Below are positions 1 through 64,000 of a stretch of 64,000 nt of DNA, in pieces. The DNA is from Mycteria americana (lineage: Eukaryota; Chordata; Aves; Ciconiiformes; Ciconiidae): the NCBI RefSeq assembly GCF_035582795.1, contig NW_027445436.1, forward strand, positions 5,082,770-5,146,769. Direction: 5' to 3'. The notes beneath the pieces were generated by a model. That model did no database searches. It saw only the letters and a list, made by a program, of their open reading frames with translations, and was not told the origin of the DNA. Every line of letters starts with the position of its first letter. Positions within the stretch are counted from its first letter, which is position 1. Position numbers and translations under genes: made by a program.

Positions 1-325
1 CAGCAAGCAGCAAAAGCAAAAAGCAGCCACTAATGAGCACTAGACTCTAATATACAGTAAGACAAGCAAGCCCCATGGCAAGCACAGGAGCCTGCCAATT
101 AATAGATAAACTACAACAGCTATAAACTCGATCTAGCACATTCCAATCGAACCTGTCGTTCTAGCACATTCCAATCGAACCTGTCGTTATCTTGAACCCT
201 TTGAGCCCCATGTCAGGTGCCAAAAAGGCCTGTTGTGGTTTAACCCTGGTAGGCGGCTAAGCACCACACAGCTGCTCGCTCACTCCCCCAGAGTGGGATG
301 GGGGAGAGAATCAGAAGGTTCCTTT
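1..325 (-). mobile_element. ERV leader plus LTR 3' end (element L family)
   Basis: Read on the minus strand this is the end of an LTR (231 to about 325), a primer-binding-like stretch (about 207-223) and the start of an internal leader (1-206). The LTR end (TGTTGTGGTTTAACCC on the plus strand, then GCTAAGCACCACACAGCTGC) matches the LTRs at 6904-7466, 25505-25809 and 39499-40079. The primer site reads TGGCACCTGACATGGGG, a mutated form of the site at 25818. The element runs off the left edge and its 5' LTR portion is absent. It lies in the presumed ZFAND5 intron, opposite to the gene. Confidence 0.75.
133..188. repeat. 28-bp tandem duplication in ERV leader
   Basis: Two exact adjacent copies of a 28-bp unit starting CTAGCACATTCCAATCGAAC, at 133-160 and 161-188. 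It lies in the retroviral leader next to the primer-binding site. Only one copy of the corresponding stretch is seen in the related element after 25836. Confidence 0.9.
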
Positions 326-2381
326 TTTTCCATCTGCCATGGCTTACAACTAGCATTTCATTTTAAACAGACTGGCAATATAACAAATCTAAAAGGAGCT
401 TGACCATGCTTCTTTGTTTGGGAGATGTTTAGTCAATTTCTTAATGCCATAGCTAATGTCTGTCAGCTAAGGTGCGTGGTATCCAACAGGCTTACACTGT
501 GGTGTCAGTGTTTTTTAACCTGATTTTTTTTTTTTTTTCGTCACAGGCTCTCAACTAGACTATCTGATACTGAATACTACTTTCCTTGGGGTTTAAAGAC
601 AAGTTTAAAGGATTATATCTATTAATCTAGAAAATATTAATTGTCAAGACAAAGGAATTTTTTTCTTTAATTAAAAAGCAGCTGTGGAAACTACGCTGAA
701 AAGTATTAATAGCAGTCATGACTGTAGTGCTGTACCTTTGATTTTTACCAATAGCATGCTTAAATATGGAAAAAGTATTATATATCCAAGACTGGATGGT
801 ATTTTTATCCTCAGACTTAGCAAAATAGCATTGACACTGAGCTCTTCACACTTTCTAGAAAAATCTATAGAATATGCCAGAAATAAAGTTAGTAAAGAGT
901 TTGGGTTGTTCCTTAGGACTGTTACAGTTATTGTATAAGAAAATACTGTTTTACTGTATAAAACTTTTTCAAAGCAATGAAAGTTCCTTGTTACCTCTGA
1001 AAGTTTTTCACTTCTGAATCTTGTTTACAATCTGGCATATGAACTACTGACTGGAGGCTCTCTTTGTTAACTTCTGCAGTGAATTGTGAAATGGGGCTTG
1101 GATCTGTGAGGCTTTGTGTTAGTAGTAACATAATACAAATAAAATTTTAAAAGAGCAGGTATTAATAGTAAAGATAATAAAAAATATAACTATAAGGGGT
1201 TCATGATGTCTGGAAAAATCCCCTTTTTACAGAATGCAATGCTTACTGATCCAAAAGGATCTCAACTAAGAAATCCTATTTGTGTGCATGAAGTTGGTTA
1301 CAAATGAGTCCTTTAAGCCTATGTTCTCGGTCATTAATTCTGGAGTGTATTTTATAGTTTGCTCGTTATCTTTTAAAACAATAGATGTAATCATACAACT
1401 GAGTGTTCAGGAAAACTGAACAGGAACAGACTCCTTGGATTCTATGTGTTAAAGTTTGTATACAAACATGCCTCCCTTGACTTTCCTCTGCACTAATTTC
1501 AGTACAAAAAGGATTTTAAAAACAACTGATGAAAAATTAATTTTTCAAAGAAAACTAACAGATCCATAGAAGTTCACAGAAGGACCCATTTCTGTCCTGC
1601 AGAGAACTTGAGTAAAATGTGACTAAAATTTGACCAAAAGAGTTTGTGACAAAGGCAATTGAAAATTAAGTCACTTTGACTCTACCTGCTTGATCATTAA
1701 GGTTGAATATAGTACAAGGATACAGATATCCGATGTAAATATGTACTTTTTTTTCTTTAAATTACTGAAAAAAAAGTGTCTGAAACAAGGGCTCTTTTGA
1801 GCTGTGTGGTTTGTGTATCACTGAATCAGTGGTTTGAAGCTCAAGAATGTTAGCTGTTCTGGTTGAGTCTCTGAGGTTTTAGGTCATCTGACTTGGCAAG
1901 TATAGTGGCAGAGTAACTTGGTACTATGACAAAAAAGCATTACTGTAAATGTCATTTGTTTCTAAAATATGTTCCTATTGACTGTTTTCCACAAGTATCC
2001 CCTCTGTTCAACAACTTTAACTGTGATAATATTGTTATTGGTTTGGATTAATTTAAACTAGATCATATGGCAATGTTGTGTGTACATGAAGCTTCTGGAG
2101 TGCTTTCTAAACCTTTACACCTATATAGGTGTATACAGGTGATAATGCTAGGTATCCTGTATTTTCTAGATGATGGAACAGTGGGGAAAACTTGATCGTT
2201 TTCTGTAGAGATAAAAGGGAAGTTAATAGAATACCTATTCTACTTAGTACTTCAGACAATAAACTTCAGGGTCTTAGTAGAGGGGAATTAACTGTTAATA
2301 AATACAAGCATGCTACTAAGTAGCTAGTGAAGTCAAGAAAAGGAAAAAATTAACCTTTATTCCTTTTGCTTGCTTTAACAG
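326..2381 (+). other. Intron (presumed ZFAND5), no feature seen
   Basis: AT-rich sequence ending in a polypyrimidine stretch and acceptor (TGCTTTAACAG) at 2381. The short open frame at 684-938 has no recognisable domain and is treated as chance. No RNA gene or repeat family was recognised here. Confidence 0.6.
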
Positions 2382-2507
2382 TTGTTACTCAACCAAGCCC
2401 ATCAGTTTCTCAACCTAGTACTTCACAGAGTGAAGAGAAAGCTTCTGAACTGCCTAAACCAAAGAAGAACAGATGTTTCATGTGCAGAAAGAAGGTTGGC
2501 CTTACAG
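2382..2507 (+). CDS. ZFAND5: ZFAND5 penultimate coding exon
   Basis: This exon encodes a Ser/Pro-rich linker ([18 protein letters not shown]) and the first half of the AN1 zinc finger ([18 protein letters not shown]). It is bounded by an AG acceptor at 2380-2381 and a GTATGA donor at 2508. The reading frame is open, enters with one base borrowed from the previous exon, and leaves after the first base of a glycine codon completed at 2789. The family (A20 and AN1 zinc fingers) binds ubiquitin and the proteasome and modulates NF-kB signalling and protein turnover. The N-terminal A20 finger lies in exons to the left of the window. The spelling [14 protein letters not shown] in the next exon fits ZFAND5 rather than ZFAND6. 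Intact coding with proper splice sites argues against a processed copy. Confidence 0.9.
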
Positions 2508-2788
2508 GTATGAGAACACTTTGTCAATATTGAACAGATCTATATGATTAGTTGCCTCTTACTAGATTAAATTTGTTGAAATATCTGTAGGCATTAAACT
2601 TGCTTGCTGTTTCAAAATCCATAATGTTAGATCCCTTAATAGAGCTGATAATTGGAAATATTAATTTCACTTATTCTGTTCATTAAAGTAGATACACATA
2701 CCCCCTTTGTACTGACTAAGCCCTTAATTTATAGCTTGCTTAAGTCTGAAGCTTCCTAGTGATGTTGCTTTTCCTTTTCTTTGTACAG

Positions 2789-2937
2789 GATTTGATTGCC
2801 GATGTGGAAACTTATTTTGTGGACTTCACCGTTATTCTGACAAGCATAACTGCCCATATGATTACAAAGCAGAAGCTGCAGCAAAAATCAGGAAAGAGAA
2901 TCCAGTTGTGGTGGCTGAAAAAATCCAGAGAATATAA
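2789..2937 (+). CDS. ZFAND5: ZFAND5 terminal coding exon (AN1 finger, C-terminus)
   Basis: The exon follows a TTTGTACAG acceptor ending at 2788 and completes the AN1 zinc finger ([20 protein letters not shown]), then the conserved C-terminus ending [10 protein letters not shown] and a TAA stop at 2935-2937. Counting both exons, all eight zinc ligands of the AN1 pattern (six Cys, two His) are present. Splice phase agrees with the donor at 2508. No stop, frameshift or missing ligand is visible, so the gene is probably expressed. In birds the gene is sex-linked; whether this is the Z or a W copy cannot be decided from the sequence alone. Confidence 0.92.
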
Positions 2938-4455
2938 ACTAGCCTATTTGTGAAAAGACTGACTCTTATTTGTTTTATTTTAATATACCTTAGGAAAGCA
3001 TTAAAGAGCAGATGCATGGCCATTTTCCTTTGTTCTCCAAAGCTTTAATTTTAGCCTTGTCTGTCTTAATGATATTTCAGAATGTTTGGGTGTTTGTTAC
3101 AGGCAGAATTGGATAGATACAGCCCTTGAAAATGTATATGCTCTCCTCAGAATATGATTGGATGATAAGAACCTGCACAGGAATACACATGCACAGAGGA
3201 CAGGCTCTAGTTCACGTGCCAAACATGTATACTATCTGCATGTTTGCAGCAGATCTGCCTTTTGAGATGTTCAAGGTGTATAACACTAGCCAAAGACTAT
3301 GTGCCTGTTTGGGAGAAGGATATGTCAGGGTGGCAGTCTACTTCTATAATTTAAAATCTTGTTCTACTTTTAGTTTCCACACTTCACTGTTTTCCAGCAG
3401 AACGTAAGTCATGTAGAGGGCTCTACCTTCCAGTAAGATGAGTGTTGGTGCCATATTTAATAAAAAGTCATTTAACAATTGCAATGGGAAAAATGGAAAA
3501 AAATCAGATATGTATGAGAAGAAAACTATTTTGGAACAGATTACATTAACTTTAGAATAGTGAGAATAGTTTCCCAAAGGAAATGTCCTGTTAGAAACTT
3601 AAGAACCGGCCTGCAACAGTGTCTGCTTTTCCTTGCATAGCTAAAAATGTTGTGTAGCACAATATTGTGCTAAGATTGGCTTACAAAACAAAAGCTATGT
3701 ATGCGTGGGGTTTTTAGACATACCACAGCAGCTCTATCAAGTGACACATGCATCTGTGTAAGTTGCAGAAGTATTTGAGCAGTTTATTATTCATGTACTT
3801 CTTAAATTCAGTGTATTCTGGGTTCAAAAGAATATTAGGAGCTCTTTTAAATTTTAAAAAAAAGTTTTAAATGTAATAATTGTTGCATGTGCAATTGTTG
3901 GGTATAGAAAACCATACCCAACATGACTGCTGTAGACTTAAGTGGGAGCTGGAACCACTCTTGGAGGGCTGCTTTATAATTTTTAATTGTACTTGGGTGT
4001 AGGACTGTAGTGTTCTTGGGTGTATTGCATGGGCTCCATTATCTACAGCTTTGTATAATAACTAGAAAGGGCAGTATAGTTCACTTGATGCTTGTCTGGC
4101 AATATCACTTCTGTGTTATAATGGAAGGGTTTTTTGTGATGTATGAAACTTGTGGGTTTTTATATAACCAAGTGTAGTGTAGACTAGTGTTGTAGTAATG
4201 CCTCTTCTCATCTGTAAATAGTTGTGTATGTACACAAGATGCTACTTCTGACTCTTATTGCAGTGTTCAGTTAGTTTTTTAGTTCACTATTAAAAGCATC
4301 AGGCTTTTGCTTTAACTTTGTTCTTTCAATTTAGTTCTCAGATATGAAAACATGTACAGATAGTTCATACTTAGATATTGCACATAATCACACTATCTAG
4401 CATCTATGCTCTGTTGTATTATGTAAATAATAAAAATCATGTACAGAAGGAAATA
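2938..4455 (+). other. ZFAND5: ZFAND5 3' UTR with polyadenylation signal
   Basis: AT-rich, ORF-poor sequence follows the stop codon. A consensus AATAAA lies at 4429-4434 and a T/G-rich downstream region follows (4455-4480), so cleavage near 4450 is likely. The length, about 1.5 kb, is compatible with a long regulated 3' UTR. The exact cleavage site is inferred. Confidence 0.65.
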
Positions 4456-5791
4456 CTTTTTGTGGTAGTTCATTGGTTTTAGTTACTGCTGTAACTTGAA
4501 AGTGGCCCTGTGGAGGTTGGGGTACAAAGCTAGTACTAGGTTTGTATAGATGTCTTTTCTGCTTAAACCTATCTGTCTAACCTCCTTATTTCTTATTTTG
4601 ATGTATCGACTTGTTTAAGACGGCTTGTTGAGGTCAGAGAAGCATGAACAGCTGGAATACAGGTAACTACTTGATGACCAGACAAAGATGTCAGCAAACA
4701 ACAACGTGCTTAAAGGGAATGAAGGAAATATTAGCAGTGAACTTTAAATGTTTGTGGTTTGTTGTGGTTTGGGGTTTTGTTCTTGTTTTGGTTTGGGGTT
4801 TTTTGTTTTGTTTTGGGGGTTTTTTTTCCTACAAAAGTTATTTCCAGTGGATCTGGTTTAATACAGCCAGTATTATATGACCATATATATGACTACATTG
4901 TTTTGTTCAAATCTTCACCAGCAGGCCTGGGCAGAGTTGTCAGGGTCTGTATCCAAATATGGATGTCACATATGCCAGACTTACTTACCTTCCCAAGGAG
5001 AAACAAAAGTACAGAGCACACAGCACATGTTGACTTGGAAGAAGCTATCTTCACTGCTGAATTACTAACACTCAAGGGATAAGTTGCTGCTGCTGCTGCT
5101 ATATATATACTTCTGATAAGGGAACAAGGGCATGTTCTGGGCCTTCATGTGCCAGGATGAATTATATTTTTCTTAATCATGGAACTGTTTTAAAGCATCA
5201 AAATGATCATTTTTCCACCTTTTTGTGTTAAAGTAAAATCAACTCAACTGCATCATAAAAAGCTTGTTCAGCTCAGGGTTTTTTTGTTTTGTTTTTTGTT
5301 GTTTTGTGAATGCACCTTGGAACTTGATATTTGAGGAGAATGTGTCCAGATTTGTGATACTGTCAGGGTGAGAGTATTTTAGGAAGGATAACCATGCTGA
5401 TACCAGTACTTTAGTGATTCTGATGGTCTTTATCACGTTAATTTGCATTTTTAATCTGGACAAAGGCTTGTTTAAATAACTTAACTCAGTAGATCTGAGG
5501 AGGAAAGTATGGAATGAGAAATCCCTCATTGTTCTATAAAATCATGAACTGTATCATATATAAATTGTCTACAGGTGGGATATGAGCCTGTATTCAAAAG
5601 TAAGCTTTATTCTGTTAATAATTCATATAGGGTCTATAATCTTTCAGGAGCACCAATTCTGTTGAGGCTCATTAAACATTCAAAGAGGGGGAAGGCTCTT
5701 TAGTAAGAGTGGGTACTGACAAAGTGTGATAAATAGATATTTAAGTTTTGGTGCAGTGTGGTACATACCCCTTGGCAAAAAGAATATGAAT
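4456..5791. other. Intergenic, no gene seen
   Basis: Downstream of ZFAND5. It includes a G/T-only tract around 4750-4830 and a short GCT/TA microsatellite near 5087-5110. Open frames are short and without domains. Confidence 0.6.
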
Positions 5792-6741
5792 ACAGAATCA
5801 TAGAATCATTTAGGTTGGAAAAGACCCTTAAGATCATCAAGTCCAACCTTAAACCTAACATTACCAAGACCACCACTACATCATGTCCCTAAGCACCTCA
5901 TCCAAACGTCTTTTAAATACCTCCAGGGATGGTGACTCAACCACTTCCCTGGGCAGCCTGTTCCAATGCTTGACAATCCTTTCAGTGAAGAAATTTTTCC
6001 TAATATCCAGTCTAAACCTCCCCTGGCGCAACTTGAGGCCGTTTCCTCTTGTCCTATGGCTTGTTACTTGGGAGAAGAGACCAACACCCACCTCTCTACA
6101 ACCTCCTTTCAGGGAGTTGTAGAGAGCAATAAGGTCTCCCCTCAGCCTCCTTTTCTCCAAGCTTAACAACCCCAGTTCCCTCAGCTGCTCCTCGTAAGAC
6201 TTGTGCTCTAGACCCTTCACCAGCTTTGTTGCCCTTCTCTGGACACACTCCAGCACCTCAATGTCTCTCTTGTAGTGAGGGGCCCAAAACCAAACACAGT
6301 ATTGGAGGTGCAGCCTCACCAGGGCCGAGTACAGGGGGACGATCACTTCCCTAGTCCTGCTGGCCACACTATTTCTGATACAAGCCAGGATGCCATTGGC
6401 TTTCTTGGCCACCTGGGCACACTGCTGGCTTGTATTCAGCTGGCTGTCAACCAACACCCCCAGGTTCTTTTCTGCCTGGCAGCTTTCCAGCCACTCTTCC
6501 CCAAGCCTGTAGCGTTGCATGGGGTGGTTGTGACCCAAGTGCAGGACCTTGCACTTAGCCTTGTTGAGTGTCATACAATTGACCTCGGCCCATCCATCCA
6601 GCCTGTCCAGGTCCCTCTGCAGAGCCTTCCTACCCTCCAGCAGATCAACACTCCTGCCCAACTTGGTGTTGTCTGCAAACTTACTGAGGGTGCACTCGAT
6701 CCCTTCGTCCAGATCATTGATAAAGATATTAAACAAAACTG
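5792..6741 (-). mobile_element. CR1 LINE, 5'-truncated (ORF2 C-terminus and 3' end)
   Basis: The 3' end is the CR1-type tail (ACAGAATCATAGAATCAT on the plus strand). An open frame of 286 aa (5876-6736, minus) is the C-terminal part of CR1 reverse transcriptase and the thumb/C-terminal region, starting at the NIFINDL motif. The catalytic FADD box reads FADN here, so this copy is catalytically dead as well as truncated. It is truncated upstream of the RT palm at about 6741. It can be compared with 8253-9110 and 37862-38725 in this window. Confidence 0.93.
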
Positions 6742-6903
6742 GTATAGGTGCAGACCACTTTGGATTTTGGTCATTTGGTCTTTAAACTTAGTGACAAATG
6801 CTTACAGACTATATACCCATCTTCCAAGAAAGCAATGTGATCGCTTAACATGACACTAGTCCTTGTTTAACATGTGGCTTTTAAACTGATATGTGTTTAA
6901 CTT

Positions 6904-7466
6904 TGTCGTGGTTTAGCCCCAGCCAGCAACTAAGCACCACACAGCTGCTCGCTCACTCCCCCTCGGTGGGATGGGGGAGAGAATCGGAAGAGCAAAAGTA
7001 AGAAAACTTGAGGGTTGAGATAAAGACAGTTTAATAGGTAAAGCAAAAGCCACACACACAAGCAAAGCAAAGCAAGGAATTAATTCATTACTTCCCATGG
7101 TCAGGCAGGTGTTCAGCCATCTCCAGGAAAGCAGGGCTCCATCACGCGTAACGGTTACTTGGGAAGACAAACGCCATCGCTCCAAATGTCCCCCCCTTCC
7201 TTCTTCTTCCCCAGCTTTGTATACTGAGCATGACGTCATGTGGTATGGAATAGCCCTTTGGTCAGTTTGGATCAGCTATCCTGGCTGTCCCCTCCCAGCT
7301 TCTTGGGCACCTGGCAGAGCATGGGAAGCTGAAAAGTCCTTGACTAGTGCAGCAACAACTAAAACATCTCTGTATTATCAACACTGTTCTAATCACAAAT
7401 CCAAAACATAGCCCCATACCAGCCATGATAAAGAAAATTAACTCTATCTCAGCTGAAACCAGGACA
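6904..7466 (-). mobile_element. Probable solo LTR (element L family)
   Basis: TG...CA termini; on the minus strand it starts TGTCCTGGTTTCAGCTGAGA and ends in GGCTAAACCACGACA. It contains the family's GCAGCAAT... and TTTAATAGG (reverse of the poly-A region) landmarks and lacks any internal retroviral sequence on either side. Flanks AACTT (6899-6903) and AATTT (7467-7471) match at 4 of 5 bases, as expected for an aged 5-bp target duplication. Same family as 24496-25809 and 39499-40079. Confidence 0.8.
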
Positions 7467-8166
7467 AATTTGTACATAAATATGCTGTTATAGGAAGAAT
7501 CTTCCTGTGCCCCTGACAAGTTTACCAAGTGACAGAGACTTTTTAGTTAGAGCATAAGAAAGAATGTATAAACAAATGAGTAAAAAGTAGCTAGGTGACT
7601 AAGAATTAGTTACTCTTCTCTCTTAAACATTTATCTAGGATTATGGCTGCACAATAGTGGGTTCCATAGGATTCTGTGCAAACTTACTTAAACCTGAAAT
7701 TTGGAGGAAGAACAACAGGCTTCCTGTGGTGTTTTCAACCAGTTGCTCTAAGGTTGATGAACTGTCAGATGATTAGGTTGGTTGTGGTGTATAAGGATGT
7801 AATGAAGTTAAGAAGCCCTGAGTACATCCTGAGACCTTGCTGGTATGTGACACTTTGAAAATGTGTTTCTGATAATCATATATTCTAAACCTAAATATTA
7901 CAGCTTCACAGGCATTCTATTTCAGCTATAATTTTTTTTTTTTTAATTCTAAATGATTCAGAAGCAGGTTTGGCACTTCAGACTGATATATGAAGCATAT
8001 TTTACTCTGTGTCTGTAGGATAATAGATGAGCTTTCTTCCAGTATTTCAGGTATCTCCCACCAACTGAGAATGGAAGACGTAATGTTAAACCATGTAACA
8101 GATTTAAAACGTTACTTTTTGTTTATGCAACTGCATGACACACAGAATTGCATGATAAAACATATA
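7467..8166. other. Unique sequence, no feature seen
   Basis: Short open frames only; no repeat family or RNA gene recognised. Confidence 0.55.
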
Positions 8167-8252
8167 TCACAGAATCACAGAATCATATAGGTTGGAAAAG
8201 ACCTTTAAGATCATCGAGTCCAACCATAAACCTAACACTGCCAAAACCACCA

Positions 8253-9034
8253 CTACACCATGTCTCTAAGCACCTCATCCAAACGTCCTTTAAATACCTC
8301 CAGGGATGGTGACTCAACCACTTCCCTGGGCAGCCTGTTCCAATGCTTGATAACCCTCTCGGTGAAGAAAAATTTCCTAATATCCAGTCTAAACCTCCCC
8401 TGGGGCAACTTGAGGCCATTTCCTCTTGTCCTACCACTTGTTACCTGGGAGAAGAGACCGACCCCCACCTCTCTACAACCTCCTTTCAGGTAGTTGAAGA
8501 GAGCGATAAGGTCTCCCCTCAGCCTCCTTTTCTCCAGGCTAAACAGTCCCAGCTCCCTCAGCCGCTCCTCATAAGACTTCTGCTCCAGTCCCTTCACCAG
8601 CTTCGTTGCCCTTCTCTGCACACGCTCCAGCACCTCAATGTCTCTCTTGTAGTGGGGGCCCAAAACTGAACACAGTATTCGAGGTGCGGCCTCACCAGTG
8701 CCGAGTACAGGGGCACGATCACTTCCCTAGTCCTGCTGGCCACGCTATTTCTGATACAAGCCAGGATGCCATTGGCTTTCTTGGCCGCCTGGGCACACTG
8801 CTGGCTCATATTCAGGTGGCTGTCAACAAACACCCCCAGGTCCTTCTCTGCCGGGCAGCTCTCCAGCCACTCTTCCCCAAGCCTGTAGCGTTGCATGGGG
8901 TTGCTGTGGCCCAAGTGCAGGACCTTGCACTTGGCCTTGTTAAACCTCATACAATTGACCTCGGCCCATCCATCCAGCCTGTCCAGGTCCCTCTGCAGAG
9001 CCTTCCTACCCTCCAGCAGATCAACACTCCCACA
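8253..9034 (-). pseudogene. CR1 ORF2 C-terminal part, frameshifted
   Basis: Two overlapping frames (8594-8950 and 8253-8663, minus) carry the region after the RT palm: the [20 protein letters not shown] segment, then [20 protein letters not shown] and the C-terminal [14 protein letters not shown]. At least two frameshifts separate these from each other and from the upstream frame that ends at 9035. Their role would be RT thumb and C-terminal nucleic-acid-binding functions of the LINE protein. Confidence 0.88.
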
Positions 9035-11227
9035 TCACTTGGTGTCATCTGCAAACTTACTGAGAGTACACTCGATCCCTTCGTCCAGATCATTGATAAA
9101 GATATTCAACAGAACTGGCCCCAACACAGAGCCCTGGGGAACACCGCTTGTGACCGGCCGCCAACCGGAGTAAACTCCATTCACCACCACTCTTTGGGCC
9201 CGGCCGTCCAGCCAGTTCTTTACCCAGCGAAGAGTACACCTGTCCAAGCCATGAGCAGCCAGTTTCTCCAGGAGAATGCTGTGGGAAACCGTGTCAAAGG
9301 CTTTACTGAAGTCTAGATAGACAACATCCACAGCCTTTCCCTCATCCACTAGGCGGGTCACCTTGTCATAGAAGGAGATCAGGTTGGTCAAGCAGGACCT
9401 GCCTTTCCTGAACCCATGCTGGCTGGGCTTGATCCCTTGGTTATTGTCTACATGCCGTGTTATAGCACTCAGGATGATCTGCTCCATCAGCTTCCCCGGC
9501 ACCGAGGTCAGGCTGACAGGGCTGTAGTTCCCTGGGTCCTCCTTCCGGCCCTTCTTGAAGATGGGTGTCACATTAGCTAATCTCCAGTCAGCAGGGACCT
9601 CCCCAGTTAGCCAGGACTGCTGGTAAATGATGGAAAGGGGCTTGGTGAGCTCTTCTGCCAGCTCCTTCAACACTCTCGGGTGGATCTCATCAGGCCCCAT
9701 AGACTTGTGAGTGTCTAAGTGGTGCAGCAGGTCACTAACCATCTCCCCCTGGATTATGGGGGCTCCAGTCTGGTCCCCATCCCTATCTTCCAACTCCAGG
9801 GGCTGGGTACCCATAGAACAGTCGGCCCTGCTAATAAAGACTGAGGCAAAGAAGGCATTAAGTACCTCAGCCTTTTCCTCATCCTTGGTCACTGTGTTCC
9901 CTCCCCCATCTACTAGGGGCCGGAGATTCTCCTTAGCTCTCCTTTTGCTGCTAATGTGTTTGAAGAAGTATTTTTTGTTGTCTTTTATAGCAGCAGCCAG
10001 ATTGAGCTCTAGCTCAGCTTTGGCCCTTCTAATTTTCTCCCTGCACAACCTCACTACACCTTTGTAGTCCTCCTGAGTTGCCTGCCCCTTCTTCCAGAGG
10101 TCATAGACTCTCCTCTTTCTCCTGAGTTCGAGCCAGAGCTCTCTAGTCAGCCAGGCCGGTCTTCTTCCCCGCCGGCTCGTCTTTCGGCACCTGGGGACAG
10201 CCTGCTCTTGTGCCTTTAGGACTTCCTCCTTAAAGAATGTCCAGCCTTCCTGGACTCCTTTGCCCATAAGGGCTGCCTCCCAGGGGACTCTCTCGACCAG
10301 TCTCCTAAACAGGCCAAAGTCTGCCCTCCGGAAGTCTAAGGTGGCAGTTTTGCTGACCCCCCTCGCCGCTTCTCCAAGAATCAAAATCTCTATCATTTCA
10401 TGATCGCTCTGCCCAAGACAGCCTCCAACCATCACATCGCTCACAAGTCCTTCTCTGTTCGTGAACAAGAGGTCCAGCGGGGCCCCTTCCCTCGTTGGCT
10501 CACTCACCAGCTGTGTCAGGAAGTTATCTGCCACACATTCCAGGAACCTCCTAGACTGTTTCCTCTCTGCTGTATTGTATTTCCAGCAGACATCCGGCAG
10601 GTTGAAGTCCCCCACAAGAACAAGGGCTAGCGATCGTGAGGCTTCACCCAGCTGCTTATAGAATAGTTCATCTGCCTCCTCATCCTGGTTGGGTGGTCTG
10701 TAACAGACTCCCACCACAATATCTGCCTTGTTGGCCTTCCCCCTGATTCTGACCCATAAACACTCCACCCTATCATCACCATCATCGAGCTCTAAACTAT
10801 CCAGACACTCCCTGACATATAGGGCTACCCCACCACCTCTCCTGCCTCGCCTATCCCTCCTGAAGAGTTTATAGCCATCCATCGCCGCACTCCAGTTGTG
10901 CGAGTCACCCCACCACATTTCCGTGATGGCCACCATATCATAGTTTTCCTGATGAACAATGGCTTCCAACTCCTCCTGCTTGTTGCCCATGCTGCATGCA
11001 TTGGTGTAGAGGCACTTCAGCTGGGCTGTCACCCGTGCCTCCTTCATAGAAGAACACCCCTTGCGTGCTTTGAGGCGTTTCACTGGCGTTTCCCTCTTGG
11101 CTCCCGTTGCCTCAGTATCCCCTGGCTCAACTCCGCTCGGCTTCGGCTGTGCCCCAGCGTACCCCGCACATCTTGAGGACTCAGGCCGAGTGCCCTCACT
11201 GGCAGCCGCTCCCTCTAACCGTGGCAC
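9035..11227 (-). pseudogene. CR1 ORF2 endonuclease-reverse transcriptase, truncated frame
   Basis: The 730-residue frame includes the apurinic-type endonuclease, with TNACSM, an ITEMWW variant of the usual ITETWW metal-site box, GDFNLPD and SDH. This is followed by the RT domain with [37 protein letters not shown] and the catalytic FADD. It ends in a stop just after FADDTK because of a small change near 9030 that shifts the frame. The protein would nick target DNA and prime reverse transcription of CR1 RNA. The domain core is remarkably open for a bird CR1, which suggests a young copy, but the missing continuous C-terminus and the 5' truncation make it inactive. Confidence 0.93.
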
Positions 11228-11283
11228 ATCGCCCCTCAGCTTCTCTCGGGCAAGCCTGATATTATCCCCCTCCCTCTTCGAGT

Positions 11284-11934
11284 CTAGTTTAAAGCTCTGT
11301 CAATGAGCCCTGCAAGTTCCTGAGCAACGATTCTCTTTCCCCTTTGAGAAAGATGAATCCCATCAGACACCAGCAAACCCGGTGCTGCGTAGGCCATCCC
11401 GTTGTCAAAAAAACCAACTCCATGGCGATGACACCAGCCACGGAGCCATGCGTTAATAGATTGGGCGTCACTGTTCTTTCTTGTGTCACTGCCCACAACT
11501 GGAAGGAGAGAGGAGAAAATAACCTGCGCTCCTGAGTTCCTTACTAGCCGTCCCAAGGCCCTGAAGTCTCTTTTGATCACCCTAGGACTTCGTGTTGCAG
11601 CCTCATCGCCCCCCACATGGAAGAGTAGTAGGGGGTAATAGTCCGAGGGCTGTACCAGGCTAGGGAGTACCCTCGTGACATCCTTCACGCGGGCCCCAGG
11701 GAGGCAACAGACTTCCCTAAGGGGAGGGTCCGTCCGGCATATCGGACCCTCGGTTCCCTTCAGAAAGGAGTCACCCACAACTATAACCCTTCTTCTCTTC
11801 TTCGTGGAGGTGGTGGTAAGACGAGAGGTACGTTCTTCTGACCTGGGCGACACCTCTGGTGTAGATAGACTGTCGTCCCCATCCTCCACTGACTGGCCTT
11901 CCATATATAAATTGTTATGATCTTTTGCATGCAT
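11284..11934 (-). pseudogene. CR1 ORF1 esterase domain, 5'-truncated
   Basis: A 216-residue frame on the minus strand. It holds a GDSL-type esterase block (VIVVGDSFLKGTEGP), the Gly block (FHVGGDE) and a C-terminal SDGIHLS that supplies the Asp/His of the triad. CR1 ORF1 proteins carry such an esterase, thought to act in RNP or membrane handling. The N-terminal PHD-like/coiled-coil half is absent, and the first residues (about 11906-11934) are probably host flank read in frame. The tail ends next to ORF2, whose frame starts 57 bases later. Confidence 0.85.
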
Positions 11935-12779
11935 TTCTTAAAATGAAAATCAAATTAAGATATTTAGTAATTTTAGCTTCTAGATGTTGCTATTGACTAT
12001 TTTTACTTCTTATTTGTTAACAATGTATTTGACCACATACAATTCTTAAGATGACTCAGGGTTAACAAGTTGATTGTCATTGATTATCCCCTTCTTGATT
12101 ATATAAATAATTGGCTCACTTAACAAATGCCATGAGGCTTTCTGTGTGTGGTATATTTAATGTACTTTTATTCATAAATCAGGCAAAAGAGAATGAGGAT
12201 AGAGTTTAACTATAAAGTGTGTGATGGCAAATACATGGCAAACTTATGCTTGTAAAGTTTTCTCTTCAGTTTCATTATTTCCTTTTGCATTAAGATAATT
12301 TAACTTTTTAAATATGCTTTACTGTACAGGAAATGCTAAGGAACAGATTTAAATTTTGGGCATTATCTTTAGCTTTTCTTGTTTGAATTCAGACCTAAAA
12401 GCTACATCTACTTTTTGTTTTTCTTCTTTCTATAATGGAAAAAAACCCCAACAAAGTAGATGGAAAATTTTCCATGGCATGCTGTTACTTCTTATAGCCA
12501 GGGAAATGGCAGGTATGGGATCTTGCATTGCTGAAGAAGGCCCTGTAAGGATATTGGGAAGGTAGAAGTCTGCTCCATGAATGAATAACTATTACTTAGG
12601 ATAAGTATTTCAGCAAGGTGTCTCTCTCTTCCTCCCCATAGATGCCTTAAAAAAAATGTTACTTTTGATGTGGTTACAGATATGAAGTGCCTTTTTCCAA
12701 TGCGTTTCACATATGGAACAGGATCTCCCCAAACAGCATAAACATCCTCAGAGAAGGTACCAATTTACAGTAGTACCTC
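11906..12779. other. Unique AT-rich sequence, no gene seen
   Basis: No domain-bearing frame, RNA gene or repeat family recognised between the CR1 and the LTR starting at 12780. Confidence 0.5.
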
Positions 12780-13343
12780 TGTTATCCCACAAGTGTGAGG
12801 TTGTTTACCCAGTGTGCGAGATGCCAATATACACACAGGGCAGAGGTATTTTTATTTCATGTCTGCGCAGAGATGGGTGCTAGGTGGTAGCTCCACAAAG
12901 CTAGCACAAAGTTTGGTCATGCAGGTACAGTATTTATACAGTCCAGTTATGCATATGCATAAGTAATTACACAAAGCATTTGTCTATTGGTCTACATTTC
13001 TCTTATTTCAACTTAAAGCTACAGTGCTACTTTAATATTCTGCGCACGCTCAAAGGTGAGGGGTCTCTGCTTGGGCTGGGGTCTCCAGCTCGAGGGGTGT
13101 GACTTTTAGTATTATAATGAGGATAGTTTGCGTGAGGGTGCTTCTTATCACGCTTCTACTAGTTGTTTCAGATGGTTCCCAAAACATCTTAATTAGCTTG
13201 CATATTTCTCCAGGATGTGCTTCTCTCCCAAGGACAGTAATTCTTGTTTAGACGTTCCACTTTCCAGCCTGAATCCCCCTTATCAGCTTTACATAAGTCC
13301 TGGCCTTCCACCAGCTCCTGTTAGACTACACTGTTAGACTACA
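12780..13343 (-). repeat. Element A downstream (3') LTR
   Basis: On the minus strand it starts TGTAGTCTAACAGTGTAG and ends in GGGATAACA (TG...CA). The R/U5 part (12780 to about 12905) matches the LTR at 19574-19700, but the U3 part does not. A purine tract lies immediately upstream on the minus strand. Confidence 0.8.
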
Positions 13344-13356
13344 ATTCCCCCCTTTG
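13344..13356 (-). other. Polypurine tract of element A
   Basis: CAAAGGGGGGAAT on the minus strand, directly abutting the TG of the LTR, the normal place for the plus-strand primer of reverse transcription. Confidence 0.75.
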
Positions 13357-13453
13357 AGACTATGAGACTTTTCTTCCTAGTCCTCATATGTCTCATTATT
13401 AGTTCTCATTAATAACTTGTACAATTAGTCATCTAACACATTTTAAGGCACAA

Positions 13454-13850
13454 CTAACAACAATACAGATGATTATCATGATGAGTACAATTACAATTAT
13501 CATTTGAAGTAAACTTACCAACCATCCAGTTAGGGAGAATCCAAAACTTTGTAATATTTTGTTTAGAGGCCTGAATATCTCTACTTGACTTTGCCACTTG
13601 TTTTATTTTGTCTATGCGTTGGTCTAAATGTTCAGTTATATTTGGGATATGGATGCAACAACCTTTGTTTTTCAGATTTAGGTACCCACATACCCTGTGT
13701 TCATGTAATAAGTTTAGCCTATTCTGCAATGTCATCTTTGAAGTTTCCTGTAATTGAGCATTTTAAATCTTGTAATCCTGCTCTAGTTGCATTCGCTAAT
13801 AGTTCTACCTGTCCTGTCAGATTGTACAACCACATTTGACTTTGAAAGGA
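13454..13850 (-). pseudogene. Env transmembrane subunit remnant (element A)
   Basis: A 93-residue minus frame (13454-13735) contains LQNRLNLLHEHRVCGY and a CC pair followed by IHIPNITEHLDQRI, the layout of a retroviral TM ectodomain (heptad helix, then the immunosuppressive-like segment and disulfide loop). The helix continues upstream in another frame (NATRAGLQDLKCS, about 13760-13850), so there is a frameshift near 13765. The spacing of the first Cys from the CC pair is not the standard six, perhaps through mutation. The fusion peptide, SU and transmembrane anchor are not recognisable. It cannot be functional. Confidence 0.6.
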
Positions 13851-14150
13851 GGTAATTTGGGGACTGAAGAAAGCTTCAGTTTAAATCTAAAGTTAAAATT
13901 CCCTATTTGAGGGGATCAGCTGCAGATTTAGGTAACGGTGAACAGGCCATTATACTGCTGACATTATGGATTCTTCCAAAGGATTGGACAAGTTTTAAGA
14001 CTAGATTTCTGTTACAAAAAGTAAAGGCTAGGTTAATCAATGTCAGAGATACAATTTTCATTGCAACCATGCTAAATTAATAACACTTTCCAAGAGTGTC
14101 CTAGGAGTAATTTCAATAATAGTTTTCTAAAAGAAAAACCTTGATACAAT

Positions 14151-15515
14151 TCATCGACAGTCCCTGGTTAGTCGGAGTTTCAGTTCTCCTGTTGGCATAG
14201 AGGTCCACTTGTCCTGGTCTGGTGCCTTCTTTACTCTAGTATAATGAATCCAGGAGTCAATCCCATTCACCTTTACCACTGTATAAGTTTTTAATAGCAC
14301 TGTATAAGGTCCTTTCCACTTTTCTTTCAAGGGCTCATCTTTCTGGGTTCGTACGTAGACCGTGTCTCCTGGCTGGAATGGGTGTACTGGAGTGTCCAAG
14401 GGAATGGGAGTCTTCTGGTTTAGGTACCTATACAGGGAGGATAAATTCTGCGAGAGAAAAATCAAATACTCTTTGATTACAGCCTGTCCCTTGATATGCA
14501 TTTGGTCTCCCTTTGTGGTTAAATGATTGGTTGGATATGGTTTCCCATACAGGATCTCAAATGGGCTCACACCTTCCCTAGCTCTGGGTGTAATTCATAC
14601 TCTCATTAATTGCATGGGTAGAATATCTACCCATTTCATTGGAGTTCCCTGACACACTTTAGAAATCTGCCTTTTTACAGTTTGAGTCATTCTTTCTACT
14701 TTGCCGCTGGACTGTGGCCTCCAAGGAGTATGCAAATCCCATTTAATGTCTAGAAATCTAGAAACGCTCTGCACTATTTCTGCAATGAAGTGGGGTCCAT
14801 TATCAGAGGATATGCCTTCTGGAACACCGAATCTGGGGATAATTTCTTTCAGTAAAATTTTAATCACTTCCCTAGCCTTGTTAGCGCGACAAGGGAAAGC
14901 TTCGGGCCAACCAGAAAAGGTGTCTACCATTACCAATAAATATTTATACAGATTACACCTTGGCAATTCTGTAAAATCTATTTGCCAGTATTCCCCAGGA
15001 GTTATTCCTTGTTTTATGACTCCTCCCATGATTTTCTTTGCAATTTTTGGGTTATTGGCGCAACAGATAGCACACTTTTTAACTATTATATCTGCTAGGC
15101 TTTGCATTCTTGGCCCAATGACGTGTCTTTTGGCAATTAGTACTAATGCATCTGCTCCCGAGTGTGTTTCTTGGTGCAGTTTCTTGAGTAGAATTTCCAT
15201 CATCTTTTCAGAAATTAGCAGAGTTGCAGGATTTAGAGCAGAGGTCAGGGAGATTACAACATCATCTTGTTCCAGCAGCACCGCTTGATATTTAGCTACC
15301 CTGCTTGGGGAGATCCAATGATGCCCTTTATTCTCAAGGAGAGAAGACACAGCATGAGGCACAAATACAGTAATCAGTTGGCCTAACGTCAATTTCCGAG
15401 ACTCTTCAATCAAAGTTGCAGTAGCCGCTACTGCCCTCAAACAAGTGGGCTGGCCTTTACTGACCTCATCTAAATGCTTTGAAAAGTATCCCACCAGTCT
15501 TTTACAGCTCCCCAA
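14151..15515 (-). pseudogene. Element A pol: connection to integrase, RNase H deleted
   Basis: Two frames, 14595-15515 and 14151-14570. The first runs from the RT connection (VGYFSKHLDEVSKGQPTCLR, then a linker ending NPATLL) straight into the integrase zinc region (HQETHSGAD ... CAICC) without any RNase H. It then gives the integrase core with QIDFTEL, SSDNGPHF and GKVERM, so the D, D and E are all visible. A stop near 14590 separates the C-terminal part (PFEILYGKPYPTN ... KGPYTVLL), a GPY/F-like domain. The frame crosses the RNase H deletion uninterrupted. Element B keeps about 690 bp at that point. Confidence 0.88.
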
Positions 15516-15549
15516 TTTTTTGTGTCAAAACCCCTAATGCCACTTGCTG

Positions 15550-16500
15550 TCATTCATATACATATAATTGGAAGGGTTTCCTCAAATTTGGGAGTCCCAA
15601 AGCAGAAGCCTCCATGGGTTTCCTTTTAATTTCATCAAAACTCTTCCTACATTCAGGTGTCCATTCAAGAACCCCCTCAGGTCCTTTCACAGCAGCATAC
15701 AGTGGTTTGGCAATTAGTCCAAAATTGGGAATCCATAAGCGACACCATCTGGCCATTCCCAGAAATCCTCTTAATTGTTTCTTTGATGTAGGTACAGCAA
15801 TTCTACAAATTGCCTCTTTTCTCTCAGTACTTAATTCTCTCTGTCCTTTGGTGATTTCAAACCCCATATATTGGACCTTTTTTCTTTCCCAATCTGAGCC
15901 TTTTTCTTAGAAACCCGATACCCTGCCAAGCCCAGAAAGTTAAGCAAACTGATGGTGGCTTCCAGGCATGTCTCATAACTGTCAGAACCAATTAGCACAT
16001 TATCAACATATTGCAACAATGTTACAGCATCATGATCATCTTGCCACAGTTCTAATTCTTTGGCTAGTATGTTACCAAACAAGGTAGGGCTGTGCTTGAA
16101 TCCTTGGGGAAGGACAGTCCAGCAGAGTTGTGTCTTTCGTCCTGTAGTTGGATTCTCCCATTCAAAGGCGAAGAGGGCCTGGCCCTGCTCATCCACAGGT
16201 ATACAGAAGAAGGCGTCCTTTAAATCTAACACTGTGAAATAAGTATTACTGTTAGGGATTGTACCAAGGAGGGTATATGGATTTGGAACTACAGGGTGGA
16301 CATCTACTGTCCTTGCATTAATTTCTTGTAAGTCCTGTACCAGTCTATATTCAGAAGAATGGGGCTTCTTTACAGGTAGGATGGGAGTATTCAATTCCAA
16401 CTGACACTCCCATAACAATCCATGTTCTAAAAAGGAACTTATTATAGGTTCTAATCCTTTTTGGGCCTCCAGCTTAATGGGGTATCGTTTCTTTCTTACC
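15550..16500 (-). pseudogene. Element A pol: reverse transcriptase
   Basis: Frames 15831-16418 and 15550-15867 (minus) carry the RT fingers/palm (ILPVKKPHSSEYRLVQDL, VLDLKDAFFCIPV, LPQGFKHSPTLFG) and the thumb/connection (FEITKGQRELS, LRGFLGMARWCRLW). The catalytic box reads YVDN instead of YVDD, and a frameshift lies near 15850. The frame upstream of the first Met continues to about 16500, where it is cut by an inserted LTR. Confidence 0.9.
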
Positions 16501-16510
16501 GGCTGAGCTC

Positions 16511-17729
16511 TGTTGCGTTAAGAGTTACTGGCGCGTAGGAGTCTGAGGAGTGGCTGGGGGGGGGGAACCCTCCCGTTGAGTAACAAGGTTCAGACAGGAC
16601 CCCCTTGCTTTCTAAACTCCTTCTCAGAGAGGAGTCTAGGTGCGGCTAAGTCCAGTCCTAGTCTCAGACTTGGTCAATGGTTATTTTCTAAGGACTGTAT
16701 ATGCAGCCATTCATCAGAGTTAAGGCGACAGCGTTAATTTAAACGCGCTGCACCCCCAGTCTAGTCATGTTGCATGAACTATCATGGCCACACTTAAAGA
16801 GTCTGGTTGTGTTCAATAACTACCACGGCTAGATCAATGAAGAGTGCAGTTTATTAAAGCAACAGATACACAGATTCTTTGGATTACCGGTGATAAATTT
16901 ACTGTTTGCAAAGCACATGCAAATACCAAGAATATGAGTAACACTGCCGGCTACAAACACGTTAAAAAGTTAATAAAGCAACTCTAGAGAGATTTCTAAG
17001 TTTCCCGGGGAGACACTTGGAATAACCAAGTGTTCGAATCTTACCCAAAGGTGTCCCGATTGGGGGGAAGAGAGGCTCAGCCCATCGACTGATCCCAGAG
17101 GTCAGAGTGGTACGCGATGGTGTCTTCCCTAACATTCTCTTTCTCTTAAGCCATTTTATACTATCTTTCACCTTTCGGGTGGAGCTTGAGTGACTCTAGT
17201 CATACATACCTTTGTTTAGGATTGGTGTAAAGTTTTCTCGCTTTGCTTTTAAAGGTATAGGCTAGGAAAAATTCAAAGCGCAAGCTCAGTGAGGGATGGT
17301 CGCACCTTGGAGGTGGGTAGCTTTTGGGATGGAGGTGTGTTTTGGTATTATAATGATGTTATAATGAGCAAAGTTCATCAAAGGACAGCATTTTGTCAGA
17401 AACATGTTGTTGTCAGAAACAGTGTTGGCCCAGGATAGCAAATGTGCAGCTTACTGGTCACACACAATACCTTTGAGTTCCCATTTAATTGCAGAGCCTG
17501 GCCGCGGCGTCTCCACACTGCTCCACCCTCCGAGCAGTACCTTCTTAGAGTCAGTACGCCAAGTTCCCCTGGCATCACCGACGTCTAAGGTTACAGGCCT
17601 AGGGAACTTCCATGGAATGGCCTTGCATGTCAGCTGCATTCCACCCGGGAATCTTCTTCAATGCTGTACCTTACCTAAAAGTGTGAATATAAGTTTAATT
17701 TCTAAGTCACCTCCAGCAATTATCCCACA
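16511..17729 (-). mobile_element. 1.2-kb solo LTR inserted in element A pol
   Basis: A 1,219-bp insert with TG...CA ends. On the minus strand it starts TGTGGGATAATTGCTGGAGG and ends TTAACGCAACA. It is flanked by a perfect 5-bp target duplication AGCTC (16506-16510 and 17730-17734) and interrupts the protease-to-RT frame. About 120 bp (around 16570-16690) are shared with the D-family LTRs (compare 24930-25050), including an imperfect palindrome CTCCTTCTCAGAGAGGAG. The rest is unlike any other LTR here. Confidence 0.85.
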
Positions 17730-17734
17730 AGCTC

Positions 17735-18175
17735 CTGGATTCAGTTCAGTCTTTACCAGGGTCGCATTCTTCGCTCGTCCAGGTATCTTCAATGCCCATA
17801 CCAGAGGTGTGACCACATTCAGTCCTTCCTCTGGAATATTCATTTCTTCATTAGGATCTCTCTCAGTTAACAAACATATCTGGGCTTTCCAGGCAGTCTC
17901 TGGAGGAATATGCAACTGAACAGAGTGTTCAAAAAAGGTTAGTTGTGCATTCAGTTTACAAAGTAAATCCTGTCCAAGCATTGGTAAGGGGCATTCTGGC
18001 ATATAAATGAATTCATGAGTTAATTTAGTATTTCCAATTGAACATTCCATCGGTTGTAAAAATGGCCTTAAAGTCTTTTTCCCTGTTGCACCAACAACGC
18101 TTATTTTAGTTCTACTTAAGGGTCCCCTACAGCTAGTTACTACAGAATGTGTGGCTCTGCTATCAATTAAAAAAA
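17735..18175 (-). pseudogene. Element A protease and PR-RT linker
   Basis: On the minus strand the protease region begins in VPVKLGNEIIDF, is shifted at an A/T run near 18165, and continues through MECSIGNTKLTHEFIYMPEC and GQDLLCKLNAQLTF to about 17735. The active-site triad in the second frame reads DSR rather than DSG or DTG, so catalysis is lost. The reading is cut by the LTR at 17729 and resumes at 16500. Confidence 0.75.
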
Positions 18176-19153
18176 TCTATTATTTCATTCCCCAGCTTGA
18201 CTGGAACCAGAGGATCGGCTGGGGAAACTTTATATACCTTATATGCGATTGATAATAACTGTGAGATTGTCATGACATCTGCACCCTCTTCCTTTTGTAA
18301 TTTCTTTCTTATATCTGCTGCCGCTTGACCAATAAACAGCACGTTAAATAACTTTGAATTACTATCATCTTCTGGATCCAGATCTGTCCATTTTCGAGCT
18401 ACTTCACACAGTCTCTCATAGAAGGCTAACGGGGTTTCCTTATCCCCCTGCTTTACTTCATATAGTTTAGATAAATTCTTAGGCTTTTGTACTCCATGTT
18501 GAATCCCAAACAAAACTAACTTCTGATATTCCTTTACCCTCTGTAATCCCTCACTTGTGTTTGGATCCCACTCCAGATCCTCTTTTGGGAGGTACATATT
18601 GGCATTAGGCACCCCCCCTGTTGTTGGATCAGTCCCTCTCTAGCCTTCTCTAAAATCGTTCTTCTCTCCCCAGCGGTAAACAAATATTCTAGGAGAGCCT
18701 GTACATCTCCCCAGTTAGGATTAGGAGTCATCATTACAGTTTTCACAGTACTATACATTCCTTCTGGATTGTTTCAGTTCCATACAACAACTTTTTCCCT
18801 TTTTCTCTTTTAGCACATATATTCCAATCTGATGTTTAGAATCCACTAAGCCACATTTCTTCCTAACATCCCAATCATTTCTTAATGCAAAAAAACATAT
18901 CCACCTAAGGTATTTCATCCCATTTTTCAGTTCTCCGACAAAACAACATTAATTGCAATATAGTGTTATATTTCAAGGATCCATTCTCAGGCCATTTTTC
19001 ACCATCTTCCAATTGATATTGTGGCCACCATTGATTACAATATCGTTTTAGCTTATTTTTAGTCATGGGATCCCCCCCAAATTTCTTCCAATTCTTCAGG
19101 ATGCATCCTAGAGGAGAGCAAAGGGGTGCCTCCTGGGAAGCAGCAGTGCCCAT
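18176..19153 (-). pseudogene. Element A gag (matrix and capsid; nucleocapsid deleted)
   Basis: The start codon at 19153 (minus) opens MGTAASQEAPLCSPLGCI, a myristoylation-type N-terminus, followed by the matrix (WPQYQLEDGEKWPENGS). After stops, the capsid C-terminal half is open at 18163-18612 (LYEVKQGDKETPLAFYERLC, LFIGQAAADIRKKL, the major homology-like region). The capsid end SIAYKVY is joined directly to KVSPADPLVPV of the protease. Element B has about 325 bp encoding an Arg/Gly-rich nucleocapsid and CCHC knuckle at that place, so packaging function was lost. Confidence 0.85.
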
Positions 19154-19551
19154 ATCGGTACCGAAAAAGAATTTCCTAACCCAACGTTTCATACACAAAC
19201 CAAAACGAGGGACGTCTCCCTTCATTACCCAAAACAACGTGTAGAAACAAAATTATGCTACTGCCGCGTATCTTTCCTGATACGCCTTATGCAGAGCCCA
19301 AAACGAACCATATGTTACCAAATGCTACCTGCTTCCCGACAGATCTTGCCCCTACCCCCTTTTTCCCATATTCCAAAAAAACCACCCCATCCTCTTTTCA
19401 GTAGCATTGCACCGTTGTGTTTCTTACTGCCCGACTGCAGGAGAGGAGCTGAAGGAGTCCCCGATCAACGGGTCGGTGCACGCTGGAGTCCACTCAGGTC
19501 TCTTCTCCCTGTCGGATGCAGCAAGACGAACCGGGCAAGGCTGTCAGCGCA

Positions 19552-19569
19552 GTCCCATCTGGGTCGCCA
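19552..19569 (-). other. Primer-binding site of element A
   Basis: TGGCGACCCAGATGGGAC on the minus strand, four bases after the LTR end. Elements B (51733) and C (57066) have the same pattern, TGGC then a variable part then CAGATGGGAC. The primer tRNA was not determined; an Arg-type tRNA is possible. Confidence 0.7.
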
Positions 19570-19573
19570 AAAC

Positions 19574-20085
19574 TGTTATCCCACAAGCGTGGGGTCGTTT
19601 AACCGGTGTGCAAGACGCCAATATGCACACAGAGCAGAGTATTTTTATTGCATGTTTGCGCAAAGATGGGTGCTAGGTGGTTATTCCACAAAGCTAACAC
19701 ACTATACTAAAGAACTACCGCACATTTATCTTGTTACATGATTAGTAAAAACCCACCCAAATTTATGTTTATTGTTTAGCAATTACTACTCCGTTTGTCA
19801 TTGGTTAGTTCTATGTAAATTAGCACGCATGCTCCTTGCAGGTGTGGGGGGGCAAGTCTTTTCAGTCCTGTATTGAGTCGGTGGTCGCGATCTCCCCCTT
19901 GCCGCCTTTACCTTTTCCCTAGTTACCGCAGTTTTTTCCTGACTTCATGTTTCTTCGGCACTCCCCCAGTCTTTGGTGCCTTCGAGGGCAGGATGTTCCC
20001 CTTTTATCAGTCTTTTAGTTCCTCTTCAAGGGCACAGTCATTAGCAAGGCATGCGCTGTTTATACAAAAAGTATCTTGTTTCACA
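19574..20085 (-). repeat. Element A upstream (5') LTR
   Basis: On the minus strand it starts TGTGAAACAAGATAC and ends GGGATAACA. It is similar to the element B LTR at 51282-51729 (for example GGGGGAGATCGCGACCACC, then GCATGCGTGCTAATTTACAT). It carries a poly-A signal GCAATAAAAATAC (minus). The 20085 end is inferred from the last CA before integrase-coding sequence of element D. Confidence 0.75.
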
Positions 20086-20778
20086 AGGCCTTTATGGCCT
20101 TTTTATGGCCCTTACATCAAAGGGAAAACTTTGTGGTCTACATGGCAAATTGACTATATTGGACCATTCAAATCCTCTGCGGGATATTGATACATACTCA
20201 CAGGAGTGGAAGTAGTCTCCGGCTTGCTTATGGCGACTAAATGTTGGAAAGCCGATGGGCGAAATACAGTGCGAGGGCTATCGTTTTGGTTCTCGAATCT
20301 ATCTACTCCTGATGTTATCCAAAGCGATACTGGCTCACACTTTTCATGTAAGGAAGTGCAAGACTGGGAAAAACCAGAGGGAATTAGATGGGTATTCCAC
20401 ACCCCATACTACCCCCAATCGAATGGGATGGTAGAAAGAGCTAATGGCTTGTTGAAAAGGAATCTCAAACCACACAAGGCTCAATGGGATACGAGACTTC
20501 CCAAAGTACTCCATCAATTAAATAATCGATACGGGCCTACTGGAAGGCCTATAAGCCAAGCATTCTTTGTAAAAACTGAGCTTAGCGCTCCACCTACTAG
20601 GAAAAGAGAATATCCGATGACATTACAGCCAGGACAGCCTGTGATGGTCAATTTACCATCCATCGGTACTGTGCCTATGGCTTTAATTAAACCTTGTGGC
20701 TCACTTGCTTGGGAAGCTACTGATAGCAGTGGTGCAAAACACAGAATTAGTGCACAATGGATTTTTCCTTCTTCTTAA
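20086..20778 (+). pseudogene. Element D integrase C-terminal half
   Basis: The plus-strand frame contains WQIDYIGPFKSS (first catalytic Asp), a stop, then VIQSDTGSHFSC (second Asp) and YYPQSNGMVERANGLLKRNL (catalytic Glu), followed by a C-terminal domain ending AQWIFPSS. It is truncated at 20086 against the LTR of element A, so the zinc domain and all upstream pol are missing. One stop interrupts the frame near 20188. Class assignment is uncertain. Confidence 0.85.
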
Positions 20779-20845
20779 TGGGGTAACCTGTTTGGACTCT
20801 CCCCACCGAAACAAGTCTCTATTTTCTCTTACAGCACCCCACAGG

Positions 20846-23046
20846 ATGTCAGACGGAAATGCTGTGTTCATGTTACTATTCCAAACCCTAACAATGCTGT
20901 TCCTCTTAGCCTGTGGTCAAAGAACCCTAGAGTGGCCATGGTCCCAAGCTCGTGTTAAGTACACTGGAAGTGTGGGGATACACTCTAGTAAGGGAGATTT
21001 AAAGCTTTCCACCGTGGTCATGCACGGAACTGAAACATACTTAGAAAACGAATGGAGCTGGGATAAAGATGAAGCTGATGATAAAGTTCTCTGACTTCGG
21101 GGAACGGCAGGGAAGGAAATTAAAATAGGATGCCGGATGATCAATGGGTCTACCCATGAGAAGGCACCTCAGATTTCTGTGTACAACATTACATCAAACC
21201 CAATAGCCAAAGATACAAGACTTTGCGCCTCTGAAAGATTGGACTGTTGGTACGATTTTACCTTAGTACAACCTGTTTTTGTAGCCTGCCTCTGGGCTCA
21301 CCATAGCGTGGGACTATCCTTTAAATTTAAAATAGACATTACTGAGCCTAGTACAACAACATCTGCCCTGACTGTAAAGGATAAGAAAATTCTATCCCCA
21401 CAGATTTCTGAAGTTGGACCATATGTGATCAAAAATACAGGCCAACAACAAGTGTTATTTAATCCATCATGGTCTCTTAAAACGAGTAGAACTACTGATG
21501 CAAAGTAATATCTCTGCAATCAAACCGACCTGTTCACCATTCCTAGGTACGTCCTATGCAGGATGGTTAGCATGGTTACATGGGCGAACCCTCACCTCTC
21601 CAAGACGAACAAGGAGAGATATGACCGGTATCATAGGGACAGGATTGGGAGTCTTAAATAGTATAGATGCCGAAGTACTCGTAAACAAACTGAGCACAAC
21701 AAGTGATTTAAACAAATTAGAACACCCATTGCGGTCTTCTCTATTAGCATTGGGAACTAACCAATGGCTCTTATCTGGTATATTACCTCAGTGGGAAAGA
21801 ATTAATGAAAGGGACCACCAACTGATTGTGGATGCACTTGGTGTAGCCCAAACCAATGTTTCTCTAGCTCTTAGTTGTATCCAAGCTCAACTGTGGATGC
21901 AATCTATGGTAGCAGCAATTATAAGAGAAGGTGAAGAGGGCACCTTACCCACTGAAATTTGAAAGGTAATTTGGGATAATGCAGCTAAATTTGAGAAAGA
22001 ATTCCAGTCCTGGTGGTATTTAGCCAATTTCACTTATGACCCCATCAACAATAAGGCCACAGCTTTTGTCTTAACAATACACAATGCTTCGGTATACACC
22101 ATATACCCAATCATTGCGTTAGGGTTAAATCACAATGGAACTATACTCTATCCATTAGAACATAGAGTGTGGGCCCAGCGAAACGGAAACAAATGGCAAA
22201 CTGTTGATGTTAATGCATGCGTTGTACGGGAACAACAAGGATTTATTTGTGAGAGTAACACCATCAAAGCCCAAGACATTTGTCTTGACACTGAACAAAA
22301 TGTTTGTCATTTTGAAGTACAACCAGATGAAGCCCCTGAAACTGTACTTGTATATATTGGAAAAGGATGTGTGTGTGTGTATGAGAACCCTTTGTGATTT
22401 TATATTCGTAGATAACGTTACTGTAGATACAAGCAATCGCTCAAATATTTGTGTTTGTAAGTTTACAAAAATTATGGGATGCGACTTCAATTATTCAGCT
22501 CCTGTTACGTCTTATCAATTGTTACAATCTAACTATACATTGAGTCAAGATTTATTGCCTACCCCCATCGGAATGAATCTTACATTGGTGAAGAAACTAC
22601 TACAACACGATGACCTGTGTCAACTGCTGGAATGCGTCCAAAACAATGGACACAAAACTCTGATAACCGTTCATCATGATGCAGAAGAGACACACCATGT
22701 CTTGGAAGGAGTGGAAGGACTTGGAAAGGATGGAGAACACCATTGGTGGGAAAATCTTCTTGGATGGTCACCGACAGCAACGGGACTGTTTAATCTTATG
22801 CTTCACCCAGTCGTGATTTTACTAACTCTAACTTTAATATGTCTATTGCTTATAATTATATTGTATATAAAGGTTTGGTACATGATAAAACAAATAACCC
22901 AACTTCAATCACCCAAAACATACAAATTAATGCATAAAAAATATCAGTGCTTCACTGTCTACTTACCATGGATCTATAAGCGCACAAACTATCAATATAC
23001 TATTTCTGGCACAGAGGCAAGAGGTGACCGTACCACCACTCTGTGA
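20846..23046 (+). pseudogene. Element D envelope gene, with stops
   Basis: It starts at ATG 20846, just after acceptor-like TTCTCTTACAG, as expected for a spliced env message. A hydrophobic leader follows (VFMLLFQTLTMLFLLACG). A furin-type site RRTRRD lies near 21605, then a helical TM region, a Cys-rich loop (about 22200-22460) and a C-terminal membrane anchor (VVILLTLTLICLLLIIILYI, about 22810-22870) with a short basic tail. Stops or frameshifts occur near 21092, 21507, 21960 and 22390. The length of about 730 codons is normal for an Env. Its role was membrane fusion at virus entry; the gene is disabled as it stands. Confidence 0.85.
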
Positions 23047-23081
23047 AGGTCAGATGAATTGACTATAGTCACAGGGTGGAG

Positions 23082-23798
23082 TGTGGCGTTGTGCTCCCCC
23101 CCTGCCCCCGCGTAAGCAGTAACCACCAGTGGGAGTCGTCCCGATAGCTGCATCCAGCTTATGCTGGACCTTGAGGACAAATGGCAACAAAGTAGCCAAG
23201 GGCTGCCTGAAGCAGGGATCCAAACGTCTTGCTGATATGCAAATATGACTATAAGTCAATCATCTTACTCCTTAAACAGTGGACAGCCCAGGGCCCGTTG
23301 AGCTCTCCTGCACGGCAGCGGGCTGCACGCCAGGATCTCCCCTTGAGTAGGGACACCTCTCAAGGTTACTCCTCGAGGTTGAGAGATTCCTTGCCACAAC
23401 AGATCCTCGGTAAGTGACTAATAGCATGCTAAACTTTGAAATCTTAGCTAAGTGATATAAAGGATTGATTGCGTATATATATATATAATCCTTTAGACAT
23501 AAACCGTTGACCAAGTCTGGGACTAGGACTGGATTTAGCCGCACCTAGACTCCTCTCTGAGAAGGAGTTTAGAAAGCAAGGGGATCCTTTTCCAAACCTC
23601 ATGACTCAACGGGGGGGGTCTCCCTGAAAGTTTTGTCTGACCCTGTCCTCTATGCAGTAAAGAATCAAGTGTACCTTGCCATGGAATCTTGTTAAACCAC
23701 TGTCGCATTGAACTTTGTTAACTCCCTGTTCTATACCAATAAAGTATATTTTTGCTTCTCTCTTACGAGTGAAGTGCACTCTCACTCCATCCGCGACA
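23082..23798 (+). repeat. Element D 3' LTR
   Basis: TGTGGCGTTGTGCTCC start and CATCCGCGACA end (717 bp). It matches the solo LTR at 24758-25504 in reverse orientation. AATAAAG near 23740 is followed by TTTTTGCTTCTC, a likely poly-A region, and an AG-rich stretch (CACAGGGTGGAG) precedes it as a possible purine tract. Confidence 0.88.
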
Positions 23799-24408
23799 CT
23801 CCTCTACTTGGCAACATAGCTCCTCCAAGACAGCGTACCTCCTACGGGAAAGAAGGCCATCTCTCCCAGCATCGTTGAGACGCCCACTCCCTGTAGCCTG
23901 GGACTTGGAGGGCTGCATCCACCATCTGAAGCTCTGTCTGGGTCAAAGCCTCTGCCCTGGCAGGGGCAGCTGCTCCAACACCTCCTGGAAAAACTGCCCT
24001 GTGGCATTTCACCACCATACCTGAGACTGTTTACACTGGTTTGAATTCAGCTGATGCCCCTTGTTTTGTGCCCTTCTGCACAAATTGCTGCATCTGTTGG
24101 TTGCCTCTGTTGCAAACTTCTGCATCTGGGAGCAGCACTCTGAGAGTGGTGCTCTACACCTGGCTTTTTTATAGGCATGTCCATAGAAGAAGCTAAAAGG
24201 GTGCTTGATGCTCCTTAAATAGGGGGCAGCTGTAATGAACTGTATGGGTATCCTGGGTCAAGGGCAGCAGACAATGTGTGTTAGAAGCTGCTAGAGCTTC
24301 CTCAGGCCCATACCATTGTGACTCCCCTTAACTTGTCCTTACCTGGCAGCAGCAGGCACACTCAAGTTTCTCACAAGGTTCACACGAGTTCCTCCCTTCC
24401 CATTTATC
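23799..24408. other. Unclassified sequence, no gene seen
   Basis: GC-moderate sequence without recognisable coding or repeat signature between the element D LTR and a CTTC microsatellite. Confidence 0.4.
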
Positions 24409-24464
24409 TTCCTTCCTTCCTTCCTTCCTTCCTTCCTTCCTTCCTTCCTTCCTTCCTTCCTTCC
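24409..24464. repeat. (CTTC)n microsatellite
   Basis: About 14 uninterrupted CTTC units, then a degenerate extension to 24495, directly abutting the LTR that begins at 24496. Confidence 0.95.
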
Positions 24465-24495
24465 GTTTTTACTCCTTCCATCTTTCCTTCCTTCC

Positions 24496-25809
24496 TGTAC
24501 TGGTTTTGGCTGGGACAGAGTTAATTTTCTTCATAGTAGCTGGTATGGGGCTATGTTTTGGATTTGTGCTGAAAACAGTGTTGATAACACAGGGATGTTT
24601 TAGTTATTGCTGAGCAGTGCTTACACAGAGTCAAGGCCTTTTCTGCTCCTCAGACTGCTCCACCAGCAAGTAGGCTGGGGGTGCACAAGAAGTTGGGAGG
24701 GGATACAAGTGGGACAGCTGACCCCCAACTGACCAAAGGGATATTCCATACCATATGTGTCGCGGATGGAGTGAGCGTGTACTTCACTCGTTAGAGAGAA
24801 GTAAAAATATAGTTTATTGATACAGAATAGGGAGTTAACAAAGTTCAATGCGACAGTGTTTTAACAAGATTCGATGGCGAGGTGCACTCGATTATTTACT
24901 GCATAGAGGACAGGGTCAGACAAAACTGTCAGGGAGACCCTCCCGTTGAGTCATGAGGTTTGGAAAAGGATCCCCTTGCTTTCTAAACTCCTTCTCAGAG
25001 AGGAGTCTAGGTGCGGCTAAATCCAGTCCTAGTCCCAGACTTGGTCAACGGTTTATGTCTAAAGGATTATATATATATATACGCAATCAATCCTTTATAT
25101 CACTTAGCTAAGATTTCAAAGTTTAGCATGCTATTAGTCACTTACGGAGGATCTGTTGTGGCAAGGAATCTCTCAACCTCGAGGAGTAACCTTGAGAGGC
25201 GTCCCTGCTCAAGGGGAGATCCTGGCGTGCAGCCCGCTGCCGTGCAGGAGAGCTCAAAGGGCTCTTGGGCTGCTCACTATTTATGGGGGATAAGATGATT
25301 GACCCATAGTCATATTTGCATGCTGACCACAGGTTTTAGTTTCTTCGGTGGGTGCATTGCACAATAGCCCTAGGCTATTGTGTTGTTATCTGTCTCCTGA
25401 ATCCACTTTGACCAGATGCATCCATTACAATCACCACTGGTGGTTATCACCTAAGCAGGGTTGCAGGAGATAAAGGTCAGGGGCGGGGGAAGCACACCGT
25501 CACAATATGACATCATGTTCAGCAATAAAAAGGGGGGGGGAGTTTGCCGGGGATGCCATTGCTTGGGGACTGGCTGGGCATCGGTTGGCTGGTGGTGAGC
25601 AATTGTTTGGGGTTTTTTTTTTTGCATCTCTTTTTAAATTGGTTTTGGGGTTGGTTTTTTTTTTTTTTTTACTTATTAAATTGTCTTTATTTCAACCCTG
25701 TAGTTTTCTCACTTTTACTCCTCCGATTCTCTCCCCCATCCCACTGGGAGGGGGGAGTGAGCAAGCACCTGCGTGGTGCTTAGCTGCCTATCAGGGTTAA
25801 ACCACAACA
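24496..25809 (+). repeat. Element L 5' LTR, split by a solo LTR
   Basis: The LTR parts are 24496-24757 (starts TGTACTGGTTTTGGCTGG) and 25505-25809 (ends AACCACAACA). Without the 747-bp insert and its 5-bp duplication the LTR is about 560 bp, like 6904-7466. It is followed by a primer-binding site at 25818. Confidence 0.9.
24758..25504 (-). mobile_element. Solo LTR of the element D family
   Basis: TG...CA ends and 747 bp. Flanked by perfect 5-bp copies of ATATG (24753-24757 and 25505-25509). On the minus strand it starts TGTGACGGTGTGCTTCCC and ends CATCCGCGACA, like 23082-23798. No internal sequence is present, so it is a solo LTR formed by LTR-LTR recombination. Confidence 0.93.
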
Positions 25810-25817
25810 GTCCTTTT

Positions 25818-25835
25818 TGGCACTCAACGTGGGGT
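25818..25835 (+). other. Primer-binding site, tRNA-Lys-like
   Basis: TGGCACTCAACGTGGGGT, close to the known Lys1,2 primer site pattern TGGCGCCCAACGTGGGGC, eight bases after the LTR end. Confidence 0.8.
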
Positions 25836-26017
25836 TCGAAGGGTTTGAGATAACGACAGATTTGACCAGAGCATATTAGAGGGAACTTATAATTTTTATA
25901 CCTGTGTAACTGTTGCTGGTTGTGATGTTGACTTATTTGTTCTCGACATTGGTTTATTTGTTCCCTTATCTGATCTATGCCATGCTCCCTTTTTTGCTGT
26001 AGATCAAATTTGAAAGC

Positions 26018-26536
26018 TTGTTAAAGGCTGTTTTTGGCTTTTGCAGTTTGCTGTGCTGTGTAGCACTTGGTTTTGTTTTACCTGGGAGAACTATGATAAA
26101 AGCACTGGTCTTGAGCCTAATCTGGTATTTGGACCTTGCATTGCTGTTATCCCTGTACTTTGGGAACCATCTCATGGAGACAATTAACAATTGCGCTTTT
26201 TCCCTTTTCTCCTCCGAGAGCCAATTTGTAGAGGAAACAAAGAATGGCACCTTCCTCTTCTTCTCCTGTGGGGTAGGTGTTTTCTGCCTTGTTACAATAA
26301 CTCTTCAGTATCTTGAACATCCTTGGGTAACCAAAATACTCCTATCGGTACTTCTCAATAATATTGTTTTGTCTTTTTCTAAGGTTAACCAACTATTTAG
26401 GAATATCACCCAGGGATATACTCCGAGGCAGTGTGGTTATGGGTGGCAAGGTGTGGGAGAATATGAGCAGGTACTGAGAATGGTTGTCACCTCTGATGGT
26501 CTGGGACTTCACCCCCGAACAAGTGTGGGATCCTGA
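26018..26536 (+). CDS. Hydrophobic 172-aa open frame in element L leader
   Basis: Not recognised as a known family. The frame is fully open and carries about four hydrophobic stretches: VFGFCSLLCCVALGFVLP (near residue 5), ALVLSLIWYLDLALLLSLYF (30-50), FLFFSCGVGVFCLVTITLQY (80-100) and ILLSVLLNNIVLSF (110-125). A multi-pass membrane protein would look like this. It sits between the primer site and the gag-like region, where retroviruses rarely encode such a protein. It could be chance in a T-rich leader. The surrounding pol has several stops while this frame has none, which makes it worth testing against other copies of the family. Confidence 0.35.
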   Translation: MLKAVFGFCSLLCCVALGFVLPGRTMIKALVLSLIWYLDLALLLSLYFGNHLMETINNCAFSLFSSESQFVEETKNGTFLFFSCGVGVFCLVTITLQYLEHPWVTKILLSVLLNNIVLSFSKVNQLFRNITQGYTPRQCGYGWQGVGEYEQVLRMVVTSDGLGLHPRTSVGS

Positions 26537-27130
26537 TGAAGTGATAGAATGTTTGAAAAAAAGGATGCCCTCACCCTGGCTATTCCAAAGAGACACAACT
26601 TCTCGCACTGTGCTGGGGCCTGGCCTATGCCTACCGAGCACTATTCAGCACTATTCAGCACCCTCAAGGGGAAGAGAGGGTCTCAGGATCTGAAAACATA
26701 CCAAAAGACGCTATGGCTAAACCAGAGACCCAACCCTCGACTATATCAAGAAGAAACAATGGAAGCAGAGGTCAACTTGTTTAGTAAGGGAGGAAGAAGC
26801 TTCTCCTAAGAGGGAGCAGGAGAAAGAATCAGAAGAGACAACCTCTTCTGCAGCAGAGCAGTTACAAGAACAGGAGGGGGAAGGGACTGAAATCATAAAC
26901 GAGTCAGAAACCTCCCTATCCCCAGTTTCTGCTCCAGTTTCTATGGGGCAATACCCCAGACAGTGTAGAATGGCTGATCTTACTTCTGACCCTAATGAAG
27001 GCACTTCTGGTATGCAGTTATGAGAATCAAGTAATGAATACTCTGACCAGCAATAAAGAGGCCCTGCCTCCGGCCAGGCGGAGGAAAGGGACATACGGGT
27101 TTACTGGACTGTGTGGGTTTGATGGCCTGG
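26494..27130 (+). pseudogene. Element L gag-like region
   Basis: Short frames in two phases: VWDFTPEQVWDPDEVIECL (from about 26495), then MPTEHYSALFSTLKGKRG and an acidic, Glu/Ser-rich stretch (about 26800-26990). No major homology region or CCHC knuckle is visible. It is called gag-like by position only, upstream of the protease. Confidence 0.45.
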
Positions 27131-28302
27131 CACATCAGCCCCATGGGAGTATAAAGCTCTGGTGGACACCCGTGCACAGTGTAATCTCATGCCATCAGGT
27201 TACAAAGGGGCAGAATCCATCTGTATTTCTGGAGTGACAGGAGGATCCCAACAGTTGTCTGTATTGGAGGCTGAGGTAAGCCTAACTGGGAATGAGTGGC
27301 AAATGACCTATTTGAACTGGCCCGGAGGCCCCTTGTATCCTTGGCATAGACTACCTCAGGAGAGGGTACTTCAAAGACCCAAAAGGGTACCAGTGGGCTT
27401 TTGATATAGCTGCCTTGAGTACAGAGAAGATTAAACAGCTGTCTAGCTTGCCTTGTCTCTCAGAGGATCCTTCTGTTGTGGGGTTGCTGCGGGTTAAAGA
27501 ACAGCAGGTGCCAATTGCCACCATGACAGTGCACCGGCAACAATATCGCACCAACCCAGACTCCCTGGTTCCTATCCATAAGCTGATTCGATGACTGGAG
27601 AGCCAAGGAGTGATCAGCAAGACTCACTCACCATTTAATAGTTCCATACGGCCAGTGCAAAAGTCTGACGGTGGATGGAGGCTAACAGTGGAATATTGTG
27701 GCCTGAATGAAGTCACACTGCCGCTGAGTGCTGCTGTACTGGACATGCTAGAACTCCAATATGAACTGGAGTCATAGGCAGCCAAGCGGTAGGCCACAAC
27801 TGATATTGCCAATGCATTTTTGCTCTATCCCTTTGGCAGCAGAGTGCAGGCCACAGTTTGTTTTCACATGGAGGGGTGTCCAATACACCTGGAATCGACT
27901 GCCCCAGGGGTGGAAACACAGCCCTACCATTTGCCATGGACTGATATAGACTGCATTGGAACAGGGTGAAGCCTGAACACCTGCAATATATTGATGACAT
28001 CGTTGTGTGGGCCAACGCAGCGGAGGAAGTGTTTGAGAAAGGGAAAAGAAAAATCCAGATTCTTCTGAAAGCTGGTTTTGCCATAAAACAAAGTAAGGTC
28101 AAAGGACCTGCACAGGAGATCCAGTTTTTAGGAATAAAATGGCAAGGTGGGCGTCGTCATATCCCAATGGATATGATGAGTAAAATAACAGCTCCACCAA
28201 CTAACAAAAAAACCCCACAAGCTTTCTTAGGCGTTGTGGGTTTTTGGAGAATGCATATTCCAAATTACAGTCTGATCATAAGCCCTGTCTATCAAGACAC
28301 AG
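27131..28302 (+). pseudogene. Element L protease and reverse transcriptase
   Basis: The protease begins with LVDTRAQCNLMPSGYKGAES near 27155, where the active-site Gly is replaced (DTR). The RT follows, with IHKLIR-stop, ISKTHSPFNSSIRPVQKSDG, a degraded first catalytic segment (ATTDIANAFF), LPQGWKHSPTICHG and an intact YIDD (near 27990), then FLGIKWQGGRRHIPMD and FLGVVGFWRMHIPNYS. Stops occur near 27590, 27775 and 27790, and a frameshift near 27950. The frame is severed by CR1 at 28303 before RNase H. It is inactive. Confidence 0.85.
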
Positions 28303-29377
28303 AATCACAGAATGGTTGAGGTTGGAAGGGAGCTTTGGAGGTCATCTAGTCCAACCCCCCCTGCTCAAACAGTGCCATTTAGAGCAGGTTGCTCAGGACT
28401 GTGTCCAGACAGCTTTTTAATATCTCCAAGGAGGGGAACTCCACAACCTCCCTGGGAAACCTGCTTCACTGCTCAGTCACCCTCAACAGTAATAAAGTGT
28501 TTCCTGATGTTCAGGCGGAACCTCCTGTGTTTCCATTTGTGCCCATTGCCTCTTGTCCTGCCACTGGGCACCACTGAAAAGAGCCTGGCTCCTTCTTCTT
28601 TGCACCCTCCCTTCAGATATTTCTATAAGTTGATGAGATTCCCCCGAGCCTTCTCTTCTCTAGGCTAAACAGTCCCAGCTCTCTCAGCCTTTCCTTGTAT
28701 AACAGATGCTCCTCCTGTCCCTTAATCATCTTTGTGGCCCTTTGTTGGAATCCCTCCAGTATGTCCATGTCTCTTGTACTCAGGAGCACAGAACTGGACA
28801 CAGGACTCCAGGTGTGGCCTCACCAGTGCTGAGGAGAGGGGAAGGATCACCTCCCTCGACCTTCTGGCAATATTTTGCCTAATGCAGCCCAGGATACCAT
28901 TAGCCGCCTTTGCAGCAAGGGCACATTGCTGGCCAATGTTCAACCTGGTGTCCACCAGGACCCCCAGGTCCTTTTCTGCAAAGCTGCTTGCCAGCCAGGT
29001 GGCCCCCAGCATATATTGGTGCCTGGGGTTGTTCCTCCCCAGGTGCAGGACTTGACACTTCCCCTTGTTGAACTGCATGAGGTTCCTGTCAGCCCATTTC
29101 TCCAGCCTGTCCAGGTCCCTCTGGATGGCAGCATGACCCTCTGGTGTATCCACCACTCCTCCCATTTTTGGGTCATCAGCAAACTTGTTGAGGGTACACT
29201 CTGCCCCATCATCCAGATCATTAATGAAGATGTTGAACAGGATTGGACCCAGTGTTGACCCCTGGGGTATACCCCTACTTACTGGCCTCCAACTAGACTT
29301 TGTGTCACTGATCACCACCCTCTGGGCCCAGCCGTTCAGACAGTTTTCCACCCATCTCACTGTCTGCTTATGCAGCC
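28303..29377 (-). mobile_element. CR1 LINE fragment (RT end and 3' UTR)
   Basis: The 3' tail on the plus strand is CACAGAATCACAGAATGG, then GTTGAGGTTGGAAGGGAGC, a subfamily distinct from 8167-11905. The minus frame 28722-29360 holds [13 protein letters not shown] sequence, [20 protein letters not shown] and an intact FADD, then the C-terminal segments. It is 5'-truncated at about 29377 and inserted at the broken end of element L pol. Confidence 0.92.
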
Positions 29378-29415
29378 CATAAAAAATGTGTTTGTAAATG
29401 TTTCCAGGGTTGTCA

Positions 29416-29612
29416 TGGACAAGTTGGAAGTGCCATCAAAGCAAGAGGTCTCGGGACTTTCTTTTAAGGCTTTTTCTTTGAATATAAGCAAGAGAGCCAT
29501 GTCACGCCCCCAGAGGGAAGGTCCGCCCCAGCCCTGTAAAAGACAAAGGAAGTGGGGTGCCAGACAACAGTCTGACCAGGACAGGAAGAAGAAAAAGAAC
29601 AAGCCAGGCTGA
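29416..29612 (+). CDS. Small basic protein frame upstream of capsid
   Basis: A 65-residue frame from ATG 29416 with a strongly basic C-terminus ([20 protein letters not shown]). It precedes the capsid-like start at 29690 by about 80 bases. Basic core or condensing proteins are common among adenovirus-related and Polinton-like elements, but no family was recognised; this is a position-based guess. Confidence 0.3.
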
Positions 29613-29689
29613 ACTGTGCAAAAGAAACAGAAATCCCAGAGAAAGAGGTCCCGTTCTACCGCTAGAAAAGGAAATATATTTTAAAACGG

Positions 29690-30110
29690 ATGGTTTCCGT
29701 TCATGGCTGTTCAGAAGAATGTACCAAATTCGAGCTGGATTTGTTTGAAGTGTCCCTGACACAGACCAGCAGTGACAAGAGCTGGGCAGCAGGAAGCAGT
29801 CATGCTGGATGGTGTTGGTAATCAGGGGTTTAGACAATGCTTGGCTCTGACGGCCCAGAGTAGGAGGATTGAACTATTGGGACCTCTCCACAGCGATCTG
29901 TTCTTTCAGTGCAAGCTTTTGTTGAATGGTGTGGATGTAAAAATTAAGCTGAATCCACAACAAAGTTAGCTTTTGTTTGATGAGCTCCCCAGCAGCAGGA
30001 GCCTGCAAGCTGGTTATTACCTATTCCTCACTGGTTTTGAAGAAGGTGCAGTGGTGCCTGGAGTGCCTCTGGGGCACGCTAAGGCATTACTCATAGTGGG
30101 CATGGAAGTG
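29690..30110 (+). pseudogene. Major capsid protein remnant (Polinton/adintovirus-like)
   Basis: Three pieces in different frames. (1) 29690-29821, from ATG, includes CTKFELDLFEVSLTQTSS, the typical N-terminal DLF...TQTS signature, and ends in a stop. (2) About 29862-29960: RRIELLGPLHSDLFFQCKLL, then LNGVDVKIKL. (3) 29971-30092: FCLMSSPAAGACK, then LVLKKVQ and, after another shift, VPLGHAKALL. The middle of the capsid gene (normally several hundred codons in all) is mostly deleted between pieces 1 and 2. The assignment rests on the order of these motifs, which fits the family also annotated as F54H12.2-like. Confidence 0.72.
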
Positions 30111-30114
30111 AATT

Positions 30115-30515
30115 ATTACAGAACCCAGGCCAGCAATGGTCTTCCTGGTTTTCAAGATAAGTTGACGAGTGAGTTGCTGCCATATGAGCACATTATGGAA
30201 TTTGTGTCATCAGGGCCCGAACCCTACAGCTACTTGCAGTCTGGTGGAAAGTGTTGCTTAAAGGCTAAAGTTATCACTCTAAATACAAAAAAAAGAGAAA
30301 AGATCAATTTTCAGGCACTGAGGGATCTTGGCTTGGATTATGGCATAAACCCAGACAGTGATGACCCTAAAAAGATCATGACAGAGCAGTGCTCTATTTT
30401 CAGGAACAAGCAGAAGTGGGCAACAGAAACCAGGCCCCTCTGGAAGATGTAGAAGGTGGTCTATGACAAAAGAGTACTGACTAAAAAATTTAAAAGCCTC
30501 CCCTACAGTTTTTGA
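30115..30515 (+). pseudogene. Protein-primed DNA polymerase B C-terminus
   Basis: The frame 29973-30452 runs from the capsid remnant into LTSELLPYEHIMEFVSSGPE, then PYSYLQSGGKCCLKAKVITL and a low-conservation stretch. After a TAG at 30450 the same frame gives VVYDKRVLTKKFKSLPYSF and a TGA near 30513. The EFVS-GP-x2-Y-Y and YDKRVL...PYGF-like blocks are the C-terminal signature of Polinton/adintovirus PolB. The exonuclease and palm motifs (upstream in a full gene) are absent. The direct join to capsid sequence implies a deletion or rearrangement near 30115-30150. Confidence 0.68.
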
Positions 30516-30523
30516 TCCTGGGC

Positions 30524-30958
30524 ATGTGCTGGAAGCACCCTTTTTCTGCTGTTCTGATGGGGCCTAGCAACTTTGGGAACAGTTATTTTGTAAAATGTCT
30601 TTTGGAGAATGCTTGCTGTCCGTTATGCTTGAGAATATTGTGTGGTGTTACAGTTGTTGGCAACCACTGAGCATCAGGAAATGCTCTGTAAATGTCCTTT
30701 TATCAAATTTGTGGAGGACTTACCTGTGAGTGATAACCATTGATTTTCCCCCTAATAAAGTAAATATGGTTGTGATCGATGATTTGATGAACTCCGCTTG
30801 TGAGAGTGATGAAATTGAGAAAGCTTTTACTAAGTATGTGCTTCACAGGAACATGATGTCCCAGTGTCTGAAGAGTAACCTTTCCCACCTGGAGCTGTTG
30901 ATCCAATCCTCCCCCCGGCAGAGGAAAGCAATACTCTGCACTGCTTCTGATGACATGA
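30524..30958 (+). pseudogene. FtsK/HerA-type packaging ATPase remnant
   Basis: It starts MCWKHPFSAVLMGPSNFGNS followed by YFVKCLLEN (30524-30610), the position and neighbourhood of a Walker A loop in which the invariant Lys is now Asn. After several stops another frame gives NKVNMVVIDDLMNSA (Walker B, 30766-30795) and AFTKYVLHRNMMSQCL (about 30822-30870). The domain order agrees with the A32-like genome packaging ATPase of Polintons and adintoviruses. The end is lost at the LTR beginning at 30959. Confidence 0.68.
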
Positions 30959-31963
30959 TGTGCTGGGTTGACCCTGGCTGGACACCAGGTGCCCACCAAA
31001 GCTGCTCTATTACTCCCCCTCCTCAGCTGGACAGGGGAGAGAAAATATAACGAACGGCTTGTGTGTCAAGATAAGGACAGGGAGATCACTCAGCAATTAC
31101 TATCATGGGCAAAACAGGCTCGACTTGGGGAAATTAATTTAATTTATTACCAATTAACGACAGAGTAGGGTAATGAGAAAATAAAAACTAAATCTTAAAA
31201 CACCTTCCCCCCACCCCTCCCTTCTTCCTGGGCCTTAACTTTACTCCCTAATTCTCTACCTCCTCCCCCCAAGCAGCACAGGGGGACGGGGAATGGGGGT
31301 TGCGGTCAGTTCATCACACATTGTTTCTGCCACTCCTTCCTCAGGGGGAGGACTCCTCACACTCTTCCCCTGCTGCAGCATGGGGTCCCTCCCATGGGAG
31401 ACAGTCCTCCATGAACTTCTCCAACGTGAGTCCTTCCCACAGGCTGCATTTCTTCACGAACTGCTCCAGCGTAGGTCCTTTCCATGGGGTCACAGCCTCC
31501 TTCGGGCACATCTACCTGCTCCAGCTTGGGGTCCTCCATGGACTGCAGGTGGATATCTGCTTCACTGTTAACCTCCATGGGCTGCAGGGGGACAGCCTGC
31601 CTCACCATGGTCTTCACCATGGGCTGCAGGGGAATATGCTCTGGCGCCTGGAGCACCTCCTCCCCCTCCTTCTTCACTGACCTTGGTGTCTGCAGAGTTG
31701 TTTCTCTGACATATTCTCACTCCTCTCTCCGGCTGCAGTTGCTGTTGCACAGCAACTTTTTCCCCTTCTTAAATATGTTATTACAGAGGCGCTACCACCA
31801 TTGCTGATTGGCTCGGCCTTGGCCAGCGGCGGGTCCGTCTTGGAGCCAGCTGGTATTGGACATAAGACCCTATTGGACATAGGTGAAGCTTCTAGCAGCT
31901 TCTCACAGAAGCCACCCCTGTAGCCCCCCCACTACCAAAACCTTGCCATGCAAACCCAATACA
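30959..31963 (-). mobile_element. 1.0-kb LTR, solo
   Basis: TG...CA ends. On the minus strand it starts TGTATTGGGTTTGCATGG and ends in AACCCAGCACA. It shares its ends and several blocks (for example AAATTAATTTAATTTATTAC) with the shorter relative at 40698-41082. It has a coding-free interior with Pro/Leu-rich chance frames. No target duplication could be matched (CATGA against GAGAG). Confidence 0.75.
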
Positions 31964-34231
31964 GAGAGAAACAACTATGCAGACTGAAGGAAAAAAAAAG
32001 AAGCTGGGGGGGTATGGATTTTCCACCCCAAGATTCCTACTTATGCTAAAATATCGTAATTAAATCTTCTCATGCTATGGTCTAAATAACGAAAATGAAT
32101 TCATCGTTTAATCTTTTTGTTGTGTAATAGAATAGAAAAAAAATTCCTGTGAGGAGGAAGGGACTTCAAGTTTTGATTTCAGATATTCTAGAATATAATT
32201 TTCTTGTTTCAGACTCCTACATGCGTTCGTTTATCTTGTTACCCATAATGCTATGATATGCACCACCAAATTATTCTGAATTGTTTTAATCTTTATGTTA
32301 AGGGAACTAAAAAAATAGCCAGTTGTAAAATAGGTGCTATACCTTATTGAACTTACATGGCTATATATAGCTGAAGTCTTTTCACAGTACCTTAATGAAG
32401 AACATTATTTTTTTATTAGTCTGATGCCATGTGTCTGCAAATATGAAGAAAATAGTTACCATAAAAATGCTTTTGAATTTAGGTCTGTTGCTGCAGATAG
32501 AATAATGGCCATGCTTTCTTAAATTCAGTAAAGTTGGTTTATAGTCACATTTCCATGTTGCCTGATCAATGCTATACTACTCCTTTAGCCTGCTTCCATC
32601 CTCCCCTAGTCCTTGGATTAAGCAAAGCAAATTGTTCATCCATGCATGAGTCAGTCTGGTATCTCTTGGCTGTCTTTCTTGCAACTACAGAACTTCATCA
32701 CACAAAACCTTATTTTTTGAGCTTCATCATGAGTGCTTTTGCTCTGTGAAACAAACAATGATCATGAGACAATGTTTGGCTTTGATCTCAATTCCTATTT
32801 ATTCAACATTTGAATGGTTATTAAAATTGTCCATTAGTTTTATCAGTTTTGCATTGTTCTCCAACATAGCTCTAGCTATTTCAGAGAAACTGGGATTTAC
32901 ATGCTCATCTGGCTATGTCCATCTCTGTGTGTATGGGGCTTGTAATCTGCATATGCTGAGGAACTTTCTGATTGAGGAGGTGTTTCAGAATGGGATAATT
33001 CATTACTCAAAGAAACACAGCTATAAAAATATAAAGAACAAGGACCTCTGGAACAGCTTAGCTAATGTAAATTCCCATCTGCTATTTTAATTAGTATATC
33101 ATACAGTAGTAAACATGAGTTTGGGGATAAATGAATTTTCTAGACAGATAGCAAGCCCAAAGCCCAAGTCCAGTTTAAAACCTGTGTATGTTTTTGGTTG
33201 GTTGGTTGGTGTTTTTAAATATAGATGGTACACAAATTCTCTTTTTGAAAGCAGATTTCACCTCATGACATTGTTGCAGTTTGTGTCAACATAAAGCTGG
33301 TCAGGAGGTAGTCATTATAAACAGATTTGCTGTTATGTATTTCTTGATGTCTCAAAGACATTAAAAGATAAAAAAAATTGAGAGGCAGGTTGGCTCAGAC
33401 ATCTGACAGGAGAGCATTCCAGAATGGAAAGTCACATTGGCTGCAACTACTTCCTACTGAAATCAGCACCTTGGAGGGTTAGGCTATAAGCACGGAGCTG
33501 AGACAATGAATAGATCCACTTTGCTGTATATTTGATAGTATGAACTGAAATATTAGGAGCGAAAATCTTCATTAAATAGATACAGCAGAGATGGCATGAA
33601 TATCCTATAGACTAGTAGAGTAGTAATAATTTCAACAGAAGTTTTAATTCAGTGGGAACCATTGTGGTACACCAGGCAGTGGATGATTCCCATTTTGGAG
33701 AAAATAGCAGTTGATGCAAGTAGTTGCTGTAAGATTGTCCATCCTTTGAATTTATTATATCATTCTGCTAGAAAAAATATCAAAGCATGGAGTGGAAACA
33801 AGGAAACTGCCATAGTCTAGCTCTTAGGTCAAAACCTACAAATAACATCTCTGGAATAATAATTTAGTTTGATAGAATGAAACTCATGTAAGACCTTCAT
33901 GGATAACAGAAAGACACTGGGCCATAATGGGTTACTTCAAAGCTAATGTAGTTGCAAACATTTTAACTCATCTGACATGCCTGAGACACCCTGAGTATAT
34001 CTCCACTTAATTGAAGTTTCTGTAGTGGGTGCCCAAATTTGCTGGATTACACATATAATAATGTGGACCTATTTATTTTCACAAGAAGGTAGGCGATTTC
34101 ACAGTGAAAACCCATTTTTTTTTCAATAGCCTAATCAGTAAGAGGAAATCCATCAATATATTTTGTTTGTGGATGAAGTAACCTAATAATAATGTGTAAC
34201 TAAAGTAACCTAATAATAATAACATCTCCTT
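31964..34231. other. Unique AT-rich sequence, no gene seen
   Basis: No domain-bearing frame, RNA gene or repeat family recognised over about 2.3 kb. Frames such as 32746-33090 lack any recognisable motif. Confidence 0.5.
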
Positions 34232-34612
34232 TCAGGTAACTTTTTTCTTTTGCAGTTTATCCACAAAGGGTAATGTCCTCTCTTCCCTTTTGGCTTGGTA
34301 TTCTCTTAACTGCCCCAGCGCTAGAATTGCATCACAAACTGCTGTCCCCTGGGCACCTCCCAGGATCGATATGATGTTCCCTTTAAGACAAAAAGGTGCC
34401 CTGACTAAGAGTCTGGATTGCATTCCTGAGGTAAATACCTTTGAGTCGGGGCTAGCGAAGGCAGGGTTGTAAACACCTTGTTGAATAGCCAATTCTCTCA
34501 AATATTGCCCCCCCGCTCCCACATCTATATGCTTCCATGTCACCATTCTGTCATTCCAATCAAATGGGGAGGGGTGTTGTGTTTTCACTGACCCCCACAA
34601 CCATTCCCAAGT
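34232..34612 (-). CDS. Unrecognised 142-aa frame, possibly retroviral gag
   Basis: A minus-strand open frame of over 120 residues upstream of the CR1 tail (its first residues fall in that tail). Segments include WEWLWGSVKTQHPSPFDWND, VGAGGQYLRELAIQQGVYNP and KGNIISILGGAQGTAVCDAI. The Trp-rich start and the helix-rich middle recall a capsid, but no major homology region is evident. It ends in a basic KLQKKK. No start codon is convincing and both ends look cut, so it is probably a fragment of an unrecognised mobile element rather than a host gene. Confidence 0.3.
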   Translation of the reverse strand, partial: TWEWLWGSVKTQHPSPFDWNDRMVTWKHIDVGAGGQYLRELAIQQGVYNPAFASPDSKVFTSGMQSRLLVRAPFCLKGNIISILGGAQGTAVCDAILALGQLREYQAKREERTLPFVDKLQKKKVT

Positions 34613-34696
34613 CACAGAATCACAGAATGGTTGAGGTTGGAAGGGAGCTTTGGAGGTCATCTAGTCAAACCCCCCTGCTCAAACAGTGCCATTTAG
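34613..34696 (-). mobile_element. CR1 3' tail fragment
   Basis: CACAGAATCACAGAATGGTT on the plus strand, then the same subfamily sequence as 28303-28380. Only about 84 bp; it stops abruptly where D-family LTR sequence begins. Confidence 0.85.
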
Positions 34697-34878
34697 TGTC
34701 TCCCTGACAGTTTTGTCTGACCCTGTCCTCTATGCAGTAAATAATCAATTGTACCTTGCCACTGAATCTTGTTAAACCACTGTCGCACTGAACTTTGTTA
34801 ACTCCCTGTTCTATACCAATAAAGTATATTTTTGCTTCTCTCTTACAAGTGAAGTGCACTCTCACTCCATCCGCGACA
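34697..34878 (+). mobile_element. D-family LTR 3' fragment
   Basis: The last 182 bp of the LTR at 23082-23798 (GTCTCCCTGACAG ... CATCCGCGACA). Its outer end is the true LTR terminus, abutting the older CR1; its inner end is broken against the CR1 tail. Confidence 0.9.
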
Positions 34879-35606
34879 CCCATGAGAACAAGGGCTAGCG
34901 ATCGTGAGACTTCTCCCAGCTGCTTATAGAATATTTCATCTGCCTCTTCATCCTGGTTGGGTGGTCCGTAACAGACTCCCACCATGATAGCTGCCATGTT
35001 GGCCTTTCCCCTGATTCTTACGCATAAACACTCAACCCTTTCATCATCATTGTCAAGCTCTAGACAGTCAAAACACTCCCTAACATACAGGGCTACCCCA
35101 CTGCCTCTCCTTCCTTGCCTATCCCTTCTGAAGAGTTTATAGCCATCCATTGCAGCACTCCACTTGTGTGAGTCATCCCACCATGTTTCTGTGATTGCAA
35201 CTATATCATAGTTTTCCTGCTGCACAATGGCTTCCAGCTCCTCCTGTTTGTCGTCCATGCTGCATGCATTAGTGTAGATGCACTTCAGTTGGGCTATTGA
35301 TCCTGCCACCTTTTTTGGGGGAGAAGCCCTAATTCCTATGTGACTGTTGTCAGGCGCTTCCGTGGTTTCTAACACATCAACAACCCTTTTGTCTTTGCTG
35401 CCACATGGATCTTCATCCCCTACCTCCACTGAGATAGCTAGGGTGCTGCACGCATTAGTACAGGGATGTTTCAAATATGCTCCAGTGCACTCAGCACATC
35501 GTGGAGAAGACCGAAGGATCTCGCTAGCACACCATCCCTCAAACATTGGCCTGCCACCCCCAGGCTTATCTCTAGTGAGCCTGGTTTTATCCCTTTCCCC
35601 CTTCAA
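34879..35606 (-). pseudogene. Older CR1 ORF2 N-terminus (endonuclease), truncated
   Basis: The frame 34665-35606 (minus) carries the LINE endonuclease start: [51 protein letters not shown], then SLALVLMG, where the element is cut at 34879. The last 70 residues of the frame read through the LTR fragment and CR1 tail and are artefacts of fusion. Compared with the younger copy at 36092 it differs at many positions, so it is an older or different subfamily. Confidence 0.88.
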
Positions 35607-35639
35607 ATCTAGTTTAAAGCTCTTTCAGTGAGCCCTGCT

Positions 35640-36091
35640 AACTCCTGCACAAGGATCCTTTTCCCCCTTTGAGACAGGTGTACCCCATCTGTTGCCAGCA
35701 GGCCTGGTGTCGTGTAGACCGACCCATGATCAAAAAACCCCTAAAATTTTGCCGGTGACACCAGTCTCAGAGACAGTTATTGATCTGCTGGCTCTTCCTG
35801 TTTCTTCCCTCATCATTCCCTGCAACTGGGAGGATAGAGGAGAACACTACTTGTGCTCCTGATCCCTGGTCCCAGGGCCCTGAAGTCTCTTTTGATTGCT
35901 CTTGGACTTCTTATTGCAACTTCATCACTGCCTACATGAAAAAGCAATAATGGATAATAGTCTGAGGGCTGTACCAGGGTAGGAAGTTTCCTCGTCACAT
36001 CTTTAACCCAGGTCCCAGGGAGGCAGCAGACTTCCCTAAGAAGTGGGTCCGGTCGGCAAATTGGGCCTTCTGTTCCCCTCAGGAGAGAGTC
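35640..36091 (-). pseudogene. Older CR1 ORF1 esterase region
   Basis: The minus frame 35813-36127 gives SLLRGTEGPICRPDPLLREV, LPGTWVKDVTRKL and LLLFHVGSDEVAIRSPRAIK, as in the ORF1 at 11284. It is broken by a frameshift near 35860 and cut at 36091 by the younger CR1. The missing GDS residues continue at 38808 beyond the insertion. Confidence 0.88.
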
Positions 36092-36205
36092 CTGGATGGC
36101 TATAAACTCTTCAGGAGGGATAGGCAAGGCAGGAGAGGTGGTGGGGTAGCCCTGTACGTCAGGGAGAGTCTGGATAGTTTAGAGCTCGATGATGGTGATG
36201 ATAGG

Positions 36206-37861
36206 GTGGAGTGTCTATGGGTAAGAATCAGGGGGAAGGCCAACAAGGCAGATATTGTGGTGGGAGTCTGTTACAGACCACCCAACCAGGATGAGGAGAC
36301 TGACGAACTATTCTATAAGCAGCTGGGAGAAGCCTCACGATCACTAGCCCTTGTTCTTGTGGGGGACTTCAACCTGCCAGATGTCTCCTGGAAATACAAT
36401 ACAGCAGAGAGGAAACAGTCTAGGAGGTTCCTAGAGCGTGTGGCAGATGATAACTTCCTGACACAGCTGGTGAGTGAGCCAATGAGGGAAGGTGCCCTGC
36501 TGGACCTGTTGTTCACGAACAGAGAAGGACTTGTGAGCCATGTGATGGTTGGAGGCTGTCTTGGGCAGAGTGATCACAAAATGAGAGAGTTTTTGATACG
36601 TGGTGAAGCAGCGAGGGGGGTCAGCAAAACTGCCACCTTAGACTTCCGGAGGGCAGACTTTGGCCTGTTTAGGAGACTGGTCGAGAGAGTCCCCTGGGAG
36701 GCAGCCCTTATGGGCAAAGGAGTCCAGGAAGGCTGGACATTCTTTAAGGAGGAAGTCCTAAAGGCACAAGAGCAGGCTGTCCCCAGGTGCCGAAAGACGA
36801 GCCGGCGGGGAAGAAGACCGGCCTGGCTGACTAGAGAGCTCTGGCTCGAACTGAGGAGAAAGAGGAGAGTCTATGACCTCTGGAAGAAGGGGCGGGCAAC
36901 TCAGGAGGACTACAAAGGTGTAGCAAGGTTGTGCAGGGAGAAAATTAGAAGGGCCAAAGCTGAGCTAGAGCTCAATCTGGCTGCTGCTGTAAAAGACAAC
37001 AAAAAACACTTCTTCAAATACATTAGCAGCAAAAGGAGAGCTAAGGAGAATCTCCGGCCCCTAGTAGATGGGGGAGGGAACACAGTGACCAAGGATGAGG
37101 AAAAGGCTGAGGTACTTAATGCCTTCTTTGCCTCAGTCTTTAATAGTAAGACCAATTGTTCTCTGGGTACCCAGCCCCCGGAGTTGGAAGATAGGGACGG
37201 GGACCAGAATGGAGCCCCCATAATCCAGGGGGAGATGGTTAGTGACCTGCTGCACCACTTAGACACTCACAAGTCTATGGGGCCTGATGAGATCCACCCG
37301 AGAGTACTGAAGGAACTGGCAGATGTGCTCACCAAGCCCCTTTCCATCATTTACCAGCAGTCCTGGCTAACTGGGGAGGCCCCTGCTGACTGGAGATTAG
37401 TGAATGTGACACCCATCTTCAAGAAGGGCCGGAAGGAGGACCCGGGGAACTACAGGCCTGTCAGCCTGACCTTGGTGCCGGGGAAGCTGATGGAGCAGGT
37501 CATCCTGAGTGCCATCACACGGCATGTAGAGAATAACCAAGGGATCAAGCCCAGCCAGCATGGGTTCAGGAAAGGCAGGTCCTACTTGACCAACCTGATC
37601 TCCTTCTACGACAAGGTGACCCGCCTAGTAGATGAGGAGAAGGCTGTGGATGTTGTCTATCTAGACTTCAGTAAAGCCTTTGACACAGTTTCCCACAGCA
37701 TTCTCCTGGAGAACCTGGCTGCTCATGGCTTGGACGGGCGTACTCTTCTCTGGGTAAAGAACTGGCTGGATGGCCGGGCCCAAAGAGTGGTGGTGAATGG
37801 AGTTTACTCCAGTTGGCGGCCGGTCACAAGCGGTGTTCCCCAGGGCTCTGTGCTGGGGTGA
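36206..37861 (+). pseudogene. Younger CR1 ORF2: endonuclease end and RT
   Basis: A 551-residue frame with the second half of the endonuclease ([31 protein letters not shown]) and the RT ([58 protein letters not shown]). It ends at a TGA at 37859 where the relative at 9035 reads on (CCAG/GTGAG). The open length and good motifs indicate a relatively recent insertion. Confidence 0.93.
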
Positions 37862-38725
37862 GTTCTGTTTAATATCTGTATCAATGATCTGGAAAAAGGG
37901 ATCGAGTGCACCCTCAGTAAGTTTGCAGATGACACCAAGTTGTGTGGGAGTGTTGATCTGCTGGAGGGTAGGAAGGCTCTGCAGAGGGACCTGGACAGGC
38001 TGGATGGATGGGCCGAGGTCAATTGTATGAGGTTTAACAAGGCCAAGTGCAAGGTCCTGCACTTGGGCCACAGCAACCCCATGCAACGCTACAGGCTTGG
38101 GGAAGAGTGGCTGGAAAGCTGCCAGGCAGAGAAGGACCTGGGGGTGTTGGTTGACAGCCGCCTGAATATGAGCCAGCAGTGTGCCCAGGTGGCCAAGAAA
38201 GCCAATGGCATCCTGGCTTGTATCAAAAATAGCGTGGCCAGCAGGACTAGGGAAGTGATTGTGCCTCTGTACTCGGCACTGGTGAGGCCGTACCTTGAAT
38301 ACTGTGTTCGGTTTTGGGCCCCCCACTACAAGAGAGACATTGAGGTGCTGGAGCATGTCCAGAGAAGGGCAACGAAGCTGGTGAAGGGTCTGGAGCAGAA
38401 GTCTTATGAGGAGTGGCTGAGGGAACTGGGGTTGTTTAGCCTGGAGAAAAGGAGGCTGAGGGGAGACCTTATCGCTCTCTACAACTACCTGAAAGGAGGT
38501 TGTAGAGAGGTGGGGGTTGGTCTCTTCTCCCAGGTAACAAGTGATAGGACAAGAGGAAATGGCCTCAAGTTGCGCCAGGGGAGGTTTAGACTGGATATTA
38601 GGAAATGTTACATCACTGAAAGGGTTATCAAGCATTGGAACAGGCTGCCCCAGGAAGTGGTTGAGTCGCCATCCCTGGAGCTATTTAAAGGACGTTTGGA
38701 TGAGGTGCTTAGGGACATGGTATAG
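37862..38725 (+). pseudogene. Younger CR1 ORF2: palm end and C-terminus
   Basis: Continues the RT after the stop: the FADDTK block near 37924-37942, then the frame 37940-38725 with [54 protein letters not shown] and the terminal LDEVLRDMV. The FADD box is intact at DNA level. The 3' UTR is only about 80 bp, as in other CR1s. Confidence 0.92.
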
Positions 38726-38807
38726 TGGTGGTCTTGGTAGTGTTAGGTTTACGGTTGGACTTGATGATCTTAAAGGTCTTTTCCAACCTATACGATTCTG
38801 TGATTCT

Positions 38808-39498
38808 GAGTCTCCTATGACAATAACCCATCTTTTTTTCTTTATGGAAGCGGTTTTGATGCAGGGCGTAGGCCGACTTAACCTTGGCGACACCTCCAAC
38901 CTAGATGAACCATCATCCTCGTCATTGTTCGGTTCCACTTAGAGCTTCATAGCTATTATGCAGGCGCACCTGGGAAGGTGAGGTAGTCATGGAGGAGATG
39001 CGCCTGCTGTGCCAGGCAGGAACTTGTTGCCATTTCCCCCTACCCCTTAAGTCACTGCATTCTACCAGGTGAAGAGAGGATAGGGAATCCTCCATATCAT
39101 GCATTCTGTCTGCCTGACAGGTCTGTCCCAGGGAAGGTAGGGTGTGGTTCCAGTAGTCTATCTCTCTCTCAGACTCCCTGATACTCCTCAACCTACTCAC
39201 CTCCTCCCAGAGCTCTGTCACTAAGGTGAGGAGCTCCTCTACCTGAGCACACCTCCCACAGGTGTGCTCACTACTGCCTTTTGGTACTGGCATAAGAGTA
39301 GGGCACACCCTGCAGCCTGACACCTGGGTGGCAGCATGTTCCCATCAGAGCTCTGTCTGGGAAGCTGTGTCAGCCGTGGTGGGTGCAGGGTTTAGAGAGG
39401 CCATGGCCTTCTGCCGGGTGGATACCATTGCTCCCTGGTCAAGCTGGCAGAGCTACAGCACCCTTCCTGTGCACTCTTCCGCACAAACTGCCGTGCCA
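38808..39498 (-). pseudogene. Older CR1 ORF1 N-terminal half
   Basis: Continuation of the CR1 at 34879-36091. On the minus strand KKKRWVIVIGDS (the esterase nucleophile block) ends at 38808. The frame 38922-39323 holds a Cys-rich, coiled-coil N-terminus (SEHTCGRCAQVEELLTLVTE, then LWEEVSRLRSIRESEREI). The N-terminal half of CR1 ORF1 binds nucleic acid and oligomerises. A frameshift near 38930 separates the two halves. The 5' end abuts the LTR at about 39499. Confidence 0.82.
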
Positions 39499-40079
39499 CA
39501 CAACTAAGCACCACGCAGCCGCTCGCCTCACTCCCCCCCCCCCCCCCCCCCCCGCGGTGGGATGGGGAAGAGAATTGGAAGAGTAAAAGTGAGAACACTC
39601 GTGGGTTGAGATAAGGACAGTTTAATAGGGAAAGCAAAAGCCGCGCACGCAAGCAAAGCAAAGCAAGGAATTCATTCACTACTTCCCATGGGCAGGCAGG
39701 TGTTCAGCCATCTCCAGGAAAGCAGGGCTCCCTCACGCGTAATGGTTACTTGGGAAGACAAACACCATCACTCCGAATGTCCCCCCCTTCCTTCTGCTTC
39801 CCCAGCTTTATATACTGATATACATATACATCATATGGTATGGAATAGCCCTTTGGTCAGTTTGGATCAACAATCCTGGCTGTGTCCCCTCCCAGCTTCT
39901 TGGGCACCTGGCAGAGCATGGGGAGCTGAAAAAAAAGTCCTTGACCAGTGTAAATACCGCTTAGCAACAGCCAAAACATCAGCGTGTTATCAATATTATT
40001 CTCATACTAAAACCCAAAACACAGCACTACACCAGCCACTAGGAAGGAAATCAACTCTATCCCAGCCGAAACCAGGACA
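39499..40079 (-). mobile_element. LTR, element L family
   Basis: On the minus strand it starts TGTCCTGGTTTCGGCTGGG. The last roughly 20 bases of the LTR (GGCTAAACCACGACA in 6904-7466) are missing. It holds a run of 21 C (39533-39553) where the relatives have about 5. A CR1 5' region abuts it directly. Confidence 0.88.
39533..39553. repeat. Poly-C tract
   Basis: 21 consecutive C inside the LTR, expanded from the CTCCCCC of the relatives. A comparable C run occurs at 61683-61703 in element C env. Confidence 0.95.
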
Positions 40080-40697
40080 CCCCAATTCACCTTGCTTCTA
40101 TAACAACATACAAGCTTAATGGTAAAACAAAGCAAAAATTTATTCAACAAGACAGAAGGTTAAGTTTAGAAGTGCAAGATTAGAAACAACAGGTTACAAA
40201 TAAAAAATAGGTTACAAATAAAACCATATAAAGCACAAATCTCGATCTATATTTAACTAGATAATTGCTTCATAGCTTCTTCAGTATTCCTCATATAGAA
40301 TTCTGTGTGACCTAGCAAGAAAAAAGGAGTAATGTTTTGCAGAATACCCCTTTCTGAGATGGTCCTGAGTGACTTCTGCATCCTCTTAGCCACGCTACCA
40401 TGAAAACCATTTGTTTTCCTTTGGAGCTGCCATTCAGATGCCTGAAGGAAGTTTATAAGGAAGTTTACCAGTGATGCTGGACGCCATACTTTTTAATTTC
40501 CAAATTTTAGCAATAGGGTTTTTTGGAAATCCTGAAAATGTTTGTGGGTGTTGCTTGGAATGACTTGAAATTCGGTTTACAGACAAAATGCATATAGGTG
40601 TTCAGTCTTATTTCTGTTAGAACATTCATGTTTCAAATGCACTCAAAGAGATTAAGTCTATATATACAATTATAAGGGGCATTTATTTTTATGCAAG
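40080..40697. other. Unique AT-rich sequence, no gene seen
   Basis: No recognisable feature. Confidence 0.5.
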
Positions 40698-41082
40698 TGT
40701 GGTGGGCTAGACGGCCACCCAGCTGCTCTCTCACTCCCCCTTCTCAACAGGACAGGAGGAGAAAATAAGATGAAAAAGCTCATGGGTTAAGATAAAGACA
40801 GGAAGATCACTTACCAATTACTGTCACAGGCAAAACAGACTTGACCTGGGGAAAATTAATTTTTTCTCATGTCTCTCCTGTGTGGTGTTTGTGCCCTTTC
40901 TTAAATATTCACAGAGGTACCACCAACTTCACTCATTGGCTTAACTTTGACCTGCTGTGGGGCCATTACTGAGCTGGCTGGAACTGGCTGTGCCTGGCAC
41001 AGGACAGCCCCTGACCTCTTCTCACAGAGGCCACCCCTGCAGCCCCACTGCTACCAAAGCCTTGCCACATACACCCAATACA
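40698..41082 (-). mobile_element. Solo LTR with perfect target duplication
   Basis: 385 bp with TG...CA ends and flanking GCAAG on both sides (40693-40697 and 41083-41087). It is an internally shortened relative of 30959-31963 (shared ends and GATAAAGACAGGAAGATCAC). The 5-bp duplication is informative for the family's integrase class. Confidence 0.88.
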
Positions 41083-42510
41083 GCAAGTTAGGCACTACTC
41101 CTTTGTCTATAAAACATGTTTTCTGAACTAGTTTTACTTCCTTTACTGCATTCTAAAATCACTCATCATACAAAATCCTATCTCCTGTGTTTTTATGTGC
41201 CTGGGAAAGATTTCTAATTCAAAAAGAAATGCAAGGAAAGATTCAAATCATCTCTGTAAATCCACAGTTAGACCATGTCCAATAAGCCATGATTTTCAGA
41301 ACTCAAAAAAAGAATAACCATGTTCTAAAAATCCAGTTAGCAGTCTTCTATACTTAATTAAATATTATTTCTTTAATAATAGAAAGAAAAAAGTCTTGGG
41401 AGAAATGGGGGCACACAGCATTCAAGTTTATGATTCTGCAAGTACTTGCAAAAAGGATCAGTGAAAGAATTATAACAAGGTGTCTGCCAGTTGCCATCAA
41501 ATCAGGAACATAGCCCCGATGGAACTGTATAGGTCTTCCTCAGAAATTTAAGTTTCCTCATTTTCATTTATTAGCCACATTGGAAAACATTTGAATGGAT
41601 ATATGAAAAGGGATATATATCGAGAGCTGATTTATTAATAATTGCAAAAAAATGACATTAATTTTAAATATGCAAAGTCAAGTATTCAAAAAGCTAGGGA
41701 AATAAAAGAATTAAGGTCATAAATGCAGTCTGAATGTGTCCCTGGGTGAGCACTTGCTATAATATAGGTAAACTGCACAATTTTTAGTGTAGACAAGCCA
41801 GATCTTTACAGGTTGTTTTGTGGTTTACTTTTATGGATGCAGGAGTTATTACATCTCCACAAGTTCCTACCTTTGATTTCCAGGGTAGTTCACACTGCAA
41901 CTAAGAGTGTATATCCAGCATAGATCATCTTGATCAGGGAAGCCAGTTTACAGCATTTTCTGTTTCACACCACCATTTGCTGCCCTCTCAGTTGTAACAC
42001 TAAAACTGTCTGTGGGGCTATGCTGTAAACTGGGTCACTAATCAAAGCAAATAATCATTTTCTTGTCAGCTTAGTGCAGTGATCCCATCTACAGCAATGA
42101 CCCACAAACATTTGTATCAACACAGAAGGGGGAGTCAAATTGTGACATGATGTGGGAAAGGGCAGCCAGGGTCAGGAGGGAGAAAGAGGTTGCAAACTTT
42201 TTAAGACAGACTTGCCACTGGAGATAACATACCATGAAGCTACATCCCATTTTTCTGCTTACCCTTGGAAACAAAATACTGAACAGGGATTGAGAGACTG
42301 ACTGTATCAATTTAACTTGGTAGCATCCTACTGCCACTCTGTGCTCTTCTTTCACAGATATAAATGACTGCAGATAGAGCGTGGACAGTTTGCATTTACA
42401 CAAGGTCCTCTTTATAGCACGTCAGGCTTGCAAAAAAGGCCTTAAATTTAATTTTGTTCCTTATAATAACGCTTCGTACAATCAGAAAAATACAGAGTGG
42501 TTTTAATATA
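41083..42510. other. Unique sequence, no gene seen
   Basis: AT-rich; the frame at 42089-42403 (minus) has no domain. No repeat family recognised. Confidence 0.5.
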
Positions 42511-42677
42511 GAAGGGAAGGGAAGGGAAGGGAAGGGAAGGGAAGGGAAGGGAAGGGAAGGGAAGGGAAGGGAAGGGAAGGGAAGGGAAGGGAAGGGAAGG
42601 GAAGGGAAGGGAAGGGAAGGGAAGGGAAGGGAAGGGAAGGGAAGGGAAGGGAAGGGAAGGGAAGGGAAGGGAAGGGA
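42511..42677. repeat. (AAGGG)n pentanucleotide repeat
   Basis: About 33 uninterrupted GAAGG/AAGGG units (167 bp), all purine on the plus strand. The long lysine/glycine/arginine-type frames across it are artefacts of the repeat. It abuts the truncated LTR that follows, in which relatives have an A/G-rich run (AAAAAGGGGGGGGGAG). Confidence 0.98.
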
Positions 42678-42948
42678 GTTTTTCCAAAGGAGCTGTTGCT
42701 TGGAGACTGTCTGGGCATTGGTCTGCTGGTGGTGAGTAATTGCTTTTGCATCACTTGTGGTTTGTTTTTATTTTCCCTTCACTTATTAAACTGTCTTTAT
42801 CTGGACCCATAGGTTTGCTTTTTTTTTCCCCCTGCTTTTGCCCTTCTGATTCTCTTCCTGCTGCTCTTCTGCTTTGCCCATCCTGCTGTGGGGGGAGTGA
42901 GCAAGTGACTGGGTGGGGGCTTACCTGCCAGACGGGTCAACCCACAAC
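42678..42948 (+). mobile_element. LTR 3' fragment, element L family
   Basis: GCTTGGAGACTGTCTGGGCA onward parallels 25560-25809 up to the end CAACCCACAAC. It is 5'-truncated at the AAGGG repeat. Confidence 0.82.
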
Positions 42949-43658
42949 TATATATTCAAAATGCTGAAGATTGATACACAAAAGATGAAGATGGAAATAC
43001 ACAGGTATCCCTTTAGCACAGCTGAAACTCATGGAACAACCTTCAGTGAAGAAGGGGAAAGTATTAGTCCACATACTCTTCTTAATACCACTAAATTGAT
43101 AACCCATTTGATAGCCATCTGCCAAACAGATGAATCTTTCCAAGGGAAATAAAGATGACACCAAAGAATGGTGACATAACTATGTTTAGTATAAAGATTA
43201 GTGTCTCAGTAAATCTGCAAGCATCAGTTTTGCCTGTAATCAGCATTTAAATTACAATGCCACAACCTACTTCTAAAGAAATAAGCAATGCCATTTTTTC
43301 CTGCCATTTCTGCACATCAGCTGTGCACCTGTTCTAACATGATGAAATGTTCTGATGTTCTGAAATGTTCTGAAATGTTATTTTTCCATGTTTCAAGGTG
43401 CATTTTCCATCTGGTTCTAAACAGCATGCAAAACTTAGGGCAATAAATCGTCCCTGTGATGATTTTCTAGCAGACCCTCTTGCTAAAGGTGGCTCTTTTC
43501 AGATTTTAAAATGCAGTTTTGATTTTAGATACACAAAATGCATATTCTGCCCTAAGGAAGCACAAGGTAAAATCAGGCAGTTATAATATGAGAACAAGCT
43601 GAAGTCATGGCACTATAGCTGTGCCATTCAAAAGGCCTTTTTCAGTGTAATATATTTA
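42949..43658. other. Unique sequence, no gene seen
   Basis: No recognisable feature. Confidence 0.5.
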
Positions 43659-43930
43659 GAATCGTAGAATGATAGAACAGCCCAGGTTGAAAGGGACCTT
43701 GAAAGATCATCTGGTCCAACCTTTCATGGGAAAGGTAGCCTAGATGAGATTATCTAGCACCTTGTCCAATTGCATCTTGAAAACCTCCAGTGATGGGGAC
43801 TCCACCAGGTCCCTGGGGAGGTTGTTCCAGTGAATGATTGTTCTCACTGTAAAAAAATTTCTTTCTTATATCAAGATGAAACTTCTCTCCTGGTGCAACT
43901 TGTACCCATTGCCCCTGGCTCCTCACATAG
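43659..43930 (-). mobile_element. Old CR1 3' fragment
   Basis: On the plus strand AGAATCGTAGAATGATAGAA and then AGGGACCTTGAAAGATCATC, CTCCAGTGATGGGGACTCCA and GGTTGTTCCAGTG, the CR1 3' region of a third, more diverged subfamily. About 270 bp. Confidence 0.85.
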
Positions 43931-46509
43931 GAAAAGGAGACTTAGGGCACAAATTATCAGAGTGGATGTTTAAAATAGATCAGATAAAAAGTGCCTATTT
44001 TTCTCTATCAACAATAAACAGAATCTGTGGTGACCAGGTCAGCTGTAGATATTTATGTTAAAAGAGCATAAAATATCTCCTTATAAGATATTAAAAAATA
44101 TGATTGGGTTCAGATCCACCCAGAATGCTACATTTGGAGCTTCAACATAAGCTGTATTCTTCCCATGTTATCAGTACTATGAATGAATGGGAATAAGCTA
44201 AGTAAATCATATTTCAGAACCTCAGAAGGTCAGAGTGGTATAATTTACTGTAATCTCACACATTTAATATTCTGATCCTAATTCTTGCAATAAAGACTGA
44301 AATGAAAATGAGAAATTGCTCACTATGAAAACAACCTTGTGACAAAGAGACAATGGAAATGCAACTTCTTGTTATTTTATTACAGTAACCAACAGGTCCT
44401 GCAAGCTTGTCAGATTCTAAACATAGGTAGTCCAAAACACTACATCCAAAACATACATAGGTAAGGAAACATGGGTATATCCACAGAGATAGTGGCCTGG
44501 CAACCTTTAGCCATACTCTCGTGAAGGGGGTGAAATGCTGAGGGCTTCCTTGTTGAATCATCTTCCTCCTGTGCCTCCTTCTGTAGGTTTTGTTGGGGAA
44601 TTTTTATTGTACCCCTCAAGGTGAATTAAACACGTTTGTGTTTAAATACTGAATGAACAATGCATCGGGCAGAGTCCTACTGCAATAAGTGGAGTCTGCA
44701 AAGATGCATCACAAGCAGATTCCTTATATACACTTGCACCAGCACCAATCCCGTGAGCAGTTGCATGGGACACCTTAGCCTGGGTCTTGGGTCCATCCCC
44801 CAGCCCAGCTCTGCTGCCCAAAGGTGGCCCCTGAGCACTCGCATTCCAGGATGGCTACAAGACAATGCTGCGGCTTTTTCTTATCTCATCACCAAGGGAA
44901 ACTTCACTCCCTTGCAAGGAGTCCTTCTGTCTCTGGCATTCCTGCTTCCAGCCAGTTTATCCCCTTCTGCACTCGGGCCTTCTTGCCCTCCATGCCTGAT
45001 CATTCCTCAGTTACAAATTATCACTGCTGAGCAGTCACAATTTGAATTTCCCCTTCAGTTTTATAGCAGCAAAATTAGATTTGGCCTAAAATTCTTCTTG
45101 TGCCTGAAGGGGAACTTTGCCAAAGATAAAAATTCTGACCCACAAAATGAGAGACAACACTCAAACCCTGTTCTGTATAAGTACAGCCCAGAAGAAAATT
45201 GGAAAGAGGATAGCGTAATGAGATGGAGTGCCCAGTGCCAGCCACAACACCATCTTGATCTATGTAAGCAGGACATCTCTGTTGATTTAGCAGAACATTT
45301 GTCATTTTTCCTTACCAATGGAAACCAAATGAGCAATTTATGAATGTGAACTGAACTGAAAGAATGTTTGTCCTTCATTTGTTCCCTATAGTTTCCATCT
45401 GAAATTTTCAAATGTTAATTGGGCTACAATTATTTGAGCAAATTCTCTTTACTGGCAGTCTGCAGAGAGGGAAAGCTTATCGTTCCTCAGGGAAATTCTG
45501 GAAACACTTTGGCTGTAGTAGTCTGCAGGCCACAGCATATACATTAGCACTAATAAATCTTCTGAGACACTAATGGCTTCATGACAAGGTAGTATTCTGC
45601 CTACTTTAGTATTCACATCCTTGCTAGTGCTGAAAAATAAGCACTATATTTGCTAGTGTGAGTGCAACTGAACAGAAATTATATTTTACTCCATAATTTC
45701 ATAGCTAATGCTGGACAGGTTATTTGTTCAAGTTGTGATTTTCATTTTTGCGTGGAAGGAAAAATTGCAGTAACCCCTGGGAAAAAATAGAAGAAAAATC
45801 AGCATTTTCTCAAATATTAAGTATTCTAATTGTTCTAGAAATTTTAATTGTCATTTGTAATTTCTGTGTTTCAATTTGTATTCCACTAAAAATGAAACAA
45901 GAAAACTCCAGGATACTTTCAAGGGCAACATTCTATGAATCAGACATGGTTTCCATTAGTGTGATTGTGGGAATTATTTTTTACTTCTTAAATGAAGTTA
46001 CTGGAAAACTGAAATAAGAAATGGATTCTGAAACACTGAACTTAATGGAAATTTTGCAACCATAGGTTTTGGCCTCCACTCATGTAGGATGGTTTGCATA
46101 AGCTGTGGATATGGCCTTTAGTCTATTCTATATCAGGGTGGGATTCTCTCTGCTGTGTATCTGAAGTCATCCTGGAAGCTCCATGTTTTAGCTTTTAACT
46201 TTAGCATCTGGCAATACGTGATATGTATCTGGTATTTCTTTTGCCTCCAGGAGTTAAGAATATAAATGGAAGGCTTTGGGATTTGGCAGAAAAGATGTTT
46301 GAATCTCTAAACAGCTTCAATAAAGAATTTTACATCTTGTAAGCAGAAAAAGATAACTTTGATGGTTCTGCTATTTAATGAAATATAACAAGAAAGACAA
46401 CAGGAAAGTAACTGAGCAAAACCTGCCCAGTCCCAAGCTGTTTCTATGAGGGTATGTGGAAAGAGAGTGCCTGCTCCTTTAAGGGTATCATCTGTCCAAA
46501 GGAGCCATA
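43931..46509. other. No recognised gene; one 227-aa frame of unknown nature
   Basis: The plus frame 44660-45343 is the longest frame in the window without element homology. It has no domain, signal or repeat that I recognise, is Ser/Pro/Leu-rich, and overlaps frames on the other strand. It is probably chance. No RNA gene seen. Confidence 0.45.
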
Positions 46510-46520
46510 AACAAGAACAT

Positions 46521-46778
46521 ACAGAGACACAAACCTGACTGACAAATGGTAAGGGAGGTAGTGATAAAAACAAACCTAGTCAGACACACTAATTGGTAAG
46601 GATATGTGGAGTGTGAGAATGATTATTTTTCAGTAAGATTATCTGACTAAGGACCTTGCCAAGATGGGATGATGAGGAAAGGGAGGGAGGCAAACATACA
46701 GAGTCATAAAACCTGACCAATTAGTGTTAACAAAGCTAATAACCAGAAACAAACCTGGTCAGTCACACTAATTGATGG
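46521..46778 (+). repeat. Diverged ~177-bp tandem duplication (U3-like)
   Basis: Two diverged copies (46521-46601 and 46698-46778) of a block built around ACAAACCTGGTCAGTCACAC and TAATTGGTAAGG, with ATTGG (CCAAT-box) elements. They lie upstream of a TATA box at 46946, as enhancer repeats do in retroviral U3 regions. Confidence 0.6.
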
Positions 46779-46945
46779 GCTATCAAGAAACTGCAGGCAA
46801 ACCACGACTTTGCAACTGATAAGGCTGTAAACCTGAGAGTCCAGGATGTTGGAAGGGGGGGTCAGTGGAACTATTCCAGTTGATGAGGCAATGTGCAGGG
46901 GAAGGGAGAGCAGGGAGGAACAAAGAGGCGGTAGACAGAAAAGGG

Positions 46946-47060
46946 TATAAAAGTGGCCAGTCACATGTAAAATGGGGCTGGTCAGTATGCTTGTCTGTCT
47001 GTCTGAGCTCTGTACCTGATCACTGCATTCTGTCCTACCTTCTTATATCTTCTTATTAAA
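46946..47060 (+). promoter_or_regulatory. TATA box and poly-A signal of an LTR-like promoter
   Basis: TATAAAAGTGGCCAGTC at 46946, a TGTCTGTCTGTCTGAGC start-like region about 45 bases downstream, and ATTAAA at 47055-47060. TATA followed within about 110 bp by a poly-A signal is the R-region layout of an LTR. No LTR end or coding internal region was recognised, so the element is unclassified. Confidence 0.5.
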
Positions 47061-47109
47061 TATTTTCTTAACGATCTCTCTGCATAATCTCACTCTCTAT
47101 CCCATGTGT

Positions 47110-47365
47110 ATGTGTACTGCAAAGACTAAGTGTCAGCTACTGGTGAGAACTGTGTGAGTGGATTTGGTGCCAGCTACTGGAGTCAGACCAGCCAGCTACT
47201 GGAGTCAGGGAGTAGATGCCCCTGGCACATTGTGTCAGAGACTAGAGAAGGTGAAGGCCTTGGCCACGAGCCACTGGGGTGGGAATGGTGTGTGTCCTGA
47301 AAACCAGCTACTGGGAGAGACCAGTGTGAGTGAGGTGAGTGAGGGGCTCAGCACCAGCGGCTGGA
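47110..47365 (+). repeat. CAGCTACTGG-type degenerate minisatellite
   Basis: About five copies of CAGCTACTGG(A/T)G variants (near 47132, 47169, 47192, 47303 and a CAGCGGCTGG at about 47355), spaced irregularly. Confidence 0.65.
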
Positions 47366-47455
47366 GTGGGACCACAGATCACAGCCTGTGTGCCTGGTGC
47401 TGGCTGCTGGCGGGGGGCTGAGTGTCTGTATCTTCCCCCAACTGGGTGTGTGTGT

Positions 47456-47760
47456 GGGGTGTGAGTGTGTTATGGCTAGCAAACTTCAAGCTGGACTAGC
47501 CGGTGAGTATGAGCCCCTGGGTCTGGGCTGGGGTATCAGGTGGACAAGGGTCCATGCTGGTACCTGGGGGGACCTGCGAATGTGGAGTACCTGTGGGATG
47601 AGTGTGTGAGTGTGTGTGTGTTTGCTAGCAAGCATCAAGCTGGACTAGCTGGTGAGTAGGGGACCTGTGAAGTGGGTAAGGGCCTGGGATCTGGGAAGCG
47701 GTGCCAGGTAGACAGAGGGTGCCATGCCGGTACACGAGGGATCCATGAATGTGCATGTGT
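47456..47760 (+). repeat. ~150-bp tandem duplication in leader-like DNA
   Basis: Two diverged copies (about 47456-47605 and 47606-47760) each containing GCTAGCAA, TTCAAGCTGGACTAGCCGGT or its variant, GGTGAGTA (a splice-donor consensus) and CCATGCTGGTAC. No coding frame persists across both. Confidence 0.7.
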
Positions 47761-48807
47761 TTATGAATCTAGAGAGTGTCGTGTGTATACCTTCACTAGT
47801 GACCTTCTATCTCTACCACCCAAAGAGGAGGAAGGGGACTTGACTCTCTATACTTATGTTTTATGTGAGTCCTATATGTAGGTGCTGTTGAAGGCAGCAC
47901 CTTGTCTGTGGCAATCTGTGTAACCTGTAACATCAGTGTCCTGTGTGTGTTCTGTGTGTGTGTGTTTCTGGGATACGTGCTCAGCTTTGCTGCTGGTTGA
48001 ACCTGCAAATGGAAAAGCAGCAGCCGTGTCCCTCAGCCCAGGCCAGAGACCGCTGGGGTCCCCAGCACACCAGGCTGGGCTCCAGCAGCTGTGCAGGAGG
48101 GAGTCCTGGGCCAGACCTGCTGCAGGCAGCGGCCACTCCTAACACCCCTTAACATTTCTGTTTGCTTTTCCTAAGGTATTTTGTTTAGCTATTGATAATT
48201 TCTCAAAATAATATTCTGAATCTAGATAAAAAGATGTTTGATTAAAAACCAGGGAAAACTGTTGGGGATGGGGGTTGGAGAGACAGCAATTTTTTACCTA
48301 GTTATCAGAGAGTAATTGCTGCAAATGGAACATCATTAAAAAGGCATATAATTAAGACATTTTGGACAGATGTAAACAATCTACTTGGCCATCTCTACAT
48401 CCCATATATTGCTTGCCTCATATCCCAGGCAAAGTCCACTCTTGCAACTCCATTGCTCTAGTCCCCTTTTCCTAGATCCAAGATGGGCCAAGCTGTTTTT
48501 CCCACTGTCTGGAAATACAATAAGAGGAGGGGTTGTCTAATGTTAAGGTCTCAAATCTTGGCTGTCGAAGTTCTGCCAATTTACTCTTTTGCCATAGACT
48601 TTTTGTGAGATCTTGGTATATTATTTCTGGTATGTTTTGCAGCTGTTACTTCTAGTGATATTTATCCTCACAGAAGTGCTGTGAGACTGTCATATTTAAG
48701 TGATCAAAAATAATAGTATGGAAATGTATGCAAATACCTACAATTGGATATTATACCACTCTCCCTATTCTTTTTGACTGATTCTTCACATGCATTTGTT
48801 GCCCATC
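47761..48807. other. Unclassified sequence, no gene seen
   Basis: The first part (to about 48150) is GC-richer and may belong to the preceding element; after that AT-rich unique DNA. Confidence 0.4.
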
Positions 48808-49524
48808 TGATGTGAGCAGCCATATAGGCGACCTGGTTAGAAGGGGAAAAATACTGAACAGAAGAAGATGTCTGCTGAAAAATACTGACAGAGAAAATGC
48901 CTGCCAGCCTGGGACCTATTAGCCTGGGAACTAGGCCTGTGAACCAGAAGCGTCCTTGAGAAGTGCAGCTGGCATCTTTGAATGCTGTACTCTGGGTACC
49001 TAGAAACCAGAGACATCCTGAGATACCATTGATAAGCACAAAAACAAGGAACTGTAATGGCAACTTATCATCTGAAAAGGTGAAAAATAGCCTGGAAAAA
49101 GGGGAAAACATCCTGAGAAAGTAAGAATCGGTAACTGCCATTGGCTGTTCAACTGCAAGAACAGGAAAACAGTCTGGAAAAATAAAAATTGGTCTGAGAG
49201 AATAGAAAACATCATCATCTATTGGCTGTCCAGGTGAAACCCAGAAATTAACAGCATCTATTGGCTGCTCGAAATGGTGGTGTCCTACGCCCTCTTATGT
49301 CTCTATGATCTAAAAATGACTTAATTTTTACTCAAAATGGAGCTTCTCTCTCTCTGAGAACTTTTTGTGCTACACATACTTTTCCTTTTCCTTAACAGGT
49401 TGAACTCCCTGCACAAACTTTTCTATGAGATCTCCTAAGCAAGCTATTGGACCATCGCCAGAGATGCCTGGCTGACTCCAAACTCTGTGACATGGATCAT
49501 CTTTGAAGTGAGACTTTGTCTGTC

Positions 49525-49740
49525 ATTGATTTCGAGACCCCACTCTTGGGAGCAATTTCGAGGCCCCACTCCTGGGAGTGATTTGGTGAGCACTGTACCG
49601 GTACAGTATTTAGAATAATATATATATGTTATTTTATTGGTCCTCCTTCTGGACTCACTTCTGGGGTCGGTTTGATTAGGGTCCCACTGCTGGGATCGGT
49701 TTGGCCCCACTTCTGGGATCGGTCTGATACGCTTCATACC
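49525..49740 (+). repeat. Degenerate 25-bp repeats inside the 1.3-kb LTR
   Basis: About five copies of a CCCCACT(T/C)CTGGGA(T/G)CGGTTT-like unit, first with GAGCAATTTCGAG and later with TCGGTTTGG variants. Confidence 0.65.
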
Positions 49741-49794
49741 AGTAATATTATGAACATCCATATATATGCATAGAAGTATTCTGTAATAAGTATA

Positions 49795-49930
49795 TTTGCT
49801 GCTATATTATTGATGTTTGCTGCTACTATTGATTGCTGCTACTGTTGAAATATATATTTGCTGCTTTACTAGTGGTAATTTTGTAGTAACCTGTAATATA
49901 TACTTGCTGCTACTATTGATTGCTGATAAT
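49795..49930 (+). repeat. TTGCTGCTACTATTGATTGC repeats
   Basis: Three to four partial copies of TTTGCTGCTA(C)TATTGAT, AT-rich, also within the 1.3-kb LTR. Confidence 0.6.
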
Positions 49931-50118
49931 AACTTGTAATAGCTTTTTATATGTGTGTGTGTTCACTTTATTAATCATAGGTATACTTGCTAGTGGTGAT
50001 TTTTGGTAATCTGTAATAAAGTAGAGAAATTTAGAGAATAAAGCCTCTGTGTCCTTGTGTATTACGGAATCCTGTGAACCCACTACCTGCAGGCTGGGTA
50101 ACCCTTTAGGTCATGACA

Positions 50119-51281
50119 CCATCATTTTGATTAATATGATCTTGCATTGCTGATGGTTATGCATGTTGGATACCCAGTTTCTTAGCTATCTAGGCTGATA
50201 TCTTTCTGGTACTGAGATAAGTCCAGTATGGTCTAGTTCAGCAGAAGACACAATAATTGCTTGCAAGGCTGTATCTGCATATGACCCATTTCATTGGATT
50301 AAAAATTAATTTAAAAAGAAAAAAAATATTTTATAACACATAGGAAGAGTCTGACAGAATTTTTTGAATCATATACAAATTACTTTGCACACCACTGATT
50401 TTTTTCAAGGCAGTGGCATAGAGAATTGCTTAGCTGCAGTCAGTTTTACATAGCAGTAGTGGGAGCAGTAGTATTACAACACTGGGTCATATTTTCTGGG
50501 TTAGTTCCAAGAATTGTTATCACTCCCACAGTGAAAAATCAAGGGAAGTTTGTCCATATAAAGCCAGTTAAAAGAAAAAATGAAATGAGTAGTATCCTCT
50601 GGTAAGTGATATACAAACAACTTGGGAAGATGAGGTACGAATACAACAGTGCCCACAATCTCTTGAATGGCCACCTCATATAGTAAAGGCTACCAATGTT
50701 TTATAAATTTTGTTCTGTGCTTAATTTCCTCACCAGCTAATGTAACAACGTTGTGAGCTCTGTTCTGAACTGTCTTTTGATATCTGATGTTCTGTCCTCA
50801 CTGCGGTCTCTGACTTGCAGTTTATTTTGAACCCATATTCAGGATGACCTCGTTTAGATTTTTAGTGCTTTTGAGCCTAGTCTAGTTGGTTCATTTGTTG
50901 GTATAGTATAAAGCCTAAATAAGACTTCAATCAAATTTCTGTTTGGCTGGAGGAGATCAGCAAAAGCATTAGTTGCAAATAAAAGACCGTGCCCTCTTCT
51001 TTAGAAGTGTCTGTCTGCTTCTTTGCAAGCTTTCATAGCAATGTAACGAACTTTGTCAAATGCATGTCTAGTTACTGTCAGCAACAGAAGGCATGTGTCC
51101 AGACAGAACAAAAGAATACTTATTTTCACATTCCACTGACAATATCGAATGATAATGTTGTAATAATCAAATGTAAGTATACAGTTCACATAATGAATGA
51201 TGCTGCTATAGAAATCCACTGTAGAGCCTTACCCTAACTCCATAGGAACTTACACAATGTACCTTTGTCTAATAAGCAGGA
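50119..51281. other. Unique sequence, no gene seen
   Basis: No recognisable feature between the solo LTR and element B. Confidence 0.5.
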
Positions 51282-51729
51282 TGTGGCTGTCAAAAGCAGA
51301 AGTGTAATTGATGTATTACTAGCCCAGTTAGTAAACCATGAAGAACTGCTTGGATCTGCCAAAAAAGTAGGAAACTAGGGGAAAGGTAATTCCGGCAGGG
51401 GGAGATCACGACCACCAACTCACGGACCACCTACCCCAATTATACCACCGACTCAAATGATGAGGTTGAAGAAGAACAACTAAGCATGCGTACTAATTTA
51501 CATGCTGGGTGAAGAGATTTTAACCAATCATTTAATAGAAGAATACTGCATATGTATTAGGAAGTTGGATACGTTAATGCTTTGTGTATAAATGTTAATT
51601 TGAAAGCTTGGTGTGCTGTCTTGGGACAGGCACCCATATCTGCGCAAATATGCAATAAAATACCTCTGCTCTGTGTGTATATTGGCATTTTGCACACCGG
51701 GTAAATGAACCCTGATTTTTGGGACAACA
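51282..51729 (+). repeat. Element B 5' LTR
   Basis: Ends TTTTTGGGACAACA at 51729. The start (TGTGGCTGTCAAAAG, 51282) is the best TG candidate but is not firm. Poly-A signal AATAAAA at 51654, then a GT-rich stretch. Similar to 19574-20085 (minus). Confidence 0.75.
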
Positions 51730-51732
51730 TTT

Positions 51733-51750
51733 TGGCAATCCAGATGGGAC
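51733..51750 (+). other. Primer-binding site of element B
   Basis: TGGCAATCCAGATGGGAC, three bases after the LTR end, the same pattern as elements A and C. Confidence 0.7.
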
Positions 51751-52121
51751 TGCGCTGACAGCCTTGCCCCTACCTGACGCGGGGAGAAGAACTGAGTGGA
51801 CTCCAGCGCACACCGACCTGTTGATCAGGGACTCCATTGGCTCCTCTCCTGCACTCGGGCGGTAAGCGACACAACGGTGCAACGCTATTGGAAAAGAGGT
51901 ATTTTCTGATCAAGGGGAAAAGGAAAAGTCCTTTTGGGAAGTAGCCTGCATCTGGGGACATTTTGTCCCATCCGGGCTCTGCGTAAGGCGCATCAAAGAG
52001 AGGTACACAGCAGTAGCATACTGTTTCTACACTCTGTTTTAATGGTGGGAGACGTCCCCCATTCTGTTCTGGGTCTGTGAATAGTGTGGGAAACGTCGGA
52101 TTAGGCTTTTTCGGTACTGAT

Positions 52122-53330
52122 ATGGGCAGTGCTACTTCTCAAGAGACTCCCCCTTGTTCTCCCTTAGGATGCATCCTGAAAAATTGGAATAAGTTTGGAG
52201 GGGACCCCATGACAAAGGATAAATTAAAACGATATTGTAATCAATGCTGGCCACAATATCCATTGGATGATGGTGAAAAATGGCCTGAAAATAGATCTAT
52301 TAAGTACAATACTATATTACAGTTGATGTTAATCCGTCGAAGGACTGGAAAATGAGATGAAATACCTTATGTAGATTTGTTCTTTGCCTTAAGAAACAAT
52401 TGGGAAGTTAGAAAAAATTGTGGACTTGTGGATTCTGAATATCAAAATGGTGTCTATTTGGTCAAGACAAAGAGTAGCAATTCTTGTTGTACAAGCTGTA
52501 AAACAAAAAGGAATGGTACAGAGGAAAATGATGAGGAATCCTAATTGGGGTGACATTCAAGCTCTTTTGGAATATTTGTTTACTACAGAGGAAAGAAGAA
52601 CAGTTGTAGAAAAGGCTAAAGAAGGAGTAACCCAGGAACATGGGGGAGTGCCTAACATAGACACCTATCTCCCAAGGGGGGGGGATCCTGGTGGGATCCA
52701 AATACTGGTGGAGGGTTACAGAGAATAAAAGAATACCAAAAATTTATTCTATATGGAATCCAGCATGGAATCCAGAAACCACAGAATTGGGCAAAACTGT
52801 ATGAAATACAACAGGGAGATAAAGAACCCCCATCTGTCTTCTATGAAAAATTATGTGAAGCAGCTCAGAAGTGGACTAATTTGGACCCCGAGGATGAGAA
52901 TAATTCTAGATTTCTTAATGTGCTGTTTATTGGTCAGGCAGCACCCAACATTAGAAAGCAATTACAGAAAGTGGATGGTGCTGATGGTATGACAATATCC
53001 CAGTTGTTATCAATTGCTTACAAAGTTTATAATAACTGGGATGAAGTAGAGGAAAAGGAAAACCAAAAGAAATCAAAGTTACAAGCTTCCTTGTTGGCTG
53101 CCTTGTCAGAAGGACAAGGAAGAGGCAGAGGAAGAGGCAGAGGAAATTTTAGAGGAGATTTTGAGGTAGAGGAGGAAATCGTAGAAATACTGGGGAAAGT
53201 CAAATTAATACTCCTTTAGGAGCAAATCAGTGTGCATATTGTAAGCGAGAGGGACACTGGAAAAAAGATTGTCCACAGAGAAAAGTGAAACAGAGGCAGC
53301 TGCCGAGGTATTGGCAGAGATAGGATTGGA
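52122..53330 (+). pseudogene. Element B gag
   Basis: ATG 52122 opens MGSATSQETPPCSPLGCILK, a matrix with a myristoylation-type N-terminus. There is a TGA at 52353 and several frame changes, then the capsid (52753-52990 and 52881-53219) with FLNVLFIGQAAPNIRKQLQK. An Arg/Gly-rich nucleocapsid (GQGRGRGRGRGNFRG) and a CCHC knuckle, [14 protein letters not shown] at about 53230-53275 in another frame, follow. Order and spacing are those of a retroviral Gag. Confidence 0.88.
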
Positions 53331-53339
53331 TTGAAGGGG

Positions 53340-53640
53340 ACCAGAGGAATTTATTAAAGTTTCCCCAGCCGATCCTCTGGTTCCAGTAAAGCTGGGGAAT
53401 GAAACAATAGATTTTTTAATAGATAGTGGAGCAACTCACTCAGTACTTACTGAAGGGCCTTTAAGTAAAATTAAGACTAGTGTAATTGGTGCCACTGGGA
53501 AAAAGACTCTAAGGTCATTTTTACAACCAATGGAGTGTACTATTGGAAATGCTATGGTAACTCATTCATTTCTTTATATGCCAGAGTGCCCCTTGCCATT
53601 GTTGGGGTGAGATTTGCTATGCAAATTGAATGCACAAATA
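53340..53640 (+). pseudogene. Element B protease
   Basis: KVSPADPLVPVKLGNETIDF, then LIDSGATHSVL with an intact DSG active site (about 53419-53445), then MECTIGNAMVTHSFLYMPEC. A TGA at about 53609 (LLG-stop-DLLC) interrupts it. Homodimeric aspartic protease, processing Gag and Pol. Confidence 0.82.
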
Positions 53641-55110
53641 ACTTTTTCTGAAAATTTGGTACAGCTGCACATTCCCCCAGAAAATGCCTGGAAAGCACAA
53701 ATGTGTCTGCTGACTCAAGGTGAAAAGGATGAAAATACAGACATTCCTGAAGAAGTATTGAATGCAGTGATACCGCTGACATGGGCATCGGGGAAACCGG
53801 GATGCACAAAAGGTGTTACCCCAATCAAAACTGACTTGAAAACTGGAGCCCAACTGGTAAGAAAGAAACAATATCCTATCAGATTAGAGGCACGGAAAGG
53901 ACTGGAACCACTCATTAACTCCTTTTTAGAACATGGGCTATTACGGGAGTGTCAATCGGAATGTAATACTCCCATTTTGCCAGTAAGAAAGCCTAATTCT
54001 CCAGAATATGGGTTGGTACAGGACTTGTGGGAAATTAACACTTGAACAGTCAATGTCCACCCTGTGGTGCCAAACCCGTATACGTTACTTGCTTCCATCC
54101 CTGAAAATAATATGTATTTTACAGTTCTGGATTTAAAAGATGCTTTCTTTTGCATTCCGGTGGATGAACAGAGTCAGCTCATCTTTGCTTTCAAATGGGA
54201 AAGCCCGACCACAGGACGAAAGACTCAACTATGTTGGACTGTACTACTACGAGGATTCAAAAATAGCCCAACGTTATTTGGCAATGTATTGGCAAAAGAA
54301 TTGGAACAATGGCAAGGTAATAATGGACACATAACCTTGTTGCAATATGTTGATGATTTATTAATTGGCTCAAGCAATTACAGTGAATGTTTTGAAGCTA
54401 CAATTAGTTTGCTGAACTGTTTAGGACTTGCAGGATATCGCGTCTCTGAAAAAAAAAAAAAAGCCACAAATAGCAAAAGATAGAGTTCGATACCTGGGAT
54501 TTGAAATCACGCAGGGACAGAGGAAACTGAGCACAGAGTGGAAGGAGGCAATTTGTAGAATTGCTGTACCTACATCAAAAAAACAACTGAGAGGATTCTT
54601 GGGTATGTCCGGATGGTGTTGGTGGTGGATTCCTAATTTTGGACTGATCGCTAAACCACTATATGCTGCCATCAAGGGTCCAGAGGGACTATTTGAATGG
54701 ACTGCTGAGTGTCAAAAGGGTTTTGACCTTTTCAGCTGTATGTGCATGAGAGGCAACAGGTGGCTTTAGGGGTCCTAACTCAAATGTTGGGAAGCTGGAA
54801 GAGACCTGTGGGGTATTTCTCTAAACAATTAGATGAAGTCAGTAAAGGATGGCCTGCTTGTCTGAGACCTGTTGCTGCAGCAGTGATTTTAATTGAAGAG
54901 GCCAGGAAACTGACCCTGGGACAACCCATGACCGTGTTTGTACCCCATGCTGTGATCTCTCTCCTAGTAAACAAGGGGCACCATTGGATTTCTCCTAGCA
55001 GACTGGCCAAATACCAGGCTGTTCTGCTGGAGCAGGATGACGTTACCCTTTCAATATCTGTCACTTTAAATCCTGCGACTTTGCTACCGATCTCAGAACA
55101 AGATGAATTA
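53641..55110 (+). pseudogene. Element B reverse transcriptase
   Basis: Frames 53614-54045, 54064-54483, 54428-54769 and 54742-55080 give, in order, QLVRKKQYPIRLEARKGLEP, ILPVRKPNSPEYGLVQDL, VLDLKDAFFCIPVDEQ, an intact YVDDLLIG (about 54349-54372), FEITQGQRKLSTEWKEAIC and VGYFSKQLDEVSKGWPACLR. Stops or shifts near 54045, 54450 and 54740. Catalytic residues of the palm are present, but the gene cannot make one protein. Confidence 0.9.
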
Positions 55111-55720
55111 CAACATGATTGTCTGACAACAATCGAACAAGTTTATTCCAGCCGACCGGATTTACAGGATACTCCTCTTTCTGATTTTGATTTAGAATTA
55201 TATACAGATGGAAGCAGTTTCATGTCTGGAGGAAAGCGATGTGCTGGATATGCAATAGTGACCAGAGACCATGTTTTGGAAGCCGAATCTTTGCCTTATA
55301 ATACTTCAGCCCAGAAGGCGGAATTGATTGCTCTAAGTCGAGCTCTAGAAATAAGGACCAGGAAGAAGGCTAATATTTTCACAGATTCGAAACATGCTTT
55401 TGGAGTTGCCCATGCTCATGGGGCAATTTGGAAAGAAAGGGGACTTTTAAACTCACAAGGAACTCCTGTTAAATATGGAACTGAGATTATGAAATTGTTA
55501 CGAGCTGTATTACAGCTAAAGAAAGTTGCAATAATTCATTGGAGGGCACACCAAAAAGGGAACAGTGATATAATTAAGGGAAATTGGAAAGCGGATATAG
55601 CTGCAAAAGCAGCAGCTCTGAAAAGGTCAAATGTGGAAGGAGCTTTAATCCCAGGATGTCATCTAGATCTAACTCCACCACAATACACTGAAAAGGAAGA
55701 CCAATTAGCTGAAAAATTGG
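55111..55720 (+). pseudogene. Element B RNase H
   Basis: Within the 376-residue frame 54742-55872: LYTDGSSFMSGGKRCAGYAI (Asp), AQKAELIALSRALEI (Glu), FTDSKHAFGVAHAHGAIW (Asp) and IIHWRAHQKGN ... KADIAAKAAAL (Asp). All four acidic residues of the DEDD set appear present. This is the domain cleanly absent from element A. Confidence 0.88.
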
Positions 55721-55779
55721 ATTGCATTAAAAATGAACAGGGATGGTGGATGACACCTTTGAAACAACTTCTAATCACC

Positions 55780-56445
55780 GAAAGGACAATGGAATTTGTA
55801 TTAAAGAAATTACACCAAGAAATGCATATGGGCTCGGATGCATTGGTCCTTACTGCAAAAAAAAAATCTTAGAGGACCAAAAATGCAAAGTAGTGCAGAC
55901 AGTGTTAAAAAAATGTCCAATATGTTGTGCTAAAAACCTAACACCTTTTCCAAAGGTGGAAAAGAAAACGATAGGAGGAAATGTAAAATGAGGAATAATG
56001 CCCGGGGAGCGCTGGCAAATAGATTTTTCAGAGTTACCTAGATGTAACCAGTATAAATATTTGTTAGTCCTGGTAGATACTTTTTCTGGTTGGCCTGAAG
56101 CTTTCCCCTGTCACACCAATAAGGCAAGAGAGGTAATGTTAAAAGAAATAATTCCTAGATTTGGTATTCCAGAAGGAATATCTTCTGAACAATGGACCTC
56201 ATTTCATAGCAGAAATATTACAAGGAGTATCAAAAATTTTGAGAATAAAATGGGATCTCCATACCACATGGAGACCTCAATCCAGTGGAGCCTCCAGTGG
56301 ATCCTCAATAGAGCAAATGAATCAGACTCTTAAGAGGCAAATTTCAAAATTATGTCAGGAAGCTCACCTCAAATGGGTAGAAGCCCTACCTTTGGTCCTA
56401 TTGAGAGTTAGGGTAACCTGAAGAATCAGAGAAAGCGTTAGCCCC
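55780..56445 (+). pseudogene. Element B integrase, broken by element C
   Basis: The zinc region HQEMHMGSDA ... CPICCAKN is split by a shift at an A run (55856-55868). The core has QIDFSELPRCNQYKYLLVLV (first Asp) and AREVMLKEIIPRFGIPEG. The second Asp block is disrupted by a small insertion near 56190 (SSE then NNGPHFIAEI). The Glu block reads SSIEQMNQTLKRQISKL. The frame then reaches SVSP and is cut at 56445 by an LTR. PFEI resumes at 63990. Confidence 0.88.
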
Positions 56446-57062
56446 TGAAAGGGTTAAATCCCTGACAATCCCTGACTAAGACCTTACTGTGATACATAGA
56501 CTTGCATTTTTTTAGTTTCACTTGCATCCTTGTTCTCTTTTGTTCTCTTCCCCTGCAAAGATAGTTTTAGTTATCTGCTGAGTAGAGTTGATGATAGGAC
56601 ATTTCCTGTAACTTCTTACCTGATAGGACTAAACAGACCTTGAGCAAGCTCGTTAGGCTTCCTAATTAAATCACTGATAACAGGAACTCAGGACGTTTGT
56701 GTAGAAGATAAGCACCAAAGAACTAGTTTAAATCGACCCCCTTGCAACATTCCGAGCAGACAACGTGAGGAAGACTATGGAAGACCACCGGGAGGGTGAA
56801 AAGACCCTAACCTTAATTTTACTGCGCATGCTTGGACTATGTATGTAAATGAATTCCAGGAACTCATCACCATAAGACTGCCCTTTTTAGGAAATCTGAT
56901 GAATATGTATGATTTTTCTGTATATGAACTGATGTGTTGTGCTAACCTGGTGGAGCACTTGTGGCGGAGCGATCCCCAGTGCTGCCCAGCGCTGCAATAA
57001 AGAATACCTGCTTAATAGTCATCCCGACTATTGAGTTCTGATTTCGGCTTTTCACGGCAACA
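56446..57062 (+). repeat. Element C 5' LTR
   Basis: TGAAAGGGTTAAATCCCTGA start and CACGGCAACA end. Poly-A signal AATAAA at 56996-57001. Lacks the CCGAAGGACTGATGAGC... block that the 3' LTR has at about 63623-63690. Confidence 0.93.
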
Positions 57063-57065
57063 ATT

Positions 57066-57083
57066 TGGCACCCCAGATGGGAC
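57066..57083 (+). other. Primer-binding site of element C
   Basis: TGGCACCCCAGATGGGAC, three bases after the LTR. Confidence 0.72.
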
Positions 57084-57829
57084 CCGCTCTGCTCGGCTGC
57101 AGGACCCGCTGAGAACAGGACTCCCTAGGGTTCCCCCGGGATTTCCCGGAGGGACTCCTCGCCTCAATCGGGTCACTGCAGGAGCAGACAAGGACCATCT
57201 AAAGGAAAAAAGGTATTCTTTAAATCTTTCTGGTTTTCTGTTTTGGAATTTGGGACCGGTCATTTGGAAGGTTCTCATAAGTCGTAGGAGACGTCCTACG
57301 CCGAGTGCCATATACCAGGCTACTAGTGCCTGAGGGTATACATTTGATATTTAGTACGTTGGTACAGGCACGGGTTAAGCCTTGTACTTCTGCAATAACG
57401 TGCCTTTTTGGTATTGGTACACTTATGAAACCCGCATGAGTTTTGTACTGTTGGCGGTACGGATTTACTGGCACCGAACTTGGATATTGGTTTATTGGTA
57501 TTGAATTTGGATATATGCGAAATCGGCAATTAAGCATGAATGAGCTGAGTTAACTCTGGTGTGACTGGTGAGTGACTGAGATGTGGTGTGACTGCAAAGT
57601 GAGTGTGGAAAATCTGGAGACCTGTGTGTGTCATCCTGAAAATGAATGAGAACCGCTTTTCCTCATAAATTGTTTTATTTGTGACCAAAACTTATGGGTT
57701 GTATTTGGATGAGATATTCAATGTGAGAATTGTGGAACATGGTCAGAGTGGGAGGATAAAGCGTGACAGGTTGAGGTTATTAAAATAATCTGTGGGAGAA
57801 TAACGGAAGTACAGAATCAATAAGGTAGA
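57084..57829 (+). other. Element C leader
   Basis: A 746-bp untranslated leader between primer site and gag. It holds a GGTGAGTG splice-donor-like site near 57568, a candidate for env mRNA, and presumably the packaging signal. No conserved frame. Confidence 0.6.
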
Positions 57830-58373
57830 ATGGGGGGACAGCAAAGTGGTGGTATTGTAAAGAAAAGCCCCCTAGGATGTATCTTAGCACATTGGAAAGA
57901 GATAGGGGGACAATCAGGTGGGAGTGTGAATGAGAAAACACTAATCAAATATTGTGATCAGTGGTGGCCCCTGTACAAATTAGAAGATGGTGTAAAATGG
58001 CCCTTTAATGGATCTTTAAATTATAATACTATATTGCAGTTAATGTTGTTCTTACGGAGAGAAGGAAAATGGGATGAGGTTATGTATGCGGATATGTTTT
58101 TTTTTACTTTGCGGAATCGCCCGGAGTGGCAGAAGGATTGTGGTGTTAACCTCCTGCCGCACGGAGGCAGCCTTGGGACAGAGAGGAATGGTGAATAGAC
58201 GAAGATTTAGAGGACGAGGAAGGGGAAGGCCCTCTGGAAGTGGAGGAGGACTGGGCAATGTATTGAGAAAGAATCAATGTGTGTATTGTGGAGAGGAAGG
58301 ACATTGGAGGAGCGAATGTCCAAGACTCAAAGGAACCCCGCAAGTCTTGATTGCTGGAGCAGAGGCCAATTGA
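57830..58373 (+). pseudogene. Element C gag, capsid deleted
   Basis: ATG 57830 opens MGGQQSGGIVKKSPLGCILA and the matrix continues to about 58140 (LRNRPEWQKDCGV). Nucleocapsid follows almost at once, in another frame: VNRRRFRGRGRGRPSGSG and the knuckle CVYCGEEGHWRSEC (58275-58316). The capsid, which should be several hundred residues, is missing at about 58145-58170. Stop at 58371. Confidence 0.88.
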
Positions 58374-59241
58374 TGGGGACCTGGGGAATCTACCCTAGCC
58401 GATCCACTGGTTAAGATAAGGCTGGGGAGACAAGAGAAAGAAGTGGAATTCTTAGTAGACACAGGTGCTTCTTTCTGTTTTAAATCAAGAATTGATACCT
58501 GTGAGTAAAGACTTTGTGACTATAGTGGGAGCTACTGGCCAACAGGAAAAGGCGTTCTTTCTAAAACCCCTCAATTTTAAAGATTTACACCCTGTGGTGG
58601 CCAATCCTTATACTTTACTTACTAAATTACGAAACAATCAAGTATGGTTTACAGTATTAGATTTGAAAGATGCATTCTTCTGCTTGCCTCTGGCCAAGGA
58701 GAGCCAAAACCTGTTTGCATTTGAATGGGAAAGTCCTACTACTGGTAGGAAAACCCAACTTACCTGGACAGTGTTACCCCAAGGTTTTAAGAACAGTCCA
58801 ACCATCTTTGGGAACCAATTAGCACGAGAACTTGAGACATGGGATCCTCCCTCCAGAGACGGAACTCTTCTACATTATGTGGATGACTTATTAATAGCAA
58901 CTGAAACAAAGTCAGATTGTATTCAATGGACTACTGAATGGGTATCGAGTCTCTCAACAGAAAGCTCAGATGGTGCGACAGCAAGTAACCTACCTTGGAT
59001 ACGAGCTATCTGGAGGACAACGAGAATTAGGAACGGAACAAAAAGAAGCCATCTGCAGAACCCCTCTCCCTCAAATGGTAAAGGAACTCAGGACCTTCTT
59101 GGGAATGGCAGGTTGGTGTCGATTATGGATTTACAATTATGGAATAATAGCAAAACCTTTGTATGAACTTTTGAAAAACAGTCCCACTCGATTTGGTCCA
59201 GAGAAGCTCAAAATGCATTCAAAACACTTAAAAAGGAACTG
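58374..59241 (+). pseudogene. Element C protease and reverse transcriptase, deleted border
   Basis: The protease has ADPLVKIRLGRQEKEVEFLV with an intact DTG (about 58459-58467), then a frameshift and VGATGQQEKAFFLKPLNF. This is joined near 58580 to RT at DLHPVVANPYTLLTKLRN, so the protease end and RT fingers are deleted. Then VLDLKDAFFCLPL, LPQGFKNSPTIFGNQL and an intact YVDDLLIA (about 58878). A frameshift near 58960 moves to VTYLGYELSGGQRELGTEQK. Confidence 0.9.
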
Positions 59242-60170
59242 ATGAAGGCCCCAGCCCTGGGCCTACCTGACGTTACTAAACCCTTCTGGCTGTTTTCCCA
59301 TGAAAAACAAGGTATAGCTCTGGGAGTCCTAGCTCAACGACTGGGACTCTACAAAAGAGCTGTGGCCTACTTTTCTAAGCAGCCTGACGAAGTAAGCAAA
59401 GGGTGGCCAGGGTGCCTACGAGCTATGGCGGCTGTAGTACTAAATATCCAAGAGGCCCAGAAATTTACCTTAGGCCAAAAAATCACAGTGCTGGCTTCAC
59501 ACACAGTATCAGCCATACTAGAACAAAAAGGAAATAATTGGCTTTCTCCATCCCGATTTTTACAATACTAGGCTATTCTAGTTGAACCAGATGATGTTGA
59601 TATTGAAGTGACTAATGTTACAAACCCAGCTTCTTTCCTCAGTGGGGTGACATCTGAATCATTGATACATGACTGTTTGGAAACCATAGAGACTGTATAT
59701 TCTAGCAGACCAGATTTAAAAGAAGAACCCCTGGAAGATGCACAAGACTCCTGGTTCACGGATGGAAGCAGCTTCGTCCGACAAGGTATTCGAAAGGCTG
59801 GGTATGCGGTGACAACAGCAAGCAAAGTAATTGAATCTCAATCATTACCTGCTGGAACATCAGCTCAAAAGGCTGAAATTATTGCCCTGACTAGGGCCCT
59901 GGAATTGGCAAAAGGGAAAAAGATAAATATATGGACGGACTCCAAATATGCCTTTGGAGTTGTCCACGCTCACGGAGCAATTTGGAAGGAACGAGGACTA
60001 CTAACCGCACAAGGGAGACAGATCAAGCACGCTGAGGAAATTCTTCACCTATTAGAAGCAGTCCAACTGCCAACCAAAGTCGCCATCATGCACTGCCGAG
60101 GACACCTGAAGGGTAACACTGACCAGGAAAAAGGTAACAGGTTGGCTGATTATGAGGCTAAACAGGCAGC
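59242..60170 (+). pseudogene. Element C RT connection and RNase H
   Basis: RVKKPF-like connection with VAYFSKQPDEVSKGWPGCLR, a stop at 59571 (QY-stop-AIL), then the long frame 59608-61257. RNase [21 protein letters not shown] (Asp), [16 protein letters not shown] (Glu), [18 protein letters not shown] (Asp), HCRGHLKGN ... [12 protein letters not shown] (Asp). The RNase H itself is open and complete. Confidence 0.9.
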
Positions 60171-61257
60171 AGAGAGAATGCAAAAGATTTTAACCTTAAT
60201 TCCAGATAATAGAAGTAGGAGTCTAGGTGACCAAGAAAATGTTGCATATTCTAGGGCTGATAAAGAATTAATAGAAGAAATGGGAGGGCAGGTTCCCTCC
60301 AAAGGATGGGCCCACTTGAGTGATGGCAGGATTATAATTCCTGCCAAACAGGTATGGGGAGTTGTTAAAGAACACAATAAGACACATTGGGGGGCAGATT
60401 CCCTGTATAAATTTTTAAATCAAAAATTAATAGGGAGAAATTTGTATACTACAGTTCGACAGGTGACTCAGCAATGTGAAATATGTTTGAAAAATGATCC
60501 AAATACAGGTAACCGGGCACAATTAGGAAGTATTGGGAGAGGAAATGTACCAGGGGACCACTGGCAAACTGATTTCTCTGAACTTCCAAGAAAAGGGGGG
60601 TACAGATACTTATTGGTACTTACAGACACCTTTTCCAGATGGCCAGAGGCGTTTCCTTGTAGGACAAACGAAGCAAGAGAAGTAACTAAGGTATTATTAA
60701 ATGAAATAATACCTCGATTCGGGGTACCTATGGTCATTTCATCAGATAGGGGTACACATTTTTGTGCAGAAGTAGTGCAACAGGTCAGCAAACTATTAGG
60801 AATTGATTGGCAATTACACACACCCTACAGACCACAAGCCAGCAGGCAAATAGTAGCACACCTATATTGGTATCAAGCACTGCCTATTGCACTACTTTGG
60901 ATATGTGTAAAACCTAGGGCCAAAGAAAATCTGAGCCCTTTTGAGATATTATATGGGAGGCCATATCAGGCCAAATATCAAGGGGAAGATTTGAATCAGC
61001 TGGGAAATAATTATTTACAAAATTATGTTATATCCTTAGGAAAACAATTGGAAAAGATTAGTAAGAATATTTTGGGAACCAGAGCAAAAGGGTTAGATCA
61101 CCCAATCCACCCATTTAGCCCTGGAGATTGGGTTTATGTTAAGAATTTTTCAGGTGACCCATTGGAGGAGAAGTGGAATGGACCTTATCAGGTGTTGCTA
61201 ACCACTTTCACTGCAATCAAGATTAAAGAGCAGACAGCTTGGATCCATTACTCCTGA
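60171..61257 (+). pseudogene. Element C integrase, catalytic Glu region deleted
   Basis: Open within the 549-residue frame. Zinc domain [15 protein letters not shown] ... CEICLKND, core [20 protein letters not shown] (Asp) and [13 protein letters not shown] (Asp). After [20 protein letters not shown] the normal Glu-containing helix is missing (about 60 bp deleted near 60845-60870). Then [15 protein letters not shown] and a GPY/F-like C-terminus ([17 protein letters not shown]). The open frame looks intact but lacks a catalytic residue. Confidence 0.9.
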
Positions 61258-61322
61258 GTAAAGAAAGCTTCTGAACCGTGATGGACCATTGAAAGTGTTG
61301 GAGATTTGAAATTACGCTTACG

Positions 61323-62706
61323 ATGATAACTTTATTGGCTTTAAGCTTATCAGTAGATGCTTGGAAGGAGAACCTGTATTATAATGCGATTCAGATGATA
61401 GCGAATGCCGCAGGGGCTAAGGATTGTTGGATTTGTACTGCCCTACCGAGAGGTAACATGAGACTCCCTTTGTACAGCATAGGGTCGACTCATTGGAATT
61501 GTGACAATAATACTTGGCCTGAGTTTTGGAAAAAAATGAGATGGAGGATATTGTAGTTATGATAATTCAAGCTATGGGATCGGACCAAGAGTTGGCCTAC
61601 AGATACTAAATAATAGCACCCAGATTCTAGTTAGCAATAATAGTTGCCTATGGAAGGCAAGATCCAATAATTGTCCGTGCCGCCCCCCCCCCCCCCCCCC
61701 CCCGACAACAAATATCATAACTATTCCTGTAGGAATGGGTGGAATGATTATTGGATCAACAAGACTGCGGTAGAAGTAGGAACTTGGAATTTGATGGGAT
61801 TGAACGTGAAACCTATAGCCCTACAAAGTGGGATGCCAGTAGAAATACATCGGTTGGATGGGTAAGCAAAGGATCATTTTATGGAGCTAATCTCACAGCC
61901 ACCGACGGACCCTGCAAACTGCCCGACGGGTATTGGTGGCTGTGTGGTGATGGTATCAGCAGAAAGCAACTCCCTGCAGGATGGAAGGGAATGTGTACCA
62001 TAGGTCATTTAGTTAGTCAGGATCGAATATATAATCAGTCTCAAATACCTAGAGGTATTTTGAGAACGTCCTGGAGACGGGCTAAGCGAGAAGACAACCC
62101 ACTTGCAATTAGGGGAACAAAATTTCATAGCTTTGTTAGATGGTTCTTACCGTGGCTAGGAGTAAGCAAGCTAGAAAAGGCCATAGTAAATATTTCCGCA
62201 GTTCTAGAGCAGATGGAAAATTTAACCATAAATACTATAAAAAATTTACAGACGGAAGTATCTTCCCTCAGTAAGGTTGTGTTGCAAAATTGAATGGCAT
62301 TAGATTTATTGACTGCCAAAGAAGGAAGTGTATGTATGATCATTAATACCAGTTGCTGTGCATATATCAATAAAGATAAGCAGATAGAAGCAGATCTAAA
62401 TGCACTCTGGGAGAAAACACGAATATTCCAGGAAGTATCTTTGGATGATACTTCATTGGGGCTTCGAGATTTATGGGATAAATTGACTTCTTGGCTTCCC
62501 AACTTTGGATGGTTGAAACAATTATTCATTGGATTGATTACTTTGGCAATTTTAGGAATATTTGTTTGTGTATTTCTTAAGTGTTTTCTTTGGTGTTACC
62601 GGAATTCAGCAGAGATGTACAGTGATTGGAAAAGAAACAAGATTAGGCATCAAGTAGAAACGGGAAGGTATTTTACTCAGACCCTTGAAAAGGATGAAAT
62701 ATTATG
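61323..62706 (+). pseudogene. Element C envelope gene, with stops
   Basis: The frame starts at 61323 with a hydrophobic leader. SU carries CWIC (61425-61436), the CXXC motif for SU-TM disulfide isomerisation. There is a stop near 61555 and a C run (61683-61703) with a frame change. The frame 61751-62293 includes a RAKR furin-type site and ends in TGA at 62291, within LQN-stop-MALDLL. The frame 62294-62707 has CMIINTSCC (CX6CC), a membrane anchor (LFIGLITLAILGIFVCVFL) and a cytoplasmic tail. It is disabled by at least three breaks. Confidence 0.88.
61683..61703. repeat. Poly-C tract in element C env
   Basis: About 21 consecutive C within SU, a site of frame change and a likely assembly-error point. 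Confidence 0.9.
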
Positions 62707-62812
62707 AATTTTGCAAATGTAAAATAATTAAGGATAATACCCTTTTAGGCCTAAAAAGATTTGAAATACTTTACTTGTCGTAGTTAAAGAGCCTTACTAT
62801 TTTAATAGTGAT

Positions 62813-63190
62813 TTAGCCTGGAGAAAAGGAGGCTGAGGGGAGACCTCATCGCTCTCTACAACTACCTGAAAGGAGGTTGTAGAGAGGTGGGGGTCGGTCT
62901 CTTCTCCCAGGTAACAAGTGATAGGACAAGAGGAAATGGCCTCAAGTTGCGCCAGGGGAGGTTTAGACTGGATATTAGGAAATTTTTCTTCACCGAGAGG
63001 GTTATCAAGCATTGGAACAGACTGCCCAGGGAAGTGGTTGAGTCGCCATCCCTGGAGGTATTTAAAGGACGTTTGGATGAGGTACTTAGAGACATGGTGT
63101 AGTGGTGGTTTTTGGCAGTGTTAGGTTTATGGTTGGACTCGATGATCTTAAAGGTCTTTTCCAACCTATATGATACTGTGATTCTGTGAT
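62813..63190 (+). mobile_element. CR1 3' fragment inserted in element C
   Basis: Starts at TTTAGCCTGGAGAAAAGGAG (ORF2 C-terminus) and ends in GATACTGTGATTCTGTGAT. The frame 62887-63102 ends [14 protein letters not shown] as in the other CR1s. It lies between env and the polypurine tract, so it postdates element C. ATTTTAAT occurs on both sides, perhaps a target repeat. Confidence 0.92.
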
Positions 63191-63285
63191 TTTAATGATT
63201 TTATTGTAGTTTTGGTAATAAGCTTCGTTTCAGACGTAATAAGACTGTATATTGAGGACTGTAGCAAGTAAGCTACAAGCCCTCA

Positions 63286-63302
63286 AAAAGAAAAGGGGGG
63301 AA
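63286..63302 (+). other. Polypurine tract of element C
   Basis: AAAAGAAAAGGGGGGAA, abutting the TG of the 3' LTR. Confidence 0.85.
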
Positions 63303-63989
63303 TGAAAGGGTTAAATCTCTGTCAATCCCTGACTAAGACCTTACTGTGATACATAAAGGCTTTACTTTCTTTTTTTTTTAGTTTCACTTGCATCCTTGTT
63401 CTCTTTTGTTCTCTTCCCCTGCAAAGATAGTTTTAGTTATCTGCTGAGCAGAGCTGATGTTAGGACATTTCCTGTAACTTCTTACCTGATAAGACTAAAC
63501 AGGCCTTGAGCAAGCTCATTAGGCTTCCTAATTAAATCACTGATAACAGGAACTCAGGACGTTTGTGTAGAAGATAAGCACCAAAGAACTAGTTTAAATC
63601 GACCCCCTTGTGACATTCCGAGGCCGAAGGACTGATGAGCTAATTCAATGACTATATATGGACAAAGGAAGCCCAAAGTTCAACTAGCAGACAATGTGAG
63701 GAAGACTAAGGACGACCACCGGGAGGGTGAAAAGACCCTAACCCTAATTTTACTGCGCATGCTTGGACTATGTAAATGAATTCCAGGAACTCATCACCAT
63801 AAGACTGCCCTTTTTAGGAAATCTGATGAATATGTATGATTTTTCTGTATATGAACTGATGTGTTGTGCTAACCTGGTGGAGCACTTGTGGCGGAGCGAT
63901 CCCCAGTGCTGCCCAGCGCTGCAATAAAGAATACCTACTTAATAGTCATCCCGACTATTGAGTCCTGATTTCGGCTTTTCACGGCAACA
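63303..63989 (+). repeat. Element C 3' LTR
   Basis: TGAAAGGGTTAAATCTCTGT start and CACGGCAACA end, 687 bp. It has about 70 bp (around 63623-63690) not present in the 5' LTR. Confidence 0.93.
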
Positions 63990-64000
63990 CCCTTTGAGAT
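63990..64000 (+). pseudogene. Element B integrase resumes
   Basis: CCCTTTGAGAT, the 11 bases after the element C LTR, encodes P-F-E-I in the frame left at 56445 (SVSP). Elements A and C both read SPFEILYG at this point, so element B pol continues beyond the window. Confidence 0.8.

Follow-up and report, generated by a model that had tools for sequence, protein, structure and literature searches.

A dead, internally deleted locus in Mycteria americana, very probably a remnant of an endogenous Maverick/Polinton-type element

A living Maverick is copied by a protein-primed PolB, has its DNA loaded into a double-jelly-roll capsid by a packaging ATPase, and enters the host genome by means of a retrovirus-like integrase. 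Terminal inverted repeats, an adenovirus-like protease and the minor capsid, PW, PM and PZ genes are further features of vertebrate Mavericks. In these elements, as described in section 7 of PMC8097293, the first module consists of PolB and, next to it on the same strand, the ATPase, and the capsid module usually lies on the strand opposite PolB; the same section describes the Xenopus tropicalis Maverick with both modules on one strand. Adintoviruses are defined, in the account given by PMC11071296, by a PolB with an N-terminal OTU-like domain, a recognizable hexon, and an integrase with a chromodomain.

The bird Mavericks described in PMC8097293 are defective, with no intact copy reported there; two kiwi loci keep seven of the eight core genes, and orthologous loci are found in palaeognaths and penguins (section 9). 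According to PMC4992247, chicken chromosomes 2 and Z both carry Polinton remnants, which are conserved in turkey; integrase and capsid frames are present on chromosome 2 and PolB frames on both chromosomes. The human fossils on chromosomes 7 and 8 contain early stops and frameshifts and are described as common to placental mammals in PMC9683012, which calls the extinction of Mavericks in birds and mammals a mystery. Dated copies bear on the question of why Mavericks died out in these two groups. The locus described here is one more copy, and Maverick relics are already known from many birds. An earlier note on this DNA had stated that such elements are seldom reported from birds, which is too strong, since defective Mavericks have been published from several bird groups.

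We analyzed a stretch of 64,000 nucleotides from Mycteria americana (hereafter the window), in which the region at about 29.7-30.96 kb is, with high probability, what remains of an endogenous element of the Maverick/Polinton type, now dead and internally deleted (Table 1). Every motif string quoted in the earlier note can be read from the + strand of 29378-30958. That note proposed traces of three hallmark genes; those of the PolB-like and ATPase-like genes hold, whereas the capsid-like motifs are there but no relatives of them were found.

Compared with the bird Mavericks as described in PMC8097293 and PMC4992247, the relic is alike in its broken genes and in being an old insertion, and is set apart by having capsid-like motifs on the PolB strand. 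Unlike the kiwi loci, as described, it consists of scraps of two or three genes within 1.4 kb. It resembles the human chromosome 7 and 8 fossils in being degraded, in lacking terminal inverted repeats and in carrying a premature stop and frame breaks, but the arrangement of hits in those fossils fits the commonest Maverick organization, as PMC9683012 presents it. With the Xenopus tropicalis element it would share, description against description and provided that the capsid assignment is right, the placement of both modules on one strand, although that element is portrayed in PMC8097293 as intact and the relic is a decayed scrap.

Table 1. Features of the relic and its immediate neighbors, in window coordinates.
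Feature	Position	Strand	Evidence
Old CR1-type LINE fragment, left neighbor	28295-29385 (right edge approximate)	-	RVT_1 and DNA identity
Possible N-terminal major-capsid motif piece, FELDLFEVSLTQTSS	29729-29773	+	read directly
Possible middle major-capsid part, in two frames	29874-29982	+	read directly
Possible further capsid motif, LGHAKALL	30069-30092	+	read directly
Putative PolB C-terminus relic	30141-30512	+	matches of P0001 and P0002 (tblastn, 174 and 102 bits)
Putative packaging-ATPase relic	30518-30613 (frame +2), 30616-30867 (frame +1)	+	P0012 and P0008 by tblastn
Retroviral LTR-like repeat, ends the ATPase relic	30958-31965 (edges within a few bases)		parts of a second, shorter copy

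The PolB-like part overlaps an open stretch of 160 aa at 29970-30449 (+), in which EFVSSGPEPYSY is located. When this stretch was used to search 5.8 billion predicted proteins, two of 23 candidates matched. P0001 aligns with 59% of the query at 73% identity (E 2.3e-35), and P0002 with 64% of it at 55% identity (E 2.0e-21). The search takes only proteins of 0.55-1.75 times the query length, which places full-length relatives beyond its reach. A stop codon at 30450-30452 interrupts the PolB-like part, and the motif run YDKRVL...LPYSF (+) reaches its end at 30512. The length of the open stretch is in itself not unusual, as an open frame of at least 160 aa was present in 43 of 500 shuffles. Going by motifs of the family, we take the letters of 30141-30512 to fit a PolB C-terminus, and it is plausible that they represent the PolB of a Polinton.

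The ATPase-like part directly follows. A query of 30730-31047 matched all 11 of its 11 candidates, with the ATPase part covered by P0008 and P0012 only; the other nine (P0003-P0007, P0009-P0011 and P0013) were dropped, as their matches lie wholly or for the most part in the LTR-like tail that follows about 30958. Over 30518-30867, P0012 and P0008 are collinear with the DNA in more than one frame. The motif KHPFSAVLMGPSNFGNS is located in 30518-30613 (+) and MVVIDDLM...FTKYVLHRNMM in 30745-30867 (+), and between these lies a third-frame scrap at 30687-30740 whose likeness to P0012 was judged by eye only. Motifs are again the source of the name, together with the order of the two parts: these letters presumably fit a packaging ATPase, plausibly that of a Polinton.

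In tblastn against the window, P0012 scored 63.9 bits, plus 48.5 bits for its first part, and P0008 scored 59.3 bits. The best scores among 500 dinucleotide shuffles of 29386-30957 were 24.3 bits for P0001, 23.9 for P0002, 21.2 for P0008 and 28.9 for P0012, where 180, 183, 187 and 274 of the shuffles, respectively, gave any BLAST match. Because the tblastn scores of the window lie far above those of the shuffles, we conclude that both the PolB-like and the ATPase-like part descend from protein-coding genes, of which they are relics. At the level of sequence comparison, the results support 30141-30867 as a decayed relic of two adjoining genes with homologues in public assemblies, although P0001, P0002, P0008 and P0012 could even originate from one species, the window's own.

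Beyond the end of its PolB part, P0001 closes with residues that align to 30433-30564 of the window in a different frame (E 5.4e-7). Since the end of P0001 thus matches the start of the ATPase part, the PolB-ATPase order appears to be present in a second copy, and the match suggests that P0001 shows the same adjacency.

Searches against named references gave no relatives. No credible profile match to the relic was obtained from Pfam and PHROGs (eight pieces each) or NCBIfam (three pieces), although these collections may contain no Maverick models sensitive enough for pieces of this length. The same was true of P0001, P0002, P0008 and P0012 against Pfam, of P0001, P0002 and P0012 against NCBIfam, and of two frames neighboring the relic that were given to Pfam. 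The weak matches to FAM193_C (E 0.033), phrog_9334 (E 0.1) and PPR_2 (E 0.11) are unrelated, and those to FAM193_C and PPR_2 were taken as chance. No solved PolB, ATPase or double-jelly-roll capsid in the PDB matched any of the pieces tried; a match of P0012 to a PPR protein (E 5.8e-5, 27 residues, with no stretch passing alone) and one of alignment A1 to a PDZ protein (E 1.4) were likewise taken as chance. Two protein scans and six DNA-pattern scans of IMG/VR, as well as a search of phage records and a scan of GTDB contigs, revealed no relative; six stretches from one of the IMG/VR DNA-pattern scans were checked and found to be chance matches. AlphaFold models built on the PolB and ATPase alignments had mean pLDDT values of 33 and 34 and were of no use for fold comparison.

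With named references unmatched, the family assignment depends solely on motifs and the order of the genes, and the relic could instead derive from another group of DNA viruses that encode a packaging ATPase and a PolB of the protein-primed kind. We consider this very unlikely, because the Maverick module as described in PMC8097293 has exactly this arrangement, PolB with the ATPase directly after it on the same strand, and because birds are Maverick hosts in the accounts of both PMC8097293 and PMC4992247.

The capsid-like motifs are a less straightforward case. Within the middle part, LLGPLHSDLFF...NGVDVKIKL occupies 29874-29951 and FCLM 29971-29982 (both +), and LGHAKALL stands shortly upstream of the PolB piece and in its open frame. 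The assignment of 29729-30092 to a major capsid gene is made from motifs, and it is plausible that these are scraps of a Polinton capsid gene. A predicted-protein search with the capsid-like part returned one candidate and no match at E values up to 10, no PDB sequence matched the capsid-like piece, and nine IMG/VR pattern matches to this part were checked and proved to be chance rather than relatives. Directly ahead of the motifs is a Lys/Arg-rich stretch at 29585-29690 (+), with 11 of 37 residues being Lys or Arg in the frame that has no stops; another frame, interrupted by two stops, has 14 of 37. It was considered as part of a gene ahead of the capsid gene, and nothing is claimed for it; in a listing of the window's most basic stop-free places, the top eight (13-16 Lys/Arg per 35 residues) are all elsewhere.

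It may be asked whether only the PolB and ATPase pieces come from a Maverick, with the upstream motifs arising by chance and the remnant being the end of a single module. The lack of relatives of the capsid pieces among predicted proteins, in IMG/VR and in the PDB would fit this, as would the placement of the capsid gene on the other strand in most vertebrate Mavericks, as PMC8097293 describes them. However, several motifs occur in the order of the capsid protein within about 365 bp, with some 50 bp left between the last of them and the PolB piece, and in our judgement a run of this kind by chance seems unlikely. We regard the chance origin as unlikely on the whole and continue to treat the motifs as probable capsid scraps.

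The capsid-like, PolB-like and ATPase-like pieces all lie on the + strand, and if the capsid assignment is right, the usual layout with modules on opposite strands is not found. The relatives give no guidance on this layout, as P0002 starts just three residues ahead of the shared part, and P0001 later still. A same-strand layout would follow from one deletion in a same-strand element, from an inversion and a deletion in a usual one, or from a wrong capsid call. It is improbable that a capsid-PolB-ATPase order on one strand was ancestral to bird Mavericks, or that a short deleted derivative, in which a capsid scrap was joined to the PolB end and the ATPase, was copied around bird genomes. The relic raises the question of whether the modules of bird Mavericks were divided between the two strands in the usual way.

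Several parts of a complete element are missing from the locus. Both ends of the element are gone, as are large parts of the PolB-like and ATPase-like genes, and the relic contains neither the PolB N-terminus nor an integrase. No inverted repeats of at least 25 bp (seed 11) were found in 28300-32650; the failure to find terminal inverted repeats is expected where a fragment has lost both ends. No protease of the adenovirus-like type was found among 18 ORFs near the relic that were given to Pfam. Pfam rve matches among 28 ORFs of the window fell at 20191-20775 and 59572-61254. The latter ORF is retroviral, since RNase H and an MLV-type integrase C-terminus are also present, and the former is taken as retroviral.

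The PolB-like and ATPase-like parts are homologous to other relics and adjacent to each other, they are broken, and other elements neighbor them. The gene names, the capsid part, a single ancestral insertion and the absence of function are inferred. The ancestral element would have copied itself by its PolB, packaged its DNA by the ATPase into the capsid, and entered the genome by an integrase, leaving in the present locus a PolB end, a large share of the ATPase gene and, probably, capsid-gene scraps. No intact gene remains, as the PolB stop, the ATPase frame change (with further ones seen by eye), the large deletions and the flanking CR1 and LTR at the two sides indicate, and most likely the relic has no function at present.

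To the left, RVT_1 is matched in 28722-29435 (-) with E 6.1e-13, and 28295-29354 has 68-70% DNA identity to longer CR1 copies found elsewhere in the window. Beyond the CR1 fragment are retroviral pol-like pieces, with an RVT_1 match in 27945-28316 (E 2.6e-5) that is below the curated cut-off. On the right, parts of a second, shorter copy of the LTR-like repeat are present at 40701-41086. The translated start of the repeat matches proteins of several assemblies, including a Morphnus guianensis (eagle) gene model; this match and the CR1 elements would be in keeping with a bird host. Inspection by eye gave no clear target-site duplication.

About 1 kb past the LTR and about 2 kb from the relic, 32935-33066 (+) is an exon-sized match to ERAP-type aminopeptidases, with Pfam Peptidase_M1 at E 6.7e-9 and PDB matches to ERAP2 (E 6.6e-13), ERAP1 (E 1.1e-12) and LNPEP (E 2.1e-6). 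A GT at 33067 follows the match, and no AG directly precedes it. When the window was scanned by regex for a few hallmark motifs of M1 peptidases, no further exon of this kind came up. The match may represent an exon in decay, or one exon of a gene that repeats have stretched; we take the ERAP/LNPEP genes to lie on the Z chromosome in chicken. This exon-like match provides a handle for locating the same insertion in other birds.

The proximity of this host exon, together with the exapted Polinton fragments proposed in human in the account of PMC9004415, could be read as a sign that the relic has been retained as host sequence, either regulatory or as a short domesticated protein. This is extremely unlikely, as the stop and the frame changes break both the PolB-like and the ATPase-like pieces, the 160-aa open frame is within chance (43/500 shuffles), and repeats flank the relic on both sides.

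Other repeats are abundant in the window. Long CR1 LINE copies at 5792-11937 (-) and 34232-38808 contain frames of 754 and 631 aa that are open for reverse transcriptase and endonuclease, and two of these long copies are 95% identical in DNA over 2.7 kb. The regions 14151-23046 and 51600-63100 hold several copies that resemble endogenous retroviruses and have long pol frames, and the ORF at 59572-61254 (+) is open for 561 aa, comprising RNase H, the integrase core and the MLV-type integrase C-terminus. Finally, 42511-42677 is a perfect pentanucleotide array (GAAGG, 33.4 copies, 100% matches).
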